This document shows, in pieces, positions 1 through 64,000 of a stretch of DNA of 64,000 nucleotides. The translations under genes and the position numbers were made by a program. Position 1 is the stretch's first letter. The number at the start of each line of letters is the position of its first letter. The stretch is from Candidatus Scatomonas pullistercoris. GTDB taxonomy: Bacteria > Bacillota > Clostridia > Lachnospirales > Lachnospiraceae. The notes under the pieces were generated by a model. That model saw only the letters and a program-made list of their open reading frames with translations. It was not told where the DNA came from and searched no databases. The stretch lies in the NCBI GenBank assembly GCA_018713515.1, contig DVOO01000003.1, forward strand, positions 1 through 64,000, read 5' to 3'.

Positions 1-38
1 AATGTATCTGCCTTCTGCCTCTGGCATAGCAGCGCCAA

Positions 39-74
39 AAACAAAAGGCTATGGACAAAACATTGTCCATAGCC
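39..74 (-). terminator. Intrinsic terminator / probable attenuator
   Basis: A perfect 12-bp stem (47-58 with 63-74) closes a 4-nt loop and is followed on the minus strand by a T-rich run (TTTTGTTTTT). It lies about 90 nt after the stop of the 31-aa leader ORF and before DNA beyond the left edge, so it can end the leader transcript early. A second inverted pair just upstream (GGGAAGCCA near 134-144 and TGGCTTTCC near 98-107) could form a competing or pausing hairpin. The hairpin is visible directly; the attenuation role is inferred. Confidence 0.75.
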
Positions 75-165
75 TCATACACATTATAACTGCATGGAAA
101 GCCACTTTCTCAAAATGGGTATAAAATCCCCCTTATGGCTTCCCGATGAAATCGAAATGCGTCAT

Positions 166-261
166 TTATACGCTATACTCTGCACAATGTTTCATCGGTA
201 TGGATTGTACAGAGCTGATTTTCTTTTTACGCTGATCGGTTAAATGAAAATTCATAATCAT
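166..261 (-). CDS. 31-aa leader peptide
   Basis: A 31-codon ORF begins MIMNFHLTDQRKKK and ends HCAEYSV. It has an excellent ribosome site (AGGAG, 8 nt before the ATG) and sits about 40 nt downstream of a strong promoter. A factor-independent terminator follows it. This promoter, short peptide and terminator layout is typical of ribosome-mediated attenuation in front of antibiotic-resistance or amino-acid genes. I do not recognise the peptide. It could instead be the 5' stub of a larger decayed gene, but the close fit of promoter, ribosome site and terminator argues for a genuine leader. The gene it would control lies outside the window to the left. Confidence 0.6.
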   Translation of the reverse strand: MIMNFHLTDQRKKKISSVQSIPMKHCAEYSV

Positions 262-300
262 GCCTTTATCTCCTTTTGAGAGGTATAACTCTTGTTTCTA

Positions 301-329
301 ATAATACTATGGAGAGCCTGGTTTGTCAA
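301..329 (-). promoter_or_regulatory. Sigma-70 promoter of the leader transcript
   Basis: On the minus strand a TTGACA -35 box (324-329) and a TATTAT -10 box (301-306) are separated by exactly 17 nt. The predicted start falls about 35 nt before the leader-peptide ATG. Confidence 0.8.
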
Positions 330-754
330 TCACTATATCTTTTATGCTGGGTCAGAACAGCATAAACAGCATAAATACAACCTCTTGTCTGCACATTTAG
401 AGGAATAAAATCTGATGAACATCAAGGGATTTCGGTAGTAGTTGACAGGGTGATAATTGGAATTATCCAATCCCCGCCAGAATAGGCTTTTAAATGTGTA
501 TAGGAAACCGGGGAAATGTTCGATCTGTTCAACGAGGATTTTTATGAGGACAAGTGAGTCTCCCTGCCATCACTGTATCGCAAGACGGAGGGCACAGAGC
601 ACATGGCTGGTACAGTATCAACGAGATACAGAATGCCAGTAGCGAGAAATCAATCTCCGCGCCGAGTACCTTGCCCCCAACTTCAAGCTGCCAACCATAC
701 TCCTGCATGAGCTGGCGGATCACTACAATCAGATGTATAGCATTCAAGATATAA
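330..754. other. Intergenic accessory DNA with decayed coding remnants
   Basis: No convincing intact gene is visible. A plus-strand stretch at 643-740 reads as a plausible protein piece (NLRAEYLAPNFKLP, then LLHELADHYNQMY), and one at about 517-555 reads EMFDLFNEDFYEDK before a stop. They lie in different frames and lack ribosome sites, so they look like remnants of accessory or mobile-element genes. I cannot name the parent families. Confidence 0.3.
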
Positions 755-1000
755 CTACCAAATTAAATATTTCCGTAATAACCCTTCTTGACCATCATCT
801 TTTATCTTCTTTACCACATAGTTCAGCCATTCATCTGGTGTTGGCACATCTCCAGCACAGGGAATTTTTCTCCATTGCTCCCGTTTGACCGGATCTTTAT
901 CATTCCACCCCTTGCCAATTCTATCGGAAATTATCGCCCGCATTTCCTCAACTGAAATGTTTCTCTCCCGCGCCATTCTTTCAAAGATATGCTCCTGCAT
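755..1000 (-). CDS. Small Spo0A C-terminal-like protein
   Basis: This 81-aa protein begins MQEHIFERMARERNIS and has a good ribosome site (GGAGGT, 7 nt before the ATG). The pattern of an N-terminal helical segment, a central W-x-x-I-P-C motif and a following PTPDEWLNYVVKKI helix resembles small proteins of Firmicutes mobile elements that are often annotated as Spo0A C-terminal domain-like. They are too short for full Spo0A and lack the receiver domain. The family is recalled from general pattern only, so the function is uncertain. It lies divergent to the XRE regulator at 1153 and is probably accessory cargo. Confidence 0.45.
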   Translation of the reverse strand: MQEHIFERMARERNISVEEMRAIISDRIGKGWNDKDPVKREQWRKIPCAGDVPTPDEWLNYVVKKIKDDGQEGLLRKYLIW

Positions 1001-1152
1001 TATTCTACCTCCAGTCTTTTGCGAATAGCATTTCCATCATCTACAATACTATAACTGTATAAACCCCTTTTAGGAAATATGATAGCTACCGATTGTGACT
1101 ATTATACCACCATTCTGGGACTTAGAATAGATACAGATAGGTAGGTGATGAT

Positions 1153-1452
1153 ATGGATACACAGAAACGGATTAGACAACTGATGGAGGAACGGAACTGG
1201 ACGGACTATCGGCTGGCAAAGGAGGCAAACCTTTCCCATTCCACCGTTACAAATATGTTCAACAGAAATAACGCACCAACGCTGCCAACTCTGGAGGCAG
1301 TATGCAGGGCATTTGGTATCACACTGGCTCAGTTCTTTGCCGAGGGTGAAGAAGCGCAATTGACCGAAGAACAACAGAAACTCTTTTCAAAATGGAGTAG
1401 CCTGACAGATAGGCAAAAGCAAATCCTTCTTGAACTGATGGATGCCATCTGA
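1153..1452 (+). CDS. XRE-family DNA-binding regulator
   Basis: A 99-aa cytoplasmic regulator. Residues about 5-60 form a Cro/C1-type helix-turn-helix (RLAKEANLSHSTVTNMF is the recognition core). The C-terminal 30 residues are helical and charged and probably dimerise. AGGTGATG lies just before the ATG, and a hairpin terminator follows immediately, so it is monocistronic. Its place beside the leader-attenuator unit and the Spo0A-C-like gene suggests it controls the accessory element, but no operator was identified. Confidence 0.85.
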   Translation: MDTQKRIRQLMEERNWTDYRLAKEANLSHSTVTNMFNRNNAPTLPTLEAVCRAFGITLAQFFAEGEEAQLTEEQQKLFSKWSSLTDRQKQILLELMDAI

Positions 1453-1493
1453 AGCACATCACTCCCACACCGGGAAAGATGTGCTTTTCTTTT
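1453..1493 (+). terminator. Rho-independent terminator of the XRE gene
   Basis: An 8-bp stem (AGCACATC at 1453-1460, GATGTGCT at 1478-1485) is followed by TTTTCTTTTG, directly after the stop codon at 1450-1452. Confidence 0.8.
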
Positions 1494-1498
1494 GCCAT

Positions 1499-1526
1499 AA
1501 AAAAAGCCCCTGCCAATTGCAGGAGC
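1499..1526 (-). terminator. Minus-strand intrinsic terminator
   Basis: GCTCCTGC (1519-1526) pairs with GCAGGGGC (1506-1513) with one mismatch, followed by seven T on the minus strand. It can end transcription coming from the truncated flavodoxin gene and probably marks the right side of the accessory segment. Confidence 0.65.
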
Positions 1527-1555
1527 AAAAGCAAGAACTTTATATGTAAATTTGA

Positions 1556-1586
1556 AATGCACCCTTTCACGCAAGTTGGGTGCATT
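1556..1586. repeat. Short palindrome sharing GGGTGCATT with a hairpin at 2.7 kb
   Basis: Perfect 9-bp inverted arms, AATGCACCC (1556-1564) and GGGTGCATT (1578-1586), surround a 13-nt loop. The palindrome overlaps the end of the truncated flavodoxin gene, whose last codons are not flavodoxin-like. The same GGGTGCATT arm recurs in the longer hairpin at 2691-2738. Confidence 0.5.
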
Positions 1587-2130
1587 GTATCAATTTATGG
1601 TACGCAAGCCAGTTGGGATATCCCAGAAGAACCGTATCATACTGCTCCGGATTTTCCAGCTGCGCGGAAAGCTCCGGGCGGGCATCCGCATCCTGCTCCT
1701 CCGCCGCCTGATCCACCAGCGATTCGTGATCCAGCGGATAGGCTTCCACCGTCTCAATCCGGAAAAGATCACCTCCTGTAGCCTCCTGGATAATCCCGGC
1801 CATGTACTCCAGATTTCCCAGCACCTGTCCATTCCGGACCACAACGCTGGCGCCGGCATCCGCATCGATTCCCTCTGTGTCAATATCCTCCGGAACCGAA
1901 AAATAGACGATCAGGATATTCGAGCTGCCGGCGGCCGGAGTGCTATCCTCCTGCGCGGCTTCCGGTTCTTCCGAAACCGATGTGGACGAAGTGTCCTCCC
2001 GGGAATCTGTGTCTGCCGTCTCCTCCACGCTGCTGCCGGCGGCCGTACTCCCGGCATTGGGAGCTGAACCGCAGGCTGTCAGTCCGGCAGCCATAAGAAC
2101 CGCCGCCAGGGAAATCATCTTTCTCTTCAT
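1567..2130 (-). pseudogene. Truncated flavodoxin-domain lipoprotein
   Basis: The ORF encodes 187 aa. Residues 1-20 are a lipoprotein signal ending in the lipobox LTAC. A Ser/Thr/Glu-rich linker follows (to about residue 68), then the first part of a flavodoxin fold (ILIVYFSVPE, GDLFRIETVEAYP, YDTVLLGYPNW). Family members carry a further 60 or so residues after the GYPNWW region, with the FMN-binding loop and C-terminal helix. Here the sequence switches to LAYHKLIQCTQLA and stops inside a palindrome. The 5' end is intact (AAGGAGG before the ATG). The gene was probably cut by insertion or deletion at about 1.6 kb and is likely unable to hold FMN. A complete paralogue lies at 4922-5635. Confidence 0.8.
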
Positions 2131-2340
2131 TGATTGTCCTCCTTGATATTCAGTTCCCCCCTTTTACTGCCATTATTATAAAGGGAATTCCGCCGGGATT
2201 GAAGAAACAATCTGTTTGGGAGTATTTACCTGAAAGTTTTCAGCTGCCGAAGGACCCGAAGAATTTGTCCTGCAAAAGGCCCGTCCGCTCCGCACAAACT
2301 CCATCTTTGTATGGTATACTACATCCGGAGGTACAGAAAA

Positions 2341-2672
2341 TGGCGAAAATGATTTTGATTATAGAGGATGAGGTGTCCATTCAGAATATTATCCGGGCGT
2401 TTCTGGAAAATGCGGGTTATACGGTTATTCTGGCCGATAACGGCCTGGAGGGAATTGAGCGGTTCCGGGCCAGCGAAGCCCCGGTGATCCTGGCGGACGA
2501 ACCCACCGGCAATCTGGATGAGGACACTGCCCGGGACATCACCGGAATTCTGAAGGAAAGCGCTCACAGGATGAACCGTTGTGTGGTGGTGGTTACCCAC
2601 TCCGGGGAGCTGGCCCGGCAGGCGGATGTAGTGCTGCGGCTGAAGAAAGGGGTGCTGGTGAGGGAACAGTAA
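2341..2672 (+). pseudogene. Response regulator / ABC-ATPase deletion chimera
   Basis: This 110-codon frame joins two unrelated genes. Residues 1-46 are the start of a receiver domain (MILIIEDEVSIQNII, ending GLEGIERFRASEA). From about residue 47 it is the end of a MacB/LolD-type ABC ATPase: Walker B and D-loop (VILADEPTGNLD), then the H-loop (VVVVTHS). The phospho-acceptor Asp of the receiver, the output domain, and the ATPase Walker A and signature motifs are all absent. The layout fits an in-frame deletion across a regulator-kinase-transporter operon, with the junction at about 2475-2490. A weak ribosome site (GAGG) precedes the ATG. Neither half should keep its normal activity. Confidence 0.85.
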
Positions 2673-2690
2673 TAGCGCGGAAAAAATCCC

Positions 2691-2738
2691 GGCAGAAAGA
2701 ATGCATTCTACCAACGGTAGGGTGCATTTCTTTCTGCC
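2691..2738. repeat. Long near-perfect hairpin before the 2773 regulator
   Basis: Arms 2691-2712 and 2716-2738 pair over about 21 bp with one bulged base and a few G-T pairs around a 3-nt loop (AAC). It lies between the chimeric pseudogene and the -10 box (TATAAT, 2746-2751) of the next gene, covering the expected -35 region. It may be an operator, a mobile palindrome remnant or a terminator; on the minus strand GGGATTTTTT follows it. It shares GGGTGCATT with the palindrome at 1556. Confidence 0.55.
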
Positions 2739-2772
2739 CTCATGCTATAATGGCTGCAGAGGGAGGGGCCGT

Positions 2773-3435
2773 ATGGTGGATTTAAAAAGAATTGGAGCAT
2801 TTATCGCTGCGTGCCGCAGGGAAAAGAAGCTGACACAGAAGCAGCTGGGAGAGAAACTGAACGTGACGGACCGGGCAGTATCCAAATGGGAAACCGGCCG
2901 GTCAATGCCGGATGTAAGCCTGCTGGAAAGTCTGTGCCGGGAGCTGGACATCAGCGTCAGCGAACTGCTGGCCGGAAAGAGAATCGAGCCTGCACAATAT
3001 CAGAAAGAGACAGAGAACATACTTCTTGCGTCAGTCGGGCGTGCCCAGCTTCGCGGGTTTCAGATCGTCATTTACATAATCGGGTTTGCGGCGCTGGTGG
3101 CATTTAATATCCCATTTCTCAATAACCGGGAGACGGAAAGTTACTGGCCTCCCATTAACGCGGCAACCGTACTATGCTGGATTCTGACTGCGGCGCTGCT
3201 GGGCTGTGTGTATTATCTCAGCGTAAAACTGCCCGAACGGAGATACAGGGAATCCAGCGCCACACTGGCGGGAATCGTATGCGGCCTTTTGATTTTCATA
3301 CCGCATGGTCTCGTCCGTTTCCTTGAGACCGGTGACTGGGAAATTTTTGTCGCTGCTTCCATAGTGGCGGTGCTGACTGCATTCAGGGGATACTCCAAAC
3401 AGAAACAGCGGAATGAAATGGATGGAGAAGAGTAA
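2773..3435 (+). CDS. Membrane-anchored XRE-family regulator
   Basis: The protein has 220 aa counted from the ATG at 2773, chosen because GGAGGGG lies just upstream; a longer frame begins at 2701 inside the hairpin. Residues 1-65 are a Cro/C1 helix-turn-helix with the signature LTQKQLGEKLNVTDRAVSKW followed by an ETGRSMPD loop. Residues about 95-205 hold four hydrophobic segments, so the DNA-binding domain is tethered to the membrane. This architecture is common in Firmicutes beside transporter operons. The -10 box at 2746-2751 puts the transcript start only about 15 nt before the ATG. The overlapping hairpin could be the autoregulatory operator. The target is unknown; the neighbouring ABC transporter has been deleted. 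Confidence 0.8.
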   Translation: MVDLKRIGAFIAACRREKKLTQKQLGEKLNVTDRAVSKWETGRSMPDVSLLESLCRELDISVSELLAGKRIEPAQYQKETENILLASVGRAQLRGFQIVIYIIGFAALVAFNIPFLNNRETESYWPPINAATVLCWILTAALLGCVYYLSVKLPERRYRESSATLAGIVCGLLIFIPHGLVRFLETGDWEIFVAASIVAVLTAFRGYSKQKQRNEMDGEE

Positions 3436-3471
3436 TGCGCTTTTTTCCCCCATATTCCGTGCAAAAATCCC

Positions 3472-4392
3472 TCATTCGTTCATTCCCATTTGGTCTGTAC
3501 TCCACCATTCGGGAGTTAAAGATTTCAGGTGTATCACCTTTTTCGTTTCATAGTCGCACAAAATTTCTATTTCGCCTGCTGTTTTATTCAACTGCATCAT
3601 AAATTCCCGGCAAGCTCCACACGGCATACCTGCTTTTCCATCCGCCATGACAGCGACTATTTTTATGATTTGGCTTTCCCCGTTTGTTATCATATTCGCA
3701 ATCGCATTTCTTTCCGCACATATTCCCAATGAACAGGCCGTATCAATGCAAACCCCGGTATAGATATTTCCTTTTGCCGAAAGAATTGCGGCTGAAACAC
3801 CTCCAGCTTCAATCAGTGGCGAGAGTTTTCTTTCGTTCTGCACTTTCCTTGCGGCAATATACAGTTTATCCCATGTCCCGTCGTATTGTGCAAGCGCACA
3901 GTTTTCCATCTCACGAACAAAATTTTCTTTCCCATCACAATATCCATCTATATCATAGGGAAACTTTTGTGCAAGGTCTTTCTTGATTTTTGCATATTGG
4001 TTCCGCTCTTTTTCATGGGTACGCATATAGTCACGGAATGCAAGGTGCCGTCCGATATTGTTCCAATCGTCTGCTTGAAAAATATGAATTTGATGGGTTC
4101 GTTCATCACCGCCTTTGCGAAGATAACGCCTGCCCGCTATTCCAAATTCACCGAGATATTCATAACCTATGTCTGAAAACTTTTCTGCAACGGTATCTAC
4201 CCTCTCAAGACTTCTGACGCCCACCATAATATCGATAATTGGTTTGGCGGCCAGGCCCGGAACGGATGTACTTCCAATATGGTAGACAGAAATGCAATTA
4301 TCTTTCAGTATTTCAGTAATATAGTCCCGTTCTTGTACATATTTTGACGGCCATTCCGGATCATAATTTACAACGGTTATGTGCTGTGACAT
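3472..4392 (-). CDS. GrpB domain - cytidine deaminase fusion
   Basis: The protein has 306 aa from the ATG at 4392, which has AAGGAG 8 nt upstream (an upstream ATG at 4446 has none). Residues 1 to about 165 are a GrpB/UPF0157 domain of the nucleotidyltransferase fold (HIGSTSVPGL, then KPIIDI with the acidic residue). Residues about 178-306 are a cytidine-deaminase-like domain with the zinc ligands in CAERNAI and PCGACREF, including the proton-shuttling Glu. The C-terminal part most resembles small blasticidin-S/cytidine deaminases. The deaminase half should hydrolyse an amino-pyrimidine nucleoside or analogue. The GrpB substrate is not established. The fusion suggests linked nucleotide modification and deamination, possibly nucleoside salvage or detoxification. 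All catalytic residues are present. Confidence 0.85.
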   Translation of the reverse strand: MSQHITVVNYDPEWPSKYVQERDYITEILKDNCISVYHIGSTSVPGLAAKPIIDIMVGVRSLERVDTVAEKFSDIGYEYLGEFGIAGRRYLRKGGDERTHQIHIFQADDWNNIGRHLAFRDYMRTHEKERNQYAKIKKDLAQKFPYDIDGYCDGKENFVREMENCALAQYDGTWDKLYIAARKVQNERKLSPLIEAGGVSAAILSAKGNIYTGVCIDTACSLGICAERNAIANMITNGESQIIKIVAVMADGKAGMPCGACREFMMQLNKTAGEIEILCDYETKKVIHLKSLTPEWWSTDQMGMNE

Positions 4393-4470
4393 AATAAAGC
4401 ACTCCTTATCCAGTTCTTGTAAGTTATTTTCTTCCTGTCTGCACAATCCCTTTCCTTATTAGATTAGCTG

Positions 4471-4572
4471 TTAAAACAGACCAGCAGTTTCTTCATCCAT
4501 AGGTACAAGCTGTCTGATCTGTCCGGCATCCATAGCCGCTACATCGTCAATGGAAAGAGGGAAGTGTAAACT
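4471..4572 (-). pseudogene. Unidentified C-terminal coding remnant
   Basis: A 33-codon open stretch ends in PMDEETAGLF and has good coding character (LSIDDVAAMDAGQIRQ) but no start or ribosome site. A stop lies directly upstream in frame. It looks like the 3' end of a lost gene. I cannot name the family. Confidence 0.3.
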
Positions 4573-4629
4573 TCAGCAAAATGCAATTCTCGCAAAATTC
4601 CGGGGATTCCCTTAAAGGCTTTCCGATTT

Positions 4630-4863
4630 TGCCCCATACACTACGTAGGCAGTGTGAGCGGTGCAAAGGTAGATAAGTCCGCTGTTTTTGAATATGAAAT
4701 GGGAACGGCCGGGTCCCCGATCATCAAAAAGTCTCCGCTGGCCATCGAGTGTACAGTCGTGGATATTTCCAACACAAAGGGCTTTGAGAGCTTCATCTGC
4801 ACCATTGACAGCACTCTCGTGGAAGAAACCTGTCTGAATGAGGATGGAAAGATTGTCGTTTAA
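4630..4863 (+). pseudogene. Flavin reductase fragment
   Basis: The frame from 4630 (YVGSVSGAKVDKS, then EYEMGTAGSPIIKKSPLAIE and STLVEETCL) matches the C-terminal half of FMN-binding flavin reductase / flavoredoxin-like proteins, which usually have about 180-210 aa. The FMN-binding N-terminal half is missing, the frame lacks a ribosome site, and the C-terminal segment stops early at GKIVV. It is a remnant beside other decayed flavin-dependent genes in this region. Confidence 0.7.
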
Positions 4864-4893
4864 AAAATGGGCAGGATGCCATACACCCTGCCC
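4861..4893 (-). terminator. Terminator of the flavodoxin lipoprotein gene
   Basis: On the minus strand GGGCAGG (4887-4893) pairs with CCTGCCC (4869-4875) and is followed by ATTTTTT, 29 nt after the stop at 4922. Confidence 0.8.
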
Positions 4894-4921
4894 ACATTTC
4901 TGCATATTCTATTTCTAACAA

Positions 4922-5635
4922 TTACAGTCCCAGTCCGTTCACCCATTCCTGCACTTCTGTCTCGTCAACACTGGAGGAGAATCTCATACCTTCCTGCCAG
5001 TCTCCGGTTCCTGCCATCTCCGCCAGAAGCTGGCCGCTCTCGCCAAGCCCGGAGGAAGCGGAAGTCGCAAAGGGAATGACCCTTTTTCCCGTGAAGTCAT
5101 TGTTCTCCACAAACGTATCCACCGGCCATGCCGCGATGCCCCACCAGATCGGGTAACCGATAAAGACCGTATCGTAGGAATCCCAGTTTTCTACCGTCGT
5201 TGTGACCAGCTCCACATCTCTCTGGTCCTCATTTTCATGCTCCACGGAAACACGGCTGTTTTCATCTCCGTAGTTCAGGTCTTCTTCTGTGTACGGTTCC
5301 ACCGGCTCCAGCTCAAAAAGATCCGCTCCCACAGCATCGGCGATGGCGTTTGCCGCCTTCTCCGTATTTCCGGTTGCGGAATAGTAGACCACCAGGATGC
5401 CGGAAGCATCCCCGGAAGAAGTCCCGGCGCTGCTGCTGTTCTCCGTTGAACTGTCAGCCGTTCCGGTGCCGGAATCCGCCTCTGTGCCCCTGCTGCCTGC
5501 GCTGTCCGTGACGGTTTCAGAGGTGCTCTGCTGCACCACGGCCCCGGACCCTCCGTTTTCTGATCCGCAGCCGGCCAGGAGGCCTAAGGCTGCCGCCCCC
5601 ACAAGAAACATGGAAATTACTTTTTTTGCTTTCAT
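4922..5635 (-). CDS. Flavodoxin-domain lipoprotein
   Basis: The protein has 237 aa from the ATG at 5635, preferred because AGGAG lies 10 nt upstream; the alternative ATG at 5644 touches that site. Residues 1-24 are a lipoprotein signal with lipobox LAGC. A Ser/Thr/Gly-rich linker extends to about residue 78. The rest is a flavodoxin-4-type domain: phosphate loop YYSATGNTEKAA, FIGYPIWWG with the flavin-stacking Trp pair, and a Ser-rich loop PFATSASSGLG. It should bind FMN on the outer face of the membrane and shuttle electrons to a partner not identified here. It is monocistronic with its own terminator. A truncated paralogue lies at 1567. Confidence 0.85.
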   Translation of the reverse strand: MKAKKVISMFLVGAAALGLLAGCGSENGGSGAVVQQSTSETVTDSAGSRGTEADSGTGTADSSTENSSSAGTSSGDASGILVVYYSATGNTEKAANAIADAVGADLFELEPVEPYTEEDLNYGDENSRVSVEHENEDQRDVELVTTTVENWDSYDTVFIGYPIWWGIAAWPVDTFVENNDFTGKRVIPFATSASSGLGESGQLLAEMAGTGDWQEGMRFSSSVDETEVQEWVNGLGL

Positions 5636-5812
5636 GTAGTTCATACTCCTTTTTACTGCCTTTACAGGTTAAGTAGCTTTCTCTGTTTACAGTTTTATTA
5701 TAGACGCAGCCATGCTCCGGCAGAAGACTCCGTTAGTTTTTCTGTATGAACCTGCAGGTAAAAAGGAAAACCATGGCAGTACATGATTGCGGCATGCAGA
5801 AAATCCCTGCTG

Positions 5813-6198
5813 TCAGCGGATAAAATTTGTATTGATTCTCTCCTCCTGCTCCGGATGGGAAATCCCCTTTTCTTTTCCCGCCTGCATGCACCGGAGAAGC
5901 CAGGCCATGTTTTTTCCGGCCACGCGCATGATCTGCACGCCTTCTTTATCTTCCAGCACCTCCTCCGGGGTCTGCCCGTGAACCATATTCCAGTAGCGTG
6001 AAGACACCACCGGCATCTGGGCATACAGAAGATATTTATTCATCTGGTCCAGGGTGGCCGTGGTTCCCGCCCGTCTCGCGGACACGACCACGGCTCCCGG
6101 CTTAAAGGAAAACAAATTCAGTCCCGCGCAGTGATCCACGAAAAATTATCCGTGCATCCGTGTTCATGGGGACTTCCGTTTACCAGCAGTACTTTCAT
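5813..6198 (-). pseudogene. NADPH-dependent FMN reductase with internal deletion
   Basis: The start at 6198 (MKVLLVNGSPHEHGCTDN, ribosome site GGAGGAAG) is the flavin phosphate-binding end of a flavodoxin-fold iron-sulfur flavoprotein / FMN reductase. After about 22 codons the frame runs to a stop. The family's C-terminal half resumes in another frame from 6139: FKPGAVVVSARRAG, MPVVSSRYWNMVHGQTPEEV, ERINTNFIR at the end. About 60 middle residues, including the GSPVYY region, are missing. So an internal deletion with frameshift has inactivated the gene. Confidence 0.8.
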
Positions 6199-6249
6199 TT
6201 CCAGCTTCCTCCTTTTCCCCGTCTATTATAAACTGTTCTCTGTCCTGTC

Positions 6250-8736
6250 TCATAAAAATTTCCCTGTCCGGCTCTGCGGCGCATGGATGATCTCACTGCA
6301 TGTGCCGGATGCCACAATCCGGCCTCCCTCCCCGCCGCCGCCCGGGCCCATATCAATGATGTAATCCGCGTTCCGGATCACATCCAGATCATGCTCGATC
6401 ACAATCACCGTGGCTCCGTGCCCGATCAGTGTCTGAAAGACTCCCAGAAGCGTCTGCACATCCAGCGGATGCAGGCCGATGGTGGGCTCGTCAAAAACGA
6501 ATACCGAATCATCCTGGGTCTTGCCCATCTCACTGGCCAGCTTCAGCCTCTGGGCCTCCCCGCCGGAAAGGCTCGGCGTCTCCTCGCCCAGGGTCAGATA
6601 ACCGAGGCCGAGATCTTCCAGGATCTGCAGCCTCTGATGCACGGTTTTCAGGTTTTCGCAGGCTTTCAGCGCCCTGCGGATATCCATGGACATCAGTTCC
6701 GGAAGCGTGTAGGTCTGGCCCTGTTTATTCCGGTACCGTATTTTTCCGGCCTCCCTGGCATACCGGGATCCATGGCATTCCGGACAGGTAATCTGCACAT
6801 CCGGGAGGAACTGCACATCCAGGCTGATTATCCCTGTCCCATCGCAGACCGGGCAGCGAAGCTTTCCGGTGTTGTAGGAAAAATCTCCCGCCCGGTATCC
6901 CTTTTCTTTTGCGTCCGGCGTTCTCGCGAAAATCTTCCTCAGTTCATCGTGGACATTGGCGTAGGTGGCCACCGTGGAACGGACATTGATGCCTATGGGG
7001 GTGGCGTCGATCAGCTTCACCTGGCGGATGCCCTCCGCTTCGGCAGAGCGGACATGCTCCGGCAGCTTCTTTCCCTGGATGACTGCCTCCAGGGCAGGGA
7101 CAAGGCTCTCCAGGATCAGTGTCGTCTTTCCGGATCCGGATACACCGGTCACAGCCGTCAGACGCCCCTTGGGAATCTCTGTCTCCAGGGGCTGAACGGT
7201 ATGGATGGCTCCCGTGGAGAGACGGATTCTTCCGGCCCTGAACATTTCCTCCCCGGAAACCTCCGGCCTGATCCGCATTTTCTTTCCTTCCATAAGGAAA
7301 GGCCCGATCTGTGAGCTTCCGTTTTCCGCCAGAGACTTCGGGCTTCCCTGGGCAATTACCTGCCCGCCGGCATTGCCCGCGCCCGGCCCCATTTCAATGA
7401 TCCAGTCAGCCTTCGACAGGATCTGCGCGTCATGGTCCACCAGAACCACGGAATTGCCGTCATCAACCAGATCCTGCATCACGCCTGTCAGTCCGGCAAT
7501 GTTGGAGGGGTGGAGGCCGATGGAGGGTTCGTCCAGAACGTACAGCACGCCGGTGGTTCTGTTCCGGACGGCCCGGGCCAGCTGCATCCGCTGCCGTTCG
7601 CCGGTGGAAAGGGTGGAAGCCGCCCGGTCGAGGCTTAAATATCCGAGACCCAGGTCCAGCAGACGCTTTGCGGCGGGTCGGAAGGATTCACAGATGCTCT
7701 CCGCCATGGGTCTCATCTCCTCCGGAAGGGAGGCCGGCACCCGGCCCACCCATTCGCTGATCTCCGAGAGAGTCATCCGGCAGGCCTCGTCCAGAGAAAT
7801 TCCCAGAAGCTTCGGCGCTCTGGCATTTTCAGAGAGACGGGTGCCTGCGCAGTCCGGACAGGTATCCTGCTTCAGGAATTTTTCCACCCGCTTCATTCCC
7901 TTTTCATCCTTTACCTTAGCCAGCGCGTTTTCCACTGTATAGACCGCATTAAAATAAGTAAAGTCCAGTTCTCCTGCCTGATTCGTATTCTTGGAATGGT
8001 AGAGAATATGCTTTTTCTCCGGCGGACCGCTGTAGACGATCTCCTTTTCCCGGTCCGTCAGATCCCGGAAGGGAACGTCCGTGCGGACCCCCATGGCCCG
8101 GCAGACATCCGTCATCAGAGACCACATCAGAGAATTCCAGGGCGCCACTGCTCCCTGATCGATGGTCAGAGACTCATCCGGCACCAGAGAGGCTCTGTCC
8201 ACCCTCCGCACGATTCCCGTTCCATTGCAGGTACGGCAGGCTCCCTGGCTGTTGAAGGCCAGCTCCTCCGCCGAGGGCGCATAAAATCCGGTGCCGCACA
8301 CCGGGCAGCAAAGCTCCTGTCCGGCAGCCACCGCCAGAATTGGCTCCAGATAATGCCCATTGGGGCACCGGTGGCTGGCAAGCCTGGAAAACATCAGCCG
8401 GAGGCTGTTCAGCAGTTCCGTGCCCGTCCCGAAGGTACTCCGGATACCCGGGACACCGGGACGCTGGTGCAGGGCCAGCGCCGCCGGTACGTACAGCACC
8501 TCATCCACCTGGGCTTTGGCCGCCTGGGTCATCCGCCTTCTCGTATACGTGGAAAGGGCATCCAGATATCTTCTGGAGCCCTCCGCATAAAGTACCCCCA
8601 GGGCCAGAGAGGACTTTCCGGAGCCGGACAGCCCCGCGATCCCCACAATCTGGTTCAGGGGTACATCTACATCAATATTTTTCAGATTATGGACCCGCGC
8701 GCCGCGGATCTTTATATGCTCAATTTTCCGTTTCAT
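6250..8736 (-). CDS. UvrA-like ABC excinuclease ATPase
   Basis: The protein has 828 aa, shorter than canonical UvrA (about 940 aa). Two ABC modules are complete: Walker [12 protein letters not shown] near residue 35 and [10 protein letters not shown] near 500, signatures [12 protein letters not shown] and [12 protein letters not shown], and Walker B regions ending [11 protein letters not shown] and [11 protein letters not shown]. Zinc-binding Cys pairs are seen at CCPVCG, CRTCNG, CPVCDG and CPECHG. The size and the N-terminal [19 protein letters not shown] segment fit the class of UvrA paralogues that lack the UvrB-binding insertion. Members have been linked to drug tolerance or specialised DNA repair. 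The housekeeping uvrA is presumably elsewhere. GGGAG precedes the ATG. It shares its direction with the LysR gene at 8831. Confidence 0.85.
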
Positions 8737-8830
8737 ACAGCTCCCTGCCGTCCCCGAAAGCCGCCGCGGCTATCCGGTGCATCCTTTCTGTTTTTCTGCG
8801 CGTCTGCCCGTTTTCCATCTGTATGCTTCC

Positions 8831-9730
8831 TCAATTTTCCCTGACAGTCACACGGGCCACCGCATCCAGAAACTGCCGCACATGGCTGCTTGGCTCCGGA
8901 GCGTACAGAAGCCCGAAGGGGATGGTATAATTCCACTCCACCGGCAGAATCTTCAGCAGCGGATGCACGTACCGCCAGTTTTCAATGGCCATCAGCACGC
9001 AGTTATTATTTTCACACTGATTAAAGGCCGCCACATCATAAAAATCGAAATCCACAATATGGATCTGCGGGTGATTTTTCCAGAGATCATCCCGGAGCAG
9101 ATCCACATAATGGCTCCAGTCCCTGCGCATAAGCATCAGGTCTTCCCCGTACAGGTCCTGGACCGTAAGCGTTTTCTTTTCCGCCAGGCGGTGATGAATC
9201 GACACCGCGCAGCAGATGGGCTCCCGGGAAATCTCAAGCCCTGCGCACTGGCGCAGGTTCAGCATGGTCTCGTCAAAGACTCCCGCCACCACATCGATAT
9301 TCTGCCCCAGATTGCCCAGGATTTCACGGGCATTTTCCGGAGTATTGTCAAAAGGGATCAGCTGAAACTTAATGTTGGGGCAGTATTTCTGCACCTTCGG
9401 CCAGAGATCCACCAGCACCTGGGCCGGCGTCATGGGCGAGGTTCCGATGCGGATTACACTGTCGCTCTCCTGCATGGCATTTCTGGCTCTCGTCACCGAG
9501 TCCCTGCAGTACTGGATAATATATTTCGTATCCTGATACAGGGACTGTCCCGCCTTGGTCAGCGTAAGGCCCCGGTGGGTGCGCACAAACAGCTGCAGAT
9601 CCAGGCTTTCTTCCAGAAGGTTAATCTGCTTGATAACCGCCGGAGGTGATATATACAGTTTTTCAGCCGCTTTGTTAAAGCTTCCTGAATCTGCCACGCA
9701 GAGGAATGTTTCAAGCTGCGGATTATACAT
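8831..9730 (-). CDS. LysR-family transcriptional regulator
   Basis: A 299-aa protein. The winged helix-turn-helix occupies residues 1-60 ([20 protein letters not shown], then [16 protein letters not shown]). From about residue 90 to the end is a two-lobed periplasmic-binding-like effector domain ([19 protein letters not shown]). Length and layout are normal. Upstream on the same strand is the broken aldo-keto reductase gene, a common kind of LysR target, so this may be the orphaned regulator of a decayed redox cluster. The effector is unknown. Confidence 0.85.
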
Positions 9731-9836
9731 AAACAGGACCGTCCTCCCTTTTCGATCAGATTCTTGCGGCCATCAGGAAAACTCCCCCGATCCCCCTGCG
9801 GCCTATGTATAATTATATTGGCTTCTGCATATTTTT

Positions 9837-10501
9837 TCAAGATGCAGGAGCTTTTCTGTGGGAAAGAATCCACTGCAGGATCGAGTCATCCTCAAACAGA
9901 ATATTGGCTCCTCCGTGGTAATTTCCCGTAATTCCTCTCTGGCTGAAATAGTCGTTGTCCGGTATTTCCACCTGGAGGACTCCTTCGATCTCCTCCTCGC
10001 TCCAGCCCGCATTCTGATAAGCGGCGCGCAGTCCGTCATAGGCGGCTCTGGCCCGTTCCGAGCCGTAATATTCATCGTTCTCCGCCATAAAAATATATAC
10101 GGCGACGCCGTTTTCCGCGATGGGCGCATATTCCCCTCCTGATAGGCCTTTTCCATCTGCCGGTACCCGGCGGAATAATTTCCGGCCGGCTGATGGATCA
10201 GGAGCAGATCGATATAATCTGTGCCCAGACGCTCCAGCGTTCTGTCCACTGCATCCTCCTGCTCATAGAAAGAGGGCCACAATTTGGTCTCCAGAAAAAT
10301 TTCCTCTCTGGGCAGGCCCGACTTTCTCATGGCCCGTCCCACAGCCTTTTCATTCACATAGGCGTTGGCCGTATCAATCAGGCGGCAGCCTCACTGCAGC
10401 GCCGCCAGCACGGAGACTTCCGCCTCATCGGGAGACAGCAGAAAGGTGCCGATCCCGGCCATAGGCATTTTGACTTCATTGTTTAATACTTTGTATTCCA
10501 T
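9837..10501 (-). pseudogene. Aldo-keto reductase / esterase chimera with in-frame TGA
   Basis: From the ATG at 10501 the product reads as an aldo-keto reductase (MEYKVLNNEVKMPMAGIGTF). Codon 37 is TGA (10391-10393), directly before [11 protein letters not shown], which holds the family's conserved Asp. The frame then continues as AKR to about EKAYQEG. There it joins, with a frame change, the C-terminal end of an alpha/beta hydrolase ([19 protein letters not shown], then [15 protein letters not shown]). The AKR Tyr-Lys-His residues and the hydrolase nucleophile are mostly missing. Two lesions are therefore present: a nonsense codon and a deletion fusion at about 10128-10140. Confidence 0.85.
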
Positions 10502-10568
10502 TACTTTTCATCCTTTCTCATTTTTTATATGGCTGTACATTCCGGAAGGAACCGGAAGCATCCTTTTT

Positions 10569-11738
10569 TCATTCGTAGCACTCATTGAGGATCTCCAGGA
10601 TTTCCTCATGGGTCATTTTTTTGTAGCTTCCCGCGGAAATTCCGCAGGAATCCGCGATTTCCTTCAGCTGGCTCCTTTCTGAGACTCCCACTTCCCGCAG
10701 GGTGGCGGGCAGGCCGATCTCCTGGACGAATTCCTCCAGGGCCTCTACCCCGGCCAGGGCCAGCTCCTCATCCGTTCTTCCTCTGCGGGAAATGCCCCAG
10801 ACATTTTCCGCGAAACGGACAAACTTCGGAAGCCCATATTTATAAATATGCCGGTAATATGCCGGCTGGATCACGGCCAGACCGCTGCCGTGGCTGCAGT
10901 TTGTGTATGCGCCCAGCTGGTGTTCCATATTATGGCACTCAAAATCACAGAGCTTTCCCATCTTGATCACACGGTTCTCCGCCATGGCGGCGTCCCACAT
11001 CAGATTGCTGCGGGCCGTGTAATCCTCCGGATTGCGGATGGCCGCCCGAAGATTGCGGATCACATTTTTCATCAGCGCTTCCATAATATCGTCCGATACA
11101 TTATCTTCATTGGGCGCGCTGAAATACGTTTCCATGATATGGCTTAGGGTGTCGTACGATCCTGAAACCATCTGGCGGACGGGCACACTGTAGGTATAAG
11201 TGGGATCCATCAGGGCAAACTGCGGATTCAGCTTGGGATAATCCCGGCCCGTCTTGATTTTCTTCTCCTCATTGGTGATCACCGCGCCCCCGTTGCACTC
11301 GCTGCCCGTTCCGGCTGCCGTAACAATCACCCCCAGGGGCAGCGGGGTATTTTCGATCACGCCGGGATGCGCCCAGAAATCCTCCCAGATGTCTCCCCGG
11401 TAGACTGCGGCCAGAGATACTGCCTTGCAGCAGTCCATCACGGAGCCGCCTCCCACAGCCAGGATCATGTCCACCTGCCTTTCTCTGGCCAGAGACGCCC
11501 CCTCCTGCACCTTGGCGTAGGTGGGATTGGGCAGGATGCCGGAAAACTCCACAATATTCTTTCCGGCTTCTTCCAGTATGCCTCTTACTTCCCGGTAGAT
11601 ACCGTTCTTCTTGACGGAGCCGCCTCCATAGGCCAGCATAACCGTTGCAAAGGGCTTCACCATACAGGCCAGATATTCCTTCACACAGCCCTGTCCGAAA
11701 AAGACCTTGGTAGAATTTTGAAAGATAAAGTTATTCAT
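10569..11738 (-). CDS. Iron-containing alcohol dehydrogenase (BdhA/YqhD type)
   Basis: A full-length 389-aa group III alcohol dehydrogenase. Residues 1-180 form the Rossmann-like NAD(P) domain (GGGSVKKNG at about 39-47, GGGSVMDCCKA at about 97). The C-terminal helical domain supplies the metal ligands Asp and His in SYDTLSHIMET, His in NMEHQLGAYT, and His in NCSHG. It should reduce aldehydes or ketones with NAD(P)H in the cytoplasm. It sits between two broken genes (AKR/esterase chimera, esterase lipoprotein) on the same strand and appears to be an intact survivor of a carbonyl-detoxification group. Substrate and cofactor choice cannot be read from the sequence. Confidence 0.9.
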   Translation of the reverse strand: MNNFIFQNSTKVFFGQGCVKEYLACMVKPFATVMLAYGGGSVKKNGIYREVRGILEEAGKNIVEFSGILPNPTYAKVQEGASLARERQVDMILAVGGGSVMDCCKAVSLAAVYRGDIWEDFWAHPGVIENTPLPLGVIVTAAGTGSECNGGAVITNEEKKIKTGRDYPKLNPQFALMDPTYTYSVPVRQMVSGSYDTLSHIMETYFSAPNEDNVSDDIMEALMKNVIRNLRAAIRNPEDYTARSNLMWDAAMAENRVIKMGKLCDFECHNMEHQLGAYTNCSHGSGLAVIQPAYYRHIYKYGLPKFVRFAENVWGISRRGRTDEELALAGVEALEEFVQEIGLPATLREVGVSERSQLKEIADSCGISAGSYKKMTHEEILEILNECYE

Positions 11739-11762
11739 TTTTATTTTCCTTCCTCTTTATTG

Positions 11763-12809
11763 TTACATCTGGGCCTCCCAGAATGCTGCCGCCTGATTGA
11801 TCCAGCCCTCCGCCGCCGTACCGGTTCCCAGCCCGAATCCGTGGCGCAGACCCGGGTAATGATGGAATTCAGTGGGAATTCCAAGGGAAGCCAGGGCATC
11901 CATTCTCTGCTGCATGGTTCTCCAGCTGGCAATGCCGTCGCTCTCCCCCACACAGGCGAAGGTGGGCGGATCGTTTTCTGTGTAATCCGAATGTCCCGTA
12001 TACTGCATAATGACAGCCCCCGGCCTTGGAAGATCCGCTCCTCCAAAAGCGGCAGGGCCGTAGGAGCCGAGCCAGGCTGCCATCCGCCCGCCGGCGGAGC
12101 CTCCCCACAGAGAGTAGCAGTCCGTGCTGACCTGCAGCTCTTCGGCGTGGTCAAATATAAATGTGATGGCCCTGGCCAGATCTTCGCAGGCCGTCTGGGC
12201 GCCGGGGCGGTAGATCAGGGCGAAGGCATTATATCCCATTCTGGAAAGCTCCAGGGCATGGGGAAAGCTGTCCTGCATGGCCCCCACATAGGCAAAGCCT
12301 CCGCCGGCATTGCACACGGCAAAACGGCTGCCCGGTTCTCCCCGGAAAAAGAACAGGCCTGTATCCTCCTTCTCCGGGTCCTCCGCTTTTTCCTCTTCCG
12401 TGTAAATATCATAAAACACCGTATTGCCTGCCTCCGCCTGGTCTTTCAGATAATTTACAATATCCACCGTTTTATTGGGATCTATGTTGCTGTACCAGGT
12501 CAGCTGCAGACTTCCCAGCGTATCTCCGCTGTAATAACTGCTGTCCACGGGAAAGATCAGACGGCCGAAATCTCCAAATGCAGGATCATGGATCACCTGG
12601 TCGATCGGCGTATCCAACTAAAAATCCTCCCCTCCATCCGCGGCTGTGCCATCCGCGTCCTTCTTTTCTCCTTCTTCCCTCTGCTGCTCCTCTGCCGCCC
12701 CTGCCGTCCCGGCGCTGCCGGAAGCGGGGGTTTCCGTCTCCGCCTGGGCGCATCCCGCCAGAAACAGAGTCAGGCAGAGGGCTGCCGTCAGAAACAACCG
12801 GCTGCTCAT
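11763..12809 (-). pseudogene. Alpha/beta-hydrolase lipoprotein interrupted by TAG
   Basis: The first part from 12809 is a lipoprotein signal (lipobox LAGC) with an acidic linker, 63 codons. An in-frame TAG follows at 12618-12620, and the same frame continues for 284 codons as an esterase. The hydrolase keeps an oxyanion loop (CNAGGGFAYVG), the nucleophile elbow GGSAGG, an Asp in GESD and the catalytic His in LRHGFG. So only one nonsense base separates an exported signal from an otherwise complete BD-FAE-like esterase. It is either a recent pseudogene, or the second part starts independently at a TTG just after the stop, giving a cytoplasmic enzyme; no good ribosome site supports that. Stop-codon readthrough is a remote alternative. 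Confidence 0.75.
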
Positions 12810-12846
12810 CGTTTTCTCACCATCCTTCTTCTGATAGGATTATTGT

Positions 12847-12884
12847 AAAAAAAAAGAGACCTCCGCAGAAGTCTCCTTTTGTTA
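12847..12884. terminator. Bidirectional terminator hairpin
   Basis: GAGAC (12856-12860) pairs with GTCTC (12871-12875); the stem extends slightly inward. It is followed by CTTTTGTT on the plus strand and by nine T on the minus strand. It ends minus-strand transcription from the broken gene at 12931-13135. Confidence 0.6.
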
Positions 12885-12930
12885 TGGAGTAATTACCGAA
12901 AGGTTTTCATGCCCGGTACGGTTATTCTTG

Positions 12931-13135
12931 TCACCTCTCATACGATCCATATACAATATCTGAATTTTCTGAAGACCGGCGGATCCATCCGGAAGCCCAG
13001 TCGAGAAGAAGCGCCGACAGTTCCTCCAGCTCCTCCGCGGATATCTCTCCCTCCTGTTTCAGCCTCTGCCCGGTCTCCAAAACATTTCTCTGCGGCCTTC
13101 CGGTAGTCTTCCATCCATCTGTCGATTGAAAACAT
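12931..13135 (-). pseudogene. Short frameshifted gene, possible nucleotidyltransferase stub
   Basis: A strong ribosome site (GGAGG, about 7 nt) precedes the ATG at 13135. The first 22 codons (MFSIDRWMEDYRKAAEKCFGDR) resemble the start of small nucleotidyltransferase-domain proteins. Credible coding then resumes in another frame (RLKQEGEISAEELEELSALL, then SDIVYGSYER and a stop at 12931). It looks like a gene with an internal deletion and frameshift. The family assignment is weak. Confidence 0.4.
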
Positions 13136-13232
13136 TTTTTCTCCTCCGTTTTTAAATCCTGCTTCGCCTGATGGGCAATGACATTTTGTACCCGGAAATT
13201 ATCATAACATAACAGGCGGCAGAAAAATACGG

Positions 13233-13340
13233 TATAAAGGACGAGACGATTCCGCAGGGAATTCGGGCTTAAAAAGCCTGCATTCTGCGGGATCGTCTCA
13301 TCCCTGTTTCTCAGAAGCTGAAAATCGGTATTAACCGGCA
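13233..13340. repeat. Palindromic element, copy 1
   Basis: An imperfect inverted repeat of about 28 bp (13239-13270 with 13274-13303, containing GAGACGAT and CCGCAG on both arms) is followed 17 nt later by TCGGTATTAACCG. The left side is GGTATAAA. A second copy with the same order and spacing lies at 63390-63500, next to an IS1182-like transposase remnant. Here it directly follows the 3' end of metF and could also act as its terminator. Confidence 0.75.
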
Positions 13341-13348
13341 GCCCCTCT

Positions 13349-14227
13349 TCAAATCCCGGCCTGCTTCAGCAGCTCCGGTACCTTGTCCTCCCAGCCGAGG
13401 GCCATAATGTGTACGCCCTGGCAGTAGGGTCTGCATTCTTTAATAATCCGCGCGGCAATCTCCACACCGGTGATGCCCGCCTTCGTTTTTTCCTTGTCTT
13501 TCTTCAGTTCCTCGATCATCTCATCGGGGACATGGATGCCGGCCACGTTGTTGTTCATAAACTTCGCCATTCCCGCGGATTTGGGAATGATGATTCCCAC
13601 CTGCACCGGCTTGCCGAACTGTTTCGCCTTTTCCATAAATTTAATAAATTTCTCCGGCTCGAAAACCGCCTGGGTCTGGAAATATTCCGCCCCGGCCCGG
13701 ACCTTCCGCTCCATCTTCGCAAGCTGCGCGTCCACGGAATCGCTGCAGGGAGATACCACCGCGCCCTTGGCAAACTTCGGCGGCTCGCCCACCAGCTCGT
13801 TTCCTCCCAGATCTCTGCCTGATTCCAGCTGCTTCACCGCATGAATCAGGGAAACTGAGTCAAGATCAAAGACGGGCTTTGCCTGGGGATGATCGCCCAG
13901 CTTCGTGTGGTCCCCCGTCAGAAGCAGCAGGTTCTCAATGCCGAACATGGCCGCGCTTAACAGGTCAGACTGCAGGGCAATCCGGTTTCTGTCACGGCAG
14001 GTCAGCTGATAGATCGGCGTCATTCCCTGATCCAGCAGCGCCTTGCTCACGGCCAGGGAGCCCAGGCGCATCACGGAGGACTGGTTGTCCGTCACATTCA
14101 CCGCCGTCACGCCGCTCAGATACTTTTTCGCGTCCACCAGCATATGCTCCACATGAAAACCCTTGGGCGGGCCCACTTCCGCAGATACAACAAATTCACC
14201 ACGTTCAAATAACTCCGTAATCTTCAT
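13349..14227 (-). CDS. metF: Methylenetetrahydrofolate reductase catalytic subunit
   Basis: A 292-aa TIM-barrel flavoprotein that reduces 5,10-methylene-THF to 5-methyl-THF. Family features include the N-terminal VVSAEVGPPKG strand, TVNVTDNQSSV-like substrate loop (VNVTDNQSSVMRLG), LTCRDRN, the FAD-contacting LLLTGDHTKLGDH and the later QTQAVFEPEKF. It lacks the C-terminal regulatory domain of eukaryotic enzymes. It follows metV by 39 nt and rnfC2 further upstream, which marks it as the acetogen-type MetF of a multi-subunit MTHFR rather than a stand-alone NADH enzyme. It probably supplies methyl groups for methionine synthesis or Wood-Ljungdahl carbon flow. Confidence 0.93.
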   Translation of the reverse strand: MKITELFERGEFVVSAEVGPPKGFHVEHMLVDAKKYLSGVTAVNVTDNQSSVMRLGSLAVSKALLDQGMTPIYQLTCRDRNRIALQSDLLSAAMFGIENLLLLTGDHTKLGDHPQAKPVFDLDSVSLIHAVKQLESGRDLGGNELVGEPPKFAKGAVVSPCSDSVDAQLAKMERKVRAGAEYFQTQAVFEPEKFIKFMEKAKQFGKPVQVGIIIPKSAGMAKFMNNNVAGIHVPDEMIEELKKDKEKTKAGITGVEIAARIIKECRPYCQGVHIMALGWEDKVPELLKQAGI

Positions 14228-14266
14228 GATCGATTGCTCCTAATCCTTATAATATTTGCCGTTTCT

Positions 14267-14890
14267 CTATTTTGAAACTTCATCATCCGTTGCAAAATTC
14301 CGCACCTGCGTGGGACACTTCAGCACATCCAGGCGCCCGATCTGCGCAAGTCTCCGGTAAATGCGCTCCCATCCGCACTCCATGTCGCCGTCCACCTCGC
14401 ATTTTCCGTTCTTCGCGCCGCCGCACTGGCCGTTGACCAGGCTCTTGGAGCAGGCCGTAATGGGGCAGATCCCGCCGGTCAGATTCAGATAGCACTCCCC
14501 GCACTGGCCGCACTGGTATTCCAGAGGCGTCACGCCCTGGAAACCCGGCAGGGGATACGTATCGCAGGCCGCGTACACCGGCTTTTCTTCCAGATAGCCC
14601 GCGATGGTCTGCACGCCCACGCCGCAGGACAGAACCAGCACTGCGTCCGCTTCTTCGATCTCGCCTTTATGCTTTTCCAGACGCAGCTTCATATTGTCCG
14701 GATTACATATGTAATCTGTCGTGATGCTTCCCGTCACCATGCCCTTGGCCGCCAGATCTTTTTCAAATTCCTCCGCCTCTTTTTCCGGAAAATGGACTTC
14801 CGCGCATCCCCGGCAGTTGATGATGAAAACTTTCTTTCCCTCCGTCAGGGAGACAATCGTTTCTCTGGATTTTAATTCTGTGATCAGCAT
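14267..14890 (-). CDS. metV: MTHFR accessory subunit MetV
   Basis: A 207-aa protein of the zinc/iron-sulfur MTHFR_C family that partners MetF in acetogens. Conserved cysteines are seen in NCRGCAEVHFP, YICN, SCGVGVQT, the cluster YQCGQCGECYLN, GGICPITACSKSL and NGQCGGAKNGKC. The C-terminal ECGWERIYRRL helix is typical. MetV anchors MetF and carries the cofactor that links the flavin of MetF to the electron donor. It starts 1 nt after the stop of the RnfC2 fusion gene, so the two are translationally coupled. The fusion protein carries a second MetV-like domain. Confidence 0.9.
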   Translation of the reverse strand: MLITELKSRETIVSLTEGKKVFIINCRGCAEVHFPEKEAEEFEKDLAAKGMVTGSITTDYICNPDNMKLRLEKHKGEIEEADAVLVLSCGVGVQTIAGYLEEKPVYAACDTYPLPGFQGVTPLEYQCGQCGECYLNLTGGICPITACSKSLVNGQCGGAKNGKCEVDGDMECGWERIYRRLAQIGRLDVLKCPTQVRNFATDDEVSK

Positions 14891-14891
14891 A

Positions 14892-16856
14892 TTACTTCAT
14901 CCCCCTTACTGCGGTTTTTCCGGCTTTAATCTTCGCCACCAACGGGATCTTGGAGGAACAGATATACTCGCAGCACCTGCACTCGATGCAGTCCATCACG
15001 TTTTTCTCCTTCATGCCCTGCCAGTTCTGCTCATCCGCGAACTTCGCGAAATACAGGGGTGAAAGCTCCATGGGGCACACATCCGCGCAGCGGCCGCATT
15101 TGATGCAGGGCTGCTCCGCCGTGTGGTCGGTATCGATGGCAATGATTCCGTTGGAGCCCTTCATAATCGGCACATTCAGATCCGAAAGGTCGAATCCCAT
15201 CATGGGACCTCCGGCCTTGAACAGAACCTCCCCCTCTCCGGATACGCCGCCGCAGTAATCGATGAGTTCCCTGGTGTTCGTGCCGATTTTTACGAGAAAG
15301 TTGCCCGGGTGTTTCAGCCGCTCACCGGTGACCGTCACCACACGCTCCACCAGGGGCATACCCTTCCGTATCGCGTCGGCAATGGCCTTCGTTGTGCTGA
15401 TGTTGCTGACGATGCAGCCCACATCCGCGGGAAGCCCGCCGCTTGGCACCTTCCGGCCCGTCACGCGCCTGATCAGCATTTTCTCAGCGCCCTGGGGATA
15501 CTTGGTCTTTGCCTCCACAACCTCCATATTGCTGTACCCGGCCGTTTTCTCCCGCATCAGGGCGATGGCGTCCGGTTTGTTGTCCTCAATGACGATCACG
15601 CCCTTCTCCGCGTTCACCGCCTTGATAATGGCCTGCAGGCCAAAAATCACATCATCCGCAAATTCCAGAAGTACCCGGTGATCCGCCGTCAGCAACGGTT
15701 CGCACTCACATCCGTTCAGCAGGATTGTATCCACCGGCTTGGCGGGCTTCAGCTTGACGGAGGTGGGAAAGCCCGCGCCGCCCATGCCGACGATTCCGGC
15801 TTCCTGCACGATCTCCACAATCTCCTCCGGCGTCAGGCTGTCCAGATCCCCCCGGGGCTTCACGGATTCATCCAGGGTATTTTTTCCGTCAGAACGGATC
15901 ACCACAGACAGGCATTCGCCTCTGGTGGCATGTTTCCGGTTTTCAATGGCGGTTACGGTTCCGCTGACACTGGAGTGGATATTGCTGCTGATAAAAGCTG
16001 CCGCCTCTCCGATCTTCTGTCCGACCTTCACGGTATCTCCCACCTGCACTGTGGGATTCGCCGGGGCGCCCGCGTGCATGGACAGAGGAATGACTACCTC
16101 CGCCGGCTCCGGAAATCTTTGCAGCGCCAGGTGCTCTGTGCGCTCTTTGCGCTCGGAGGGATGAACGCCGCCGTAATAACCCTCCAGCCGGTTCTCCCGG
16201 ATGGATTTCACATAATCATTGACAAATTTGAAATTTACTTTTGAATAATCCCGCAGCTGAACCGGCTGGCTCAAAAATTCTTCCAGACGTCCCTGTTTTT
16301 CCAGTCTCCGGTAGATCTTTTCCCAGGCGCAGTCTTTGCTGCTGTCCACTTCACACTTTCCGTCCCTGGCCCCGCCGCACTGGCCGTTGACCAGACTTTT
16401 GGAGCAGTCCACAATGGGGCAGATCCCGCCGGTGATATTCAGATAGCACTGGGCGCAGGCGTCACATTTCCGCTCCGTCAGGGCCATGCCGTGGAATCCC
16501 CGGTAATTCAGTGAATCGCCGGCCGCGTATACCGGCAGTCCCGCCAGATCCGCCACCGTCTGGATTCCCAGACCGCAGGCGGCCACCAGGATATTTTCCG
16601 TGCCCTCCGGAATCATATCCTGCAGCTTTTTCTCCGTCTGTGTTTTATTGCACAGAAAATCGACCCCGGCACTGCCTGTAACGGTCTTTCCGTTTTCGGC
16701 GGCCAGAGCCTCCAGCTCGCCGCGCTCCGGCTCCTCAGCCGTTTTAAATTCTTTGAAGCACTTGTTGCAGGAAATAATAAACAGGTGATCCCTGCCCTCC
16801 AGCAGAGAGACCAGCTCATCCTTTCCCTTTAACCGATATTTGGTATAATCTTCCAA
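14892..16856 (-). CDS. MetV-RnfC2 fusion (NADH-oxidising MTHFR subunit)
   Basis: The protein has 654 aa from TTG at 16856, chosen because GGAAGG lies 7 nt upstream. Residues 1 to about 205 form a complete MetV-like domain (CNKCFKEF, CDACAQCYLN, GGICPIVDCSKSL, NGQCGGARDGKC). The remainder is an RnfC-like subunit: lipoyl-like/SLBB region, glycine-rich NADH site GIVGMGGAGFPT, NGCECEPLL, KYPQGAEKMLI, and two C-terminal 4Fe-4S motifs (CIKCGRCADVCP, CIECRCCEYIC). In acetogens with the MetF-MetV-RnfC2 enzyme, RnfC2 takes electrons from NADH for methylene-THF reduction. The covalent MetV-RnfC2 fusion beside a separate metV is unusual. Rnf membrane subunits are absent from the window. Confidence 0.88.
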   Translation of the reverse strand: MEDYTKYRLKGKDELVSLLEGRDHLFIISCNKCFKEFKTAEEPERGELEALAAENGKTVTGSAGVDFLCNKTQTEKKLQDMIPEGTENILVAACGLGIQTVADLAGLPVYAAGDSLNYRGFHGMALTERKCDACAQCYLNITGGICPIVDCSKSLVNGQCGGARDGKCEVDSSKDCAWEKIYRRLEKQGRLEEFLSQPVQLRDYSKVNFKFVNDYVKSIRENRLEGYYGGVHPSERKERTEHLALQRFPEPAEVVIPLSMHAGAPANPTVQVGDTVKVGQKIGEAAAFISSNIHSSVSGTVTAIENRKHATRGECLSVVIRSDGKNTLDESVKPRGDLDSLTPEEIVEIVQEAGIVGMGGAGFPTSVKLKPAKPVDTILLNGCECEPLLTADHRVLLEFADDVIFGLQAIIKAVNAEKGVIVIEDNKPDAIALMREKTAGYSNMEVVEAKTKYPQGAEKMLIRRVTGRKVPSGGLPADVGCIVSNISTTKAIADAIRKGMPLVERVVTVTGERLKHPGNFLVKIGTNTRELIDYCGGVSGEGEVLFKAGGPMMGFDLSDLNVPIMKGSNGIIAIDTDHTAEQPCIKCGRCADVCPMELSPLYFAKFADEQNWQGMKEKNVMDCIECRCCEYICSSKIPLVAKIKAGKTAVRGMK

Positions 16857-17071
16857 TTGCTCACCTTCCTTACAAATCAATTTTTTTCACCTCACTCACA
16901 CCTGTCTCCGCCGGCCGGACGGGTCAGATGCAGATACAACCCATACAGGATAAGAATAGCACAGATCCACTAAATTATCCAGTCCGCGGTGTACATTTTT
17001 CAGTGCAAAGGCCTCTGACGGGGCCGGACAGACGGACAGCGCCGGATCCTGTTTCCGGCGCTGCCTGCAGC

Positions 17072-17725
17072 TTAAAATTCTTTCTTTTTTACAATGGAAA
17101 TGCTGATTCTCATGGACAGCAGCCACAGAACCAGGGAGACCAAAAGAGCGGCGGCGATCAGAAGGCCCATGTTCAGGGGCGGAAGGCTGTCCAGAACTGC
17201 CGCCAGGTCGATTCCGGCCGCTTCCGCTCCTTTCACGGCCAGGACGCCGAGAAGGACAAGCAGCCCCAGCGCCCCCAGAATGGCAATACGGCCCCGCTCG
17301 CTGCCGAATTTCAGGTCAAAGGGAAGGACCAGCGCCTGCATCAGCAGTATAAGGGGAAGGAGCATCAGAGAAGACAGCAGTATATCCAGGGGAAGCGCTG
17401 CCCTTTTGTACACATTCACGCACAGGACAAACAGGGTGGCCGCCAGCCAGGCCCCGGTGCCCAGGAGAAGGCCGAAGCAGTATTTTTCCGCCGCGTACAG
17501 AGCGCGGCTGATGGGAAGACAGAAGAGAAAGGCGTTCCCATTGTCCATCTCGTCGTAGCTGATGGAACTCAGGCTGAACATGGAAGCGACCAGAGCCAGA
17601 AAACCCACCGCGAAGGTGGTATCCTCCGTAAACAGCGTCATGCCGGCCGCAATAACGATCAGCGCCCCAAAGAATGTTTTCTGTCCTCCCAGCAGCCGGA
17701 GATCCTTAATCAATAATCCCTTCAT
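17072..17725 (-). CDS. ABC-2 type transporter permease
   Basis: A 217-aa membrane protein with about six hydrophobic segments and a short basic C-terminus (ISIVKKKEF). The start MKGLLIKDLRLL and SYDEMDNGNAFLFCLPISR loop are typical of small ABC-2 permeases coded beside YtrA-type GntR regulators. It overlaps the ATPase gene by 4 nt. A GC-rich 9-bp hairpin lies just after the stop (17037-17063) but lacks a clear T-run. It probably dimerises to form the transmembrane part of an exporter; the substrate is unknown. Confidence 0.85.
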   Translation of the reverse strand: MKGLLIKDLRLLGGQKTFFGALIVIAAGMTLFTEDTTFAVGFLALVASMFSLSSISYDEMDNGNAFLFCLPISRALYAAEKYCFGLLLGTGAWLAATLFVLCVNVYKRAALPLDILLSSLMLLPLILLMQALVLPFDLKFGSERGRIAILGALGLLVLLGVLAVKGAEAAGIDLAAVLDSLPPLNMGLLIAAALLVSLVLWLLSMRISISIVKKKEF

Positions 17726-18573
17726 ACTTCTGCCCCCTTTACCATCATGGTGATCACTTCGTCAATGCTTCCCTTTTCCACAACGATCTCCGGATAATTT
17801 TCCAGATAAAACTGTTTCTGATCCGTAAGGCAGCTGTACCCGTAGCTCTCCCTTTTGACCCGCAGAAGGAACTGCTGATCCAGACGCCTGTACTGTTCCG
17901 GACTCACCTTCAGCAGACCGTAGCTGTCAAGCAGGACGTCTGTCTCCTCATGGAGAAGGATTCTTCCCTCATGGATCATGTAAAGATCATCGCAGATGCT
18001 TTCCAGATCGCTGGAGATATGGGAGCTGATCAAGATCGCCCGCTCCTCGTCGCTGTCCATATAATCCTTCAGCAGCTCCAGCAGCTCATCCCGGGCCATG
18101 ACATCCAGTCCGGCCGTGGGCTCATCCAGGATCAGCAGCCTGGCATTGTGGGAGACTGCCGCCAGTACCTTCAGCTTTGCCTTCATGCCGGTGGAAAATT
18201 CTTTGATCTTTTTGTCCATGGGAAGCTGGAATTTCCTGGCCTGTTCCTCAAAAAACTCCTGATCAAATTTTTTGTACAGACTTCTGAGAATGGGGATCAC
18301 ATCCCGGACGGCCAGATAGCCGCAAAATCCCGAATCCGCCAGGACGACACCCAGCGCCTCCCGGTCCCTGGCCGTAAATTCTCTCTCCGGTTTGCCGAGG
18401 ATCGTGATTTCCCCGCCGTCCCGGGAGATCAGGCCCAGAACCGCCTTGAAGGTGGTGCTTTTTCCGGCTCCGTTCTGTCCTACCAGGCCCGTAATGCAGC
18501 CTGGCCTTACCTCCAGGGAACAGTCCAGGCGGAAACTGCCGTACTGCTTTTGCAAATGATCGATTTTTAACAT
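17722..18573 (-). CDS. ABC transporter ATP-binding protein
   Basis: A 283-aa ATPase. Walker A GLVGQNGAGKST lies at about residue 29-40, the signature region is the degenerate EFSTGMKAKLKVLAAV, and Walker B is LLILDEPTAGLD with an ISSHIS H-loop. The C-terminal 70 residues resemble the regulatory tail of bacitracin/antibiotic-type exporters of this family. It sits between the GntR regulator (3 nt away) and the permease (4-nt overlap), so the three form one regulated exporter operon. The likely role is efflux or envelope-stress protection. Confidence 0.9.
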   Translation of the reverse strand: MLKIDHLQKQYGSFRLDCSLEVRPGCITGLVGQNGAGKSTTFKAVLGLISRDGGEITILGKPEREFTARDREALGVVLADSGFCGYLAVRDVIPILRSLYKKFDQEFFEEQARKFQLPMDKKIKEFSTGMKAKLKVLAAVSHNARLLILDEPTAGLDVMARDELLELLKDYMDSDEERAILISSHISSDLESICDDLYMIHEGRILLHEETDVLLDSYGLLKVSPEQYRRLDQQFLLRVKRESYGYSCLTDQKQFYLENYPEIVVEKGSIDEVITMMVKGAEV

Positions 18574-18576
18574 CTG

Positions 18577-18948
18577 TCAGCCCTCCAGAATCAATTCAAA
18601 CAGACTTTTGATTTCCTCATCACTGATCCCGTACCGCCGCCCCTTCTGGATGGCCAGCTCCAGATCCGCCTCCAGCTCCTTCTTCTGCTCTTCCAGAAGA
18701 AGCTCCTGGTTGGCCGCCGCCACGTAGGTACCCTTTCCGTGCACGGTAACCGCAAACCCCTCGCTTTCCAGGCTGTCGTACGCCTTCTTGACTGTCAGGG
18801 CACTGATCTTCAGCTCCTTCGACAGTGTGCGCACCGACGGCAGAACGTCGTTTTCCTTCAGCTCCCCCCTGCGGATCAGAGCTTTGACCTGGTCAACGAT
18901 CTGCTCATAGATGGGAACCATACTGGAATTGTTTATGATGATTTTCAT
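18577..18948 (-). CDS. GntR-family regulator, YtrA type
   Basis: A 123-aa protein. Residues 10-75 are a GntR winged helix (PIYEQIVDQVKALIRRGEL, VRTLSKELKISALTVKKAY). The short C-terminal two-helix tail (about 45 residues) identifies the YtrA subfamily, which represses its own ABC transporter operon. Its promoter at 18978-19006 is bracketed by 14-bp perfect inverted repeats, an evident operator. Release of repression by an unknown ligand, often a cell-wall antibiotic in this family, would induce the two transporter genes downstream. Confidence 0.92.
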   Translation of the reverse strand: MKIIINNSSMVPIYEQIVDQVKALIRRGELKENDVLPSVRTLSKELKISALTVKKAYDSLESEGFAVTVHGKGTYVAAANQELLLEEQKKELEADLELAIQKGRRYGISDEEIKSLFELILEG

Positions 18949-18973
18949 ATGGTAAATTTCCTCCCTAGGTTGT

Positions 18974-19022
18974 AAACAGTATATAACAGTATTAAACTGT
19001 TGTCAAGTGTTATATACTGTTT
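18974..19022 (-). promoter_or_regulatory. Promoter and GntR operator of the ABC operon
   Basis: On the minus strand TTGACA (19001-19006) and TATACT (18978-18983) are 17 nt apart. Perfect 14-bp inverted arms, AAACAGTATATAAC (18974-18987) and GTTATATACTGTTT (19009-19022), cover the -10 box and the DNA directly upstream of the -35 box. A dimer at each arm, or one dimer across both, would block RNA polymerase. The arms fit the AT-rich palindromes bound by YtrA regulators. Confidence 0.88.
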
Positions 19023-19087
19023 ATTAAAAATTTCCGCAAACACAAAAACACCCTGGCCATTCCGGTCAGGGCGGATCCTGATACGTT

Positions 19088-19614
19088 TTATGCACCGACA
19101 TATACCTGCACTTCATAGTTCCAGTGCAAAATGCCGGATACGACAATCATCTGGATTGTAAATTCCGGTTCAGCACCGTATTCTGTCCGGGCCCTGCCCA
19201 CTGTCCCCCTTAATACCTGTTCACGGTTTTCTTCGGTGCATTCCGCGCACAGGTATTTTCCTCCGGGCAGTACCTTTAATCCGTCTATATCCGTATAACG
19301 GACGCAGACAGCGAAGAGCTTTTGGGAGTCTGATGCATCTGCAGTTTTCTTTCATAGTCTGCCTTGGCCAGCCGGATTTTCGTTTTGCTGTACTGAAGCG
19401 CTTTTATCTTTGCATCTGCCTTTTTTTCTGCCTGGGCCAAAAAGTCCACAATTTTTTCAAGATCGTCATATTCCAGGACCTTTTTTATCTCCTGCAGGGG
19501 CAGATCCATAAGCTGTAAAGCCCGCACCGTATTCAGCCGGACAATGTCCGCCTCGGTATAGTAGCGGTAATTCGTCCATTCGTCTTTTTTTCCCGGCTTC
19601 ACCAATCCGATACG
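19088..19614 (-). pseudogene. MerR-family regulator, truncated and frameshifted
   Basis: The middle is clearly MerR: RIGLVKPGKK, NYRYYTEADIVRLNTVRAL, then the dimer helix VDFLAQAEKKADAKIKAL. The first helix-turn-helix turns before RIGLV are gone; the sequence upstream of about 19614 belongs to an inverted unrelated fragment. Near residue QTPKS a frameshift occurs. The effector-binding C-terminal part continues in another frame (YTDIDGLKVLPGGKYLCAEC, then LHWNYEVQVYVGA and the stop at 19088). Both lesions destroy the gene. Confidence 0.75.
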
Positions 19615-19761
19615 GTGGCCGGAGGTTATGATGATTTTTCCATTCGCTCCAGCATCAAAAAAGGGGACAGCAATCTGCCGGAGCAGAAAGATGGCGGCGA
19701 AAAAACTCTGGATGTGTCGTGCAATAACGGTGATATCCATATTGAGCTGGTAAACGAATGA
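19615..19761 (+). pseudogene. C-terminal fragment of a DUF4097-like adhesin protein
   Basis: On the plus strand the frame reads DDFSIRSSIKKGDSNLPEQK, then TLDVSCNNGDIHIELVNE and a stop at 19759-19761. The repeating beta-strand pattern (LDVSCNNGDIHI) is typical of the end of DUF4097/adhesin-like beta-helix proteins. No start is present. It abuts the broken MerR gene in opposite orientation, so the join at about 19615 is a rearrangement junction. Confidence 0.55.
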
Positions 19762-19804
19762 TTCTATTTTAAAACCGTTATTTCGTCCGGCTGCACCGCA
19801 ATTC

Positions 19805-20596
19805 TTAACATCTGGATACCCCCAGGAGCTTTTGATAAATGCGCAGATCCGCATCCTTAAACACATTGAAAATAACCCGGATATCCGGCTTCTGTGTATT
19901 TAAAAAGGATGTCACCGTTTGAACCGCAATCTCAGCGGCCCTTTCATTGGGAAAATGAAATTCTCCGGTGGAAATACAGCAAAAAGCAATGCTCCGGCAG
20001 TCATTTTCCACGGCCAGTTTCAGGCAGGAACGGTAACAGGAGGCCAGAGCCTCACAATCCTGTTCTCCCACCGGCCCATAGATAATCGGCCCTACGGTGT
20101 GCAGGATATATTTGCTGGGCAAATTGAAAGCAGGTGTGATCTTTGCTCGTCCCGTAGGTTCTTCATGGCCCTGCCTGTTCATAATATCATAACAGCAGAG
20201 CCGCAACTGGATTCCGCTCCTCGTGCCAATGATGTTATCAATACAGGAGTGGAGAGGCTGAAAACAGCCCAACATTCCGCTGTTTGCGGCATTCACAATT
20301 GCGTCCGCCTTTAAGGTCGTAATATCTCCCTGCCACAATACCAGCCGGGAATCTCCGGGGATGGAGGGAAGCTTCGCTCCGTCCGTAATGCCACGTTTGT
20401 CCCGCTCATACTGCAGGTATTCGTCCTGTACTTTGAGAAAGTCACGGCTGATCGGCCGCGGCATCCGCACGTTCATCAAACTGCGCAGCAAATCCTTCTG
20501 TTCCTGCTCATCGGAGGGAATAGAAATACTCTGATATCTTGCATCTTCGGCCAGTAACTCTTTTATCAAATAAATTCTCTGTTCACTGTGCGTCAT
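19805..20596 (-). CDS. Macrodomain protein-ADP-ribose hydrolase
   Basis: The protein has 263 aa from the ATG at 20596, which has AAGGAG 9 nt upstream; a longer frame to 20629 lacks this. After an N-terminal helical extension (to about residue 85), a macrodomain begins: LWQGDITTLKADAIVNAANS, ILHTVGPIIYG, and SIAFCCISTGEFHFP. The extended N-terminus and the cysteines fit zinc-containing macrodomain ADP-ribosyl hydrolases of Firmicutes. It should remove mono-ADP-ribose from protein. In some bacteria such enzymes are paired with sirtuin-type ADP-ribosyl transferases and lipoylation genes; none is visible here. Confidence 0.88.
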   Translation of the reverse strand: MTHSEQRIYLIKELLAEDARYQSISIPSDEQEQKDLLRSLMNVRMPRPISRDFLKVQDEYLQYERDKRGITDGAKLPSIPGDSRLVLWQGDITTLKADAIVNAANSGMLGCFQPLHSCIDNIIGTRSGIQLRLCCYDIMNRQGHEEPTGRAKITPAFNLPSKYILHTVGPIIYGPVGEQDCEALASCYRSCLKLAVENDCRSIAFCCISTGEFHFPNERAAEIAVQTVTSFLNTQKPDIRVIFNVFKDADLRIYQKLLGVSRC

Positions 20597-20693
20597 AGCC
20601 GTACACTCCTTTCCTTTTGCTGTTATCATACCGCTTCGGCTGCCGGCCGTAAAGTACGCACCTTTTTATAACCGGGGAATTCCCTTTTAGAGC

Positions 20694-20870
20694 TTATTTT
20701 TCCAGCAGCTCCTCCGTCAGGCGCAGAATCTCCGGCGCCAGCTTCTCCCGCTGCCGCCGGGTAATTTTCTGAAAGACCTGGGGCGCCGCGGCCATGCCGG
20801 CGATTCCCGCCGCTCCAATGAGAATGCCGGGGACAAACAGAGTGTCTGCCCAGACCAGGGTGCAGGACAT
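20694..20870 (-). CDS. Small one-span membrane protein, possibly frameshifted
   Basis: A 58-aa product from the ATG at 20870: a hydrophobic segment (FVPGILIGAAGIAGMAAAP) followed by a charged helix (ITRRQREKLAPEILRLTEEL). The strong ribosome site (GGAGG) does not lie before this ATG but before another at 20888-20890, in a different frame that begins MNAEQRT. The natural protein may therefore start at 20890, and a one-base shift may separate the two parts. I do not recognise a family. Confidence 0.45.
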   Translation of the reverse strand: MSCTLVWADTLFVPGILIGAAGIAGMAAAPQVFQKITRRQREKLAPEILRLTEELLEK

Positions 20871-21085
20871 GTTCTCTGTTCTGCGTTCATTTTTTTACCT
20901 CCACAATTTTCCGGTCTTTTTCAGACCTGTTTTCGTTTTCTGCTGTTACTATACCGGGACTGCATTTCCGTTTTGTATCTATTCTGTTTTTGTTTTGTTA
21001 ACTTTCGGAATTTTGCCCGGTCTGCCTGCTTTTATGATATACTGAAAGGCAGAAAAAAGGCGCCGGGCGCCGGGGAGGTAAGTAT

Positions 21086-21586
21086 ATGTACTATAAGACA
21101 ATGATCCATTCACCTGTGGGTCCTCTTACTCTGGCCAGTGACGGGGAACATCTGGCCGGCCTGTGGATCCAGGGGCAGAAATATTTTGGAGATTCCGTAA
21201 AAGAAGAAATGCAACAGAAGGATGACCTGCCTGTTTTTCTGGAAGCGAAAAAATGGCTGGACCGGTATTTCGCGGGAGAGCGCCCCGATATCCGGGAACT
21301 GCCCCTCCGCCCCTCCGGCAGCCCCTTCCGCAGGGAAGTTTGGAAGCTTCTGTGTGATATCCCCTACGGGGAAACTACTACTTACGGGGCTCTGGCCGAA
21401 AAAATCGCCCGGAAGCTGGACCGCCCCTCCATGTCCGCCCAGGCGGTGGGGAACGCGGTGGGACACAATCCTATCTCCATCATCATCCCCTGCCACCGGG
21501 TACTGGGCGCTGACGGCAGTCTTACCGGCTATGCCGCCGGTGTCGAAATCAAACAGAAGCTGCTGGAACATGAGGGAGCCCGCTAA
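21086..21586 (+). CDS. ogt: Methylated-DNA-protein cysteine methyltransferase
   Basis: A 166-aa single-turnover repair protein that moves the alkyl group from O6-alkylguanine to its active cysteine. The N-terminal Ogt-like domain (SPVGPLTLASDGEHLAGLW) is followed by the DNA-binding module (FRREVWKLLCDIPYGETTTY) with the recognition helix. The catalytic motif PCHRV lies near residue 136-140, and LTGYAAGVEIKQKLLEHE follows. GGGGAGG precedes the ATG by about 6 nt. It converges on brnQ, with which its stop overlaps by 4 nt. Confidence 0.95.
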   Translation: MYYKTMIHSPVGPLTLASDGEHLAGLWIQGQKYFGDSVKEEMQQKDDLPVFLEAKKWLDRYFAGERPDIRELPLRPSGSPFRREVWKLLCDIPYGETTTYGALAEKIARKLDRPSMSAQAVGNAVGHNPISIIIPCHRVLGADGSLTGYAAGVEIKQKLLEHEGAR

Positions 21587-22944
21587 GCTGCCGGCTTTTT
21601 GCGGCTCTTCCATCTGTGAACCAGCAGACCGGCCGCCAGTCCCAAAAGAGCCGGTAACGCCCATCCAAACCCCTGCCGCAGCAGAGGAACAGCGCGTCCT
21701 GCGCCGGCAAGAAACGGATCCAGGTGCAGAGCTGTCCGGATGTCCTGGGGAAGCGTCCGAAGCAGATCAAGAACGGAGGCCGCAGCCGTAAAGCCAATGG
21801 TCCACTGCAGAACTGTTCTGTCATTTCCGAAAAGCTTTCCGGCCAGTGTCAAAAGGATCAGCACAATCGCCAGCGGGTACAGGAACATCAGCACCGGCAG
21901 CGAAAAGTCAATGATTGTGTTCAGTCCCAGATTCGCGATGGCAAAGGACAGTACACAGAAGCCGGCAGCCCAGATCCGATAGGAGGGTCCGCCCGGAAAT
22001 ATCCGTACAAAAGTCTCTCCGCAGCTGGTAATCAGACCCACCGCCGTTTTCAGGCAGGCCACCGTTACGGTCACGGCCAGGATCACAGCTCCCCCTGGCC
22101 CGAAATAGTGCTCCGCAATCTTCGCCAGCACTTCCCCTCCGTTTTCGGAGACTGCAAACAATCCCCGGCTCTGGGCGCCGATCACCGTTACCAGTACATA
22201 AATCAGGGCCATCAGGATGGAACTGAAGATTCCGGCACGCACCGTCTGCTTTGCCACCTCTCCCGGCTCCTTCACCCCCAGATTGCGGATGGCCCGCACA
22301 ACAAGAATGCCGAAAGCCAGGCCGGCCAGCGCGTCCATGGTATTATATCCCTCCAGAAGTCCTGTGGAAAATGCTGCCGTCACATAGGTCCCGGAGGGCT
22401 CTATCTCCGGAATACTTCCCATGGGCGTAAGCAGCGCGCGGATCACCAGAACCGCCAGCAAAACGAGAAACAACGGATTCAGAACTTTTCCAATCCAGGT
22501 AAGGATTTGTCCCGGCTTCAGGGAAAAGAACAGCACTGCCGCAAAAAACAGCAGGGAGAACACTGCCAGGGCCGCGGTCTGACCGCCCCCGGGCAGCAGG
22601 CGTTCCACCCCCACTGTATAGGAAACGGAGGCGCATCTGGGTATGGCAAAGAAGGGACCGATCGTCAGATAAAGGGCGCAGGTGAAAAACAGGCCGTATT
22701 TTCTTCCCGCTCCGCTGGCCAGCTCCAGCAGACCCTCTTTGCGGCTGAGTCCCAGCGCCGCCACGCCCAGCAGCGGCAGGCCCACACCTGTAATCAGAAA
22801 ACCCGCGGCTGCCATCCAGATATGATTTCCGGACATCTGCCCCATGGAGGCGGGAAAAATCAGATTGCCCGCGCCGAAAAACATGCCGAACAGCATACTG
22901 GCTACGAATATCGTTTCTTTCCATGTCAGCTTTTTCATTTTCAT
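21583..22944 (-). CDS. brnQ: Branched-chain amino acid:cation symporter BrnQ
   Basis: A 453-aa inner-membrane protein with about twelve hydrophobic spans. Hallmarks are FGMFFGAGNLIFPASMGQ in the first span region, PFFAIPRCASVSYTVG, and YNTMDALAGLAFGILVV. It imports Leu/Ile/Val, usually with Na+. Its ATG overlaps the stop of the sensor kinase gene (ATGA), so it is translationally coupled to the two-component system at the end of the cobalamin gene run. This suggests the kinase-regulator pair and BrnQ work together. Confidence 0.93.
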   Translation of the reverse strand: MKMKKLTWKETIFVASMLFGMFFGAGNLIFPASMGQMSGNHIWMAAAGFLITGVGLPLLGVAALGLSRKEGLLELASGAGRKYGLFFTCALYLTIGPFFAIPRCASVSYTVGVERLLPGGGQTAALAVFSLLFFAAVLFFSLKPGQILTWIGKVLNPLFLVLLAVLVIRALLTPMGSIPEIEPSGTYVTAAFSTGLLEGYNTMDALAGLAFGILVVRAIRNLGVKEPGEVAKQTVRAGIFSSILMALIYVLVTVIGAQSRGLFAVSENGGEVLAKIAEHYFGPGGAVILAVTVTVACLKTAVGLITSCGETFVRIFPGGPSYRIWAAGFCVLSFAIANLGLNTIIDFSLPVLMFLYPLAIVLILLTLAGKLFGNDRTVLQWTIGFTAAASVLDLLRTLPQDIRTALHLDPFLAGAGRAVPLLRQGFGWALPALLGLAAGLLVHRWKSRKKPAA

Positions 22945-23930
22945 TCCGCCTCCATCTCTTTTCTTCTCAGATCCAGCAGGATCACGGTGCCTGTTTCCGG
23001 ATCGGAATTCGCCCGCACGGAATGGCCCAGGTTCTCACAGATCCTGCGGCAGAGATACAGGCCCAGGCCGCTGGCCTTTTTATCCTTCCGCCCGTTGTAG
23101 CCGGTGTAGCCCTTATCAAAGATCCGCGGAAGATCTTCCGCCGCAATGCCGATGCCTGTATCCTGGATCGCCAGAATTCCCGGGGGATCCATGGCGATCG
23201 TGATCGTTCCGCCGGGTTTCGTATATTTCAGGGCATTGGAAAGGATCTGTTCCACCACGAACAGCAGCCATTTTTCGTCCGTCACCACCGAATACTGCAC
23301 CGGCTGATACAAAAGGCGGATCTTTTTGCGGATGAACTGGCTGGAAAAACGGTGAATGGCCTGCCGGAGGATGGAATCCAGTTCATACCGCGCCAGCACG
23401 TAATCTGTAGAATTTCCGTCCAGCCGCAGCACCACCAGAGCCATCTCCACGTACTGTTCAATCCGCAGCACTTCTTCCAGAATTTCCCTGCTTAAATTGG
23501 TATCTTCTCCGGAAAGTTTCAGCCGCATGGCCGCAATGGGCGTCTTGATCTGATGGGCCCAGACCGTATAGGCATCCACCAGATCCGCATACCGCTCCTC
23601 CATCTGATTTTCCAGATCTTTCCCGTTCTCCAGAAGGCCGCGGATGATCTCCTGATACTTCTCCTCCAGCTCCCCGGAGGGCTCCGGAAATTCCGGTTCT
23701 GCCTCCGGATGCTCTGCCGCCAGCCGGAGCATCCGGCATTTTTTTCTGTATCTTCGGAAACCGGACAGAAAACACAGAAGGCCCAGCGTTCCGGACAGGG
23801 CGGCTCCGTATCCCACCGCCCCCAGAGGCAGATGATACAGACGGAAGGTCAGCAAGAAAACAGCACAGACCGCCGCCCACAACAGGACAGTTCCTCTGTG
23901 CCGTTTCAAATAAGCTGTCAGCATACCCAT
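22941..23930 (-). CDS. Sensor histidine kinase (intramembrane-sensing type)
   Basis: A 329-aa kinase. Two closely spaced membrane segments occupy residues about 14-60 with almost no external loop, as in BceS-like intramembrane-sensing kinases. The H-box AHQIKTPIAAMRL (about 126) carries the phospho-acceptor His. The ATPase domain has EQILSNALKYT (N-box), IQDTGIGI (G1) and GLGLYLC (G2). BceS kinases usually neighbour a BceAB-type ABC transporter; here the next gene is brnQ. It follows the response regulator by 13 nt. Confidence 0.9.
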   Translation of the reverse strand: MGMLTAYLKRHRGTVLLWAAVCAVFLLTFRLYHLPLGAVGYGAALSGTLGLLCFLSGFRRYRKKCRMLRLAAEHPEAEPEFPEPSGELEEKYQEIIRGLLENGKDLENQMEERYADLVDAYTVWAHQIKTPIAAMRLKLSGEDTNLSREILEEVLRIEQYVEMALVVLRLDGNSTDYVLARYELDSILRQAIHRFSSQFIRKKIRLLYQPVQYSVVTDEKWLLFVVEQILSNALKYTKPGGTITIAMDPPGILAIQDTGIGIAAEDLPRIFDKGYTGYNGRKDKKASGLGLYLCRRICENLGHSVRANSDPETGTVILLDLRRKEMEAE

Positions 23931-23943
23931 GATCTCTCCTTTG

Positions 23944-24627
23944 CTACTCGATCAGATAGCCCATACCGATCTTGGTGGTGATAAATCCCTCCAGCCCCGC
24001 GCCGTCCAGTTTTTTCCGGCGACGGTTCACATTGACGCTTAAAGTGTTCTCATCCACATAGCTGTCCGTCTCCCAGAGCCGCTCCATCAGGCGCTCGCGG
24101 CTCACCACCTTTCCCTTGCTCTCCAGCAGCGTCCGCAGGATCCGGTATTCATTCTTGGTAAGCTCCACCACCCTGTCCCGGTACCGCAGCGTGGCGTCCC
24201 CGGTGTTTAATACCGCGCCGTCGTGTTCCAGCATTTCCGTCTGGGTCCCGTAATCATAGGTCCGGCGCAGCAGAGCCTGGATCTTGGCAATGAGAATCCC
24301 CATATCGAAGGGCTTGGCCACAAAATCATCTCCGCCCTGATTTACCGCCATAATCACATTCATATTATCGGAAGCGGAGGAGAGAAAAAGCACCGGAACC
24401 CGGGAAATTTTCCGGATCTCCCCGCACCAGTAATAGCCATTGTAGAAAGGCAGTCCGATGTCCATCAGAACCAGATGGGGGCTGCAGGCGGAAAATTCCT
24501 CTGTCACCCTTCGGAAATCTTCCGCGCACCGGGCCTCAAATCCCCAGGCTTCCAGCTGCCTGCAGATTTCCCCGGCAATCCCCGGATCATCCTCCACAAT
24601 AAAAATCCTGTACTGTTTACCGTTCAT
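23944..24627 (-). CDS. OmpR/BceR-family response regulator
   Basis: A 227-aa regulator. The receiver domain (1-120) has the acidic pocket IVEDD and the phospho-acceptor Asp in LVLMDIGLP, with the conserved Lys in VAKPFD. The C-terminal winged helix (about 130-227) has LTKNEYRILRTLLESKG and VDENTLSVNVNRRRKKL. Its ATG overlaps the end of cbiC by 11 nt with no separate ribosome site, so it depends on translation of the cobalamin operon. It pairs with the kinase downstream. Confidence 0.92.
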   Translation of the reverse strand: MNGKQYRIFIVEDDPGIAGEICRQLEAWGFEARCAEDFRRVTEEFSACSPHLVLMDIGLPFYNGYYWCGEIRKISRVPVLFLSSASDNMNVIMAVNQGGDDFVAKPFDMGILIAKIQALLRRTYDYGTQTEMLEHDGAVLNTGDATLRYRDRVVELTKNEYRILRTLLESKGKVVSRERLMERLWETDSYVDENTLSVNVNRRRKKLDGAGLEGFITTKIGMGYLIE

Positions 24628-25255
24628 TGTTGATCATATACAGCAGGGCATTGACGATGCAGGCCGCAATATTGCTGCCGCCCTTCCTTCCCTTTGCCAC
24701 AATGCAGGGAACGTCTGTCCCCATAATCAGTTCCTTGGACTGCACCACATTTACAAATCCCACCGGCGCCCCGATGATCAGCTGCGGGCGGAAGCCGTCC
24801 TGGATCAGCTCATAGAGCCGCACCAGAGCGGTGGGAGCGTTTCCGATGGCAAAAATCAGATTTGTGTCCATCTTTGCCGCCTTTCCCATGCTCACGGAGG
24901 CCCGGGTTGTTCCCAGCTCCCTGGCCTTTTCCGCCACGTCTTCATCGGAGATAAAGCAGTACACTTCCCCGCCGTACCTGGCCAGGGCCTTCTTATTGAT
25001 GCCCGCTCTGGCCATCTGGGTGTCCGTTACGATGCAGGCGCCGCTTTTGATGGCTTCCAGCGCCTTCTCCACCGCGCCCTCGGAAAAGTACAGGTTGTCT
25101 GCATAATCAAAATCCGCGCTGGTATGAATACAGCGTTTTACAATCAGCTCTGTGCCGGGAGCCAGCTTTTTGTCTCCCAGCTCCTCCGTAATGATCTCAA
25201 AGCTGCGCTTCTCTATATCCATGGGTTTTACGTTTTCCAGTTCAATATGCGCCAT
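24617..25255 (-). CDS. cbiC: Cobalt-precorrin-8 methylmutase CbiC
   Basis: A 212-aa enzyme that moves the C11 methyl group to C12 in the corrin ring, giving cobyrinate. Family marks are the N-terminal KPMDIEKRSFEIITEEL, the catalytic His segment RCIHTSADFDY (about 42), VTDTQMARAGI, and the substrate-binding GAPVGFVNVVQSKELI. It is the last recognised cobalamin gene of the run, 3 nt after cbiP, and its 3' end overlaps the response regulator gene. Confidence 0.95.
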   Translation of the reverse strand: MAHIELENVKPMDIEKRSFEIITEELGDKKLAPGTELIVKRCIHTSADFDYADNLYFSEGAVEKALEAIKSGACIVTDTQMARAGINKKALARYGGEVYCFISDEDVAEKARELGTTRASVSMGKAAKMDTNLIFAIGNAPTALVRLYELIQDGFRPQLIIGAPVGFVNVVQSKELIMGTDVPCIVAKGRKGGSNIAACIVNALLYMINNER

Positions 25256-25258
25256 GTC

Positions 25259-26776
25259 TCATACCCCCTGCTCTAAAATCGCGTAAATCTGTTTCATGTC
25301 CATATGTTCCCGGAGAGCAGCCGCCAGAATATCGTACTGGCTCTCCTTGAAGGTCTGGTAATCCACGCCGGTCATCTCCGACGTATCAATGCCCTTCGCC
25401 TCTCCCAGGGCCTCCACAATTCTTTCCGCCACCTGCTCCTTATCGAAAATGCTGTGTACATAGGAGCCGTAGACATTTCCCTTCTGATTTCCGTCCAGCT
25501 TGGCAGCCGCGGAATCCTGATTGGTGTCCTGAATCTTTGTCAGAGGTTCTGCGCCTTCCGCGGCGGTGCTGACGCCCATATGAATCTCGTATCCTTCCAG
25601 GGCTGTGCCGGACAGTTTTTCAAGAATACCTCCTATCTGCCCGAAGGAGCCTTCTACACGGGTTCTGGTTTTGTTTCCGGCAAAGACGGTGTCCATGGGC
25701 AGAAGTCCCATACCCTTGATGCTGCCGCCGCTTTCCACACCCATGGGATCGCTTAAGCTGTTTCCCAGCATCTGGTAGCCGCCGCAGACACCGAAGATCA
25801 CCGTTCCGGCCGCCGCCGCCTTTAAAATCTCGGCTTCCAGGCCGTTCTGGCGCATCCACAGCAGATCCTCCATGGTATTCTTCGTTCCTGGCAGAATGAT
25901 CATATCCGGGTTCTTCAGCTCTGAGACGCGCTGCACATACCGGAGGGATACGCCGGGCATGCTCTCAAAGGGATTAAAATCCGTAAAGTTGGAGATCCGG
26001 GGCAGACGGATTACCGCGATATCGATCAGGCCCACTTCCTGGCGGTCCTCAAACCGCTCTGTCAGACTGTCCTCATCCTCCACCTCGATGTTCAGATAAG
26101 GGGCTATCCCCACCACGGGGATGCCGGCTTTTTCCTCCAGCATCTTTACCCCGGGATCCAGGATCGTCTTGTCTCCCCGGAATTTGTTGATGATCAGCCC
26201 CTTCACCATAGCGCGCTCGTCGGGATCCAGAAGATCCACCGTGCCGATAAGCTGTGCAAAGACGCCCCCGCGGTCGATGTCTCCCACCAGAAGCACCGGC
26301 GCCCGGGCGATCTTTGCCATACCCATGTTTACAAAAATATCATCGTCCTTCAGGTTGATCTCCGCGGGACTTCCCGCTCCCTCGATCACAATGATGTCGT
26401 TCTCCGCGGCCAGGGTCTCGTACGCCTGCCGCACGGCGGGGATCAGGTTCTTCTTGTAGGCGAAATACTCTCTGGCATCCATATTGCCCAGCACTTCCCC
26501 ATTTACGATCACCTGGGAGCCCGTATCGTTGGTGGGCTTGAGCAGGATCGGGTTCATCAGCACGGAAGGGGCGATCCCCGCAGCCTCCGCCTGCATGACC
26601 TGCGCTCTTCCCATCTCCAGCCCTTCCCGGGTGATGAAAGAATTCAGGGCCATGTTCTGGGCCTTAAAAGGCGCCACCCGGTATCCGTCCTGTTTAAAAA
26701 TCCGGCACAGGCCAGCCGCCAGCAGGCTCTTGCCCGCGTTGGACATGGTGCCCTGCACCATAATCGCTTTTGCCAT
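25259..26776 (-). CDS. cbiP: Cobyric acid synthase CbiP
   Basis: A 505-aa amidotransferase that adds four amides (b, d, e, g) to adenosylcobyrinate a,c-diamide. The N-terminal dethiobiotin-synthetase-like ATP domain starts [20 protein letters not shown] and has [12 protein letters not shown]. The C-terminal class I-like glutaminase domain has the nucleophile Cys in [11 protein letters not shown] (about 335) and a late His in [10 protein letters not shown]. Length is normal. It lies between cobD and cbiC. Confidence 0.96.
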
Positions 26777-26794
26777 CTGTCTCGTCCTCCCGTG

Positions 26795-27823
26795 TCATTT
26801 CAAAGCTTCCAGAAGCTTCAGATTTTCTTCATGCGTCTTCACTGCTGCCCGGTAATATCCCTCTTCCAGACCCCGGTAATTTCCGCAGTTCCGGATCAGC
26901 ACACCTCTTTCCAGTGCTTTTTTATCCAGCCCTTCCGGTCCGCGGAAAAACAGATAATTGGCCCTGGAGTCGTAGACCTTAAGGCCCAGGGCAGCCAGCT
27001 GTTCCCGCAGGAACTCCCGCTCTTTTTTCACCACTTCGCGGGCCCTGGCCACGTAGGCCTCCTCCTTCAGGGCTGCCGTGCCGGCAGCCTGAGCCGGTAT
27101 CGACACATTCCAGGGCTGCACGCAGTCCCGCATGACCTCCAGCAGCGCCTGGTCGGAACAGATCCCGTAGCCCAGACGGATCCCGGCCATGGCGTACCGC
27201 TTCGTGAAAGCCTTCAGCAGAAACAGATTTTTACAATCCCCAAGTCTTGCCTTGGCCGTATACCGGTCCGGCTCATCAATAAAATCCTGAAAGCATTCAT
27301 CAATGGCCAGAAAAGTCCCCGTCTCCCGGCAGCGTTCCAGGATCTCCGCCGTCAGTTCCGGCGGGATCAGCGTGCCTGTGGGATTATTGGGATTACAGAG
27401 CATGAGAAAATCCGTCTCCGGCGTGATCTCCTGCAGAATACGCCCGGTTACCCGGAAACCCTCCTCTTCCCGCAGCACGCAGTAGGAAATTTCCGTGCCG
27501 GCCAGGCGCAGGGCCTGCTCATATTCCGCGAAGGTGGGAGCCGGCAGCAGGGCGCGCCTGGGCCGCAGAGCCAGGGCCAGCATAAAGATCACCTCCGCCG
27601 CTCCGTTTCCGCAGATCAGCCACTCGGCCGGAACCTGCTCATACCGGGACAGGCTCTCCCGCAGAGCCTCCATACGGATATCCGGATAATTGTGTATTTC
27701 TTTCAGACTTTCCGCCGCCGCCCGGATCACGCGCTCCGGCGTTCCCAGCGGATTCATATTAGCTGAAAAATCCAGCGCATTCCGATGGCGGTAGACATCT
27801 CCGCCGTGTATTTTGTCTTTCAT
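26795..27823 (-). CDS. cobD: Threonine-phosphate decarboxylase CobD
   Basis: A 342-aa PLP enzyme of the histidinol-phosphate aminotransferase fold. In this context it decarboxylates L-threonine-O-3-phosphate to (R)-1-amino-2-propanol phosphate, the linker of the nucleotide loop. Seen features are the N-terminal HGGDVYR, then LDFSANMNPLGTPERV typical of CobD, CNPNNPTG, DECFQDF, and the PLP lysine in LLKAFTKRYAMAGIRLGY. A HisC role is possible from sequence alone, but the start motif and flanking cbiP and cbiB strongly favour CobD. Confidence 0.93.
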   Translation of the reverse strand: MKDKIHGGDVYRHRNALDFSANMNPLGTPERVIRAAAESLKEIHNYPDIRMEALRESLSRYEQVPAEWLICGNGAAEVIFMLALALRPRRALLPAPTFAEYEQALRLAGTEISYCVLREEEGFRVTGRILQEITPETDFLMLCNPNNPTGTLIPPELTAEILERCRETGTFLAIDECFQDFIDEPDRYTAKARLGDCKNLFLLKAFTKRYAMAGIRLGYGICSDQALLEVMRDCVQPWNVSIPAQAAGTAALKEEAYVARAREVVKKEREFLREQLAALGLKVYDSRANYLFFRGPEGLDKKALERGVLIRNCGNYRGLEEGYYRAAVKTHEENLKLLEALK

Positions 27824-27848
27824 TGTCTGTCTCCTTACTCCCCGTCCT

Positions 27849-28853
27849 TCACAGGCCGGACATCAGAACCGGCCAGACATACCCGTACAGCCCCAGACAC
27901 GCAAGCCGCAGCAGAGCCGCCAGGATCAGCGTCACCAGGGCCGCCGCATACATGAGCCGGTTGGCCCTCCGGATATCCTCCGCCTCCACAGGCCGGAGCG
28001 GATCTCCCAGCGTTGGCTTTTTATGCAGCTTTCCAAAGTACCAGGCGTCCCCGGCCAGCTGAATATCAAGGGCACCGGCCATAACCGCCTCCGTGTGGGC
28101 GGAATTGGGGCTGGCATGCTTCTTCCTGTCTCTCCGGTAAATTTTCAGGGCATTCTTCCTGTCCATGCCGCAGAGACCGGCCGCGAAAATCATCAGCCGG
28201 CCGGCCAGCCTTGCGGGAATAAAATTCACCACATCATCCAGTCTCGCGGCAAATGTACCGAAGTAACGGTATCTGTCATTTTTATAGCCCACCATGGAAT
28301 CCATGGTGTTAATGGATTTATAAAAGAATCCGCCGGCAGCGCCGCCGATCATCAGGAACAGCAGCGGGGCCACTACGCCGTCGGAGGCGTTCTCCGCCAC
28401 GGTCTCCACCGCCGCTTTCGTCACTCCCTCAAAGTCTAAATTCTGTGTGTCTCTTCCCACAATCATGGAAACGGCCCTGCGGGATTTTTCAAGATCTCCC
28501 GACTGCACCGCCGTCTGGACCCGCATGCTCTCCACCTTCAGAGCCTTCGTAGCCAGAAGCTGGTAGCACCAGAAGGTTTCCAGGGCAAACCCCGCCCACA
28601 CGTGCAGGCCGTACAGCAGGCGCAGCAGAAGCAGCGGCACCGCCGTACTGATCCCGGTGACACAGATCACCAGGAAGACGCCCGCTGTCCGTTCCCCCGC
28701 TTTTGTATTTGGAAAAACGGCCCGCAGAATTTTTTCAAAAAAGGTAATGAGCTTTCCAATAATCCGTACAGGGTGGTACAGCCATACCGGATCGCCAAAA
28801 AGCAGGTCCAGCAGAAACCCAAGAATCACTGCCGGAAGAATGTAATCTAACAT
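27849..28853 (-). CDS. cbiB: Adenosylcobinamide-phosphate synthase CbiB
   Basis: The protein has 334 aa from the ATG at 28853 (AAGGAAGG upstream; it overlaps the end of cbiA by 7 nt). It is an integral membrane protein with about five to six spans that attaches aminopropanol phosphate to cobyric acid. Typical segments are FLLDLLFGDPVWLYHPVRIIG near the N-terminus, SMIVGRDTQ, ENASDGVVAPL and FYKSINTMDSMVGYKN. It sits beside cobD, which makes its substrate. Confidence 0.95.
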   Translation of the reverse strand: MLDYILPAVILGFLLDLLFGDPVWLYHPVRIIGKLITFFEKILRAVFPNTKAGERTAGVFLVICVTGISTAVPLLLLRLLYGLHVWAGFALETFWCYQLLATKALKVESMRVQTAVQSGDLEKSRRAVSMIVGRDTQNLDFEGVTKAAVETVAENASDGVVAPLLFLMIGGAAGGFFYKSINTMDSMVGYKNDRYRYFGTFAARLDDVVNFIPARLAGRLMIFAAGLCGMDRKNALKIYRRDRKKHASPNSAHTEAVMAGALDIQLAGDAWYFGKLHKKPTLGDPLRPVEAEDIRRANRLMYAAALVTLILAALLRLACLGLYGYVWPVLMSGL

Positions 28854-30208
28854 GGGCCCTTCCTTTCCCTGCAGGCATCCAGAAAGGCCAGAGGCAGTTT
28901 TGTGTTGGCATAATAATAAAGATGCGGAAAACCGGCAAAAAGATTTTCCCGGCTGTGGATGCACCGCCAGCTTCTGTTTCCGGAGGGCTTTTCCGCCAGA
29001 AAATCCGATCCCGGGTCCTCTGTGTCAAAATAGTGGAACTCATGGGAGCGGATCTTCCCCACATCCCGGCCGAATACCCGGCCTCCTGTCAGCGTAATAT
29101 ATCCGAATCGGGTCAGCTTCCCGGTGTTCCAGGCTTTTCCCCTCATGACTCCCGCCATGGGGTACTCCTTCCCCTCCATATCCGTCATGGTTTCATGAAG
29201 GTACAGAAATCCCCCGCACTCGGCCATGCAGGGCAGCCCTCCCTCCAGGGACCTGCGGATGGATTCCCGCATGGAAGCATTTTCGCTGAGTTCTTTTACG
29301 TGCAGCTCCGGATAACCGCCGTGGAGCAGAAGCCCCGACAGCCCCTGCGGAAGCTCCGCATCGTGAAGGGGTGAAAATTCCACCAGCTCCGCCCCCTGTT
29401 CCCGCAGGAAGTTTAAATTGTCCTCATAGAAAAAGCAGAATGCCTCATCCCGGGCCAGGCCGATGCGCAGGCCGCATCCTGCCCCGCTCCCCTGTGCCCC
29501 GGACACCTCGGGCAGCTCCCCGGCCTCCGATGCGATCTTTAAAATCAGATCCAGGTCCAGAGTCTCCAGAAGGCGGCTGCTTAAGATTTCCATCTTCTCC
29601 TTCAGCGAATCCACCTCCTCCGGGAGCATCAGTCCCAGATGACGGCTTTCCAGCACACAGTCCTTCAGAACCGGAACGTATCCGGCCACCTTTACCGGAA
29701 GCTCCTCCTCGATGACCGCCTTCATCCTGGGATACAGCATGGGAGAGATGCGGTTGAGGATTACGCCCCGGATCAGGGGAACCTGCTGAAAATCCAGAAA
29801 GCCCTTGATCAGGGCCAGGAGCGAACGGCTGGACGCCGATGCGTCCACCACCAGAAGCACCGGTGTTTCCGTCACGGCGGCCAGATCGCTGGCTCCTGCC
29901 CGGGAAGACCTTTCGCTGAGTCCGTCATAATAGCCCATGACGCCCTCCATCACCGCTATTTCACAGTCTCTTCCGTTTTTGGCCAGCAGCATGCGGGTGG
30001 TCTCCCGGTCCGTAAAGAACGTGTCCAGATTCCGGCTCTTTGCGCCCAGCACGCGGCTGTGGAACATGGGATCAATAAAATCCGGCCCGCATTTAAAGGA
30101 AGCCGTCCGCATTCCCCTCTTTTTCAGAATACCGAGAAGGCCGCAGGTCACAAGAGTCTTTCCGCTGCCGCTCTTTGGCGCGGTAATCAGTATACGGTCA
30201 AGCTTCAT
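28847..30208 (-). CDS. cbiA: Cobyrinate a,c-diamide synthase CbiA
   Basis: The protein has 453 aa from the ATG at 30208 (GGAGG 8 nt upstream). The N-terminal P-loop ATP domain has APKSGSGKTLVTCG, FKCGPDFIDPMFH and EGVMGYYDGL. The C-terminal glutaminase domain has the Cys nucleophile in MAECGGFLYLHE and a late SHEFHYF. It amidates the a and c carboxylates of cobyrinate with glutamine. The ATG overlaps the end of the cbiJET gene by 11 nt. Confidence 0.95.
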   Translation of the reverse strand: MKLDRILITAPKSGSGKTLVTCGLLGILKKRGMRTASFKCGPDFIDPMFHSRVLGAKSRNLDTFFTDRETTRMLLAKNGRDCEIAVMEGVMGYYDGLSERSSRAGASDLAAVTETPVLLVVDASASSRSLLALIKGFLDFQQVPLIRGVILNRISPMLYPRMKAVIEEELPVKVAGYVPVLKDCVLESRHLGLMLPEEVDSLKEKMEILSSRLLETLDLDLILKIASEAGELPEVSGAQGSGAGCGLRIGLARDEAFCFFYEDNLNFLREQGAELVEFSPLHDAELPQGLSGLLLHGGYPELHVKELSENASMRESIRRSLEGGLPCMAECGGFLYLHETMTDMEGKEYPMAGVMRGKAWNTGKLTRFGYITLTGGRVFGRDVGKIRSHEFHYFDTEDPGSDFLAEKPSGNRSWRCIHSRENLFAGFPHLYYYANTKLPLAFLDACRERKGPC

Positions 30209-32201
30209 GCCGCCCACCTCCCGATGCCGAAATAATGTAGACGGGATTCTGTCCCATCATCATGTGATAACGGCCCAGTTCTTTGGACCTGGCCGCTGTC
30301 ACGGAAACAATATCTGTATCTTCCAGCTCCAGCTTCTTCAGAACCTCCAGGACTTCCGCCACCGTCTCCAGGGTGATGGCGTTGATTACCAGGCGGATGC
30401 GGGGGTTCTTTTTCAGGAGCAGTTCCACAATCTCCTGCAGGTTGCCCGAGGATCCGCCGATAAAGGCGTGGGTGGGTGGTGGCAGCTCTTCCAGAGCCTC
30501 CGGAGCCAGCCCCTCCACCACGGTAAGGTTGTCTGCCCGGAACTTCTGCCGGTTCCTTTTCAGAAGCTCCACGGCCGCCGGATTCTTCTCCACGGCCCAG
30601 ACATGGCCGCAGAGAGCCATGCGTGCCATCTCCACCGACACGGAGCCGCTTCCCGCGCCCACATCGTAGATCCGGGAGTCTTCCCGGAGGTGGAGCTTGC
30701 TTAAAGATACCTCCCGGACCTCTTCCTTCGTCATAGGCACCTTATCTCGCAGAAATTCCTCGTCCGGAATCCCGTGGGTAACCACCGTCTCCGGCTTCGG
30801 ATTTTCCACCAGCACGGTGCTTAAGGACTGCCCTTCATATTCCAGAAACTGCTCCGGCGGACCGCTCTCGATCCGCTCTTCCGGGTAGGTAAAGCACTCG
30901 CCCACGTGAACGGTTACCTCTGTCATGCCGTACCCGGTAAGTTTCCGGCACAGTTCCCGCACATCCTCCGCTTTTCCCAGCAGAGCGAAAACCTTCCGGT
31001 TCCGGCCGATGAGACCGATGAGATTGCTCTCCCGCCCGTGACGGCTGGTAATTTTCACATCCTCCCAGGACATCCCCAGCTTGCTGCAGAAGTACACCAG
31101 GGAAGAGATTCCCGGTATCAGCCTCACATCCCCCGGCAGAACCTCCAGCAGCTTTTTGGCGCCGCTGTAAAAGCCCACATCTCCCGACAGCAGAACAGCC
31201 GTCCGGCGGTATTCCGGATGCTCCCGGAGATACGCCGCGATCTCTCCCGGACGGTACTCCTTCAGCACTGTCCGGCCCTCATGGGGCACGCTCTCCAGCA
31301 TGCGCCCGGCCCCGATCAGAAGATCCGCGGAAGCGCAGAAGGCCCTGGCCTCCTCCGTCATGGTGCGGCCGTCTCCGCCGCCCATGCCGATGCCCACCAG
31401 GGCGGTTTCCCGCGGCTTTCTTACCGCCTCCGCCGGCGGCCTGCCTTCCCCGAAGGTCTCTCCCAGATACCGAAGACATTCCTCCAGACTGATACCCTCT
31501 TCCTGCAGCGGGCGGCCGATAATCACCAGCCGGCAGCCGGCAGCCTCCGCCGCGGATACCTTCTCGGGAAATCCCCCCGCCGCTCCCGTATCTTTCGTCA
31601 CCAGATACCGGGCCTGCGTCTGCCGCAGCATTGCTTCATTGATCTCCCGGGAAAAAGGCCCCTGCATGCAGATCAGGTGTTTTCCCTGAAAGCCCAGCCC
31701 GCTGCAGCTTTTCACCACCTCGGGAAGGGGAAGTACGCGGGCAAAAATTCTCTCCTGATAATCCGGCACACGGCAGAAGGCGGGGAGCTCCTTGCTTCCG
31801 GTGGTCAGAAAAATATTTCCCTCTGTCCCGGAAAGGAACTCCGCGGCTTCCTCGGGGCTTTCCACGTAGACAGCCTCCTCATGGCCGGTCAGGGTACTGT
31901 CCCGCAGTACCCGAAGATACCGCCTCCCCGTTTTTTCACAGGCCGCGCGGATATTTTCCGTCACAGCGGCGGCATAGGGGTGGGTGGCATCAATCACCAG
32001 GGCATCCTCCCCGGCAAAGAATTTCTCCATCTCCCCCTCATCCATTCTCTTCCCGGAAACGGTCAGGCTTCCGCCTTCCCGCAGAAGGCTCTGGCCGTAT
32101 TCCGTGGCTGCGGAGGCGAAGGCCGGAACCCCCAGCTCTTTCAGATATTCCGCTATTTTTCTTCCTTCTGCCGTTCCGGCAAAAAGCAGTACCTTATACA
32201 T
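30198..32201 (-). CDS. cbiJET: CbiJ-CbiE-CbiT triple fusion
   Basis: A 667-aa three-domain protein. Residues 1 to about 255 are the precorrin-6A reductase CbiJ (LFAGTAEGRKIAEYL, VIDATHPYAAAVTENI). Residues about 268-465 are the C5 methyltransferase CbiE (VGIGMGGGDGRTM, LLSGDVGFYSGAKKL, SLVYFCSKLGMSW). Residues about 475-667 are the C15 methyltransferase/decarboxylase CbiT (GIPDEEFLRDKVPMTKEEVR, DVGAGSGSVSVEMA, FIGGSSGNLQEIVELL). CbiET fusions (CobL) are common; covalent addition of CbiJ is less so. The protein would channel the corrin ring through reduction, two methylations and decarboxylation. It overlaps cbiH by 8 nt. Confidence 0.93.
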   Translation of the reverse strand: MYKVLLFAGTAEGRKIAEYLKELGVPAFASAATEYGQSLLREGGSLTVSGKRMDEGEMEKFFAGEDALVIDATHPYAAAVTENIRAACEKTGRRYLRVLRDSTLTGHEEAVYVESPEEAAEFLSGTEGNIFLTTGSKELPAFCRVPDYQERIFARVLPLPEVVKSCSGLGFQGKHLICMQGPFSREINEAMLRQTQARYLVTKDTGAAGGFPEKVSAAEAAGCRLVIIGRPLQEEGISLEECLRYLGETFGEGRPPAEAVRKPRETALVGIGMGGGDGRTMTEEARAFCASADLLIGAGRMLESVPHEGRTVLKEYRPGEIAAYLREHPEYRRTAVLLSGDVGFYSGAKKLLEVLPGDVRLIPGISSLVYFCSKLGMSWEDVKITSRHGRESNLIGLIGRNRKVFALLGKAEDVRELCRKLTGYGMTEVTVHVGECFTYPEERIESGPPEQFLEYEGQSLSTVLVENPKPETVVTHGIPDEEFLRDKVPMTKEEVREVSLSKLHLREDSRIYDVGAGSGSVSVEMARMALCGHVWAVEKNPAAVELLKRNRQKFRADNLTVVEGLAPEALEELPPPTHAFIGGSSGNLQEIVELLLKKNPRIRLVINAITLETVAEVLEVLKKLELEDTDIVSVTAARSKELGRYHMMMGQNPVYIISASGGGRHEA

Positions 32202-32925
32202 CTCTGTATCCTCTGGGGGTCACCATTTTCCCGTTGATCTCCCGGGTCTGGGAATTGCCCACAAACACCGTGGTGAACATATCCACCTGCGTATCCCGAA
32301 GCTCCTGCAGGCTCATAACCCGGCACGCTTCCCCTTCTCTTCCGATATTGGCCACAATGCCGCAGACGGTATCCCCGGACTTATAGCGCATCATCAGGTC
32401 GCAGGCCCTGGCCAGATAGTCATGGCGCTTTTTGCTGGAGGGATTGTACAGGCAGACCACAAAATCCGCCTCCGCCGCAGCCAGCAGCCGCTTCTCGATC
32501 TTTTCCCAGGGGGTCAGAAGATCGCTTAAGCTGATCAGGCAGAAATCATGGATCAGGGGCGCTCCCAGCACGGCAGCTCCTCCGGTGGCGGCCGTCACGC
32601 CCGGAAGGATCGTAAGCTCCACCTCCGGGTACTTTTCCCCCACCTCGTACATAAGCCCTGCCATGCCGTAGACCCCGGCGTCTCCGCTGCAGATCATGGA
32701 CACCACATGGCCCTTCTTCGCCTCCTCAAAGGCAAGAACACAGCGGTCCACCTCCTTTGTCATGGGAGTGGTCAGAAACCGCTTGTCCGCAAAATGTTCC
32801 TTCACCAGATCCACATATACCGTATATCCGATAATGGTATCACTGTCCTTCAGGGCCTCCGCAGCCTCAACCGTCATCTTTTCATAGGCCCCCGGCCCAA
32901 TTCCTACTACGTATATTTTGCTCAA
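32194..32925 (-). CDS. cbiH: Cobalt-factor III / precorrin-3B C17-methyltransferase CbiH
   Basis: A 243-aa SAM-dependent tetrapyrrole methylase that contracts the ring during C17 methylation. Seen motifs are the N-terminal VVGIGPGAYEKMTVEA, the ICSGDAGVYGMAGLMYE loop and LGAPLIHDFCLISLSD-type segment with the family's acidic and Ser residues. Length is typical of stand-alone CbiH without extra iron-sulfur domains. It overlaps cbiG by 4 nt and cbiJET by 8 nt. Confidence 0.94.
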   Translation of the reverse strand: MSKIYVVGIGPGAYEKMTVEAAEALKDSDTIIGYTVYVDLVKEHFADKRFLTTPMTKEVDRCVLAFEEAKKGHVVSMICSGDAGVYGMAGLMYEVGEKYPEVELTILPGVTAATGGAAVLGAPLIHDFCLISLSDLLTPWEKIEKRLLAAAEADFVVCLYNPSSKKRHDYLARACDLMMRYKSGDTVCGIVANIGREGEACRVMSLQELRDTQVDMFTTVFVGNSQTREINGKMVTPRGYRDV

Positions 32926-34013
32926 AATTCTACACTCCTGTTTTCCAGGGCAACCGCGCAGGTCACGCCGCCGCCGCTTACTTTTTTTATGATCAGAGCT
33001 CCCTTGCCGCAGAGAACGGCGCTGCGCTCACACACATTGTCTACGCCGGTTACATCCGACACGAAGCCGGAAGAGGTAAACGTTCCGGGTACCGCCCGGA
33101 GCTCCTCCGCTGAATAGGTGCGCAGCGGAAGCTCCCGGTTCCTGCAGAATTCCAGCAGCCCCGGCTCATCCTTTTTCAGATCAATGGTCGCCACCTGCAG
33201 CAGCGCCTCCGGATAGAGACTGTAGCTGCGCAGCGTATCCTCCACCAGCTTCTCAATCTGCCGCGCGCTCACCCCTCTCCGGCATCCGATCCCCAGCGTC
33301 AGGCATCTGGGTATCAGCCAGAGGGTATGCTTAAAATACGCTCTCTGATAGGAGGGGCTGATGTAAATTCCAAGGGAAGTCTCCTCCGCCGTCCGCTCCT
33401 GATCCTGATCCCGGTAAAACTCCGAGCTCCAGACCAGCCCCTCCGGCAGCTCTCCCTTTACCGGAAAATGGGTATAGAATCCCACCTGGTCTCCGGCCAG
33501 CAGCGCCGCCGACACTTCCTTGGCGTAGGTCATATTGGAAATAATCATATTATTTTTCTTTGCGTACACATCCACGGCAAACTTCTGGTTTACGTCCGTG
33601 GCTGTGGTCAGCACGGCCCGGCAGCCGAGCTCCCGCTCCATCCACAGAGCCGCCTCGTTGGCCCCGCCGATGTGGCCGGAAAGCAGGGGAATGCAGAACT
33701 GCCCCCTCTCATCCAGCACCAGCACCGCCGGATCCATCCGCTTATCCTTTACGTAGGGAGCAATGGCCCGGACCGCGATCCCGGCCGCTCCCACAAAGAT
33801 CAGCACATCCCTGTCAAGAAAGCGTTTTGCCGCCCAGCTCTGAAGTCCCTCCGTCACCGGAAGAAAGGCGGGATGCGCCGCAAGATCCAGTTTTTTCCCC
33901 TTGCAGTACCAGGATACCTCCGCCTTCTCCCCGGGAAGTGTCCCAAAAAGCTCTATGATTCTTTCAGAGAGCTCCATGCCCGCATTTGTAAAACATATCC
34001 CCGCAACTTTCAT
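32922..34013 (-). CDS. cbiG: Cobalt-precorrin-5A hydrolase CbiG
   Basis: A 363-aa protein that opens the delta-lactone of cobalt-precorrin-5A, releasing acetaldehyde. The N-terminal and central parts carry FVGAAGIAVRAIAPYV and LLSGHIGGANEAAL, characteristic of CbiG. The C-terminal domain starts about LGIGCRRGVS and has the conserved EELRAVPGTFTSSGFVSDVTG. No fused methylase is present. It lies 20 nt after cbiF and overlaps cbiH by 4 nt. Confidence 0.94.
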   Translation of the reverse strand: MKVAGICFTNAGMELSERIIELFGTLPGEKAEVSWYCKGKKLDLAAHPAFLPVTEGLQSWAAKRFLDRDVLIFVGAAGIAVRAIAPYVKDKRMDPAVLVLDERGQFCIPLLSGHIGGANEAALWMERELGCRAVLTTATDVNQKFAVDVYAKKNNMIISNMTYAKEVSAALLAGDQVGFYTHFPVKGELPEGLVWSSEFYRDQDQERTAEETSLGIYISPSYQRAYFKHTLWLIPRCLTLGIGCRRGVSARQIEKLVEDTLRSYSLYPEALLQVATIDLKKDEPGLLEFCRNRELPLRTYSAEELRAVPGTFTSSGFVSDVTGVDNVCERSAVLCGKGALIIKKVSGGGVTCAVALENRSVEF

Positions 34014-34033
34014 TTCAGCTGCCCCCTTACCTG

Positions 34034-34798
34034 CTACGCTTGCTTTGTTCCCTGACGGAACTCCGTGGTGAATTCCGGATGATACAGCTTGGAGCGGTCA
34101 TAATGGCTGTGGGTCACCGCGTCCCCGATGATCATCAGGGCTGTTTTCGTGATATTCTCCCTCCTGGCTGTCTCCGCCAGGGTGCCCACGGTGCAGACGC
34201 AGGCCTTCTCGTCCTCCCAGGTGGCCTTGTAAACGATGGCGGCCGGCGTATCCTCCCGGTATCCGCCCTCGATCAGCCGGCGGCTGAGCTCCTCCAGCAT
34301 TCCTGTGCTTAAGAACACCACCATGGTAGCCTGGTGGGCGGCGAAGGACTCAATGCTTTCCTTCTCCGGCACCGGCGTCCGGCCGGCCATCCGGGTGATG
34401 ATCACGCTCTGGGAAACCTCCGGGAGCGTGTACTCCAGATTCAGCGCCGCGGCTGCTCCGCAGAAGGAGCTGACACCGGGACAGTAATCATAAGCAATCC
34501 CCTTTTCATCCAGCACATCCATCTGCTCCCGGATAGCTCCGTAGAGACAGGGATCTCCCGTATGCAGCCGCACAGTGGTCAGGCCCTGGTTCTCGGCATC
34601 CTCCATCACCTTCAGCACTTCCTCCAGGGTCATCTTTGCCGAGTTATAGACACGGCATCCTTCTTTTTTATAGTCCAGAAGCTGCGGATTCACCAGCGAA
34701 CCGGCATAGATGATCACATCCGCCTCCTCCAAAAATTTCTTTCCCCGCAGGGTAATCAGATCCGGGGCTCCGGCTCCTGCTCCAACAAAATGTATCAT
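34034..34798 (-). CDS. cbiF: Cobalt-precorrin-4 C11-methyltransferase CbiF
   Basis: A 254-aa SAM-dependent methylase. The N-terminus has FVGAGAGAPDLITLRG, then ADVIIYAGSLVN, RLHTGDPCLYGAIREQMD and SSFCGAAAALNLEYTLPE, the standard CbiF/CobM pattern. It methylates C11 in the anaerobic route. It overlaps cbiL by 4 nt. Confidence 0.95.
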   Translation of the reverse strand: MIHFVGAGAGAPDLITLRGKKFLEEADVIIYAGSLVNPQLLDYKKEGCRVYNSAKMTLEEVLKVMEDAENQGLTTVRLHTGDPCLYGAIREQMDVLDEKGIAYDYCPGVSSFCGAAAALNLEYTLPEVSQSVIITRMAGRTPVPEKESIESFAAHQATMVVFLSTGMLEELSRRLIEGGYREDTPAAIVYKATWEDEKACVCTVGTLAETARRENITKTALMIIGDAVTHSHYDRSKLYHPEFTTEFRQGTKQA

Positions 34799-35481
34799 GG
34801 CTTCTCCTTTACAATAATCAAAGAATAATATCCGGCATCCTCCGGGATCTCCTCCACGGAGCGGTAAATCTTCTCATCCGGCATCCCGCAGTTCTCGATC
34901 ATGGCCACCGGCAGCTCCTGCGCCTTAAGTATCCGCTTCACATCCGCCATCTTCTTTCCGGCCTTCATCAGCACCTTGGTGCCGGGCAGCTTCAGGGCCT
35001 CTTCAATCTGATAGGAGGCCGGAATCACATGGAGAGGCTCCGCCTTCTCCACCAGCCCCATGTTCAGGCGGGCCGCCACCGCGCAGAAGGATGTAATTCC
35101 GCTTACAATCTCCGTCTCATAGCCTGCGGCTTCCACACGCTTATGTACGTAGAGATACGTGGAATAAACCGTTGGATCCCCCAGGGTCAGAAATGCCACC
35201 TGCTCTCCCCGGTCCAGATACTCCATAACCTTTGCGGCCCCCTCATCGTGGGAGGCCGCAAGCCTCGCCGGATCCTTTGTCATGGGCATATCCACCGCCA
35301 GCAGTTCTTTTTCCTCTATTTCCGGGCATGCTCCCTGAACAATCTTATAGGCCACCGTATCCTTCGGCTCCCGTCCGGGCAGCGCCAGCACCTGGCTCTC
35401 CCGGATAACCCGCAGGGCCTTCAGCGTCAGCAGCTCCGGGTCTCCGGGGCCGATGCCCACTCCGTATAGTTTTCCCTTCAT
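34795..35481 (-). CDS. cbiL: Cobalt-precorrin-2 C20-methyltransferase CbiL
   Basis: The protein has 228 aa from the ATG at 35481, which overlaps the cbiD stop (ATGA); the open frame runs further upstream inside cbiD but has no sensible start. Family motifs are YGVGIGPGDPELLTLKAL, FLTLGDPTVYSTYLYV, and VSGITSFCAVAARLNM. It adds the C20 methyl group, an early step of the corrin pathway. Confidence 0.94.
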   Translation of the reverse strand: MKGKLYGVGIGPGDPELLTLKALRVIRESQVLALPGREPKDTVAYKIVQGACPEIEEKELLAVDMPMTKDPARLAASHDEGAAKVMEYLDRGEQVAFLTLGDPTVYSTYLYVHKRVEAAGYETEIVSGITSFCAVAARLNMGLVEKAEPLHVIPASYQIEEALKLPGTKVLMKAGKKMADVKRILKAQELPVAMIENCGMPDEKIYRSVEEIPEDAGYYSLIIVKEKP

Positions 35482-36674
35482 AAATGTATCCTCTCTTTTT
35501 GTCCGTTTATCTTCCGGATCAGATCCGGTACCGTCTCTGTCTCTCCCAGTTTTCCCCTCACAGAGGAAAAAAGCACAGCCCCCGTCTCCAGGCTTCCCCT
35601 GGTATGCTGATCCAGATAGAACTGCACTTTTGTACAGATTTCTTCCATGGTCCTGCCATACAGCTCCCCGTCTCCCTCCGCCAGGAGATCCAGCGCCTCC
35701 TCGGTGGTTCCCGTATCCAGGATTCCACGGGCCAGGGATGCGTCCGCCCCGGCCCGGAGAGCCGCAGCTGCCATGAGCTCCGCCCTGGCATCCGCGTTCC
35801 GGGAATGGGTATTCATAATTCCCCCGGACACCTTGATAAATTTTCCGATATGGGCGATAAACAGGATTCCCTTTACTCCCAGCTCTTCCGCCAGATCCAG
35901 GGTCTCCCCCACATAGTTGCTGCATTTCATCTCGCAGGTGAGATCGATTCCCTTCTGCTCTCCCGCGAAGGCCTCCCCGTAATTTCCCGGGGTGATCACA
36001 AGATATTCCGCCCCGGCTGCGGTCAGCATCCGCATCTCCGCCTCAATACTCCGGATCAGCGCCTCCTCGCTCATGGGCATGACAATGCCGCTGGTTCCCA
36101 GCACGGACAGGCCGCCCTGGATTCCAAGCCTGGGATTGAAGGTTTTCCGCGCGATCTCCTCTCCTCCCGGAATGGAGATCACCACGGACAGGCCGCCTGT
36201 GTAGCCCTGCTCCCGGCAGACCTGCTCCGTCTCCTTCCGGATCATTTCCCTGGGCGTACTGTTGATGGCCGCACTGCCCGCCGGCTGATTCAGGCCGGGC
36301 CTGGTTACCCGGCCCACGCCCTCTCCTCCGTCGATAAAGATTCCCTGCTCCTGCCTCCTGGATACTTCCGCATATACCAGAAGCCCGTGGGTGGCATCGG
36401 GGTCATCCCCTCCATCTTTCCGCACCGCGCAGCGCACCCGTTCCGGATACGGGCCGGTGCCCGGCTTCATCTCAATTTCCTCGATCAGCAGATGAAGCAG
36501 GATCCCCTTCGGCGTCTCCAGGGCAATCTCTTCCACCGGCGCCCCCCTCAGCAGCATCACTGCCGCCGCTTTCGCCGCGGCAGCCGCGCAGGAGCCCGTT
36601 GTATAGCCGCACCGAAGCTTTTTATGGCCCTTCAGGACGAAAGAATCCTCCAGGCCGGTTTTATGTTCTGTCAT
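35478..36674 (-). CDS. cbiD: Cobalt-precorrin-5B C1-methyltransferase CbiD
   Basis: A 398-aa enzyme specific to the anaerobic route. The N-terminus has LRCGYTTGSCAAAAAKAA, typical of CbiD, followed by VRKDGGDDPDATHG, GVGRVTRPGL, AINSTPREMI, LGTSGIVMPMSEEA and FIAHIGKFIKVSGGIMNTHS. It marks the pathway as oxygen-independent. It lies 26 nt after the amidohydrolase gene and is coupled to cbiL. Confidence 0.95.
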   Translation of the reverse strand: MTEHKTGLEDSFVLKGHKKLRCGYTTGSCAAAAAKAAAVMLLRGAPVEEIALETPKGILLHLLIEEIEMKPGTGPYPERVRCAVRKDGGDDPDATHGLLVYAEVSRRQEQGIFIDGGEGVGRVTRPGLNQPAGSAAINSTPREMIRKETEQVCREQGYTGGLSVVISIPGGEEIARKTFNPRLGIQGGLSVLGTSGIVMPMSEEALIRSIEAEMRMLTAAGAEYLVITPGNYGEAFAGEQKGIDLTCEMKCSNYVGETLDLAEELGVKGILFIAHIGKFIKVSGGIMNTHSRNADARAELMAAAALRAGADASLARGILDTGTTEEALDLLAEGDGELYGRTMEEICTKVQFYLDQHTRGSLETGAVLFSSVRGKLGETETVPDLIRKINGQKERIHL

Positions 36675-36700
36675 TTCTGTCCCCTTTCGCGGACTCCCTT

Positions 36701-37582
36701 TTATTCTCTGGCAAAGCCTTCCAGTCTCCGCTGGCCCTCCTCAAGATCCGGGACGAGCCTCTCATCCTCCGGAAAAATTTCCCGGAAAGCCTGGTATTCC
36801 TGCAAAATTCCGGAACCGTGTCCCACCATGCAGGCTCCCGCGTCGCTTCCCAGAGCCATGGGCACCCCCAGAGCTCTGGCCGCCCGCATCTGTGTTCCGA
36901 TCCGCTTCCAGATCCTTTCCAGTATCCGGTCAGAATATCTTCCGCAGCCTATGAGATTTTTTACAGTCACCACCGTGGGCACCCAGAGAGTTCCGCACTC
37001 GGCCAGCACACGCAGGCTTTGCTCGTCCTGGAAATTTCCGTGTTCCAGAGAATCCACGCCGGCCGCCGCCGCGATCTCGCAGCTTCGGGCCCCGTTGGTA
37101 TGGCTCATGACCCGAAATCCTTCCTCATGGGCAATCCGGACCATTTCAAAAACCTCGTCCTCCGAAAGAGCACGGCTGGTCAGAGTATGATCTGTGCGGA
37201 AGTCCATGATCCCCGTGGTCATGATCTTAATAAAGTCAGCCCCCTGCCGTTTTCTCTCCCGGACCAGAGAGGCGTACTCCCTCAGATTTTCAAATGGTTC
37301 CCCGGCTACCCGGCCGTAATGCCCTTTTTTATAAAGGGCCGCCCCGGGCGTCCGGTAGGTGATCCCATACTCCGGCGCCAGTTCTCTCGCAAGAAAAGAA
37401 GCGCCGAAGTGATCGCCCCCGTCCCGGACAAACGAGATCCCTCTTTGCTGATACTCGGCCAGGTGGGCACGGATCCGCCTTTCATCCGGACCGTTTCTGT
37501 GGGCCTCCACGGAAGCATGGTAATCCGCTCCGTCCATAAAAATATGGGCGTGTCCCTCACCGAACATTACCGGCTCAGTCAT
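36701..37582 (-). CDS. Amidohydrolase-superfamily enzyme within the cobalamin operon
   Basis: The protein has 293 aa from the ATG at 37582, whose codons overlap the end of the cobC-like gene by 8 nt. It is a TIM-barrel metal hydrolase: HxH in GEGHAHIFMD near residue 10, a likely carbamylated Lys in ADFIKIMTTGIMD, His in VMSHTNGARS, His in SLEHGNFQDE, and the catalytic Asp in LGSDAGACM. All expected metal ligands are seen. The HAHIFMDG start and short length resemble imidazolonepropionase/prolidase-like amidohydrolases. The gene is not one of the standard cobalamin steps, yet it is embedded and overlapping in the operon. Corrinoid or lower-ligand salvage is a guess from context only. Confidence 0.85.
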   Translation of the reverse strand: MTEPVMFGEGHAHIFMDGADYHASVEAHRNGPDERRIRAHLAEYQQRGISFVRDGGDHFGASFLARELAPEYGITYRTPGAALYKKGHYGRVAGEPFENLREYASLVRERKRQGADFIKIMTTGIMDFRTDHTLTSRALSEDEVFEMVRIAHEEGFRVMSHTNGARSCEIAAAAGVDSLEHGNFQDEQSLRVLAECGTLWVPTVVTVKNLIGCGRYSDRILERIWKRIGTQMRAARALGVPMALGSDAGACMVGHGSGILQEYQAFREIFPEDERLVPDLEEGQRRLEGFARE

Positions 37583-38186
37583 GGCCGCCGCCCCGGACGA
37601 TCTTCCCGTCCACAACCAGCTGGCGTCCGCCGGCCAGAAAGCTGTCCGGGAACAGGCGTACCCGGTAGCCCTCGGCGTTATCCACATGCCACTGATAGTA
37701 ATCCTGATGCGGGAAACCGTAGGTTTCCAGAATACTCATGATGGTTCCCCCATGAACAATCAGCGCCACTTCCTCCCACTGATTTTCACAGGCCTCCCGC
37801 ACCACGCGTTCCAGTCCGGCAATGCAGCGGGCCCGGAATTCCCCGCGGCTCTCGCCCCCCGGAAATTCCATGGTTCCGCCGCTGTCCACCCATTTCTGGT
37901 AATTCGGATTGCCGCTCAGTTCCTGATAGTTTTTATTTTCAAACTCGCCAAAATCACATTCGGCAAATTCATCCACCACTGTGATCTCCTGCCCCGGAAA
38001 CAGAATCTCCGCCGTCTCCAGACATCTCTTTCTGGGGCTTGCGTAAACCCGGTCCACCGAGCCCAGACTGTATTTCTGCAGGTCTGCGGCTTCCTCGGGA
38101 AGCAGAGGCTCATCCGTGGTCCCGATATACCGGCCCAGGGTGTTTCCGTAGGTTTTCCCGTGCCGGATCATGTACATTTTCAGCAT
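37575..38186 (-). CDS. cobC: Histidine phosphatase, CobC-type alpha-ribazole phosphatase
   Basis: A 203-aa phosphoglycerate-mutase-fold enzyme. The phospho-His motif MIRHGKTYGN lies at residues 6-15, the second Arg in VYASPRKRCLETAEI, an acidic FAECDFGEFENKNY segment, and the second His in LIVHGGTIMS. In this cluster it most likely removes the 5'-phosphate from alpha-ribazole phosphate or adenosylcobalamin phosphate. A general phosphatase is possible, but the position between cobS/cobU and cbi genes supports CobC. Confidence 0.85.
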   Translation of the reverse strand: MLKMYMIRHGKTYGNTLGRYIGTTDEPLLPEEAADLQKYSLGSVDRVYASPRKRCLETAEILFPGQEITVVDEFAECDFGEFENKNYQELSGNPNYQKWVDSGGTMEFPGGESRGEFRARCIAGLERVVREACENQWEEVALIVHGGTIMSILETYGFPHQDYYQWHVDNAEGYRVRLFPDSFLAGGRQLVVDGKIVRGGGHD

Positions 38187-38214
38187 CCGCCCCTTCTCCT
38201 TTCCCCCGGGCTTT

Positions 38215-38601
38215 TCATGCGTCTTTCCCCTTGATTACCTGGCCGATCCCGCAGACCACCCGGTGCACTTCCTCCGAAAAAGCTGCCAGTTTTTCACAGG
38301 TCCGGCCCACAGCCTCCCTGTATTTCCGGTCAAACGGATCCACCGGCACCACGCCGTACCCCAGCTCATTGGAAAGGATCACAACATCCGGATTTTTTTC
38401 TTCCAGCTCTTCGGCCAGGCCGTCCACGCTCCTGCCGGCTTTCAGTTCTCTCTTTATAAAATCATGAAAATGAACGATCCCCCGGGCCCGGAACAGCTCG
38501 TCTCTGGAACAGGTATTCCCGTCCAGCCACTCCTCCAGACCGAAAGTTTTTTTCGCGTAATTCAGTTTACCCTGAAACGAACCGCCTATTACAAGCTTCA
38601 T
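38215..38601 (-). CDS. Short CobU-like P-loop protein
   Basis: A 128-aa CobU-like protein, shorter than the usual 170-190 aa. It keeps a P-loop (GGSFQGK at residues 6-12) and the C-terminal motif NELGYGVVPVDPFDRKYREAVG, which resembles canonical CobU. It lacks the middle segment that carries the guanylylated His (R-I-x-x-H-R-x-x-R). The full-length CobU at 39374 has that His but an altered NEIFSDGTEYGN region. The short protein could be a cobinamide kinase, a partner of CobU, or a decayed paralogue. Its start overlaps the cobS stop by 4 nt, so it is translated in step. Confidence 0.8.
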   Translation of the reverse strand: MKLVIGGSFQGKLNYAKKTFGLEEWLDGNTCSRDELFRARGIVHFHDFIKRELKAGRSVDGLAEELEEKNPDVVILSNELGYGVVPVDPFDRKYREAVGRTCEKLAAFSEEVHRVVCGIGQVIKGKDA

Positions 38602-39377
38602 CCTGTTATCATCCCCGCAATCTTATTTCCTATTACAACCGTCAGTATCATGGCCAGCTCACTGACACATACATAAAATCCCGCCAGATCTCCCGTAATT
38701 CCTCCGAAATACTTCATGGCCATGTGATGGTAAAAAGCAAAACAGAGCGCTGCGGCCGCCATCAGCAGCACGCCCAGCAGGGGATCCAGCAGCACCCCGC
38801 CCCCTGTCAGAAGAATCAGGTATACAGCCAGGGCGGCGTTAACCTTCCGCTTCAGAGAATTCTTTCCGAAGGCCGCCGCCGTCCCCTTTGGATTGGCATT
38901 GGGAAAGTTCTCCACGGACAGGGCGGAAAAGGTTCTCGACACAGAGAAGGCCAGGCAGATGACCGGAAGACATGCTTCCGTCACCTCCCCCGCCGCTCCC
39001 AGATACAGGACGAAATAGCTGATGCCGGAGATCACGGCAAAGGCCCCCGCATGGGAATCCTTCAGAATCTCCAGCCGCTTTTCCCTCTCTCTCCAGGAAC
39101 TCATGGCGTCAGAAGTATCCAGAAAGCCATCCAGATGAATCCCTCCCGTCACCAGTACCGGGATCAGCACAAAACCGGCGCCGGAGAGAAGTATATGAAA
39201 GTCCAGCAGCCTCGCCAGATAAAACCAGCCGTATTCCAGAGCCCCCACAGCCAGGCCCACCCAGGGGAAAAAGCACATGGAGTACTTCATATTCTCCCTG
39301 GTCCAGTCCGCCCTGGGCATGGGAATCTTGGAATACATGGAAAAGGCCACCACAAAGCTGTTCCAGAGGCTCTTCAT
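38598..39377 (-). CDS. cobS: Adenosylcobinamide-GDP ribazoletransferase CobS
   Basis: A 259-aa polytopic membrane enzyme that joins alpha-ribazole(-5'-P) to GDP-activated cobinamide. Typical motifs are the N-terminal FSMYSKIPMPRADW, FFPWVGLAVGALE, the metal-binding GGIHLDGFLDTSDAMSS, and LKDSHAGAFAVISG. It overlaps cobU upstream and the short CobU-like gene downstream, each by 4 nt. Confidence 0.96.
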   Translation of the reverse strand: MKSLWNSFVVAFSMYSKIPMPRADWTRENMKYSMCFFPWVGLAVGALEYGWFYLARLLDFHILLSGAGFVLIPVLVTGGIHLDGFLDTSDAMSSWREREKRLEILKDSHAGAFAVISGISYFVLYLGAAGEVTEACLPVICLAFSVSRTFSALSVENFPNANPKGTAAAFGKNSLKRKVNAALAVYLILLTGGGVLLDPLLGVLLMAAAALCFAFYHHMAMKYFGGITGDLAGFYVCVSELAMILTVVIGNKIAGMITG

Positions 39378-39901
39378 GCCCTTTTTCCCCCTTTCAGCGA
39401 AATGGGAATTCCATATACAACTTCCGTGACCCTGTCCGCCCAGAGCGCCACTTCCTGATTGATGGTGCCCAGATATTCCTGGTAAAGGCGGGTGGAATTT
39501 CCGTACTCCGTCCCGTCCGAAAAAATTTCATTGGTAACGATCACCAGATTTTCCGCCTGCTCCCTCAGATGCCAGATTCCCTTCAGAACGGCTTCCACCG
39601 TGTGGATGCCCGCTCCCTCCGGCCGGAACATTTCATTGGCAACCAGATTTGACATACACTCCAGCAGGATATTGGCCCCTTCCGGAAACTCCCTGCTGGA
39701 CAGGGATTCATAGCATTCCACCGTCTCAAAATTCTTTTCCGCGCGCATGGCCCGGTGCCTGTCGATCCTCCGGAGGCTTTCCTCGTCATAGGGATACATG
39801 GTGGCGACATAGATTCTGCGCCCCGGCCCAAGCTTCAGGATCTGTTCCTCCGCGTAACGGGATTTTCCGCTGCCGGATCCGCCTGTAATCAAATGCAGCA
39901 T
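39374..39901 (-). CDS. cobU: Cobinamide kinase / cobinamide-phosphate guanylyltransferase CobU
   Basis: A 175-aa bifunctional enzyme. P-loop GGSGSGKSRYAEE lies at residues 7-19. VATMYPYDEESLRRIDRHR holds the His that carries GMP. Further marks are LLECMSNLVANEMF and TNEIFSDGTEYGNSTRLYQE, a variant of the usual NE-x-G motif. It phosphorylates adenosylcobinamide and converts the product to the GDP-activated form used by CobS. It lies 10 nt after cobT. Confidence 0.94.
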   Translation of the reverse strand: MLHLITGGSGSGKSRYAEEQILKLGPGRRIYVATMYPYDEESLRRIDRHRAMRAEKNFETVECYESLSSREFPEGANILLECMSNLVANEMFRPEGAGIHTVEAVLKGIWHLREQAENLVIVTNEIFSDGTEYGNSTRLYQEYLGTINQEVALWADRVTEVVYGIPISLKGGKRA

Positions 39902-39911
39902 ACTGTCTCTC

Positions 39912-40961
39912 CTAACTTAACGGGACGTAAGTCTCGATCTCATTTTCCTCGAAGGTTGCCATCTTATTGTACACCTCCAGCCCCATATCCAGGAGCGGGA
40001 ACAGCATGATGGCTCCGCTCCCCTCTCCCAGACACATATCGCAGGTAAGGAAAGCCTCTTTGCCGATGGCCGCCAGAAGCATCTCCGCCGCCGGCTCCCT
40101 GGAAACATGGGATGCCATCATATAGTCCGCCGCCTGGGGACAGATGCGCATGGCTGTCAGCGCCGCCACACAGGAGATAAATCCGTCAATGACAACGGGC
40201 ATATGCATGGCCGCGCCTCCCAGGAATACACCGGCCATTCCGGCGATATCGAATCCGCCCACCTTGGCCAGCACATCCACCGGATCCTCCGGATCCGGCC
40301 GGTTCAGGGCAACGGCCTTTTTTATCGCCTGAATTTTCCGGTTCAGTCCCTCGCTGGACAGTCCGGCTCCTCTTCCGGTCAGCTCCTCCGCAGGTCTTCC
40401 CAGAAATACAGAAGCCATGGCGCTGCTGGTGGTGGTATTGCCGATTCCCATCTCGCCGGTGGCGAGGATCCGGTATCCCTCCTCCTTCTTTTCCATGGCC
40501 AGGCGGATTCCCGTCTCCAGCCCCTGCAGCGCCTGCTCCCGGCTCATGGCCGGTCCCTTTGTCATATTCTGCGTGCCGTAGGCGATCTTGCAGTTCCGTA
40601 TGGTGGTATCCCGGTAAATTCCCATATCCACCGGGAATATATCCGCCCCTGTTGTTCTGCAGAGGATCCCGGCCGTAGCCTTCTCCTGCAGAAAATTCTC
40701 CGCCACCTGGGCCGTCACTTCCTGGCCTGTCTGAGTTACTCCTTCCTCCACAACGCCGTTGTCGGCGCAGAGCACCAGCAAAGCCTTTTTCGCAATATCC
40801 ACCTGGGAAGTTCCCTGGATCCCCGCCATCTGTACTACCGCTTTTTCCAGCTTGCCGAGGCTCCGGAGAGGTTTTGCGATGGAATCCCAGTGCCGCCATG
40901 CCGCATCCATGGCTGACTGGTCCAGAGGAACAATTTCCGCGATTGTTTTCTCCAGTAACAT
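39912..40961 (-). CDS. cobT: Nicotinate-nucleotide:dimethylbenzimidazole phosphoribosyltransferase CobT
   Basis: The protein has 349 aa from the ATG at 40961, with AAGGA 8 nt upstream; an upstream-open frame to 41072 crosses the promoter and is not used. Family motifs are PLRSLGKLEKAVVQMAGIQ, LCADNGVVEEGVTQTGQEVT, GEMGIGNTTTSSAM, GGFDIAGMAGVFLGGA and CLGEGSGAIMLFPLLD, which holds the catalytic Glu region. It activates the lower-ligand base. It is the first gene of the long cobalamin run. Confidence 0.96.
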   Translation of the reverse strand: MLLEKTIAEIVPLDQSAMDAAWRHWDSIAKPLRSLGKLEKAVVQMAGIQGTSQVDIAKKALLVLCADNGVVEEGVTQTGQEVTAQVAENFLQEKATAGILCRTTGADIFPVDMGIYRDTTIRNCKIAYGTQNMTKGPAMSREQALQGLETGIRLAMEKKEEGYRILATGEMGIGNTTTSSAMASVFLGRPAEELTGRGAGLSSEGLNRKIQAIKKAVALNRPDPEDPVDVLAKVGGFDIAGMAGVFLGGAAMHMPVVIDGFISCVAALTAMRICPQAADYMMASHVSREPAAEMLLAAIGKEAFLTCDMCLGEGSGAIMLFPLLDMGLEVYNKMATFEENEIETYVPLS

Positions 40962-41027
40962 ATCTTTCGTCCTTTCCGTCCGCACATTTGTCTGCGCCGC
41001 ATTGCCGCGCCGCAGTACACCTCTGCT

Positions 41028-41056
41028 ATTGTACCATAAAACCCCCCGGGGTACAA
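41028..41056 (-). promoter_or_regulatory. Promoter of the cobalamin operon
   Basis: On the minus strand TTGTAC (41051-41056) and TACAAT (41028-41033) are separated by 17 nt. The predicted start is about 60 nt before the cobT ATG. This leader is too short for a cobalamin riboswitch, and no B12-box-like sequence is apparent in it. Confidence 0.75.
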
Positions 41057-41106
41057 CCTCCTTAATTTCCATGGGATGCTGATAAACGACTTTTGCGGCA
41101 GGTACA

Positions 41107-41162
41107 TAAAAGGGAGCCGCCGCCCCGCAGATCTTACATTCTCTGCAGGGCAGCGGCTCCTC
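41107..41162 (-). terminator. Terminator of thrC
   Basis: Two long GC-rich arms beginning GGAGCCGC and ending GCGGCTCC pair over about 19 positions with small mismatches, followed on the minus strand by CCCTTTTATG. It begins 16 nt after the thrC stop and insulates the cobalamin operon from thrC. Confidence 0.8.
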
Positions 41163-41177
41163 TTTCCGCTGTCTGTT

Positions 41178-42671
41178 TCAGTTCAGGCCCAGGATCTTCC
41201 GGACCGCCGCTTCCATGCCGTCCACGTCGGCCACCGCATCATGGCGCACCGGAGCGCTGCGGATCTCTTCAATGGCTCCGGGAACTTCCACGCCGGATAC
41301 TTCCTTCAGAGCGTCAATCTGCTCCAGATCCGTCATGCCGTCGAATCTTTTTCCGTCAATGGCATGCAGGACGCTTCTGGCGAACTTGTAGGGGCTGGCG
41401 GTGGAGGCAAGAACTGTCTTTGTCCCGTCCCCGGTTTCTCTCCTGTATTTCTCCAGCACACAGGCCGCCACCGCCGTGTGGGTATCGATTACATAATGGT
41501 CTTCTTTATAAAGCTTTGCGATGGTCTCCGACACTTCTTCTTCCGAGGCATAGTTCCCGTAGAAGTCTGTCAGCTTCTGCTTCATATCCTCCGTGATCTC
41601 GTAGACACCCTTACCGGACAGCGACTCCATCAGTCCTCTGGTCTTCGCCGCGTCCTCCCCGGCGATCCGGTAGATCAGTCTCTCCAGATTGCTGGACACA
41701 AGAATATCCATGGAGGGAGAAGAGGTCAGGATAAACTCCCGGTTTTTATCGTAGACACCGGTGCGGAAGAAATCGTACAGCACTTTGTTGTCATTGGAGG
41801 CGCAGATCAGCTTTCCGATGGGAAGTCCCATCTGTTTCGCGTAATAGGCCGCCAGAATATTCCCAAAGTTGCCTGTGGGCACCGTCACGTTGATGGTCTC
41901 TCCCCGGGAAATTTCTCCCTGCTTTACAAGCTGCGCGTAAGCGTATACGTAGTAGGCGACCTGGGGCACCAGCCTTCCGATATTGATGGAGTTGGCGGAA
42001 CTAAACTGATATCCGGCCCGGTCCAGATCCCGCTCCAGCCCCGCGTCGCCGAACATCTTCTTCACCCCGGTCTGGGCATCATCAAAATTTCCCCGGATGG
42101 CCACCACATATGTATTTTCGCCTTTCTGGGTCACCATCTGCCGCTCCTGCACCGGGCTGACCCCGTCCTTGGGGTAGAAGACGATGATCTTTGTCCCGGG
42201 AACGTCCGCGAATCCGGCCATGGCCGCTTTTCCCGTGTCGCCGGAGGTGGCCGTCAGAATTACGATCTCGTTCTTCACCTGGTTTTTCTTCGCCGCTGTG
42301 GTCATCAGGTGGGGCAGAATGGACAGCGCCATATCCTTGAAGGCAATGGTGGCTCCGTGGAACAGCTCCAGAAAATAGGCGCCGCCCGCCTTTCTTAAAG
42401 GAGCAATCGCCGGCGTATCAAATTTTTCATCGTAAGCCCTGGCAATGCAGCCTCTCAGCTCCTCTTCCGTATAATCCGTCAGGAAACGGCTCATAACTTC
42501 ATACGCCAGATCCTGATAGCTCATTCCGGCCAGCTTCTCCATGGGCACATCCAGCACCGGCAGCTTCTCCGGCACGAACAGCCCGCCGTCACAGGCCAGG
42601 CCCTCCAGAACAGCTCTGGAAGCCGGAACCCCCGACTCCCCGCCCCGGGTACTCTTATATAAAATCTCCAT
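41178..42671 (-). CDS. thrC: Threonine synthase
   Basis: A 497-aa PLP enzyme converting O-phospho-L-homoserine to threonine. The N-terminus has YKSTRGGESGVPASRA-like residues, the PLP lysine lies in FHGATIAFKDMALS, and TATSGDTGKAAM and VPTGNFGNILAAYYAKQMG bind the cofactor phosphate. The length fits the long (fungal/enteric-like) clade. It is monocistronic, with a promoter at 42706-42735 and a terminator at 41107-41162. Its threonine could feed CobD's substrate, but no direct link is shown. Confidence 0.95.
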   Translation of the reverse strand: MEILYKSTRGGESGVPASRAVLEGLACDGGLFVPEKLPVLDVPMEKLAGMSYQDLAYEVMSRFLTDYTEEELRGCIARAYDEKFDTPAIAPLRKAGGAYFLELFHGATIAFKDMALSILPHLMTTAAKKNQVKNEIVILTATSGDTGKAAMAGFADVPGTKIIVFYPKDGVSPVQERQMVTQKGENTYVVAIRGNFDDAQTGVKKMFGDAGLERDLDRAGYQFSSANSINIGRLVPQVAYYVYAYAQLVKQGEISRGETINVTVPTGNFGNILAAYYAKQMGLPIGKLICASNDNKVLYDFFRTGVYDKNREFILTSSPSMDILVSSNLERLIYRIAGEDAAKTRGLMESLSGKGVYEITEDMKQKLTDFYGNYASEEEVSETIAKLYKEDHYVIDTHTAVAACVLEKYRRETGDGTKTVLASTASPYKFARSVLHAIDGKRFDGMTDLEQIDALKEVSGVEVPGAIEEIRSAPVRHDAVADVDGMEAAVRKILGLN

Positions 42672-42705
42672 CTGTTCTCATCCTTCCATATACATTTTCG
42701 GGAAC

Positions 42706-42735
42706 ATTATAGCACAGGGCAAAAGCCGGGGGCAA
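42706..42735 (-). promoter_or_regulatory. Promoter of thrC
   Basis: On the minus strand TTGCCC (42730-42735) and TATAAT (42706-42711) are 18 nt apart, about 35 nt upstream of the thrC ATG. Confidence 0.65.
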
Positions 42736-42785
42736 GTACGAAACAGGGGTTTGCAGAGAATTCTTTCCAGCCGGACATTTTCCTC

Positions 42786-45050
42786 TCAGCTTCTGAATCC
42801 TGCATGTCTCTTCCGGATCACCGCCAGCAGAAGGATGCCCACCAGCGCCGCCGGCAGCAGCACAGCCGCGCTTCCGTAACCCATATCTCCCGTCGCGGCC
42901 GGCTTGACAGTGGTCTGGGAGTTCCTGGAGGGACTCTTCGTAACAGTCGTCTCCGTCCCTGTGGGCTGCTGGGTAACGGCCGGTGTCCCCGTGGGTTCCT
43001 GGGTGGGCTCTGTGGGTTCCGGCGTCGGTTCCTCCGTGGGCTCCGGAACCGGATCGCAGCTGCCGTCCGCCAGGAAGGTCAGCGCCGGGAATTCTCTCAG
43101 CGCATCCTCCTGAAGTCCCAGACCGGAATAATTGCTGACGTAAACCTCCTGCTGGGAATCCGCCAGCCGGATTCCGTGGGCTCCTTCCGTCAGCTCTATC
43201 TTCAGAAGGCCCTCCGCGTCTGTCACGCCGTTGACGCGCTCTCCGCCGTCCACCCGATAGGAGAGGGCCTGCCCGGCCAGCGGACTGCCGGATTCATCCT
43301 GAATCCGGAGAGTAACTGTATAAGTACCTCCCTGGTAGGCATTTCCCCGCATCAGGATGCGTCCCTGGGTACCCGCGTATCTCTCCATGGTCCCGTCAGC
43401 CAGGCACTGCTGCAGGTAGGACTCAATCGCCTCCAGCTCCCCGCCGGCCTCTCCGTACTTCGGAAGGCTGCCCAGCATGGTATAGCTGTTGCCGCCGTTC
43501 ATAATATAGTTGTTGCTGACCATCAGGATCTGGGTACTTGTATCATTCCGGTCCAGGGGCTCGCTCTGGCCGTCCAGCGTAATGGAAGTTACGCGGTTCC
43601 CCTGCTCCGCGTCCGGATTAAACACCACCCGGAAGCCGGAAATCTGCAGGAAGCCTCCGGATATGCTCTGCTGCAGCATCATGCCCGTCTCCGGATCCTG
43701 GCCGTCCAGGGAAGAGCCGGACACCTCCATGGCCTGGTACAGGATCTGCGGCGTCACCACTTTCATATATAAAGTGTTGGAGAAGGGGAAGGTGGCAATC
43801 AGATCCCCTTTCGTCACCGTCCCGTTGTATACCGCTTCCCGGATTCCTCCGCCGTTCTCCACGGCAACCACCGGCATGTCTCCCCCGGCGCTGCTCTGAA
43901 AGCTTTCTGCCGCGCTCTTCAGGGCATCTGCCGCGAAGTTTCCATAGTTTGTTTCCTCAAGCCTTACAGGGGCGATATTTCCGATCCAGCCGGCCCAGAG
44001 TGTGGTGCCGATCTGGCCCAGCTCCTCCTCCAGAAGCTCCGCCTGGGAAGCCTCGATCTCCGCCAGCTTCGCGGTCACCTCCGGATCTGCCTGCACGCCT
44101 GCCTCCGCAAGATCCGCGGCCGTCAGAAGTTCCTCCGCAGCCGTGACATCTTCTCCGCTTACATCCAGGGTCAGTTTTCCCACGGCGGCCATATTGCATC
44201 CGGTCTGCACAATGGTAATCCCGTTGACCTCCTCGTTCTCCACTGTATGGCTGTGGCCGTCTATGATCACATCCACCTTGTCCTGATAATCTCCGGTCAG
44301 GGCGCCGGCCAGTTCTTCACTGGTACAGGGAGCATCGGCATCCCCCAGATGGCAGACAGCAATGATCACATCAGCCCCCGCCGCTTCCAGCTCATCAATC
44401 TCCTTCTTTGCCGTCTCCACCTCATCCTGGAATTCCAGTCCCCGGATTCCCTCCGGATTGGTGGCGGTGGCTGTCTGCACCGTAGTCAGGCCAAAGAAGC
44501 CGATCCGGATCCCGTTTCTCTCAATAACCGTATGGCAGCCGTTATTTCCCTCCGGTACACCTGCCAGCAGGGGACTGCCGTCCCGGTAAACATTGGCCGC
44601 CAGTACCGGAAACTCCGCCAGCGACGCATTGTACAGGAACTGCTCGGTTCCAAAATCAAATTCATGGTTTCCCGCCGTCATAAGATCGTATCCCGCCAGA
44701 TTCATCAGCTCAATCACATCAGAGCCCTGGGTCAGTGAGGCCAGCGGCAGGCCCTGGGTGGCGTCTCCCGCGTCCACCAGGATGGATTCCGGATCCGCAT
44801 TCTTAAGGCCGGCTACCTGATCGATCCCCACAACCGAATCACTGCCCGACAGATAGCCGTGGCTGTCGTTCGTATGATAGATCACTATCTGGCCCTCTGC
44901 CCCTTCTGTGTCTCCGGCGCCGGCTTCTGTCTCTGTCTGTTCCTCCGCTTCCGCGGCAGCCGTGTCTGCCGGTTCCTCAGCAAATACGGATCCGGCGCTT
45001 CCGAAAGTCAGAACTGCCGCCAGCAGTACAGCAATGTTTCTTCTTTTCAT
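42786..45050 (-). CDS. Surface 5'-nucleotidase / metallophosphatase with sortase-like tail
   Basis: The protein has 754 aa from the ATG at 45050, after which a clear signal peptide runs to VFAEEPA; a frame 14 codons longer has no better site. The calcineurin-like domain shows metal ligands in YHTNDSHGYL, LVDAGDATQG, TAGNHEFDFG, VCHLGDAD and IDGHSHT. The 5'-nucleotidase C-terminal domain follows (NYGNFAADAL, ENGGGIREAVYNG). After a Ser/Pro/Thr-rich repeat stalk (residues about 670-715), PAATGD, a hydrophobic span and RKRHAGFRS form a sortase-type cell-wall anchor. It would cleave extracellular nucleotides for nucleoside and phosphate uptake. Confidence 0.9.
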   Translation of the reverse strand: MKRRNIAVLLAAVLTFGSAGSVFAEEPADTAAAEAEEQTETEAGAGDTEGAEGQIVIYHTNDSHGYLSGSDSVVGIDQVAGLKNADPESILVDAGDATQGLPLASLTQGSDVIELMNLAGYDLMTAGNHEFDFGTEQFLYNASLAEFPVLAANVYRDGSPLLAGVPEGNNGCHTVIERNGIRIGFFGLTTVQTATATNPEGIRGLEFQDEVETAKKEIDELEAAGADVIIAVCHLGDADAPCTSEELAGALTGDYQDKVDVIIDGHSHTVENEEVNGITIVQTGCNMAAVGKLTLDVSGEDVTAAEELLTAADLAEAGVQADPEVTAKLAEIEASQAELLEEELGQIGTTLWAGWIGNIAPVRLEETNYGNFAADALKSAAESFQSSAGGDMPVVAVENGGGIREAVYNGTVTKGDLIATFPFSNTLYMKVVTPQILYQAMEVSGSSLDGQDPETGMMLQQSISGGFLQISGFRVVFNPDAEQGNRVTSITLDGQSEPLDRNDTSTQILMVSNNYIMNGGNSYTMLGSLPKYGEAGGELEAIESYLQQCLADGTMERYAGTQGRILMRGNAYQGGTYTVTLRIQDESGSPLAGQALSYRVDGGERVNGVTDAEGLLKIELTEGAHGIRLADSQQEVYVSNYSGLGLQEDALREFPALTFLADGSCDPVPEPTEEPTPEPTEPTQEPTGTPAVTQQPTGTETTVTKSPSRNSQTTVKPAATGDMGYGSAAVLLPAALVGILLLAVIRKRHAGFRS

Positions 45051-45162
45051 ATACCTGTTCTTCCTCCCTTTTCCTGAAGTCATTTTCTGCATTTTCTATT
45101 ACTTTACCATCAGACCCGTGAACATTCAAGAACCACTGATCCCGGGGATCTGCCATTTAGAA

Positions 45163-45222
45163 CAAAAAAATCCCCGAAAGGCATATCCGGCTGTACAAAA
45201 CCTGGATAGTTTCCTTTCGGGG
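45163..45222 (-). terminator. Terminator of the arabinose operon
   Basis: CCCCGAAAGG (45213-45222 on the minus strand) pairs with CCTTTCGGGG (45172-45181) and ATTTTTTT follows. It lies 26 nt after the araD stop. Confidence 0.85.
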
Positions 45223-45247
45223 CTGCCGGGTAAACCCGTATTTTTTG

Positions 45248-45940
45248 TCAGCGGCTGCCCTGCCCGTAGTAGGCATTGGCGCCATGCTTTCTGTAATAAT
45301 GCTTGTCCTGCAGGCACTGGGGAGCCGGCGCTACCCGGGGATTAATCATCTCGCAGCGCGCTGCCATCCTGGCCACCTCTTCCAGCACGACGGAATTATG
45401 TACCGCCTCCGCGGCATCCTTTCCCCACGCAAAGGGACCGTGATTTTTACAGAGACAGCAGGGAACCGCCGTTACATCTGCCTTCTGAAAATGCTCCACA
45501 ATCAGCTTCCCGGTGTTCACCTCGTAATCCTGAAGCTCTTCTTCTGTAAGATTCCGAAGGCAGGGTACCTCCCCGTAAATATAATCTGCATGGGTCGTTC
45601 CGTAGCAGGGGATGGACCGCCCGGCCTGGGCCCAGCTGGTGGCCCAGGAAGAATGGGTATGGACAATCCCTCCAATTTCCGGAAATGCCTTATACAGCTC
45701 ACAGTGGGTGGCTGTATCGGAAGAGGGATTCAGCTCCCCCTCAATCCTGTTCATCTGCAGATCCATGACCACCATATCTTCCGGCCGCAGCTTCTCGTAG
45801 TCCACGCCGCTGGGCTTGATCACAAAATATCCGCTTTCCCGGTCAATGGCGCTGGCATTGCCCCAGGTAAAGGTAACCAGGCCGTACCGGGGCAGATCCA
45901 TATTGGCCTCATAAACTTTTTTCTTTAATTCTTCCAGCAT
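45248..45940 (-). CDS. araD: L-ribulose-5-phosphate 4-epimerase
   Basis: A 230-aa class II aldolase-fold zinc enzyme that makes D-xylulose 5-phosphate. Zinc ligands are the two His in [13 protein letters not shown] and a later His in [24 protein letters not shown] and [11 protein letters not shown] bind the phosphate. It follows the kinase gene by 20 nt as the last gene of the araR-A-B-D run. Confidence 0.95.
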
Positions 45941-45960
45941 CTGCTTATTCCATCCTCTCT

Positions 45961-47559
45961 TTATTTCAGATTGTCCACCGCGGCTCTCTCCGCCGCCAGG
46001 CAGGCCTTATAGCTCTCAATGAACGCATCTATGGCCGCCTCGTCCTTCGGATCCGGCGCCACAGTCTCTCCCTTCTGACCGGCAAAGACCCGGTTCTCCA
46101 GATAATCCGCCAGGCTTTCCCCTTCCGCCCGGTCCTTCCGGTAGGCGGCCAGCAGGGCAATTCCCCAGGCTCCGCCTTCCCCGGCCGTTTCCATAACTGT
46201 CACGGGCGTATGGAGCGCCGCTGCCATCAGATTCTGTCCCACGCCCTTCGTTTTAAAGAAGCCGCCGTGACCGGTCAGCCGGTCCACTTCCACTTTCTCA
46301 TCCTTCAGCAGAATATCCACGCCGATCTTCAGTGTCGCCAGGGCAGAGTATATGTGAACCCGCATGAAGTTTGCCAGATGAAAGGCACTGTCCGGCTTCC
46401 GCAGAAACAGGGGGCGGCCCTCCTCCATTTTGGTAATGGGCTCGCCGGAAAAGTAGTTAAAGGCCATGAGACCGCCGCAGTCTCCGTCCCCTTCCATAGC
46501 TTTTCTGAACATTTTCACAAACAGATCTCCCGTATCCACAGTCATCCCCAGGGTTTCGGCAACCTCTTTAAATAATCCCATCCAGGCATTCAGATCGGAT
46601 GTACAGTTGTTGCAGTGGGCCATGGCCACCTGGCTCCTGTCCGGTCCCACTACCAGCTCCACCTCCGGCCGGGTGCTCCGAAGCTCACGGTCCAGAACCA
46701 GCATGGCAAAAATACTGGTTCCCGCCGATACATTTCCGGTTCGCTGCGCCACGCTGTTGGTGGCCACCATGCCTGTGCCCACATCGCCTTCCGGCGGGCA
46801 CAGGGGGATTCCCGCCTGCAGCTTTCCGGAGACATCCAGCAGGGCGGCGCCCCCGACCGTCAGCGAACCCGCATCCTCGCCGGCCGTCAGCACCTCCGGC
46901 AGAATATCCAGGAGCTTCCAGGGATACCGGCCCCCGGTCAGCCCGTCAAACTTCTCCACCATGTCCGCGTAATAGGTACCCGTAGCGGAATCAATGGGAA
47001 ACATGCCGGAGGCATCTCCCACGCCCAGCACCTTCCGGCCTGTCAGCTTCCAGTGAACATAGCCGGCCAGAGTTGTCATAAAATCCATATCCTTTACGTG
47101 CTCCGCCCCTTCCAGAATACATTGGTACAGGTGGGCAATACTCCATCTCTGGGGGATCGTAAACTGAAACAGCTCCGTCAGCTTTTCGGAAGCTTCCTCC
47201 GTAATGGTATTTCTCCAGGTACGGAAGGGCGCCAGAAGTTTTCCTTCTTTATTAAATACCATATAGCCGTGCATCATGGCGCTGATGCCGATGGCGCCGA
47301 CACTTGTCAGCTCCTGGCCGAACTTTTCCCGCACATCCGCCGCCAGGCTGCTGTAGCAGTCCTGCAGACCGCTCCAGATATCCTCCAGCGTGTAGGTCCA
47401 GATTCCATTCTCCAGCCTGTTCTCCCAGTCGTGGGCGCCGGAGGCGATGGGCGCGTAATCCTCCCCTGTCAGCACAGCCTTGATCCTGGTAGAGCCAAAC
47501 TCTATGCCCAGATACGTTCTTCCCTCTGCTATTTCCTGTCTTCTTTTCGCGGTATCCAT
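45961..47559 (-). CDS. araB: FGGY carbohydrate kinase, likely ribulokinase
   Basis: A 532-aa sugar kinase of the actin-like fold. The N-terminal phosphate loop is [15 protein letters not shown]. The C-terminal domain has [22 protein letters not shown] and [15 protein letters not shown]. It does not look like the enterobacterial AraB; clostridia often use xylulokinase-like FGGY members for L-ribulose. Placement between araA and araD makes L-ribulose the likely substrate. The symbol is assigned by context. Confidence 0.88.
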
Positions 47560-47578
47560 TCCTTTTCTTTTTCCCCCT

Positions 47579-49075
47579 TTACCGGTAATAAACAGAATTC
47601 CACTTCAGCTCATTTCTGAGGCCGCGGATGGTGGTATTCTGATCAATCACAACGCTTTCAATGCCCATGGCATCGGCCCAGTCAGTCATCTGCTCTGCCG
47701 TCAGATCATAGGAAAAAGCTGTATGATGGGCACCGCCGGCATAGATCCATGCTTCCGCTCCCGTCTGCAGGTCCGGCTGGGGCGTCCAGAAAGCCGTGGC
47801 CACCGGCAGCTTCGGCATGGGCTTTTCCGTCTTTTTGCAGTCCACCTCATTGATGATCAGACGGAAACGGTTCCCGAGATCTATCAGCGAAGTGGCAATC
47901 CCCCGTCCCTCCTTGGCGGTAAATACCAGGCGGGCCGGATCTTCTCTGTCGCCCATGCTGAGCGGCTGCACCTTAATGCCGATGGGACCGCCGGCAATAG
48001 ACGGACAGATTTCCAGCATATGCGCTTCCAGGATCCCTTCTTTTCCGGGAACAAGATTGTACGTATAATCTTCCAGCATGGAAGTGCCCTTTGCCCCGGG
48101 CATACCGGCGGTCATAATCTTCATCAGCCGCACCATGGCAGCCGTCTTCCAGTCTCCTTCTGCCCCGAAGCCGTATCCCTTCTCCATCAGCCTCTGGATG
48201 GCCAGGCCGGGAAGCTGCTTCAGCGCCCCCAGGTCACCGAAGTGCGTAACGATGGCCTGATAGTTCTTCTCCTCCAGAAATCTCTCGAATCCGATCTCTA
48301 TGGCCGCCTGTACGGCTACGTGTTCCCGGAATTCGGCGGGATCTCTTCCTTCCAGCAGAATTTCATATTTATCGTAATACTCTTCCACCAGCGCTTCTAT
48401 ATCTCCCCTGGAAACCTGCGCCACCGCCTCGGCAATCTCATTCACCGGATAAGCGTCTACTTCCCATCCAAATTGAATCTGGGCTTCCACCTTGTCGCCC
48501 TCTGTAACGGCGACATTTCTCATATTATCCGCGATCCGCATGACGCGGATGTGGCTGCTCTCCACGATACCCACTGCTGTCCGCATCCAGGAGGCGATCC
48601 TTTTCTGTACAGCTTCATCTTTCCAGAAGCCGGCGATAACCTTCCGCTCAATTCCCATGCGGCTCACAATATGGCCGTATTCTCTGCCTCCGTGGGCAGA
48701 CTGATTTTCATTCATAAAATCCATGTCTATGGTATCATAGGGGATTTCCTGATTAAACTGCGTATGCAGATGCAGCAGGGGCTTTCTGTATTCCTGAAGT
48801 CCCAGAATCCAGGATTTGGCCGGGGAAAAGGTATGCATCCAGGTAATTACGCCGGCGCAGTCCTCATCGGCGTCTGCCTCGTGAAAGGTTTTCCGGATCA
48901 TCTCATTGGTCAGAAGGGTCGGCTTTAAAACCACCTCATAGGGAAGCCTTCCGCTCTGATTTAAATGTTCCACAATGACGGCGGAATGTTCCGCCACATG
49001 CCGCAGGCATTCGTCCCCGTAGAGATCCTGGGATCCGGTACAAAACCAGAACTTATAGTTTCTGCCAGTTTTCAT
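47579..49075 (-). CDS. araA: L-arabinose isomerase
   Basis: A 498-aa enzyme converting L-arabinose to L-ribulose. It begins [19 protein letters not shown] and has [12 protein letters not shown], the Mn2+ ligand Glu in [22 protein letters not shown], and [14 protein letters not shown] near the end. GGGAGG lies about 9 nt before the ATG. It follows araR directly in the same direction, so it is under AraR's own promoter and possibly another in the 51-nt gap. Confidence 0.96.
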
Positions 49076-49126
49076 TTTTTACATCCTCCCATACATAATT
49101 GTTTATATCTGCATTCTTCCGGTCCG

Positions 49127-50221
49127 CTAAAGGCGGCTCCGGCAGGAATTACCAGGGATCAGTTCCGGCTCGATCAGCCGTTTCACGCGGCTTTCACCCT
49201 CCGGCACATGCCGGATCTGCTCCAGCAGCAGCTCCGCAGCCATCTCTCCCAGCTTCTCCTGGGGATGGGCAATGGTGGTCAGTTTTATCTCCCCCCGGGC
49301 GTAAAGAGAATTGTCGTAGCCGGTGAGGGATATATCTTCCGGTATCCGGATTCCCAGCTCCCGCAGTTTATGGTATACGCCCATGGCGATCTGGTCGTTG
49401 TAGCAGACCACCGCGTCCAGGGGTACCCGCCTGGAAATGAATTTTTCAACAGCCATGGCCGGCTTGGTTTTCCGGTCCTCCGTATGGAACCAGATAACCA
49501 GATCCGGGTCGTAGGGCAGACCGGCCTCCTGCAGGGCCCGCACGTATCCCTTATGACGCTCTCTTCCCTGAAAATCATCTACTTTAAACACTCCGGCTAT
49601 ACGGCGGTGCCCCAGCTCCAGCAGATGTCTGGTCACAAGATAACCGCCCCGGCAGTCGTCCATGAGAATATGAGGCTTATCCTCCATCTGCTCGTAAATA
49701 CCCTGAATAAAAATATAGGGAATCTCATACTCGTCCAGCATCCGGTACAGATGCTCATGCCTGCACACAAGCTGGCTCTTGCTGGGCTCAATGATCAGCC
49801 CGTCCACATCCTTTTTCAGAATATCCTCCAGCGCCCGGGCTTCCAGCTTCCGGCTGTTGCCCGTGCTTTTCAGAATGATGCTGTAGCCGTTGGCCGACAG
49901 AACGTGATCCATCCCCTGGATCAGTCTGGGGAAAATATAATCCGTAATATAGGTAATTACCACCGCGATATTATGGGACCGCTTCATATGGCGGAGCCGT
50001 TCGGAGCAGAAGGTCCCCCTTCCCTGCTCCGAATAGATATAGCCGTCTGCAGCCAGCAGATTCAAAGCCTTTCTTACCGTATGGCGGCTGAGCCCGTACT
50101 CTGCCGCCAGCTGATTCTCACTGTGCAGCTTTTCTCCCGGCGAAAGCCTTCCCGCCTGAATCGCCTCCTTCAGCTCCATCATCAGATTATAATATTTCGC
50201 GTTTCCCTCTGTTCCCGCCAT
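49127..50221 (-). CDS. araR: Arabinose operon repressor AraR
   Basis: A 364-aa chimeric regulator. Residues 1-75 are a GntR winged helix (YNLMMELKEAIQAGRL, AAEYGLSRHTVRKAL). Residues about 85-364 are a LacI-type sugar-binding domain (VVITYITDYIFPRLIQG, IEPSKSQLV, DDCRGGYLVTRHLLELG, SLTGYDNSLYARG). This GntR-LacI fusion is diagnostic of AraR. L-arabinose should release it from DNA. A candidate operator overlaps its promoter at 50249-50274. Confidence 0.93.
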   Translation of the reverse strand: MAGTEGNAKYYNLMMELKEAIQAGRLSPGEKLHSENQLAAEYGLSRHTVRKALNLLAADGYIYSEQGRGTFCSERLRHMKRSHNIAVVITYITDYIFPRLIQGMDHVLSANGYSIILKSTGNSRKLEARALEDILKKDVDGLIIEPSKSQLVCRHEHLYRMLDEYEIPYIFIQGIYEQMEDKPHILMDDCRGGYLVTRHLLELGHRRIAGVFKVDDFQGRERHKGYVRALQEAGLPYDPDLVIWFHTEDRKTKPAMAVEKFISRRVPLDAVVCYNDQIAMGVYHKLRELGIRIPEDISLTGYDNSLYARGEIKLTTIAHPQEKLGEMAAELLLEQIRHVPEGESRVKRLIEPELIPGNSCRSRL

Positions 50222-50248
50222 ATCTTTTCTCCTTTCTTTAAATCTTAC

Positions 50249-50274
50249 AACTTGTATGCTCGTATGGACAAGTT
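50249..50274 (-). promoter_or_regulatory. Candidate AraR operator and promoter
   Basis: Inverted arms AACTTGT (50249-50255) and ACAAGTT (50268-50274) are centred 28-53 nt before the araR ATG. On the minus strand TTGTCC lies in the upstream arm with TAAGAT about 18 nt further, so the palindrome overlaps a plausible -35 box. The arms share TTGT/ACAA with Bacillus AraR boxes, but the spacing is wider. Operator identity is inferred. Confidence 0.55.
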
Positions 50275-50358
50275 GTTTTTTTAAATTTCAGCATTCTCTG
50301 CTGCATTCTTCCCATATTCCTGTTTTGCAAATTATTATTTTATATTTGCTCAGTTTTA

Positions 50359-50387
50359 TTGACATTCCCTTCCGGGACCTCTATAAT
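50359..50387 (+). promoter_or_regulatory. Perfect consensus sigma-70 promoter
   Basis: TTGACA (50359-50364) and TATAAT (50382-50387) are separated by exactly 17 nt on the plus strand, against the direction of both flanking genes. No protein gene follows it. Confidence 0.85.
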
Positions 50388-50393
50388 AAAACT

Positions 50394-50551
50394 GTCCAGA
50401 AATGGACACTCTGACATGGCGGCTTCCCCAGCCGCAATGCAATCACACATTTTTGTGTACGGAAAACGGACTCTTCGGAGTCCGTTTTCTGCGCGAAGAA
50501 GCCATTGCCTTCCGGAATTATCTTCCATCAGCAATGGCTTCTTTTTTATTC
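50394..50551 (+). ncRNA. Candidate small RNA, about 158 nt
   Basis: The transcript starts about 7 nt after a perfect consensus promoter. It ends at an intrinsic terminator: GAAGCCATTG (about 50499) pairs with CAATGGCTTC (about 50534), followed by TTTTTTATT. Inside are a GCGGCT/AGCCGC hairpin near 50420-50436 and a very stable 10-bp hairpin with a TTCG loop (AAACGGACTC/GAGTCCGTTT, about 50463-50486). A 50-codon frame at 50402 lacks a ribosome site. The 3' end overlaps the end of the ATPase gene on the other strand by a few bases, so an antisense effect is also possible. I do not match it to a known RNA family. Confidence 0.6.
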
Positions 50552-51343
50552 TGACAGGAGGATTCTGTCATTATCCAGCTCCCGGCCAGCCCCCGCCCGG
50601 AACCGCTCCAGCAGATCCTCCACCGTCATTCCTGCCCTCTCTTCCCCGGCAACATCCAGCACAACGGATCCGTCCGCCATCATAAGCGTCCGGTTTCCCA
50701 GCTCCAGCGCCTGGTGCATATTGTGCGTAACCATCAGACAGGTAATCTTGTTTTCATCAATAACCGCCCTTGTCAGCTCCAGCACCTTCTCCGCCGTGGC
50801 CGGATCCAGAGCGGCCGTATGTTCATCCAGCAGAAGCAGCTCCGGCGGCTCCAGGGTAGCCATCAGAAGGGTCAGCGCCTGTCTCTGGCCGCCGCTTAAG
50901 AGCCCTACGGGCTGCCGCATCCGGTCCTCCAGCCCCATTCCCAGAAGACTCAGCTTTTCCCTGAAAAACTCCTTGTCCTTTCGGGAGATCCGGCTGAAGG
51001 CGGCTCCTTTCGCCGTTCTCTGGTAGGCAAGAGCCAGATTCTCCTCAATGGTCATGTGAGGAGCCGTCCCCCGCAGCGGATCCTGGAAAAGACGGCCGAT
51101 GGAACGGCTCCTTTTATATTCCGGCAGAAAAGTTATATCCCTGCCTCCCAGAGAAATATACCCCTCATCCACGTAGAAGCTGCCGGCAACCGCATTGAAC
51201 AGCGTGGATTTTCCGGCTCCGTTGGAACCCACGATGGTAACGAACTCGCCCTTTTCCAGATGCAGATCCAGTCCGTCCAGGGCTTTTTTTTCATTTACCG
51301 TTCCCGGATTGAACGTTTTTGATACGTGTTCCAGCGTCAGCAT
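50546..51343 (-). CDS. trpZ: ABC transporter ATPase of a TrpXYZ-type importer
   Basis: The protein has 265 aa from the ATG at 51343 (AGGAGG 8 nt upstream). Walker A is GSNGAGKSTLF, the signature is LLSGGQRQALTLLMA, Walker B is LLLLDEHTAALDP (His replaces the usual Pro), and TCLMVTHNMHQ is the H-loop. It closes a three-gene importer with the permease and lipoprotein upstream. The system resembles the TrpXYZ (YCII-box/T-box) family of tryptophan or tyrosine transporters of Firmicutes. The symbol is inferred from the T-box and neighbours. Confidence 0.85.
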   Translation of the reverse strand: MLTLEHVSKTFNPGTVNEKKALDGLDLHLEKGEFVTIVGSNGAGKSTLFNAVAGSFYVDEGYISLGGRDITFLPEYKRSRSIGRLFQDPLRGTAPHMTIEENLALAYQRTAKGAAFSRISRKDKEFFREKLSLLGMGLEDRMRQPVGLLSGGQRQALTLLMATLEPPELLLLDEHTAALDPATAEKVLELTRAVIDENKITCLMVTHNMHQALELGNRTLMMADGSVVLDVAGEERAGMTVEDLLERFRAGAGRELDNDRILLSE

Positions 51344-51344
51344 G

Positions 51345-52256
51345 TCACTGTCCTCCTTTCCGTCTGGAAGCAGCCATTTTACGCTTCTGAAAAGCAAAAT
51401 ATTTTTTCAGGGAAGGCATGGCGATGGCCAGCGCCACAATCACCGCTGTTACAAGCTTCAGACAGTCGATGGGAACAATGCCCGTCCTGAGCACCACCGC
51501 ATAGATAAAACGGTAGATGATGCTGCCCACAATCACCGCCAGCACACCGCGCCATACAGCCCCCCGGCCGACCACCGTTTCTCCTATAATCAGGCAGGCC
51601 AGGCCGATAACCACGATACCGGTTCCGCCGTTGATATCCGCCGTTTTCTGCATCTGCCCCACAACGGCTCCGGAGAGAGCGGTCAGCGCATTGGCTATGC
51701 AGAGTCCCAGCGTAATGGTAAAGGTGGGATTAATGGAAGAGGCTTTCACCATATCCCGGTTATCTCCTGTTGCACGGATAGAAAGTCCCGTTTTCGTTCC
51801 CAGAAACCATATCAGCAGCACCCCGGCCAGCACGGTAATTGCCCCGGCCAGCACCAGTTCGTACCAGCTGCCGCCGATTCCGGTTGTACGGAACATGGTG
51901 AACACCGTCTCCTGTCGGAGCAGGCTGACATTGGATGACCAGCCCATGGCCATCAGATTGATGGTATACAGTCCGGTATTGGTAATGATTCCGGCCAGAA
52001 TCGAAGGGACGCCCAGCCTGGTCTGAAGAAACGCGGTCACAAAACCGGCTCCGGCTCCGGCAGCCATGGCTGCCGGAAAGGCCAGAATTGGATGCCCGGC
52101 AGCGGCCATGGAAACGGATACAGCCAGTCCCAGCACAAACGTACCGTCCGTGGTCAGATCCGCGATATCCAGGATCCGGTAGCTCAGATATAAGGCCATG
52201 GATACCAGCGCGTACATAACTCCCAGCTCCAGCGCTGTCTGCACAATGAACAGCAT
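51345..52256 (-). CDS. trpY: ABC transporter permease of a TrpXYZ-type importer
   Basis: A 303-aa membrane protein with about eight hydrophobic spans, resembling branched-chain/LivH-type permeases. It begins FIVQTALELGVMYALVSMAL and has LDIADLTTDGTFVLG and IRATGDNRDMVKASSINP, the cytoplasmic coupling loop. It is 1 nt from the ATPase gene and 51 nt from the binding-protein gene. It forms the channel of the importer controlled by the T-box at 53.5 kb. Confidence 0.87.
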   Translation of the reverse strand: MLFIVQTALELGVMYALVSMALYLSYRILDIADLTTDGTFVLGLAVSVSMAAAGHPILAFPAAMAAGAGAGFVTAFLQTRLGVPSILAGIITNTGLYTINLMAMGWSSNVSLLRQETVFTMFRTTGIGGSWYELVLAGAITVLAGVLLIWFLGTKTGLSIRATGDNRDMVKASSINPTFTITLGLCIANALTALSGAVVGQMQKTADINGGTGIVVIGLACLIIGETVVGRGAVWRGVLAVIVGSIIYRFIYAVVLRTGIVPIDCLKLVTAVIVALAIAMPSLKKYFAFQKRKMAASRRKGGQ

Positions 52257-52307
52257 ATGATTCTCTCCTCCTCAGCTTCTGTCTTATTTTCCGTTTCTTG
52301 TCCGGAA

Positions 52308-53387
52308 TCAGTCTTCGGTGGTGGTCACTTCCACCAGTTCGCCCATTCCCTCAAATATGGAAGGATCAATCCCCAGAGTCCCGGCCGTCTCTGTATTCAC
52401 AGTGATTACGCCCCCCGCCACTCTGTAGAAATCATCCATGCCGTCCATTCCTTCTGTGACAGCCTGATAAGCCAGATCGGCGGTCTCGGTGCCCAGATCC
52501 GTATAATTTACCCCGCAGGTAGCAAAAGCTCCGTTTCTCACAAAGGAATCCGCCCCTGTGTAATGGGGAACCCCCGCATCTGCCAGCGTCTCGGCAATAG
52601 CCAGTTCCGCAGCCATTACAATATTATCCGTCGGAGTAAAGATTGCGTCCACCCCGTCCGAGATCAGCACACTGGCCGCGGCGATCACTTCATCGTTGGT
52701 ATTGCCGGTGGCCTCCGTGTACGCGATCCCCTGGGCATCCAGATATTCCTTAGCTTCCTCTATGGGGGCGGCAGAGTTGGCTTCCGACAGCGAATACAGC
52801 AGCCCCACCTTATCCAGCTCCGGATTCTGCGTCCGCATCATTTCCATGATCGAGTTCGTATCCAGCGCATCGCTGGTACCCGTCACATAATCAATCCCCG
52901 TCAGCTCTGCAGCCTCCGGATCCGAAATAGCCGCATAGATAACCGGAGTCTGGGTCTCCTCCGCGCAGACGGCCATCACCTGGGCCGCCAGGGTAGCCAC
53001 CGGAATAATGGCGTCCACCCCGTCCGCAATGGCCTGATCGCCAATCTGCTTCAGTACTGACTGATCGCCCTGGCCGGAATACACCTCATATTGAATGGTA
53101 ATATTGTTTTCCGCCGCGATCGCATCCAGCTCCGCCGTGATGGCATCGGCAATTTCATCGAGAGACGCGTGATCCATCTGCTTTACAACCGCTATCTCGT
53201 AAGTTTTTCCTTCTCCCTGCTCTGTTTCCGTGAAAGAAGCGTTCTCTCCGGAAGAACCGGAGACGCTGCCGGATGCCGCTGAAGAAGAACCGATTGCGGA
53301 GCTGCTGCCGCAGGCAGTCAGGGAAAATCCCATTGCGGACGCAGCCGCCAGTGCCAGAATTCTTTTTGCCATTGTCTGATTTTTCAT
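52308..53387 (-). CDS. trpX: ABC transporter substrate-binding lipoprotein, TrpX-like
   Basis: The protein has 359 aa from the ATG at 53387, with AGGAGG about 9 nt before it; the frame is open further upstream through the T-box leader but is not coding there. A lipoprotein signal ends at the lipobox LTAC near residue 25. The mature domain (from about 60) has YEIAVVKQMDHASLDEIADAI, VYAAISDPEAAEL and FTPTDNIVMAAELAIAET, matching the DUF534/TrpX ligand-binding family. A tryptophan-type T-box precedes it, so tryptophan is the likely ligand. Confidence 0.87.
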   Translation of the reverse strand: MKNQTMAKRILALAAASAMGFSLTACGSSSAIGSSSAASGSVSGSSGENASFTETEQGEGKTYEIAVVKQMDHASLDEIADAITAELDAIAAENNITIQYEVYSGQGDQSVLKQIGDQAIADGVDAIIPVATLAAQVMAVCAEETQTPVIYAAISDPEAAELTGIDYVTGTSDALDTNSIMEMMRTQNPELDKVGLLYSLSEANSAAPIEEAKEYLDAQGIAYTEATGNTNDEVIAAASVLISDGVDAIFTPTDNIVMAAELAIAETLADAGVPHYTGADSFVRNGAFATCGVNYTDLGTETADLAYQAVTEGMDGMDDFYRVAGGVITVNTETAGTLGIDPSIFEGMGELVEVTTTED

Positions 53388-53475
53388 ACTGTTGTCCTCC
53401 TGAACTTTTTTCTGTCCATGAGAAATTCCGAAGCAGATACCCTTAAAAATCGTGCATTGCCGCCGCGTTTCTGTC

Positions 53476-53511
53476 AAAACAAAAACCGTCTCAGGCATAT
53501 GCCTGAGACGG
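53476..53511 (-). terminator. Regulatory terminator of the T-box
   Basis: A GC-rich stem of at least 11 bp (CCGTCTCAGGC at 53486-53496 with its complement at 53501-53511) has an ATAT loop. TTTTTGTTTTG follows on the minus strand. It is the default off state of the T-box leader. Confidence 0.9.
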
Positions 53512-53761
53512 TAATAAACTAATATTATCGCGGTACCACTCAACTTGACCATCGGTCCACTCTCTTCACGTACCCTCATACGTGCCGGCTTGATAACGGG
53601 TCCGGTTCCCGGCAGCGCCTACTCTGAACCATTTCGGACTGCCCTCGAAAGTCCATTCCACAGACCGTTCCATACGGCAATTCCACCATCTGCCGCTCTC
53701 TGAGATTTCCCGTCCTGCGTACTACTCTTTCTCATCGGTTTCTCATGTCTGAAATCCATTA
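53476..53761 (-). promoter_or_regulatory. T-box riboswitch (likely tRNA-Trp) of the trpXYZ operon
   Basis: On the minus strand the leader holds, in order, an AGAGTAGTA-type start element, AGAGAG with a GGTGGAA distal loop, a likely specifier loop containing TGG (53658-53660), GAGTAGG and CCCGTTATC of stem III, and the T-box core TGGTACCGCG (53529-53541). The core competes with the terminator at 53486-53511. It ends about 90 nt before the transporter start. Uncharged tRNA binding would stabilise the antiterminator. The T-box is clear; the Trp assignment of the specifier is an inference supported by the TrpX-like genes. Confidence 0.9.
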
Positions 53762-53809
53762 TAGCACCTGAAATGCATTTGTCAAGTCCCCGATTGGGGG
53801 CTCCCTCTG

Positions 53810-54283
53810 TCAGATATGTATGGACTCGCTCCAGTCATCCTCATCGAAGGAAATATCATTGGTGGCCGCTATGTTCTGCACCATTTCTCCGCTGATCATG
53901 GAGCGGTACTGCTCCTCCAGGGTAAAGCCCTCATCCTCATCGTCCGGCATGGGGCTCTCCGTCAGCGTGCTGCCCAGCCTCTTAAGCGGCGCCCACCAGT
54001 TGGTGGTCAGCTGCTGGTCGGCCGGCACATCCCGGCGTCTTGTCTGTACCAGATAGTCCTTCATCTCCGGGTATGCCGCAATCGCAGCCATATCCTCGTA
54101 AAAGTGCTTGCCCACATATTCAAAGCAGAGGAGCAGCACATCGTTCAGAGCATAAAAGCACTGATTTCGGATCCCGTGGATCCACAGGATCTGCGCTACT
54201 CTCTCCGAGGGATTCAGATGCGCATTCATGTACGCCTCCCTCTCCTCCGGAACTACATAGATTACTTCTGCAACTCGTCTCAT
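53810..54283 (-). CDS. L-rhamnose mutarotase family protein (RhaM-like)
   Basis: The protein has 157 aa from the ATG at 54283 (GGAGG 9 nt upstream). The ferredoxin-like barrel core spans residues 1-110: VAEVIYVVPEEREAYMNAHL, GIRNQCFYAL, LCFEYVGKHFYEDM, ending near TNWWAPLKRL. The paired Trp before APL is typical of RhaM. About 45 acidic C-terminal residues are an extension beyond the usual 104-aa enzyme. It would interconvert anomers of a deoxy sugar. No rhamnose genes are near; it stands alone after its own promoter. Confidence 0.8.
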   Translation of the reverse strand: MRRVAEVIYVVPEEREAYMNAHLNPSERVAQILWIHGIRNQCFYALNDVLLLCFEYVGKHFYEDMAAIAAYPEMKDYLVQTRRRDVPADQQLTTNWWAPLKRLGSTLTESPMPDDEDEGFTLEEQYRSMISGEMVQNIAATNDISFDEDDWSESIHI

Positions 54284-54383
54284 ATGATATTGCCTCCCTG
54301 TATAATTTTTGCCACCCAATTCACATGAAATCCCCTCTTAAATTACCGGAATTTCTGTTTCCGGTGCCCTTAAACACTCCTAT

Positions 54384-54412
54384 ATTATACTGGAAAATGC
54401 CGATAATATCAA
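54384..54412 (-). promoter_or_regulatory. Promoter of the RhaM-like gene
   Basis: On the minus strand TTGATA (54407-54412) and TATAAT (54384-54389) are 17 nt apart. A short inverted repeat (ACCGGAA/TTCCGGT at about 54343-54364) lies in the 5' leader and may be the leuD terminator or an RNA hairpin; it lacks a T-run. Confidence 0.75.
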
Positions 54413-54435
54413 TACTCCGCTCTGAATTGTCAAAA

Positions 54436-54924
54436 TTAATTCTGCTGATTAATGTAGTTGATCAATCCTTCCGCATGGATGATTTTCTGCATAAATTCCG
54501 GAAAGGCCTGCCCCTTATACTGGGTGCCCTTTGTCCGGTCATAGATCATGCCGGAATCAAAATCAATTTCTACCTCATCGCCGTCCGCAATGTCTCTGGC
54601 TGCTTCCGGACACTCGATAATCGGCAGACCGATATTGATGGCATTCCGGTAAAAAATCCGGGCAAAAGTCTCCGCAATCACGCAGCTCACGCCGGATGCC
54701 TTAATGGCAATGGGGGCATGTTCACGGGAGGAGCCGCAGCCGAAATTCTTATTGGCCACGATCATATCGCCTTTCTGCACTTTTTTCACAAAATCTTTAT
54801 CAATATCTTCCATGCAGTGTGTTGCCAGCTCCGCCGGATCTGAAGAGTTCAGATAGCGGGCCGGAATGATTACATCCGTATCCACGTTGTCGCCGTACTT
54901 AAACACTCTTCCCTTTGCCTGCAT
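54436..54924 (-). CDS. leuD: 3-isopropylmalate dehydratase small subunit
   Basis: A 162-aa swivel-domain subunit of isopropylmalate isomerase. It has [20 protein letters not shown] near the N-terminus and the conserved [12 protein letters not shown] loop, with [17 protein letters not shown] at the end of the core. It starts 12 nt after leuC and works as a heterodimer with it in leucine synthesis. leuA and leuB are not in the window. Confidence 0.96.
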
Positions 54925-54936
54925 TTCTCTACCTCC

Positions 54937-56205
54937 TTACGCTTCCAGCTCTTCCGGAGAGCTGATTTTTCCGGTTACCGCGCTGGCCGCCGCAACAGCC
55001 GGGCTGGCCAGATATACTTCCGAATCCACATGTCCCATCCGTCCCACAAAATTCCGGTTTGTGGTGGAGATACAGCGTTCTCCGGCTGCCAGAATACCCA
55101 TATATCCACCCAGGCAGGGACCGCAGGTGGGCGTGCTGACCACAGCTCCGGCTTCGATAAAGATCTTCAGCAGCCCCTCTTCCATGGCCTGCAGATAGAT
55201 GGCCTGCGTAGCGGGGATCACAATGCAGCGGACTCCCTTCTTCACCTTCCGGCCCTGCAGAATCCGGGCTGCGGCCCGCAGATCTTCCATGCGCCCGTTG
55301 GTACAGGAGCCGATAACGGACTGATCAATCTTCACATCCTCTGTGATCTCATCCATGGTCTTTGTATTTTCCGGCAGATGGGGGAAGGCCACTGTGGGCT
55401 TCAGCTCACTTAAGTTGATGGTATACTCTTTCTCGTAAACAGCGTCCGGATCTGCTTCGTAGATTTTATACTTCCGGATGGAATGCTCCTTCATATAGGC
55501 TTCTGTCTTTTCATCCACCGGGAAAATACCGTTCTTTCCCCCTGCCTCAATGGCCATATTGGCAATCGTAAAGCGGTCATCCATGGAAAGGCTGGCGATT
55601 CCGTCTCCCGTAAATTCCATGGATTTGTAGAGAGCTCCGTCCACTCCGATCATGCCGATGATGTGAAGAATCACATCTTTTCCGCTGACCCATTTGGGCA
55701 GGCTGCCCGTCAGATGGAACTTCAGGGCGGCCGGAACCTTGAACCAGGCTTTGCCCGTGGCCATACCCGCAGCCATATCCGTGCTGCCCACACCGGTGGA
55801 AAAGGCTCCCAGTGCCCCATACGTGCAGGTATGGGAATCCGCGCCGATCACCACATCCCCGGCCACAACCAGTCCCTTTTCCGGAAGGAGCGCGTGCTCA
55901 ATGCCCATCTCTCCCACATCAAAATAATTGGTGATCTCGTGCGCGCAGGCAAACTCCCGGACACATTTGCAGTGCTCCGCGGACTTTATATCCTTGTTGG
56001 GGATAAAGTGATCCATCACCAGCGCGATTTTATCCTTGTCGAAAACCTCCTGCCTGTTGAATTTCTCCATCTCGTGGATTGCCACCGGAGAAGTAATATC
56101 ATTTCCGAGAACCAGATCCAGCTTTGCCTCAATGAGCTGGCCGGCCTCCACACGCTCCAGCCCGGCAGCCGCAGCCAGGATCTTCTGCGTCATTGTCATA
56201 CCCAT
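54937..56205 (-). CDS. leuC: 3-isopropylmalate dehydratase large subunit
   Basis: The protein has 422 aa from the ATG at 56205, with AGGAGG 9 nt upstream; an open frame extends to 56250 without a site. It carries the aconitase-type 4Fe-4S ligands in VIGSCTNGR and [10 protein letters not shown], the substrate loop [20 protein letters not shown], and [13 protein letters not shown]. The short form of about 420 aa is the clostridial/archaeal type. A divergent LysR gene starts 110 nt away and probably regulates it. Confidence 0.95.
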
Positions 56206-56315
56206 CTGTTCCGTCCTCCTTATTTCTTTTTCTGATTGCCATTCTATCACAGAACGAGATATAATACTAATATATATTTAGAATATTAATTATGAATTAA
56301 AGTTATGGAGGGTCT

Positions 56316-57197
56316 ATGAATCAAGCTCTGTCTCAATACTATATTTTTTATGTTGCCGCCCGCTGCGGCAATATCTCCAGGGCCTCCCGGGAACTGTTCA
56401 TCAGTCAGCCTGCGGTCAGCAAATCCATCCGAAAGCTGGAACAGTCCCTGCATACCGTCCTGTTCCGCCGGGGGCCCCGGGGCGTACTCCTGACAGAAGA
56501 CGGCGAGCTGCTGTACCGCCATGTCTCCGAGGCTTTTGCCTCTCTGGAAACGGCGGAGCAGTCTCTGGAGCGGAAGCACGCCCTGGGGATCTCTCACCTG
56601 CGCATCGGCGCCAGCACAACCCTGTGCAAATACGTGCTTCTTCCGTATCTGCAGCGGTTCATCCAGCTTCATCCCCATGTAAAAATCACCATTACCTGCC
56701 AGTCCACTTACCGTACCCTGGCCCTGCTGCAGGAGGAAAAAATTGACGTCGGCCTGGTAGGGCGGCCCGCCTCTCTGAAGGGCTGCGAATTCCGGCCCCT
56801 GCAGTCCATCCAGGATACTTTCGTGGCCACTGCGGCCTATCTTTCCAACCTCTCCCTCCGGGAAGCGGGCAGTTCTCTCTTCCACACAGCCACCTTTATG
56901 ATGCTGGATGAGGAAAATATCACCCGCCAGTTCATCAACAACTATTTCCAGGAGCAGGGCATTGAGCTTCGGAATATCCTGGAGATTTCCACCATGGATC
57001 TGCTGATCGAATTTGCCCGGATTGGCATGGGCGCAGCCTGTGTAATCCGGGAATTCGTCCAGGCCGATCTGGACGGGGGCAATCTGGTGGAGGTGCCGCT
57101 GGGTATCCGCTTCCCCGCCCGGGAGATCGGCTTTGCCTGGACAAAAGAATCCCGGGAGCTCGCTCCGGTGAGGGAGTTTCTCGAGCTTCCGGGATGA
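56316..57197 (+). CDS. LysR-family regulator divergent to leuCD
   Basis: A 293-aa regulator with GGAGGG just before the ATG. Residues 1-60 form the winged helix (YYIFYVAARCGNISRASREL, FISQPAVSKSIRKLEQSL). The effector domain has LRIGASTTLCKYVLLPYL and VDVGLVGRP. The AT-rich gap shared with leuC (56206-56315) can hold LysR boxes, so it is the likely regulator of leuCD. The signal may be a leucine-pathway intermediate, by analogy with other LysR regulators of branched-chain synthesis. Confidence 0.85.
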   Translation: MNQALSQYYIFYVAARCGNISRASRELFISQPAVSKSIRKLEQSLHTVLFRRGPRGVLLTEDGELLYRHVSEAFASLETAEQSLERKHALGISHLRIGASTTLCKYVLLPYLQRFIQLHPHVKITITCQSTYRTLALLQEEKIDVGLVGRPASLKGCEFRPLQSIQDTFVATAAYLSNLSLREAGSSLFHTATFMMLDEENITRQFINNYFQEQGIELRNILEISTMDLLIEFARIGMGAACVIREFVQADLDGGNLVEVPLGIRFPAREIGFAWTKESRELAPVREFLELPG

Positions 57198-57218
57198 CTC
57201 TTCTTACAGTCCGCCGTA

Positions 57219-58316
<1,098 letters not shown>

Positions 58317-58820
58317 TTACAGATACCGCACATCCTCCTTGCCCCTGGAAAGACCGGTGATACCGGTTCTGGCCAGCTCCAGAATCTCATAATCCTCCAG
58401 AAGCTTCAGGAAAGCATCCAGCTTGCTCTTCGCTCCTGTCAGCTCGATGATCAGCGATTCCACGCCCACATCTACTATCTTTGCCCTGAAAATCCCGGCT
58501 ATGGAAATAATGTTCTGACGCTCTTCCGCATTGGCCCCGATCTTCACCATGATCAGCTCACGGGTAACTCTTTCCTCCGGCTTCAGCACCTTAATATCGA
58601 TCACATCCACCAGCTTGGACAGCTGCTTCGTAATCTGCTCCAGCACCTGGTCGTCCCCGCTGGCCACAACGGTCATTCTGGAATACCGGGGATCCGCTGT
58701 TACACCAACCGTCAGGCTGTCAATATTATAGCCTCTGCGGCTGAACAGACCGGATACTCGGCTCAGAACACCGGAGGTGTTATCTACCAGAAGCGATAAA
58801 ATTCTCTGTTTCATATACAT
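58317..58820 (-). CDS. ilvN: Acetolactate synthase small subunit
   Basis: A 167-aa regulatory subunit. The N-terminal ACT domain has LSLLVDNTSGVLSRVSGLFSRRGYNIDSL, shortened here to its core DNTSGVLSRVSGLF, where valine binds. The C-terminal ACT-like domain completes it (RAKIVDVGVESLIIELTG). The catalytic subunit gene (ilvB) is not adjacent, which is unusual for the pair. It starts the ilvN-ilvC operon behind a strong promoter. Confidence 0.93.
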   Translation of the reverse strand: MYMKQRILSLLVDNTSGVLSRVSGLFSRRGYNIDSLTVGVTADPRYSRMTVVASGDDQVLEQITKQLSKLVDVIDIKVLKPEERVTRELIMVKIGANAEERQNIISIAGIFRAKIVDVGVESLIIELTGAKSKLDAFLKLLEDYEILELARTGITGLSRGKEDVRYL

Positions 58821-58894
58821 ACCAACTTTCCTGATACCTGCGTATCAATTCATTCGCACAGACCCCGCCTTTAAAGGCGGCTGACTCTTTTCTC

Positions 58895-58923
58895 ATTCTA
58901 CTCTGTAAAAATTTGTTTGTCAA
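58895..58923 (-). promoter_or_regulatory. Promoter of ilvN-ilvC
   Basis: On the minus strand TTGACA (58918-58923) and TAGAAT (58895-58900) are 17 nt apart. A GCCGCC/GGCGG hairpin (about 58863-58882) follows in the 5' leader without a T-run. No T-box is visible. Confidence 0.85.
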
Positions 58924-58925
58924 TG

Positions 58926-58959
58926 AAAAACCGGCCTGCCTACAGGCGGCAGACCGGTT
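58926..58959 (-). terminator. Terminator of the hydrogenase operon
   Basis: AACCGGTCTGCC (58948-58959) pairs with GGCAGGCCGGTT (58929-58940) with one G-T type mismatch, followed by TTTTTC on the minus strand. It directly adjoins the -35 box of ilvN. It sits about 134 nt after the hydrogenase stop; nothing else codes in between. Confidence 0.8.
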
Positions 58960-59092
58960 CTTGCCTCTTTCCTATCCGTCTGATTTAAGCTGTATTATAC
59001 CGCAATTTTTGCAGCCGAAAAAGAGCTAAATCAGAAATTTTTTCGGATGATTCAGTTTTTTTTTGTTATTTTTGCATAAACAGGCCGCTTGC

Positions 59093-60826
59093 TCACATTT
59101 CTCCCGGCATTTTCCAGGCATGGTGATCCGTGTGCAGCAGATGGTGGGCCCGCTCGCTTAAGGGTTCGCCCAGGAAGTCCGCATAGCACTGCTTGATAGA
59201 CGGATTTTCATGGGAGAAACGGATCTCGCTGCGGCGGTCCAGCTTATAGAGGACGTTGATCCGGTCCGCCGCCATCTCATAGCCATCGTGAATGGGCTGT
59301 CCGCCGCCTCCCGCGCAGCCGCCCGGGCAGGCCATCACTTCCACGAAATCGTAGGAAACCTTTCCTCTCTTCAGCCTTTTCAACAGCTTTCTGGCATTGC
59401 CGAGGCCATTGACCACGGCCACCCTAAGGGTCTGGCCCGCCAGGTCAAATTCCGCCTCTCTCCACCCCTGCATGCCGCGCACCTGGCGGAAGGCATCCGG
59501 ATCCGGATTCTTTCCTGTCACCATGTAGCTGGCTGTCCGGAGTGCCGCCTCCATCACGCCGCCGGTGGCGCCGAAAATAACGCCCGCCCCGCTTCCGAGT
59601 CCAAGAGGCATATCCAGCTCTTCTTCCTTCAGACCCATGGGAACGATCTGGGCGGCTTTGATCATCCGGTCTACTTCCCGGGTCGTCAGAACCACATCCA
59701 CATCCTGGCCAGCTCCCGCATCATTCATAACCGGAAGGGCGCACTCCTGCTTCTTGGAAATGCAGGGCATAATGGAAACACTGAAAATTCTGTCCGGATC
59801 CACATTCAGGATCTTGGCGTAATAGGTCTTGGCAATGGCTCCAAACATCTGCTGCGGAGACTTTGCCGTGGAGAGCTGATCTGTATACTCCGGGAAATAC
59901 CCCTTTACGAAACGCACCCAGCCGGGGCAGCAGGAAGTAAACATGGGGAACTTCTCATTTTCTTTATTTTTCAGCTTCTCCAGAAATTCACTGGCCTCCT
60001 CCATGATCGTCAGATCCGCGGAAAAATCTGTATCAAAAATGTAATTGAAGCCAATCTGACGGAGCGCCGCGGCCAGCCGCTTGACAGTGGCAAATTCCGG
60101 CTTCAGGCCCAGATCCTCTCCCCAGGCGGCCCGGACAGCGGGCGCGATCTGCACAATCACGATCTTTTCCGGATCATCCAGCGCATCCCAGACCTTCCCC
60201 GTGTCATCTCTCTCTGTGAGCGCCCCCACCGGACAGTGGGTCAGGCACTGACCGCAGATGGTACAGTTGGAATCTTCCAGCCGCAGTACATCCTTCACAT
60301 CCACGGTTACTCTTGATCCCGTATTGACCACATCCCAGATGCTGCAGGTCTGAACCTTGTCGCAGACCTGGATACACCGCATACATTTAATACACTTTGT
60401 GTAGTCCCGGATCAGCGGGAATTTCTTGCTTCCCTTCTGGAAGGGGATCTGTTTTTCAAAGGGCACGGCGCGAATGTTCAGGTCGCTGGCTATCTGCTGC
60501 AGGGAACAGTTTCCGTTCCTCACGCAGAGGGCGCAGTTTACATCGTGCTGGGACAGCAGAAGCTGAACATTGTTTCTGCGTACGTTCCATACCTTCCGTG
60601 AATTGCTATGAACTACCATGCCTTCTTTTACGGGATTATTGCAGGCCGTAAACAGCTTTTCATATCCTTCAATCTCCACCATACAGACACGGCAGGCCCC
60701 GATCTCATTCAGATTTTTCAGGAAACAGAGGGTGGGGATTTTAATTCCCACGCTGGCCGCTGCCTCCAGAATCGTTGTATTTTCCGGTACTCTCGCTTCT
60801 TTTCCATCTATTGTCAGTTTTACCAT
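59093..60826 (-). CDS. hydA: [FeFe] hydrogenase catalytic subunit
   Basis: A 577-aa hydrogenase close in size to clostridial CpI. Domains in order: a plant-type 2Fe-2S domain (CFLKNLNEIGACRVC), the His-ligated 4Fe-4S region (HDVNCALCVRNGNC), two 4Fe-4S clusters (CIKCMRCIQVC, CTICGQCLTHCP), and the H-cluster domain with all three signatures: FTSCCPGWV, MPCISKKQE and MACPGGCAGGGGQP. It makes or uses H2 in the cytoplasm. It overlaps the flavoprotein gene upstream by 7 nt, so the two form one complex. Maturases HydEFG are not in the window. Confidence 0.95.
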   Translation of the reverse strand: MVKLTIDGKEARVPENTTILEAAASVGIKIPTLCFLKNLNEIGACRVCMVEIEGYEKLFTACNNPVKEGMVVHSNSRKVWNVRRNNVQLLLSQHDVNCALCVRNGNCSLQQIASDLNIRAVPFEKQIPFQKGSKKFPLIRDYTKCIKCMRCIQVCDKVQTCSIWDVVNTGSRVTVDVKDVLRLEDSNCTICGQCLTHCPVGALTERDDTGKVWDALDDPEKIVIVQIAPAVRAAWGEDLGLKPEFATVKRLAAALRQIGFNYIFDTDFSADLTIMEEASEFLEKLKNKENEKFPMFTSCCPGWVRFVKGYFPEYTDQLSTAKSPQQMFGAIAKTYYAKILNVDPDRIFSVSIMPCISKKQECALPVMNDAGAGQDVDVVLTTREVDRMIKAAQIVPMGLKEEELDMPLGLGSGAGVIFGATGGVMEAALRTASYMVTGKNPDPDAFRQVRGMQGWREAEFDLAGQTLRVAVVNGLGNARKLLKRLKRGKVSYDFVEVMACPGGCAGGGGQPIHDGYEMAADRINVLYKLDRRSEIRFSHENPSIKQCYADFLGEPLSERAHHLLHTDHHAWKMPGEM

Positions 60827-62652
60827 TCCTGTACCCTGCCTCCTTTAAACACTCCATAGCCAAAGTGGTCGCACCGCAGGCAGCGCCCGGATTCCTGAAG
60901 GGCCTCTTCCTCCGTCATGCCACATTCCATCAGTTTAAAGTCTTTCTTCCGCTCAGCTGCCTCGCGCTCCTTCAGATTGATGCGGCCGCAGCTGTGCCGG
61001 TCAGACAGGCGCACCGGCGGAATCTCCACATCGTTGCGCACTTTGTGCTGGTAACCCAGATATTCATCGATATTTGCCGCCGCCACCTTGCCCGCGGCAA
61101 TCGCGCGGATAACCGTGGCCGGCCCCGTCACGCAGTCTCCTCCTGCAAAGACGCCTTCCGTATTCTTGACGCCGCTCCAGTCCAGAGCCTCAATGGCTCC
61201 CCTGCGGATGGGGATTCCGTATTCGCCGAATTTCAGGGAATCAATTCCCTGTCCGATGGCCACAAGAACAATCTCACAGGGCACCCGCAGTTCCGGCTCC
61301 GAAGAGTTCACCGGCTTGGGCCTTCCATCCTGGATGGGGCCCACGATCTGCGGCTGCACCCACAGAGCCGCCACACGGCCCTCCGCATCCTTCTCAATCC
61401 GCAGAGGCGCATGGAGATCCAGCACCTCGCAGCCCTCTGCGATGGCGCCCTCCACTTCCTCCGGAAGGGCGGTCATGTCCACCTTTCTTCTCCGGTAGGC
61501 AATCGTCACAGACTCCGCGCCCAGACGGACAGCAGATCTCGCCACATCCATAGCCACATTGCCGCCGCCGACTACCACAACCCGTTTTCCGCTGAAATCG
61601 GGCATATCATAATCACCGATCCGGCGGAGCATTTCCACGGCCGAGAGAACTCCCTTGGCGTCCTCTCCCTCGATGCCGATCTTCCGGTCCACATGGGCTC
61701 CGATGGCCACATACATGGCGTCGCAGTTCTCCCGCAGCTCCTTGATGGAAATATCATCTCCCACCCGGGTATCTGTAACCGTCTTGATCCCCACAGAGAG
61801 CAACGTCTCAATTTCTTTATTCAAAGTTTCCCTGGGAAGCCGGTAGCTGGGAATTCCATAGCGGAGCATTCCCCCCAGCTGCTTTCTCTGCTCATAGATA
61901 GTTACCTCATGGCCCATCAGCGCCAGATAATAGGCAGCGCTTAAACCTCCCGGTCCTCCTCCGATCACCGTAACCTTTTTGCCCGTAGGCTTCAGGCACT
62001 TGGGCACGGAAACATCTCCTGCGTGCTCCACCGCAAACCGTTTCAGCCCCCGGATATTAATGGGATCATCCACCATAGTGCGGCGGCAGCGCACTTCACA
62101 GGGATGCTCACAGATCAGTCCGCAGGTGGCGGGAAGCGGATTATCCTTCCGGATCAGGCGGACGGCATCGTAATACCTTCCCTCATGAATCAGCGCTATG
62201 TAGCCGGGGATGTCCACGCCGGCCGGACATTCCGCCACGCAGGGAACCGGCTGGCTTACAACGCCGGAACAGCGCCCGTGCTTGATATGCTCCTCAAAAT
62301 CTCCCCGGAATCCCTTTACACCCTTCAGCACCATTCTGGCTGCCTCATAGCCGATGGCACAGTCTGCGGAATAAAAAATACTTTCCGCTGTCTTCTCAAT
62401 AACATCGATGGTCTTAAGCTGCGCCTTTCCATCCAGCACAGATTCCATCAGCGCTTCCAGCTGTCCAAGCCCTACACGGCAGGGAACGCATTTTCCGCAG
62501 GACTGCGCGTGGCACATCCGCAAAAAAGAAGTTGCCAGGTCCACCGGACATAATCCAGGCGGGCTCGCAACCACCCTGCGTTCCAGATCTTTGTAAAGCC
62601 TTTCCACTGTCTTCTGCGCTTCGTTTTGTGTGACAATACTAAGTCTGCTCAT
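60820..62652 (-). CDS. GltD-like NAD(P) oxidoreductase with NuoF-type N-terminus, hydrogenase partner
   Basis: A 610-aa flavoprotein. Residues 1 to about 120 match the C-terminal iron-sulfur part of NuoF/HydB: MCHAQSCGKCVPCRVGLGQLE binds a 4Fe-4S cluster, but the FMN/NADH domain of NuoF is absent. From about residue 135 it is a glutamate-synthase small-chain-like unit: CVAECPAGVDIPGYIALI, GLICEHPCEVRCRR (two 4Fe-4S), the FAD site VIGGGPGGLSAAYYLALMG, and the NAD(P) site VVVGGGNVAMDVARSA. It should pass electrons between NAD(P)H and the hydrogenase, perhaps with ferredoxin in a bifurcating manner. GGAGG precedes the ATG. Confidence 0.9.
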   Translation of the reverse strand: MSRLSIVTQNEAQKTVERLYKDLERRVVASPPGLCPVDLATSFLRMCHAQSCGKCVPCRVGLGQLEALMESVLDGKAQLKTIDVIEKTAESIFYSADCAIGYEAARMVLKGVKGFRGDFEEHIKHGRCSGVVSQPVPCVAECPAGVDIPGYIALIHEGRYYDAVRLIRKDNPLPATCGLICEHPCEVRCRRTMVDDPINIRGLKRFAVEHAGDVSVPKCLKPTGKKVTVIGGGPGGLSAAYYLALMGHEVTIYEQRKQLGGMLRYGIPSYRLPRETLNKEIETLLSVGIKTVTDTRVGDDISIKELRENCDAMYVAIGAHVDRKIGIEGEDAKGVLSAVEMLRRIGDYDMPDFSGKRVVVVGGGNVAMDVARSAVRLGAESVTIAYRRRKVDMTALPEEVEGAIAEGCEVLDLHAPLRIEKDAEGRVAALWVQPQIVGPIQDGRPKPVNSSEPELRVPCEIVLVAIGQGIDSLKFGEYGIPIRRGAIEALDWSGVKNTEGVFAGGDCVTGPATVIRAIAAGKVAAANIDEYLGYQHKVRNDVEIPPVRLSDRHSCGRINLKEREAAERKKDFKLMECGMTEEEALQESGRCLRCDHFGYGVFKGGRVQEW

Positions 62653-62725
62653 CCTAACCTCCGCATTGTTTCATAGAAATACCCTTTTGTTTCTTGTGTA
62701 AACCCATCACATATACATTGATTAT

Positions 62726-62754
62726 AATTTAACATACTCTTCTTTTTTAGTCAA
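62726..62754 (-). promoter_or_regulatory. Promoter of the hydrogenase operon
   Basis: On the minus strand TTGACT (62749-62754) and TAAATT (62726-62731) are 17 nt apart in AT-rich DNA; an overlapping TATAAT (62721-62726) is an alternative -10 box. The leader is about 70 nt. Confidence 0.6.
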
Positions 62755-62801
62755 TCCGTCAATGTTTTTATTTTATATTTTATTTTTCTTTTGCATTTTA
62801 T

Positions 62802-63329
62802 ACAAAAAAAGAAGAGGATATCGGGAAGTATTACAACATGACGTATGCTGTCTTTGAGGATGAGCATTGTTACATCTGCCATGATGGGAGGGAGCTGCGC
62901 CATATCCGTACGGAAAGCAAAGAGCTGGACGGCTATACCCAGACGGTGGAAGTATACAGCTGTGCGGACTGCAGCGGCTGTGAGCATAAATCCAAATGTC
63001 TTTACAGATACAATGCGGAAAAGAATCCAGACCGCAATAAAGTCATGAAGATCAACGAACGGTGGGAAGCGCTGCGAGAGGAATCCAACGCTAATATCCA
63101 GAGTGAAGAAGGAATCCTGAAACGGCAGACACGGTCGATCCAGACGGAAGGGCACTTTGGAGATATCAAAGAGAATGAAAAATTCCGGCGTTTTAATTAC
63201 CGTTCAGAGGAAAAAGTGTATAAAGAGTTCATGCTGTATGCAATCGGCCGGAACATCCTAAAATACCACCGGTTCTTGCATCATGAGATCGAGAAATACG
63301 AAGGAAAAAAGGAGCAGAAAGCCGCTTAA
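62802..63329 (+). pseudogene. IS1182-family transposase C-terminal fragment
   Basis: The frame opens without a start at about 62802 (DIGKYYNMTYAVFEDEHCYI) and ends at 63329. Cysteine pairs CADCSGCEHKSKC and the stretch RSIQTEGHFGDIKENEKFRRF, with the last catalytic acidic residue in QTEGHFG, match the C-terminal third of IS1182-type DDE transposases (about 450-550 aa in full). The N-terminal DNA-binding region and the first two acidic residues are missing, so it cannot transpose itself. A palindromic element follows it. Confidence 0.85.
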
Positions 63330-63389
63330 CGGATGGAGCGCCCCTTGCAATCCAGAAGAGGGGGCATTTGCGCCCTAAAATACGAGGTA

Positions 63390-63500
63390 TAAAAAGAAAG
63401 AGACAGTCCGACAGAGAATTCGGTTCCTAAAAAAATCCGAATTCTCTGGGATTGTCTCTTTCCTACGTGTCAGGGGTTAAAATTCGGTATTAACCGACTT
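63390..63500. repeat. Palindromic element, copy 2
   Basis: A long inverted repeat (about 63396-63425 with 63434-63462; both arms contain AGAGAATTCGG or its complement) is followed 16 nt later by TTCGGTATTAACCG and preceded by GGTATAAA. Order and spacing match copy 1 at 13233-13340. Its place after an IS1182-like remnant suggests it is that element's end or a derived miniature element. On the minus strand it is followed by TTTCTTTTT and may terminate transcription. Confidence 0.75.
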
Positions 63501-63522
63501 CCCCCCCATTTATGAAGAAAGT

Positions 63523-64000
63523 TTAGTCAGCAGCCGATCCCATCACTTCTTTATAGTTTTCCGGCGTTACCACCTCCGCGCTTACTGCGGTTTCCATGGG
63601 CGGTTCCTCCCCGTTGATGAGCTGCATCAGCACATCTATGGAACCTTCACCCACCTGGGTCTCCGAAAAATATGTGGATGCCTTCATGCAGGTTCCATCA
63701 GCACCCTTGTCATTCCACTCATCCTTTGCCATATAGGCGCCAAGTCCTACCACGCAGGCTTCCGCATCCAGCCCGGCGCTCTCCAGCGCGCGCACAGCTC
63801 CGATGCAGCACTCTTCATTCGCGCCTGTTACCATCCATTTTTTAATTTCCGGATGAGCGGTGATTACCGCAGTTGCCGCGGTATTTCCTTTATCGGTGGT
63901 TCCGTCGTTATCCGCCCGGAAGATCCGGCTTTCATCAAAGTTCGGCACCAGCTCCGTAAACTTCTCCAGCTCTCCGTCAATACGGGGCACACAGCTGGAT
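63523..64000 (-). CDS. Sugar ABC transporter substrate-binding protein (partial)
   Basis: Only the last 155 or so residues are inside the window; the gene continues past the right edge. The part seen is the C-terminal lobe of a type I periplasmic sugar-binding protein of the arabinose/ribose class (AraF-like): NDGTTDKGNTAATAVITAHP, WMVTGANEECCIGAVRALES, VVGLGAYMAKDEWN, ASTYFSETQVGEGSIDVLM. The frame is open to the edge, so the apparent GTG at 63990 need not be the start. With the ara operon 15 kb away, L-arabinose is a reasonable but unproven ligand. Confidence 0.8.
   Translation of the reverse strand, partial: SSCVPRIDGELEKFTELVPNFDESRIFRADNDGTTDKGNTAATAVITAHPEIKKWMVTGANEECCIGAVRALESAGLDAEACVVGLGAYMAKDEWNDKGADGTCMKASTYFSETQVGEGSIDVLMQLINGEEPPMETAVSAEVVTPENYKEVMGSAAD

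Follow-up and report, generated by a model that had tools for sequence, protein, structure and literature searches.

The question raised by this locus is why a gene for a metal-dependent amidohydrolase should lie within an operon of anaerobic cobalamin genes. The gene is located in the first 64,000 nucleotides of contig DVOO01000003.1 of Candidatus Scatomonas pullistercoris, the whole of which we refer to as the window, and it encodes a short amidohydrolase that we call AHS (Table 1). Its ORF begins with an ATG at 37582 and ends with a stop codon at 36701. The end of cobC overlaps the first AHS codons by 8 nt (37575-37582), and a gap of 26 nt containing the Shine-Dalgarno-like stretch GGGGAC separates the AHS stop codon from the start of cbiD at 36674; a sequence-only reading had placed the amidohydrolase in the cobalamin operon with this overlap and this gap, and the coordinates confirm it. 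The gene order is thrC-cobT-cobU-cobS-cobU-like-cobC-AHS-cbiD-L-F-G-H-JET-A-B-cobD-cbiP-cbiC, in which cobT, cobU, cobS, cobC, cbiD and cbiJET were named by family profiles and the others by sequence reading. Homologues of the portion from cbiL to cbiC occur in identical order at two other loci (L020 and L021). A cobalamin riboswitch was sought ahead of cobT and not found, the Rfam matches being at chance level only.

Table 1. Coordinates in the window of AHS, its operon neighbours and the codons of its conserved residues
Feature	Position	Strand	Details
AHS, short amidohydrolase, barrel only	36701..37582	-	293 aa
cobC-like phosphatase	37575..38186	-	PF00300; TIGR03162 104.6 bits, below cut-off 162.9
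cbiD, downstream of AHS	35478..36674	-	TIGR00312 407.6 bits
cobU-like short ORF, cobS, cobU, cobT, upstream of AHS, same operon	38215..40985	-	family profiles
cbiL, F, G, H, JET, A, B, cobD, cbiP, cbiC (operon remainder)	24617..35469	-	sequence reading; cbiJET by family
H11 codon, predicted metal ligand, first His of HxH	37550..37552	-	invariant in 45 and in 109 sequences
H13 codon, predicted metal ligand, second His of HxH	37544..37546	-	invariant, alignment
D57 codon, family-specific invariant, RDGGD motif	37412..37414	-	99/99 members; mostly non-Asp in 10 generic relatives
Y89 codon, family-specific invariant, G-x-Y-G	37316..37318	-	99/99 members; His in 7/10 generic COG1228-type relatives
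K119 codon, position of carboxylated lysine bridging metals	37226..37228	-	invariant, alignment
H161 codon, predicted metal ligand	37100..37102	-	invariant, alignment
N163 codon, family-specific near-invariant, two residues past H161	37094..37096	-	98/99 members
H181 codon, predicted metal ligand	37040..37042	-	invariant, alignment
N209 codon, family-specific near-invariant	36956..36958	-	95/99 members
D247 codon, predicted metal ligand and proton shuttle	36842..36844	-	invariant, alignment

The AHS reading frame stays open further 5', to 328 aa, and 37582 is its probable start, judging from relatives that start at about the same place, 5-10 residues ahead of the HxH motif. Comparison with the orthologue of Scatomonas merdigallinarum (80% protein identity) gave a dN of 0.12 and a dS of 1.08 by NG86, a dN/dS of ~0.1, with 47, 32 and 116 substitutions at codon positions 1, 2 and 3, respectively. 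This level of identity, the low dN/dS and the predominance of third-position substitutions indicate that AHS is a real gene.

Other features of the operon and of the window were also recorded. The ORF at 38215-38601 (minus strand) encodes a 128-aa CobU-like protein beside the full-length CobU; it retains the P-loop (GGSFQGK) and the C-terminal part, and the middle of CobU is missing. This short protein is found again at 23 related loci, in their cobalamin operons and with about 50-76% identity, so it is conserved and not a decaying fragment. A thrC-like threonine synthase gene, named by sequence reading (41178-42671, minus strand), lies directly upstream of cobT and occupies the same place in many relatives. 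The window also contains a T-box leader at the gathering threshold (53501-53744, minus strand) and an ORF for a macrodomain hydrolase-like protein (19805-20629, minus strand; sequence reading). A similar ORF is found near AHS at locus L141 of genome G076, where an FmdE-family gene (8690-9220) is another neighbour of AHS.

The earlier statement that all metal ligands are present holds well: H11, H13, K119, H161, H181 and D247 are invariant in an alignment of 45 sequences and also in 109 sequences. This is the ligand set of the binuclear-type amidohydrolase superfamily, from which metal binding and carboxylation of the lysine are predicted for AHS. The protein matches Pfam PF01979 at 31.8 bits (cut-off 25), and its sole NCBIfam match is to the equivalog NF051886 (Xaa-Pro dipeptidase), in which membership is ruled out by a score of 64 bits against a cut-off of 500. 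The AlphaFold2 model of AHS is a (beta/alpha)8 barrel (pLDDT 95.6, pTM 0.92) that resembles amidohydrolases of the COG1228 group with Z scores of 26-29.5. These relatives have a beta-sandwich before and after the barrel, whereas the AHS model ends with the barrel, and most AHS members have their HxH motif 6-14 residues into the chain, versus 54-75 in generic relatives; by both the HxH position and the model, AHS lacks the N- and C-terminal beta-sandwich that characterizes the COG1228 prolidase/carboxypeptidase group.

On a protein tree, a split with 98/94 support divides the short AHS family from the generic relatives of COG1228 type. The Acetobacterium-type and Lachnospiraceae-type members share only about 31-36% identity, yet they group together on the tree and have in common D57, Y89, N163 and N209, which are mostly absent from the generic relatives. 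From the sharing of these residues at so low an identity, we infer that the two types may act on one common substrate. H88, the neighbour of Y89, is not conserved in AHS. Activity of the bile salt hydrolase metalloBSH, a related enzyme, depends on a conserved His (His196) close to the amide bond, and the acid group of its substrate has a predicted contact with an Asn that follows a metal His at a distance of two residues (PMC13081902); if these positions correspond, AHS would have a Tyr in place of the His and an Asn at the second place. As an identity for AHS, metalloBSH was rejected, since it is a secreted enzyme from Desulfovibrionaceae (PMC13081902) and belongs to another family.

Among the known relatives, the prolidase eah89906 (3feq/3n2c), the L-Lys/L-Arg carboxypeptidase Cc2672 (3mtw) and the Xaa-Pro dipeptidase 2qs8 have the barrel and the six ligands of AHS, and the model aligns with them at Z 27.9-29.1 over 276-285 residues. 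They differ from it in sequence (about 20-24% identity) and in their beta-sandwich parts, residues 1-290 of the model corresponding to 53-360 of the longer chain; the Tyr that aligns with a His of most generic relatives, and the Asn two residues past the metal His, further set AHS apart from enzymes of the COG1228 group. The ochratoxin A amidohydrolases (ADH3, 8ihq/8ihs; LlADH, 9l6p; Aspergillus niger ochratoxinase, 4c5y) have a similar fold (Z 26.8-28.2) and match AHS in barrel-core sequence (phmmer 2.7e-18), but they are full-length proteins of about 400 residues, and LlADH has HAHG where AHS has HTNG at the metal His. We know of no link between these enzymes and one-carbon operons. The imidazolonepropionase HutI (2q09, 2gok), which hydrolyses a cyclic amide, also has the amidohydrolase barrel, but its similarity is lower (Z about 22) and the setting of AHS is not one of histidine degradation. 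The adenosylcobinamide amidohydrolase CbiZ (PF01955) shares with AHS only the name "amidohydrolase" and a corrinoid context; the proposal that the two are distinct is borne out by a Pfam search, in which the AHS protein gave no match to PF01955, and by the separate CbiZ in the window's own genome (G000:C21:13747). A CbiZ-like role in remodelling was likewise set aside, as CbiZ is found in 19/347 Lachnospiraceae genomes and its overlap with AHS is partial.

The distribution of AHS is informative as to its role. A sample of 347 Lachnospiraceae genomes was evenly drawn, most of them from different genera, and acetyl-CoA synthase was detected through its CdhC domain. AHS was found in 43 of these genomes and strong matches to acetyl-CoA synthase also in 43, with both present in 40 (Fisher 3e-45, a value that takes related genomes as independent and so overstates their independence, as do the other Fisher values given below); absences in incomplete genomes are uncertain. 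The cobalamin gene cbiD occurs in 40/43 AHS carriers versus 160/304 non-carriers (Fisher 9e-8, related genomes again being taken as independent), and given acetyl-CoA synthase its presence contributes nothing further to the prediction of AHS. All three of the carriers in which cbiD was not detectable have acetyl-CoA synthase.

There are also three AHS carriers with no match to acetyl-CoA synthase. One of them (G216) has acsD-acsC-acsE-acsV-fchA-folD on the AHS contig, beginning at the contig edge, which would have removed acsB (AcsC, AcsD and AcsE were named by sequence reading); in another (G322, a genome 87% complete) CODH follows directly after AHS. These two thus carry other genes of the Wood-Ljungdahl pathway (WLP), and the third (G243) stands as a mismatch. 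In the survey as a whole, acetyl-CoA synthase without a detected AHS was seen in four genomes (G211, G279, G330 and G522). The window's own genome has acetyl-CoA synthase at G000:C17:44541 (E 5.4e-68), in a CODH/ACS operon on contig C17. A second genome of the same genus (G001, 1.4 Mb) is missing AHS, cbiD and acetyl-CoA synthase, which suggests their joint loss. Two side observations concern these one-carbon loci. In G216, one-carbon and cobalamin genes lie on one island, where acsD-acsC-acsE-acsV-DUF3786-fchA-folD (L223, contig C26, 232-7825) is about 15 kb from cbiD and the cobalamin operon ends with AHS. In the CODH/ACS operon on contig C17 of the window's own genome (L222, 7572-8213), the gene next after RACo (acsV) encodes a DUF3786 protein, as it does in G216.

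The sequence-only reading had asked how often the orthologue stands beside cobC and cbiD elsewhere. Such placement does recur in relatives, but as a general rule it fails, since only 8/43 Lachnospiraceae orthologues are inside a cobalamin operon and 35/43 are outside any. In a scan of one genome per species, 14 of 54 AHS-related loci adjoin cobalamin genes, among them loci from Scatomonas, Bilifractor, Fusicatenibacter, Eubacterium and Ruminococcus. Within cobalamin operons AHS takes two positions, after cobC (with cbiD next or further on) or after cbiC, and the three changes of the cobalamin-operon label on the AHS protein tree imply repeated moves of the gene into or out of such operons. AHS is away from the WLP genes in most Lachnospiraceae, Blautia among them. 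Its neighbours in most Blautia, as judged by sequence reading, are glycerol kinase upstream and nfo, dgt, dnaG and rpoD downstream, among which no hint of function was found.

In Eubacteriaceae the connection to one-carbon genes is a physical one. A profile search of 40 genomes found AHS in 26 and acetyl-CoA synthase in 27, with both in 26 (Fisher 1e-9, related genomes taken as independent), and in 26/26 carriers, some of them judged from 1.5 kb beside AHS alone, the methyl-branch operon ends with a copy of the gene. There it stands directly after metF in fhs-fchA-folD-(rnfC2)-metV-metF, or after an lpdA-gcvH pair that follows metF. The carriers include Acetobacterium wieringae (L070, L071), and one genus with 4.3-Mb genomes (n=4) has a second AHS copy, of the Lachnospiraceae type, elsewhere in the genome. 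Geosporobacter ferrireducens (L069) has the order AHS-DUF166-cooS-cooC-fhs-fchA; the DUF166 protein between AHS and CODH in this Wood-Ljungdahl cluster is encoded at 8921-9745 of the locus.

The Eggerthellaceae present another situation. Among 122 genomes, 9 have AHS and 21 have cbiD, the latter being present in 8/9 AHS carriers versus 13/113 others. The one genome with a true acetyl-CoA synthase has AHS, and 8/9 carriers are without the synthase. RACo, the reductive activator of corrinoid proteins, is found in 9/9 carriers versus 10/23 of the other genomes tested, and at one locus (L065) AHS adjoins two genes of the URO-D family, a family that includes the corrinoid methyltransferases of O-demethylation. 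Carriers that have cbiD and RACo without acetyl-CoA synthase imply a link to corrinoid- and folate-dependent methyl metabolism more broadly, of which the WLP is the main form.

Based on the tracking of acetyl-CoA synthase and the membership in methyl-branch operons, the role of AHS probably lies in one-carbon metabolism rather than in the synthesis of B12 itself. It is highly probable that the family is linked to the Wood-Ljungdahl pathway, and probable, with less assurance, that AHS is an accessory hydrolase of folate/corrinoid one-carbon metabolism, above all of that pathway. Its presence in the cobalamin operon would then reflect the corrinoid that the operon makes for the pathway, rather than cobalamin synthesis itself. 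As to substrate, the embedding of AHS with formyl-tetrahydrofolate synthetase, cyclohydrolase, methylene-tetrahydrofolate dehydrogenase and reductase leads us to favour, tentatively, a side product of tetrahydrofolate, for example 5-formyl-tetrahydrofolate or the p-aminobenzoyl-glutamate part; that the bond cleaved is an amide, formyl or cyclic amidine in such an off-pathway derivative is a rather unlikely guess when taken by itself. By analogy with the superfamily, H11, H13, carboxylated K119, H161, H181 and D247 would hold two metals, and the hydroxide that bridges these would attack a carbonyl or amidine carbon while D247 shuttles the proton. Hydrolysis by AHS might thus keep a large folate pool in working form without ATP cost. 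The composite picture, which we put forward with similar reserve, is that of an unremarked, conserved accessory of the WLP methyl branch: a compact amidohydrolase that hydrolyses tetrahydrofolate species lying off the pathway, or some related C1 adduct, and whose gene is in the methyl-branch operon in Acetobacterium and related bacteria and, in gut acetogens, became part of the cobalamin operon, probably on more than one occasion.

The main rival on substrate is a corrinoid-directed hydrolase that acts, by removal or repair, on an amide of a cobamide intermediate or of a damaged corrinoid, for which the very large corrinoid methyl-transfer flux of acetogens would create the need. It is favoured by the recurrence of AHS in cobalamin operons, in either of two positions and with three changes of the operon label across the tree, by the co-occurrence of cbiD in 40/43 Lachnospiraceae and 8/9 Eggerthellaceae carriers, and by the RACo found in all of the Eggerthellaceae carriers tested; some corrinoid link is possible, every host lineage examined having corrinoid methyl-transfer genes as well. 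However, cbiD is uninformative once acetyl-CoA synthase is given and is missing from three carriers, 160 Lachnospiraceae genomes have cbiD without AHS, and in Eubacteriaceae the gene lies among folate genes, not cobalamin genes. We therefore consider this alternative unlikely, and the distribution leads us to reject a corrinoid step as the primary role of AHS; the original suggestion of a corrinoid amide or a lower-ligand precursor as substrate is accordingly not sustained by a gene that lies mostly outside cobalamin operons and tracks acetyl-CoA synthase instead.

An ordinary dipeptidase or carboxypeptidase of the prolidase group, present in these operons by accident, would agree with the nearest solved structures (prolidases, arginine/lysine carboxypeptidases and ochratoxin hydrolases, Z 26-29.5) and with the only NCBIfam match, but it is made improbable by the shortfall in that match, the missing beta-sandwich and the invariant Tyr where 7/10 generic relatives have His; nor would a hitch-hiker track acetyl-CoA synthase at 40/43 and 26/26. 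We give a similarly small weight to a catabolic feeder that frees C1 substrates, such as methylated, methoxylated or formylated amides, for entry into the pathway: the setting of the Eggerthellaceae copies, with URO-D family genes and RACo, recalls O-demethylation islands, but AHS stands last in the core methyl-branch operon and accompanies acetyl-CoA synthase in almost every genome, which suggests a constant need and no niche substrate. A partnership with LpdA-GcvH, for instance in the release of lipoyl from GcvH, might be read from those Eubacteriaceae operons that run lpdA-gcvH-AHS, in one of which (L213) gcvH and AHS touch; this is very improbable, in that many Acetobacterium operons have AHS directly after metF with no lpdA-gcvH between, and no such link was seen in Lachnospiraceae.

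We found no description of the short AHS family in the open-access papers searched, which is no proof of absence. The only mention encountered is in a Figure 9 legend on WLP gene clusters, which lists "Toce_0798, amidohydrolase" from Thermosediminibacter oceani, a possible member in that it is an amidohydrolase gene given with WLP cluster genes; it is not discussed in the portion of the article available to us (PMC3584212). A comparison of 14 acetogens gave an acetogen-specific core of 13 genes, comprising WLP genes and fwdE as the one non-pathway gene, with no amidohydrolase (PMC5039349); AHS is therefore not universal in acetogens, or else is too divergent in Clostridium, Moorella and others. 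A discussion of MetVF-type reductases remarks that metVF has lpdA and gcvH as neighbours, and no word in it starts with "hydrolase" (PMC8760232); the methyl-branch cluster of A. woodii is Awo_c09260-c09310 (PMC8407422).

The case is a warning against assigning function from a single operon, since the B12 operon alone pointed the wrong way for AHS. The Wood-Ljungdahl pathway is among the most studied routes of CO2 fixation and its gene set is taken as settled. The presence of AHS in 26/27 and 40/43 acetyl-CoA synthase genomes of two families, together with its place within the methyl-branch operon of the Eubacteriaceae, points to a chemical need that is off the pathway map; AHS could be used to recognize acetogenesis in genomes, and its role would be testable in genetically tractable acetogens.
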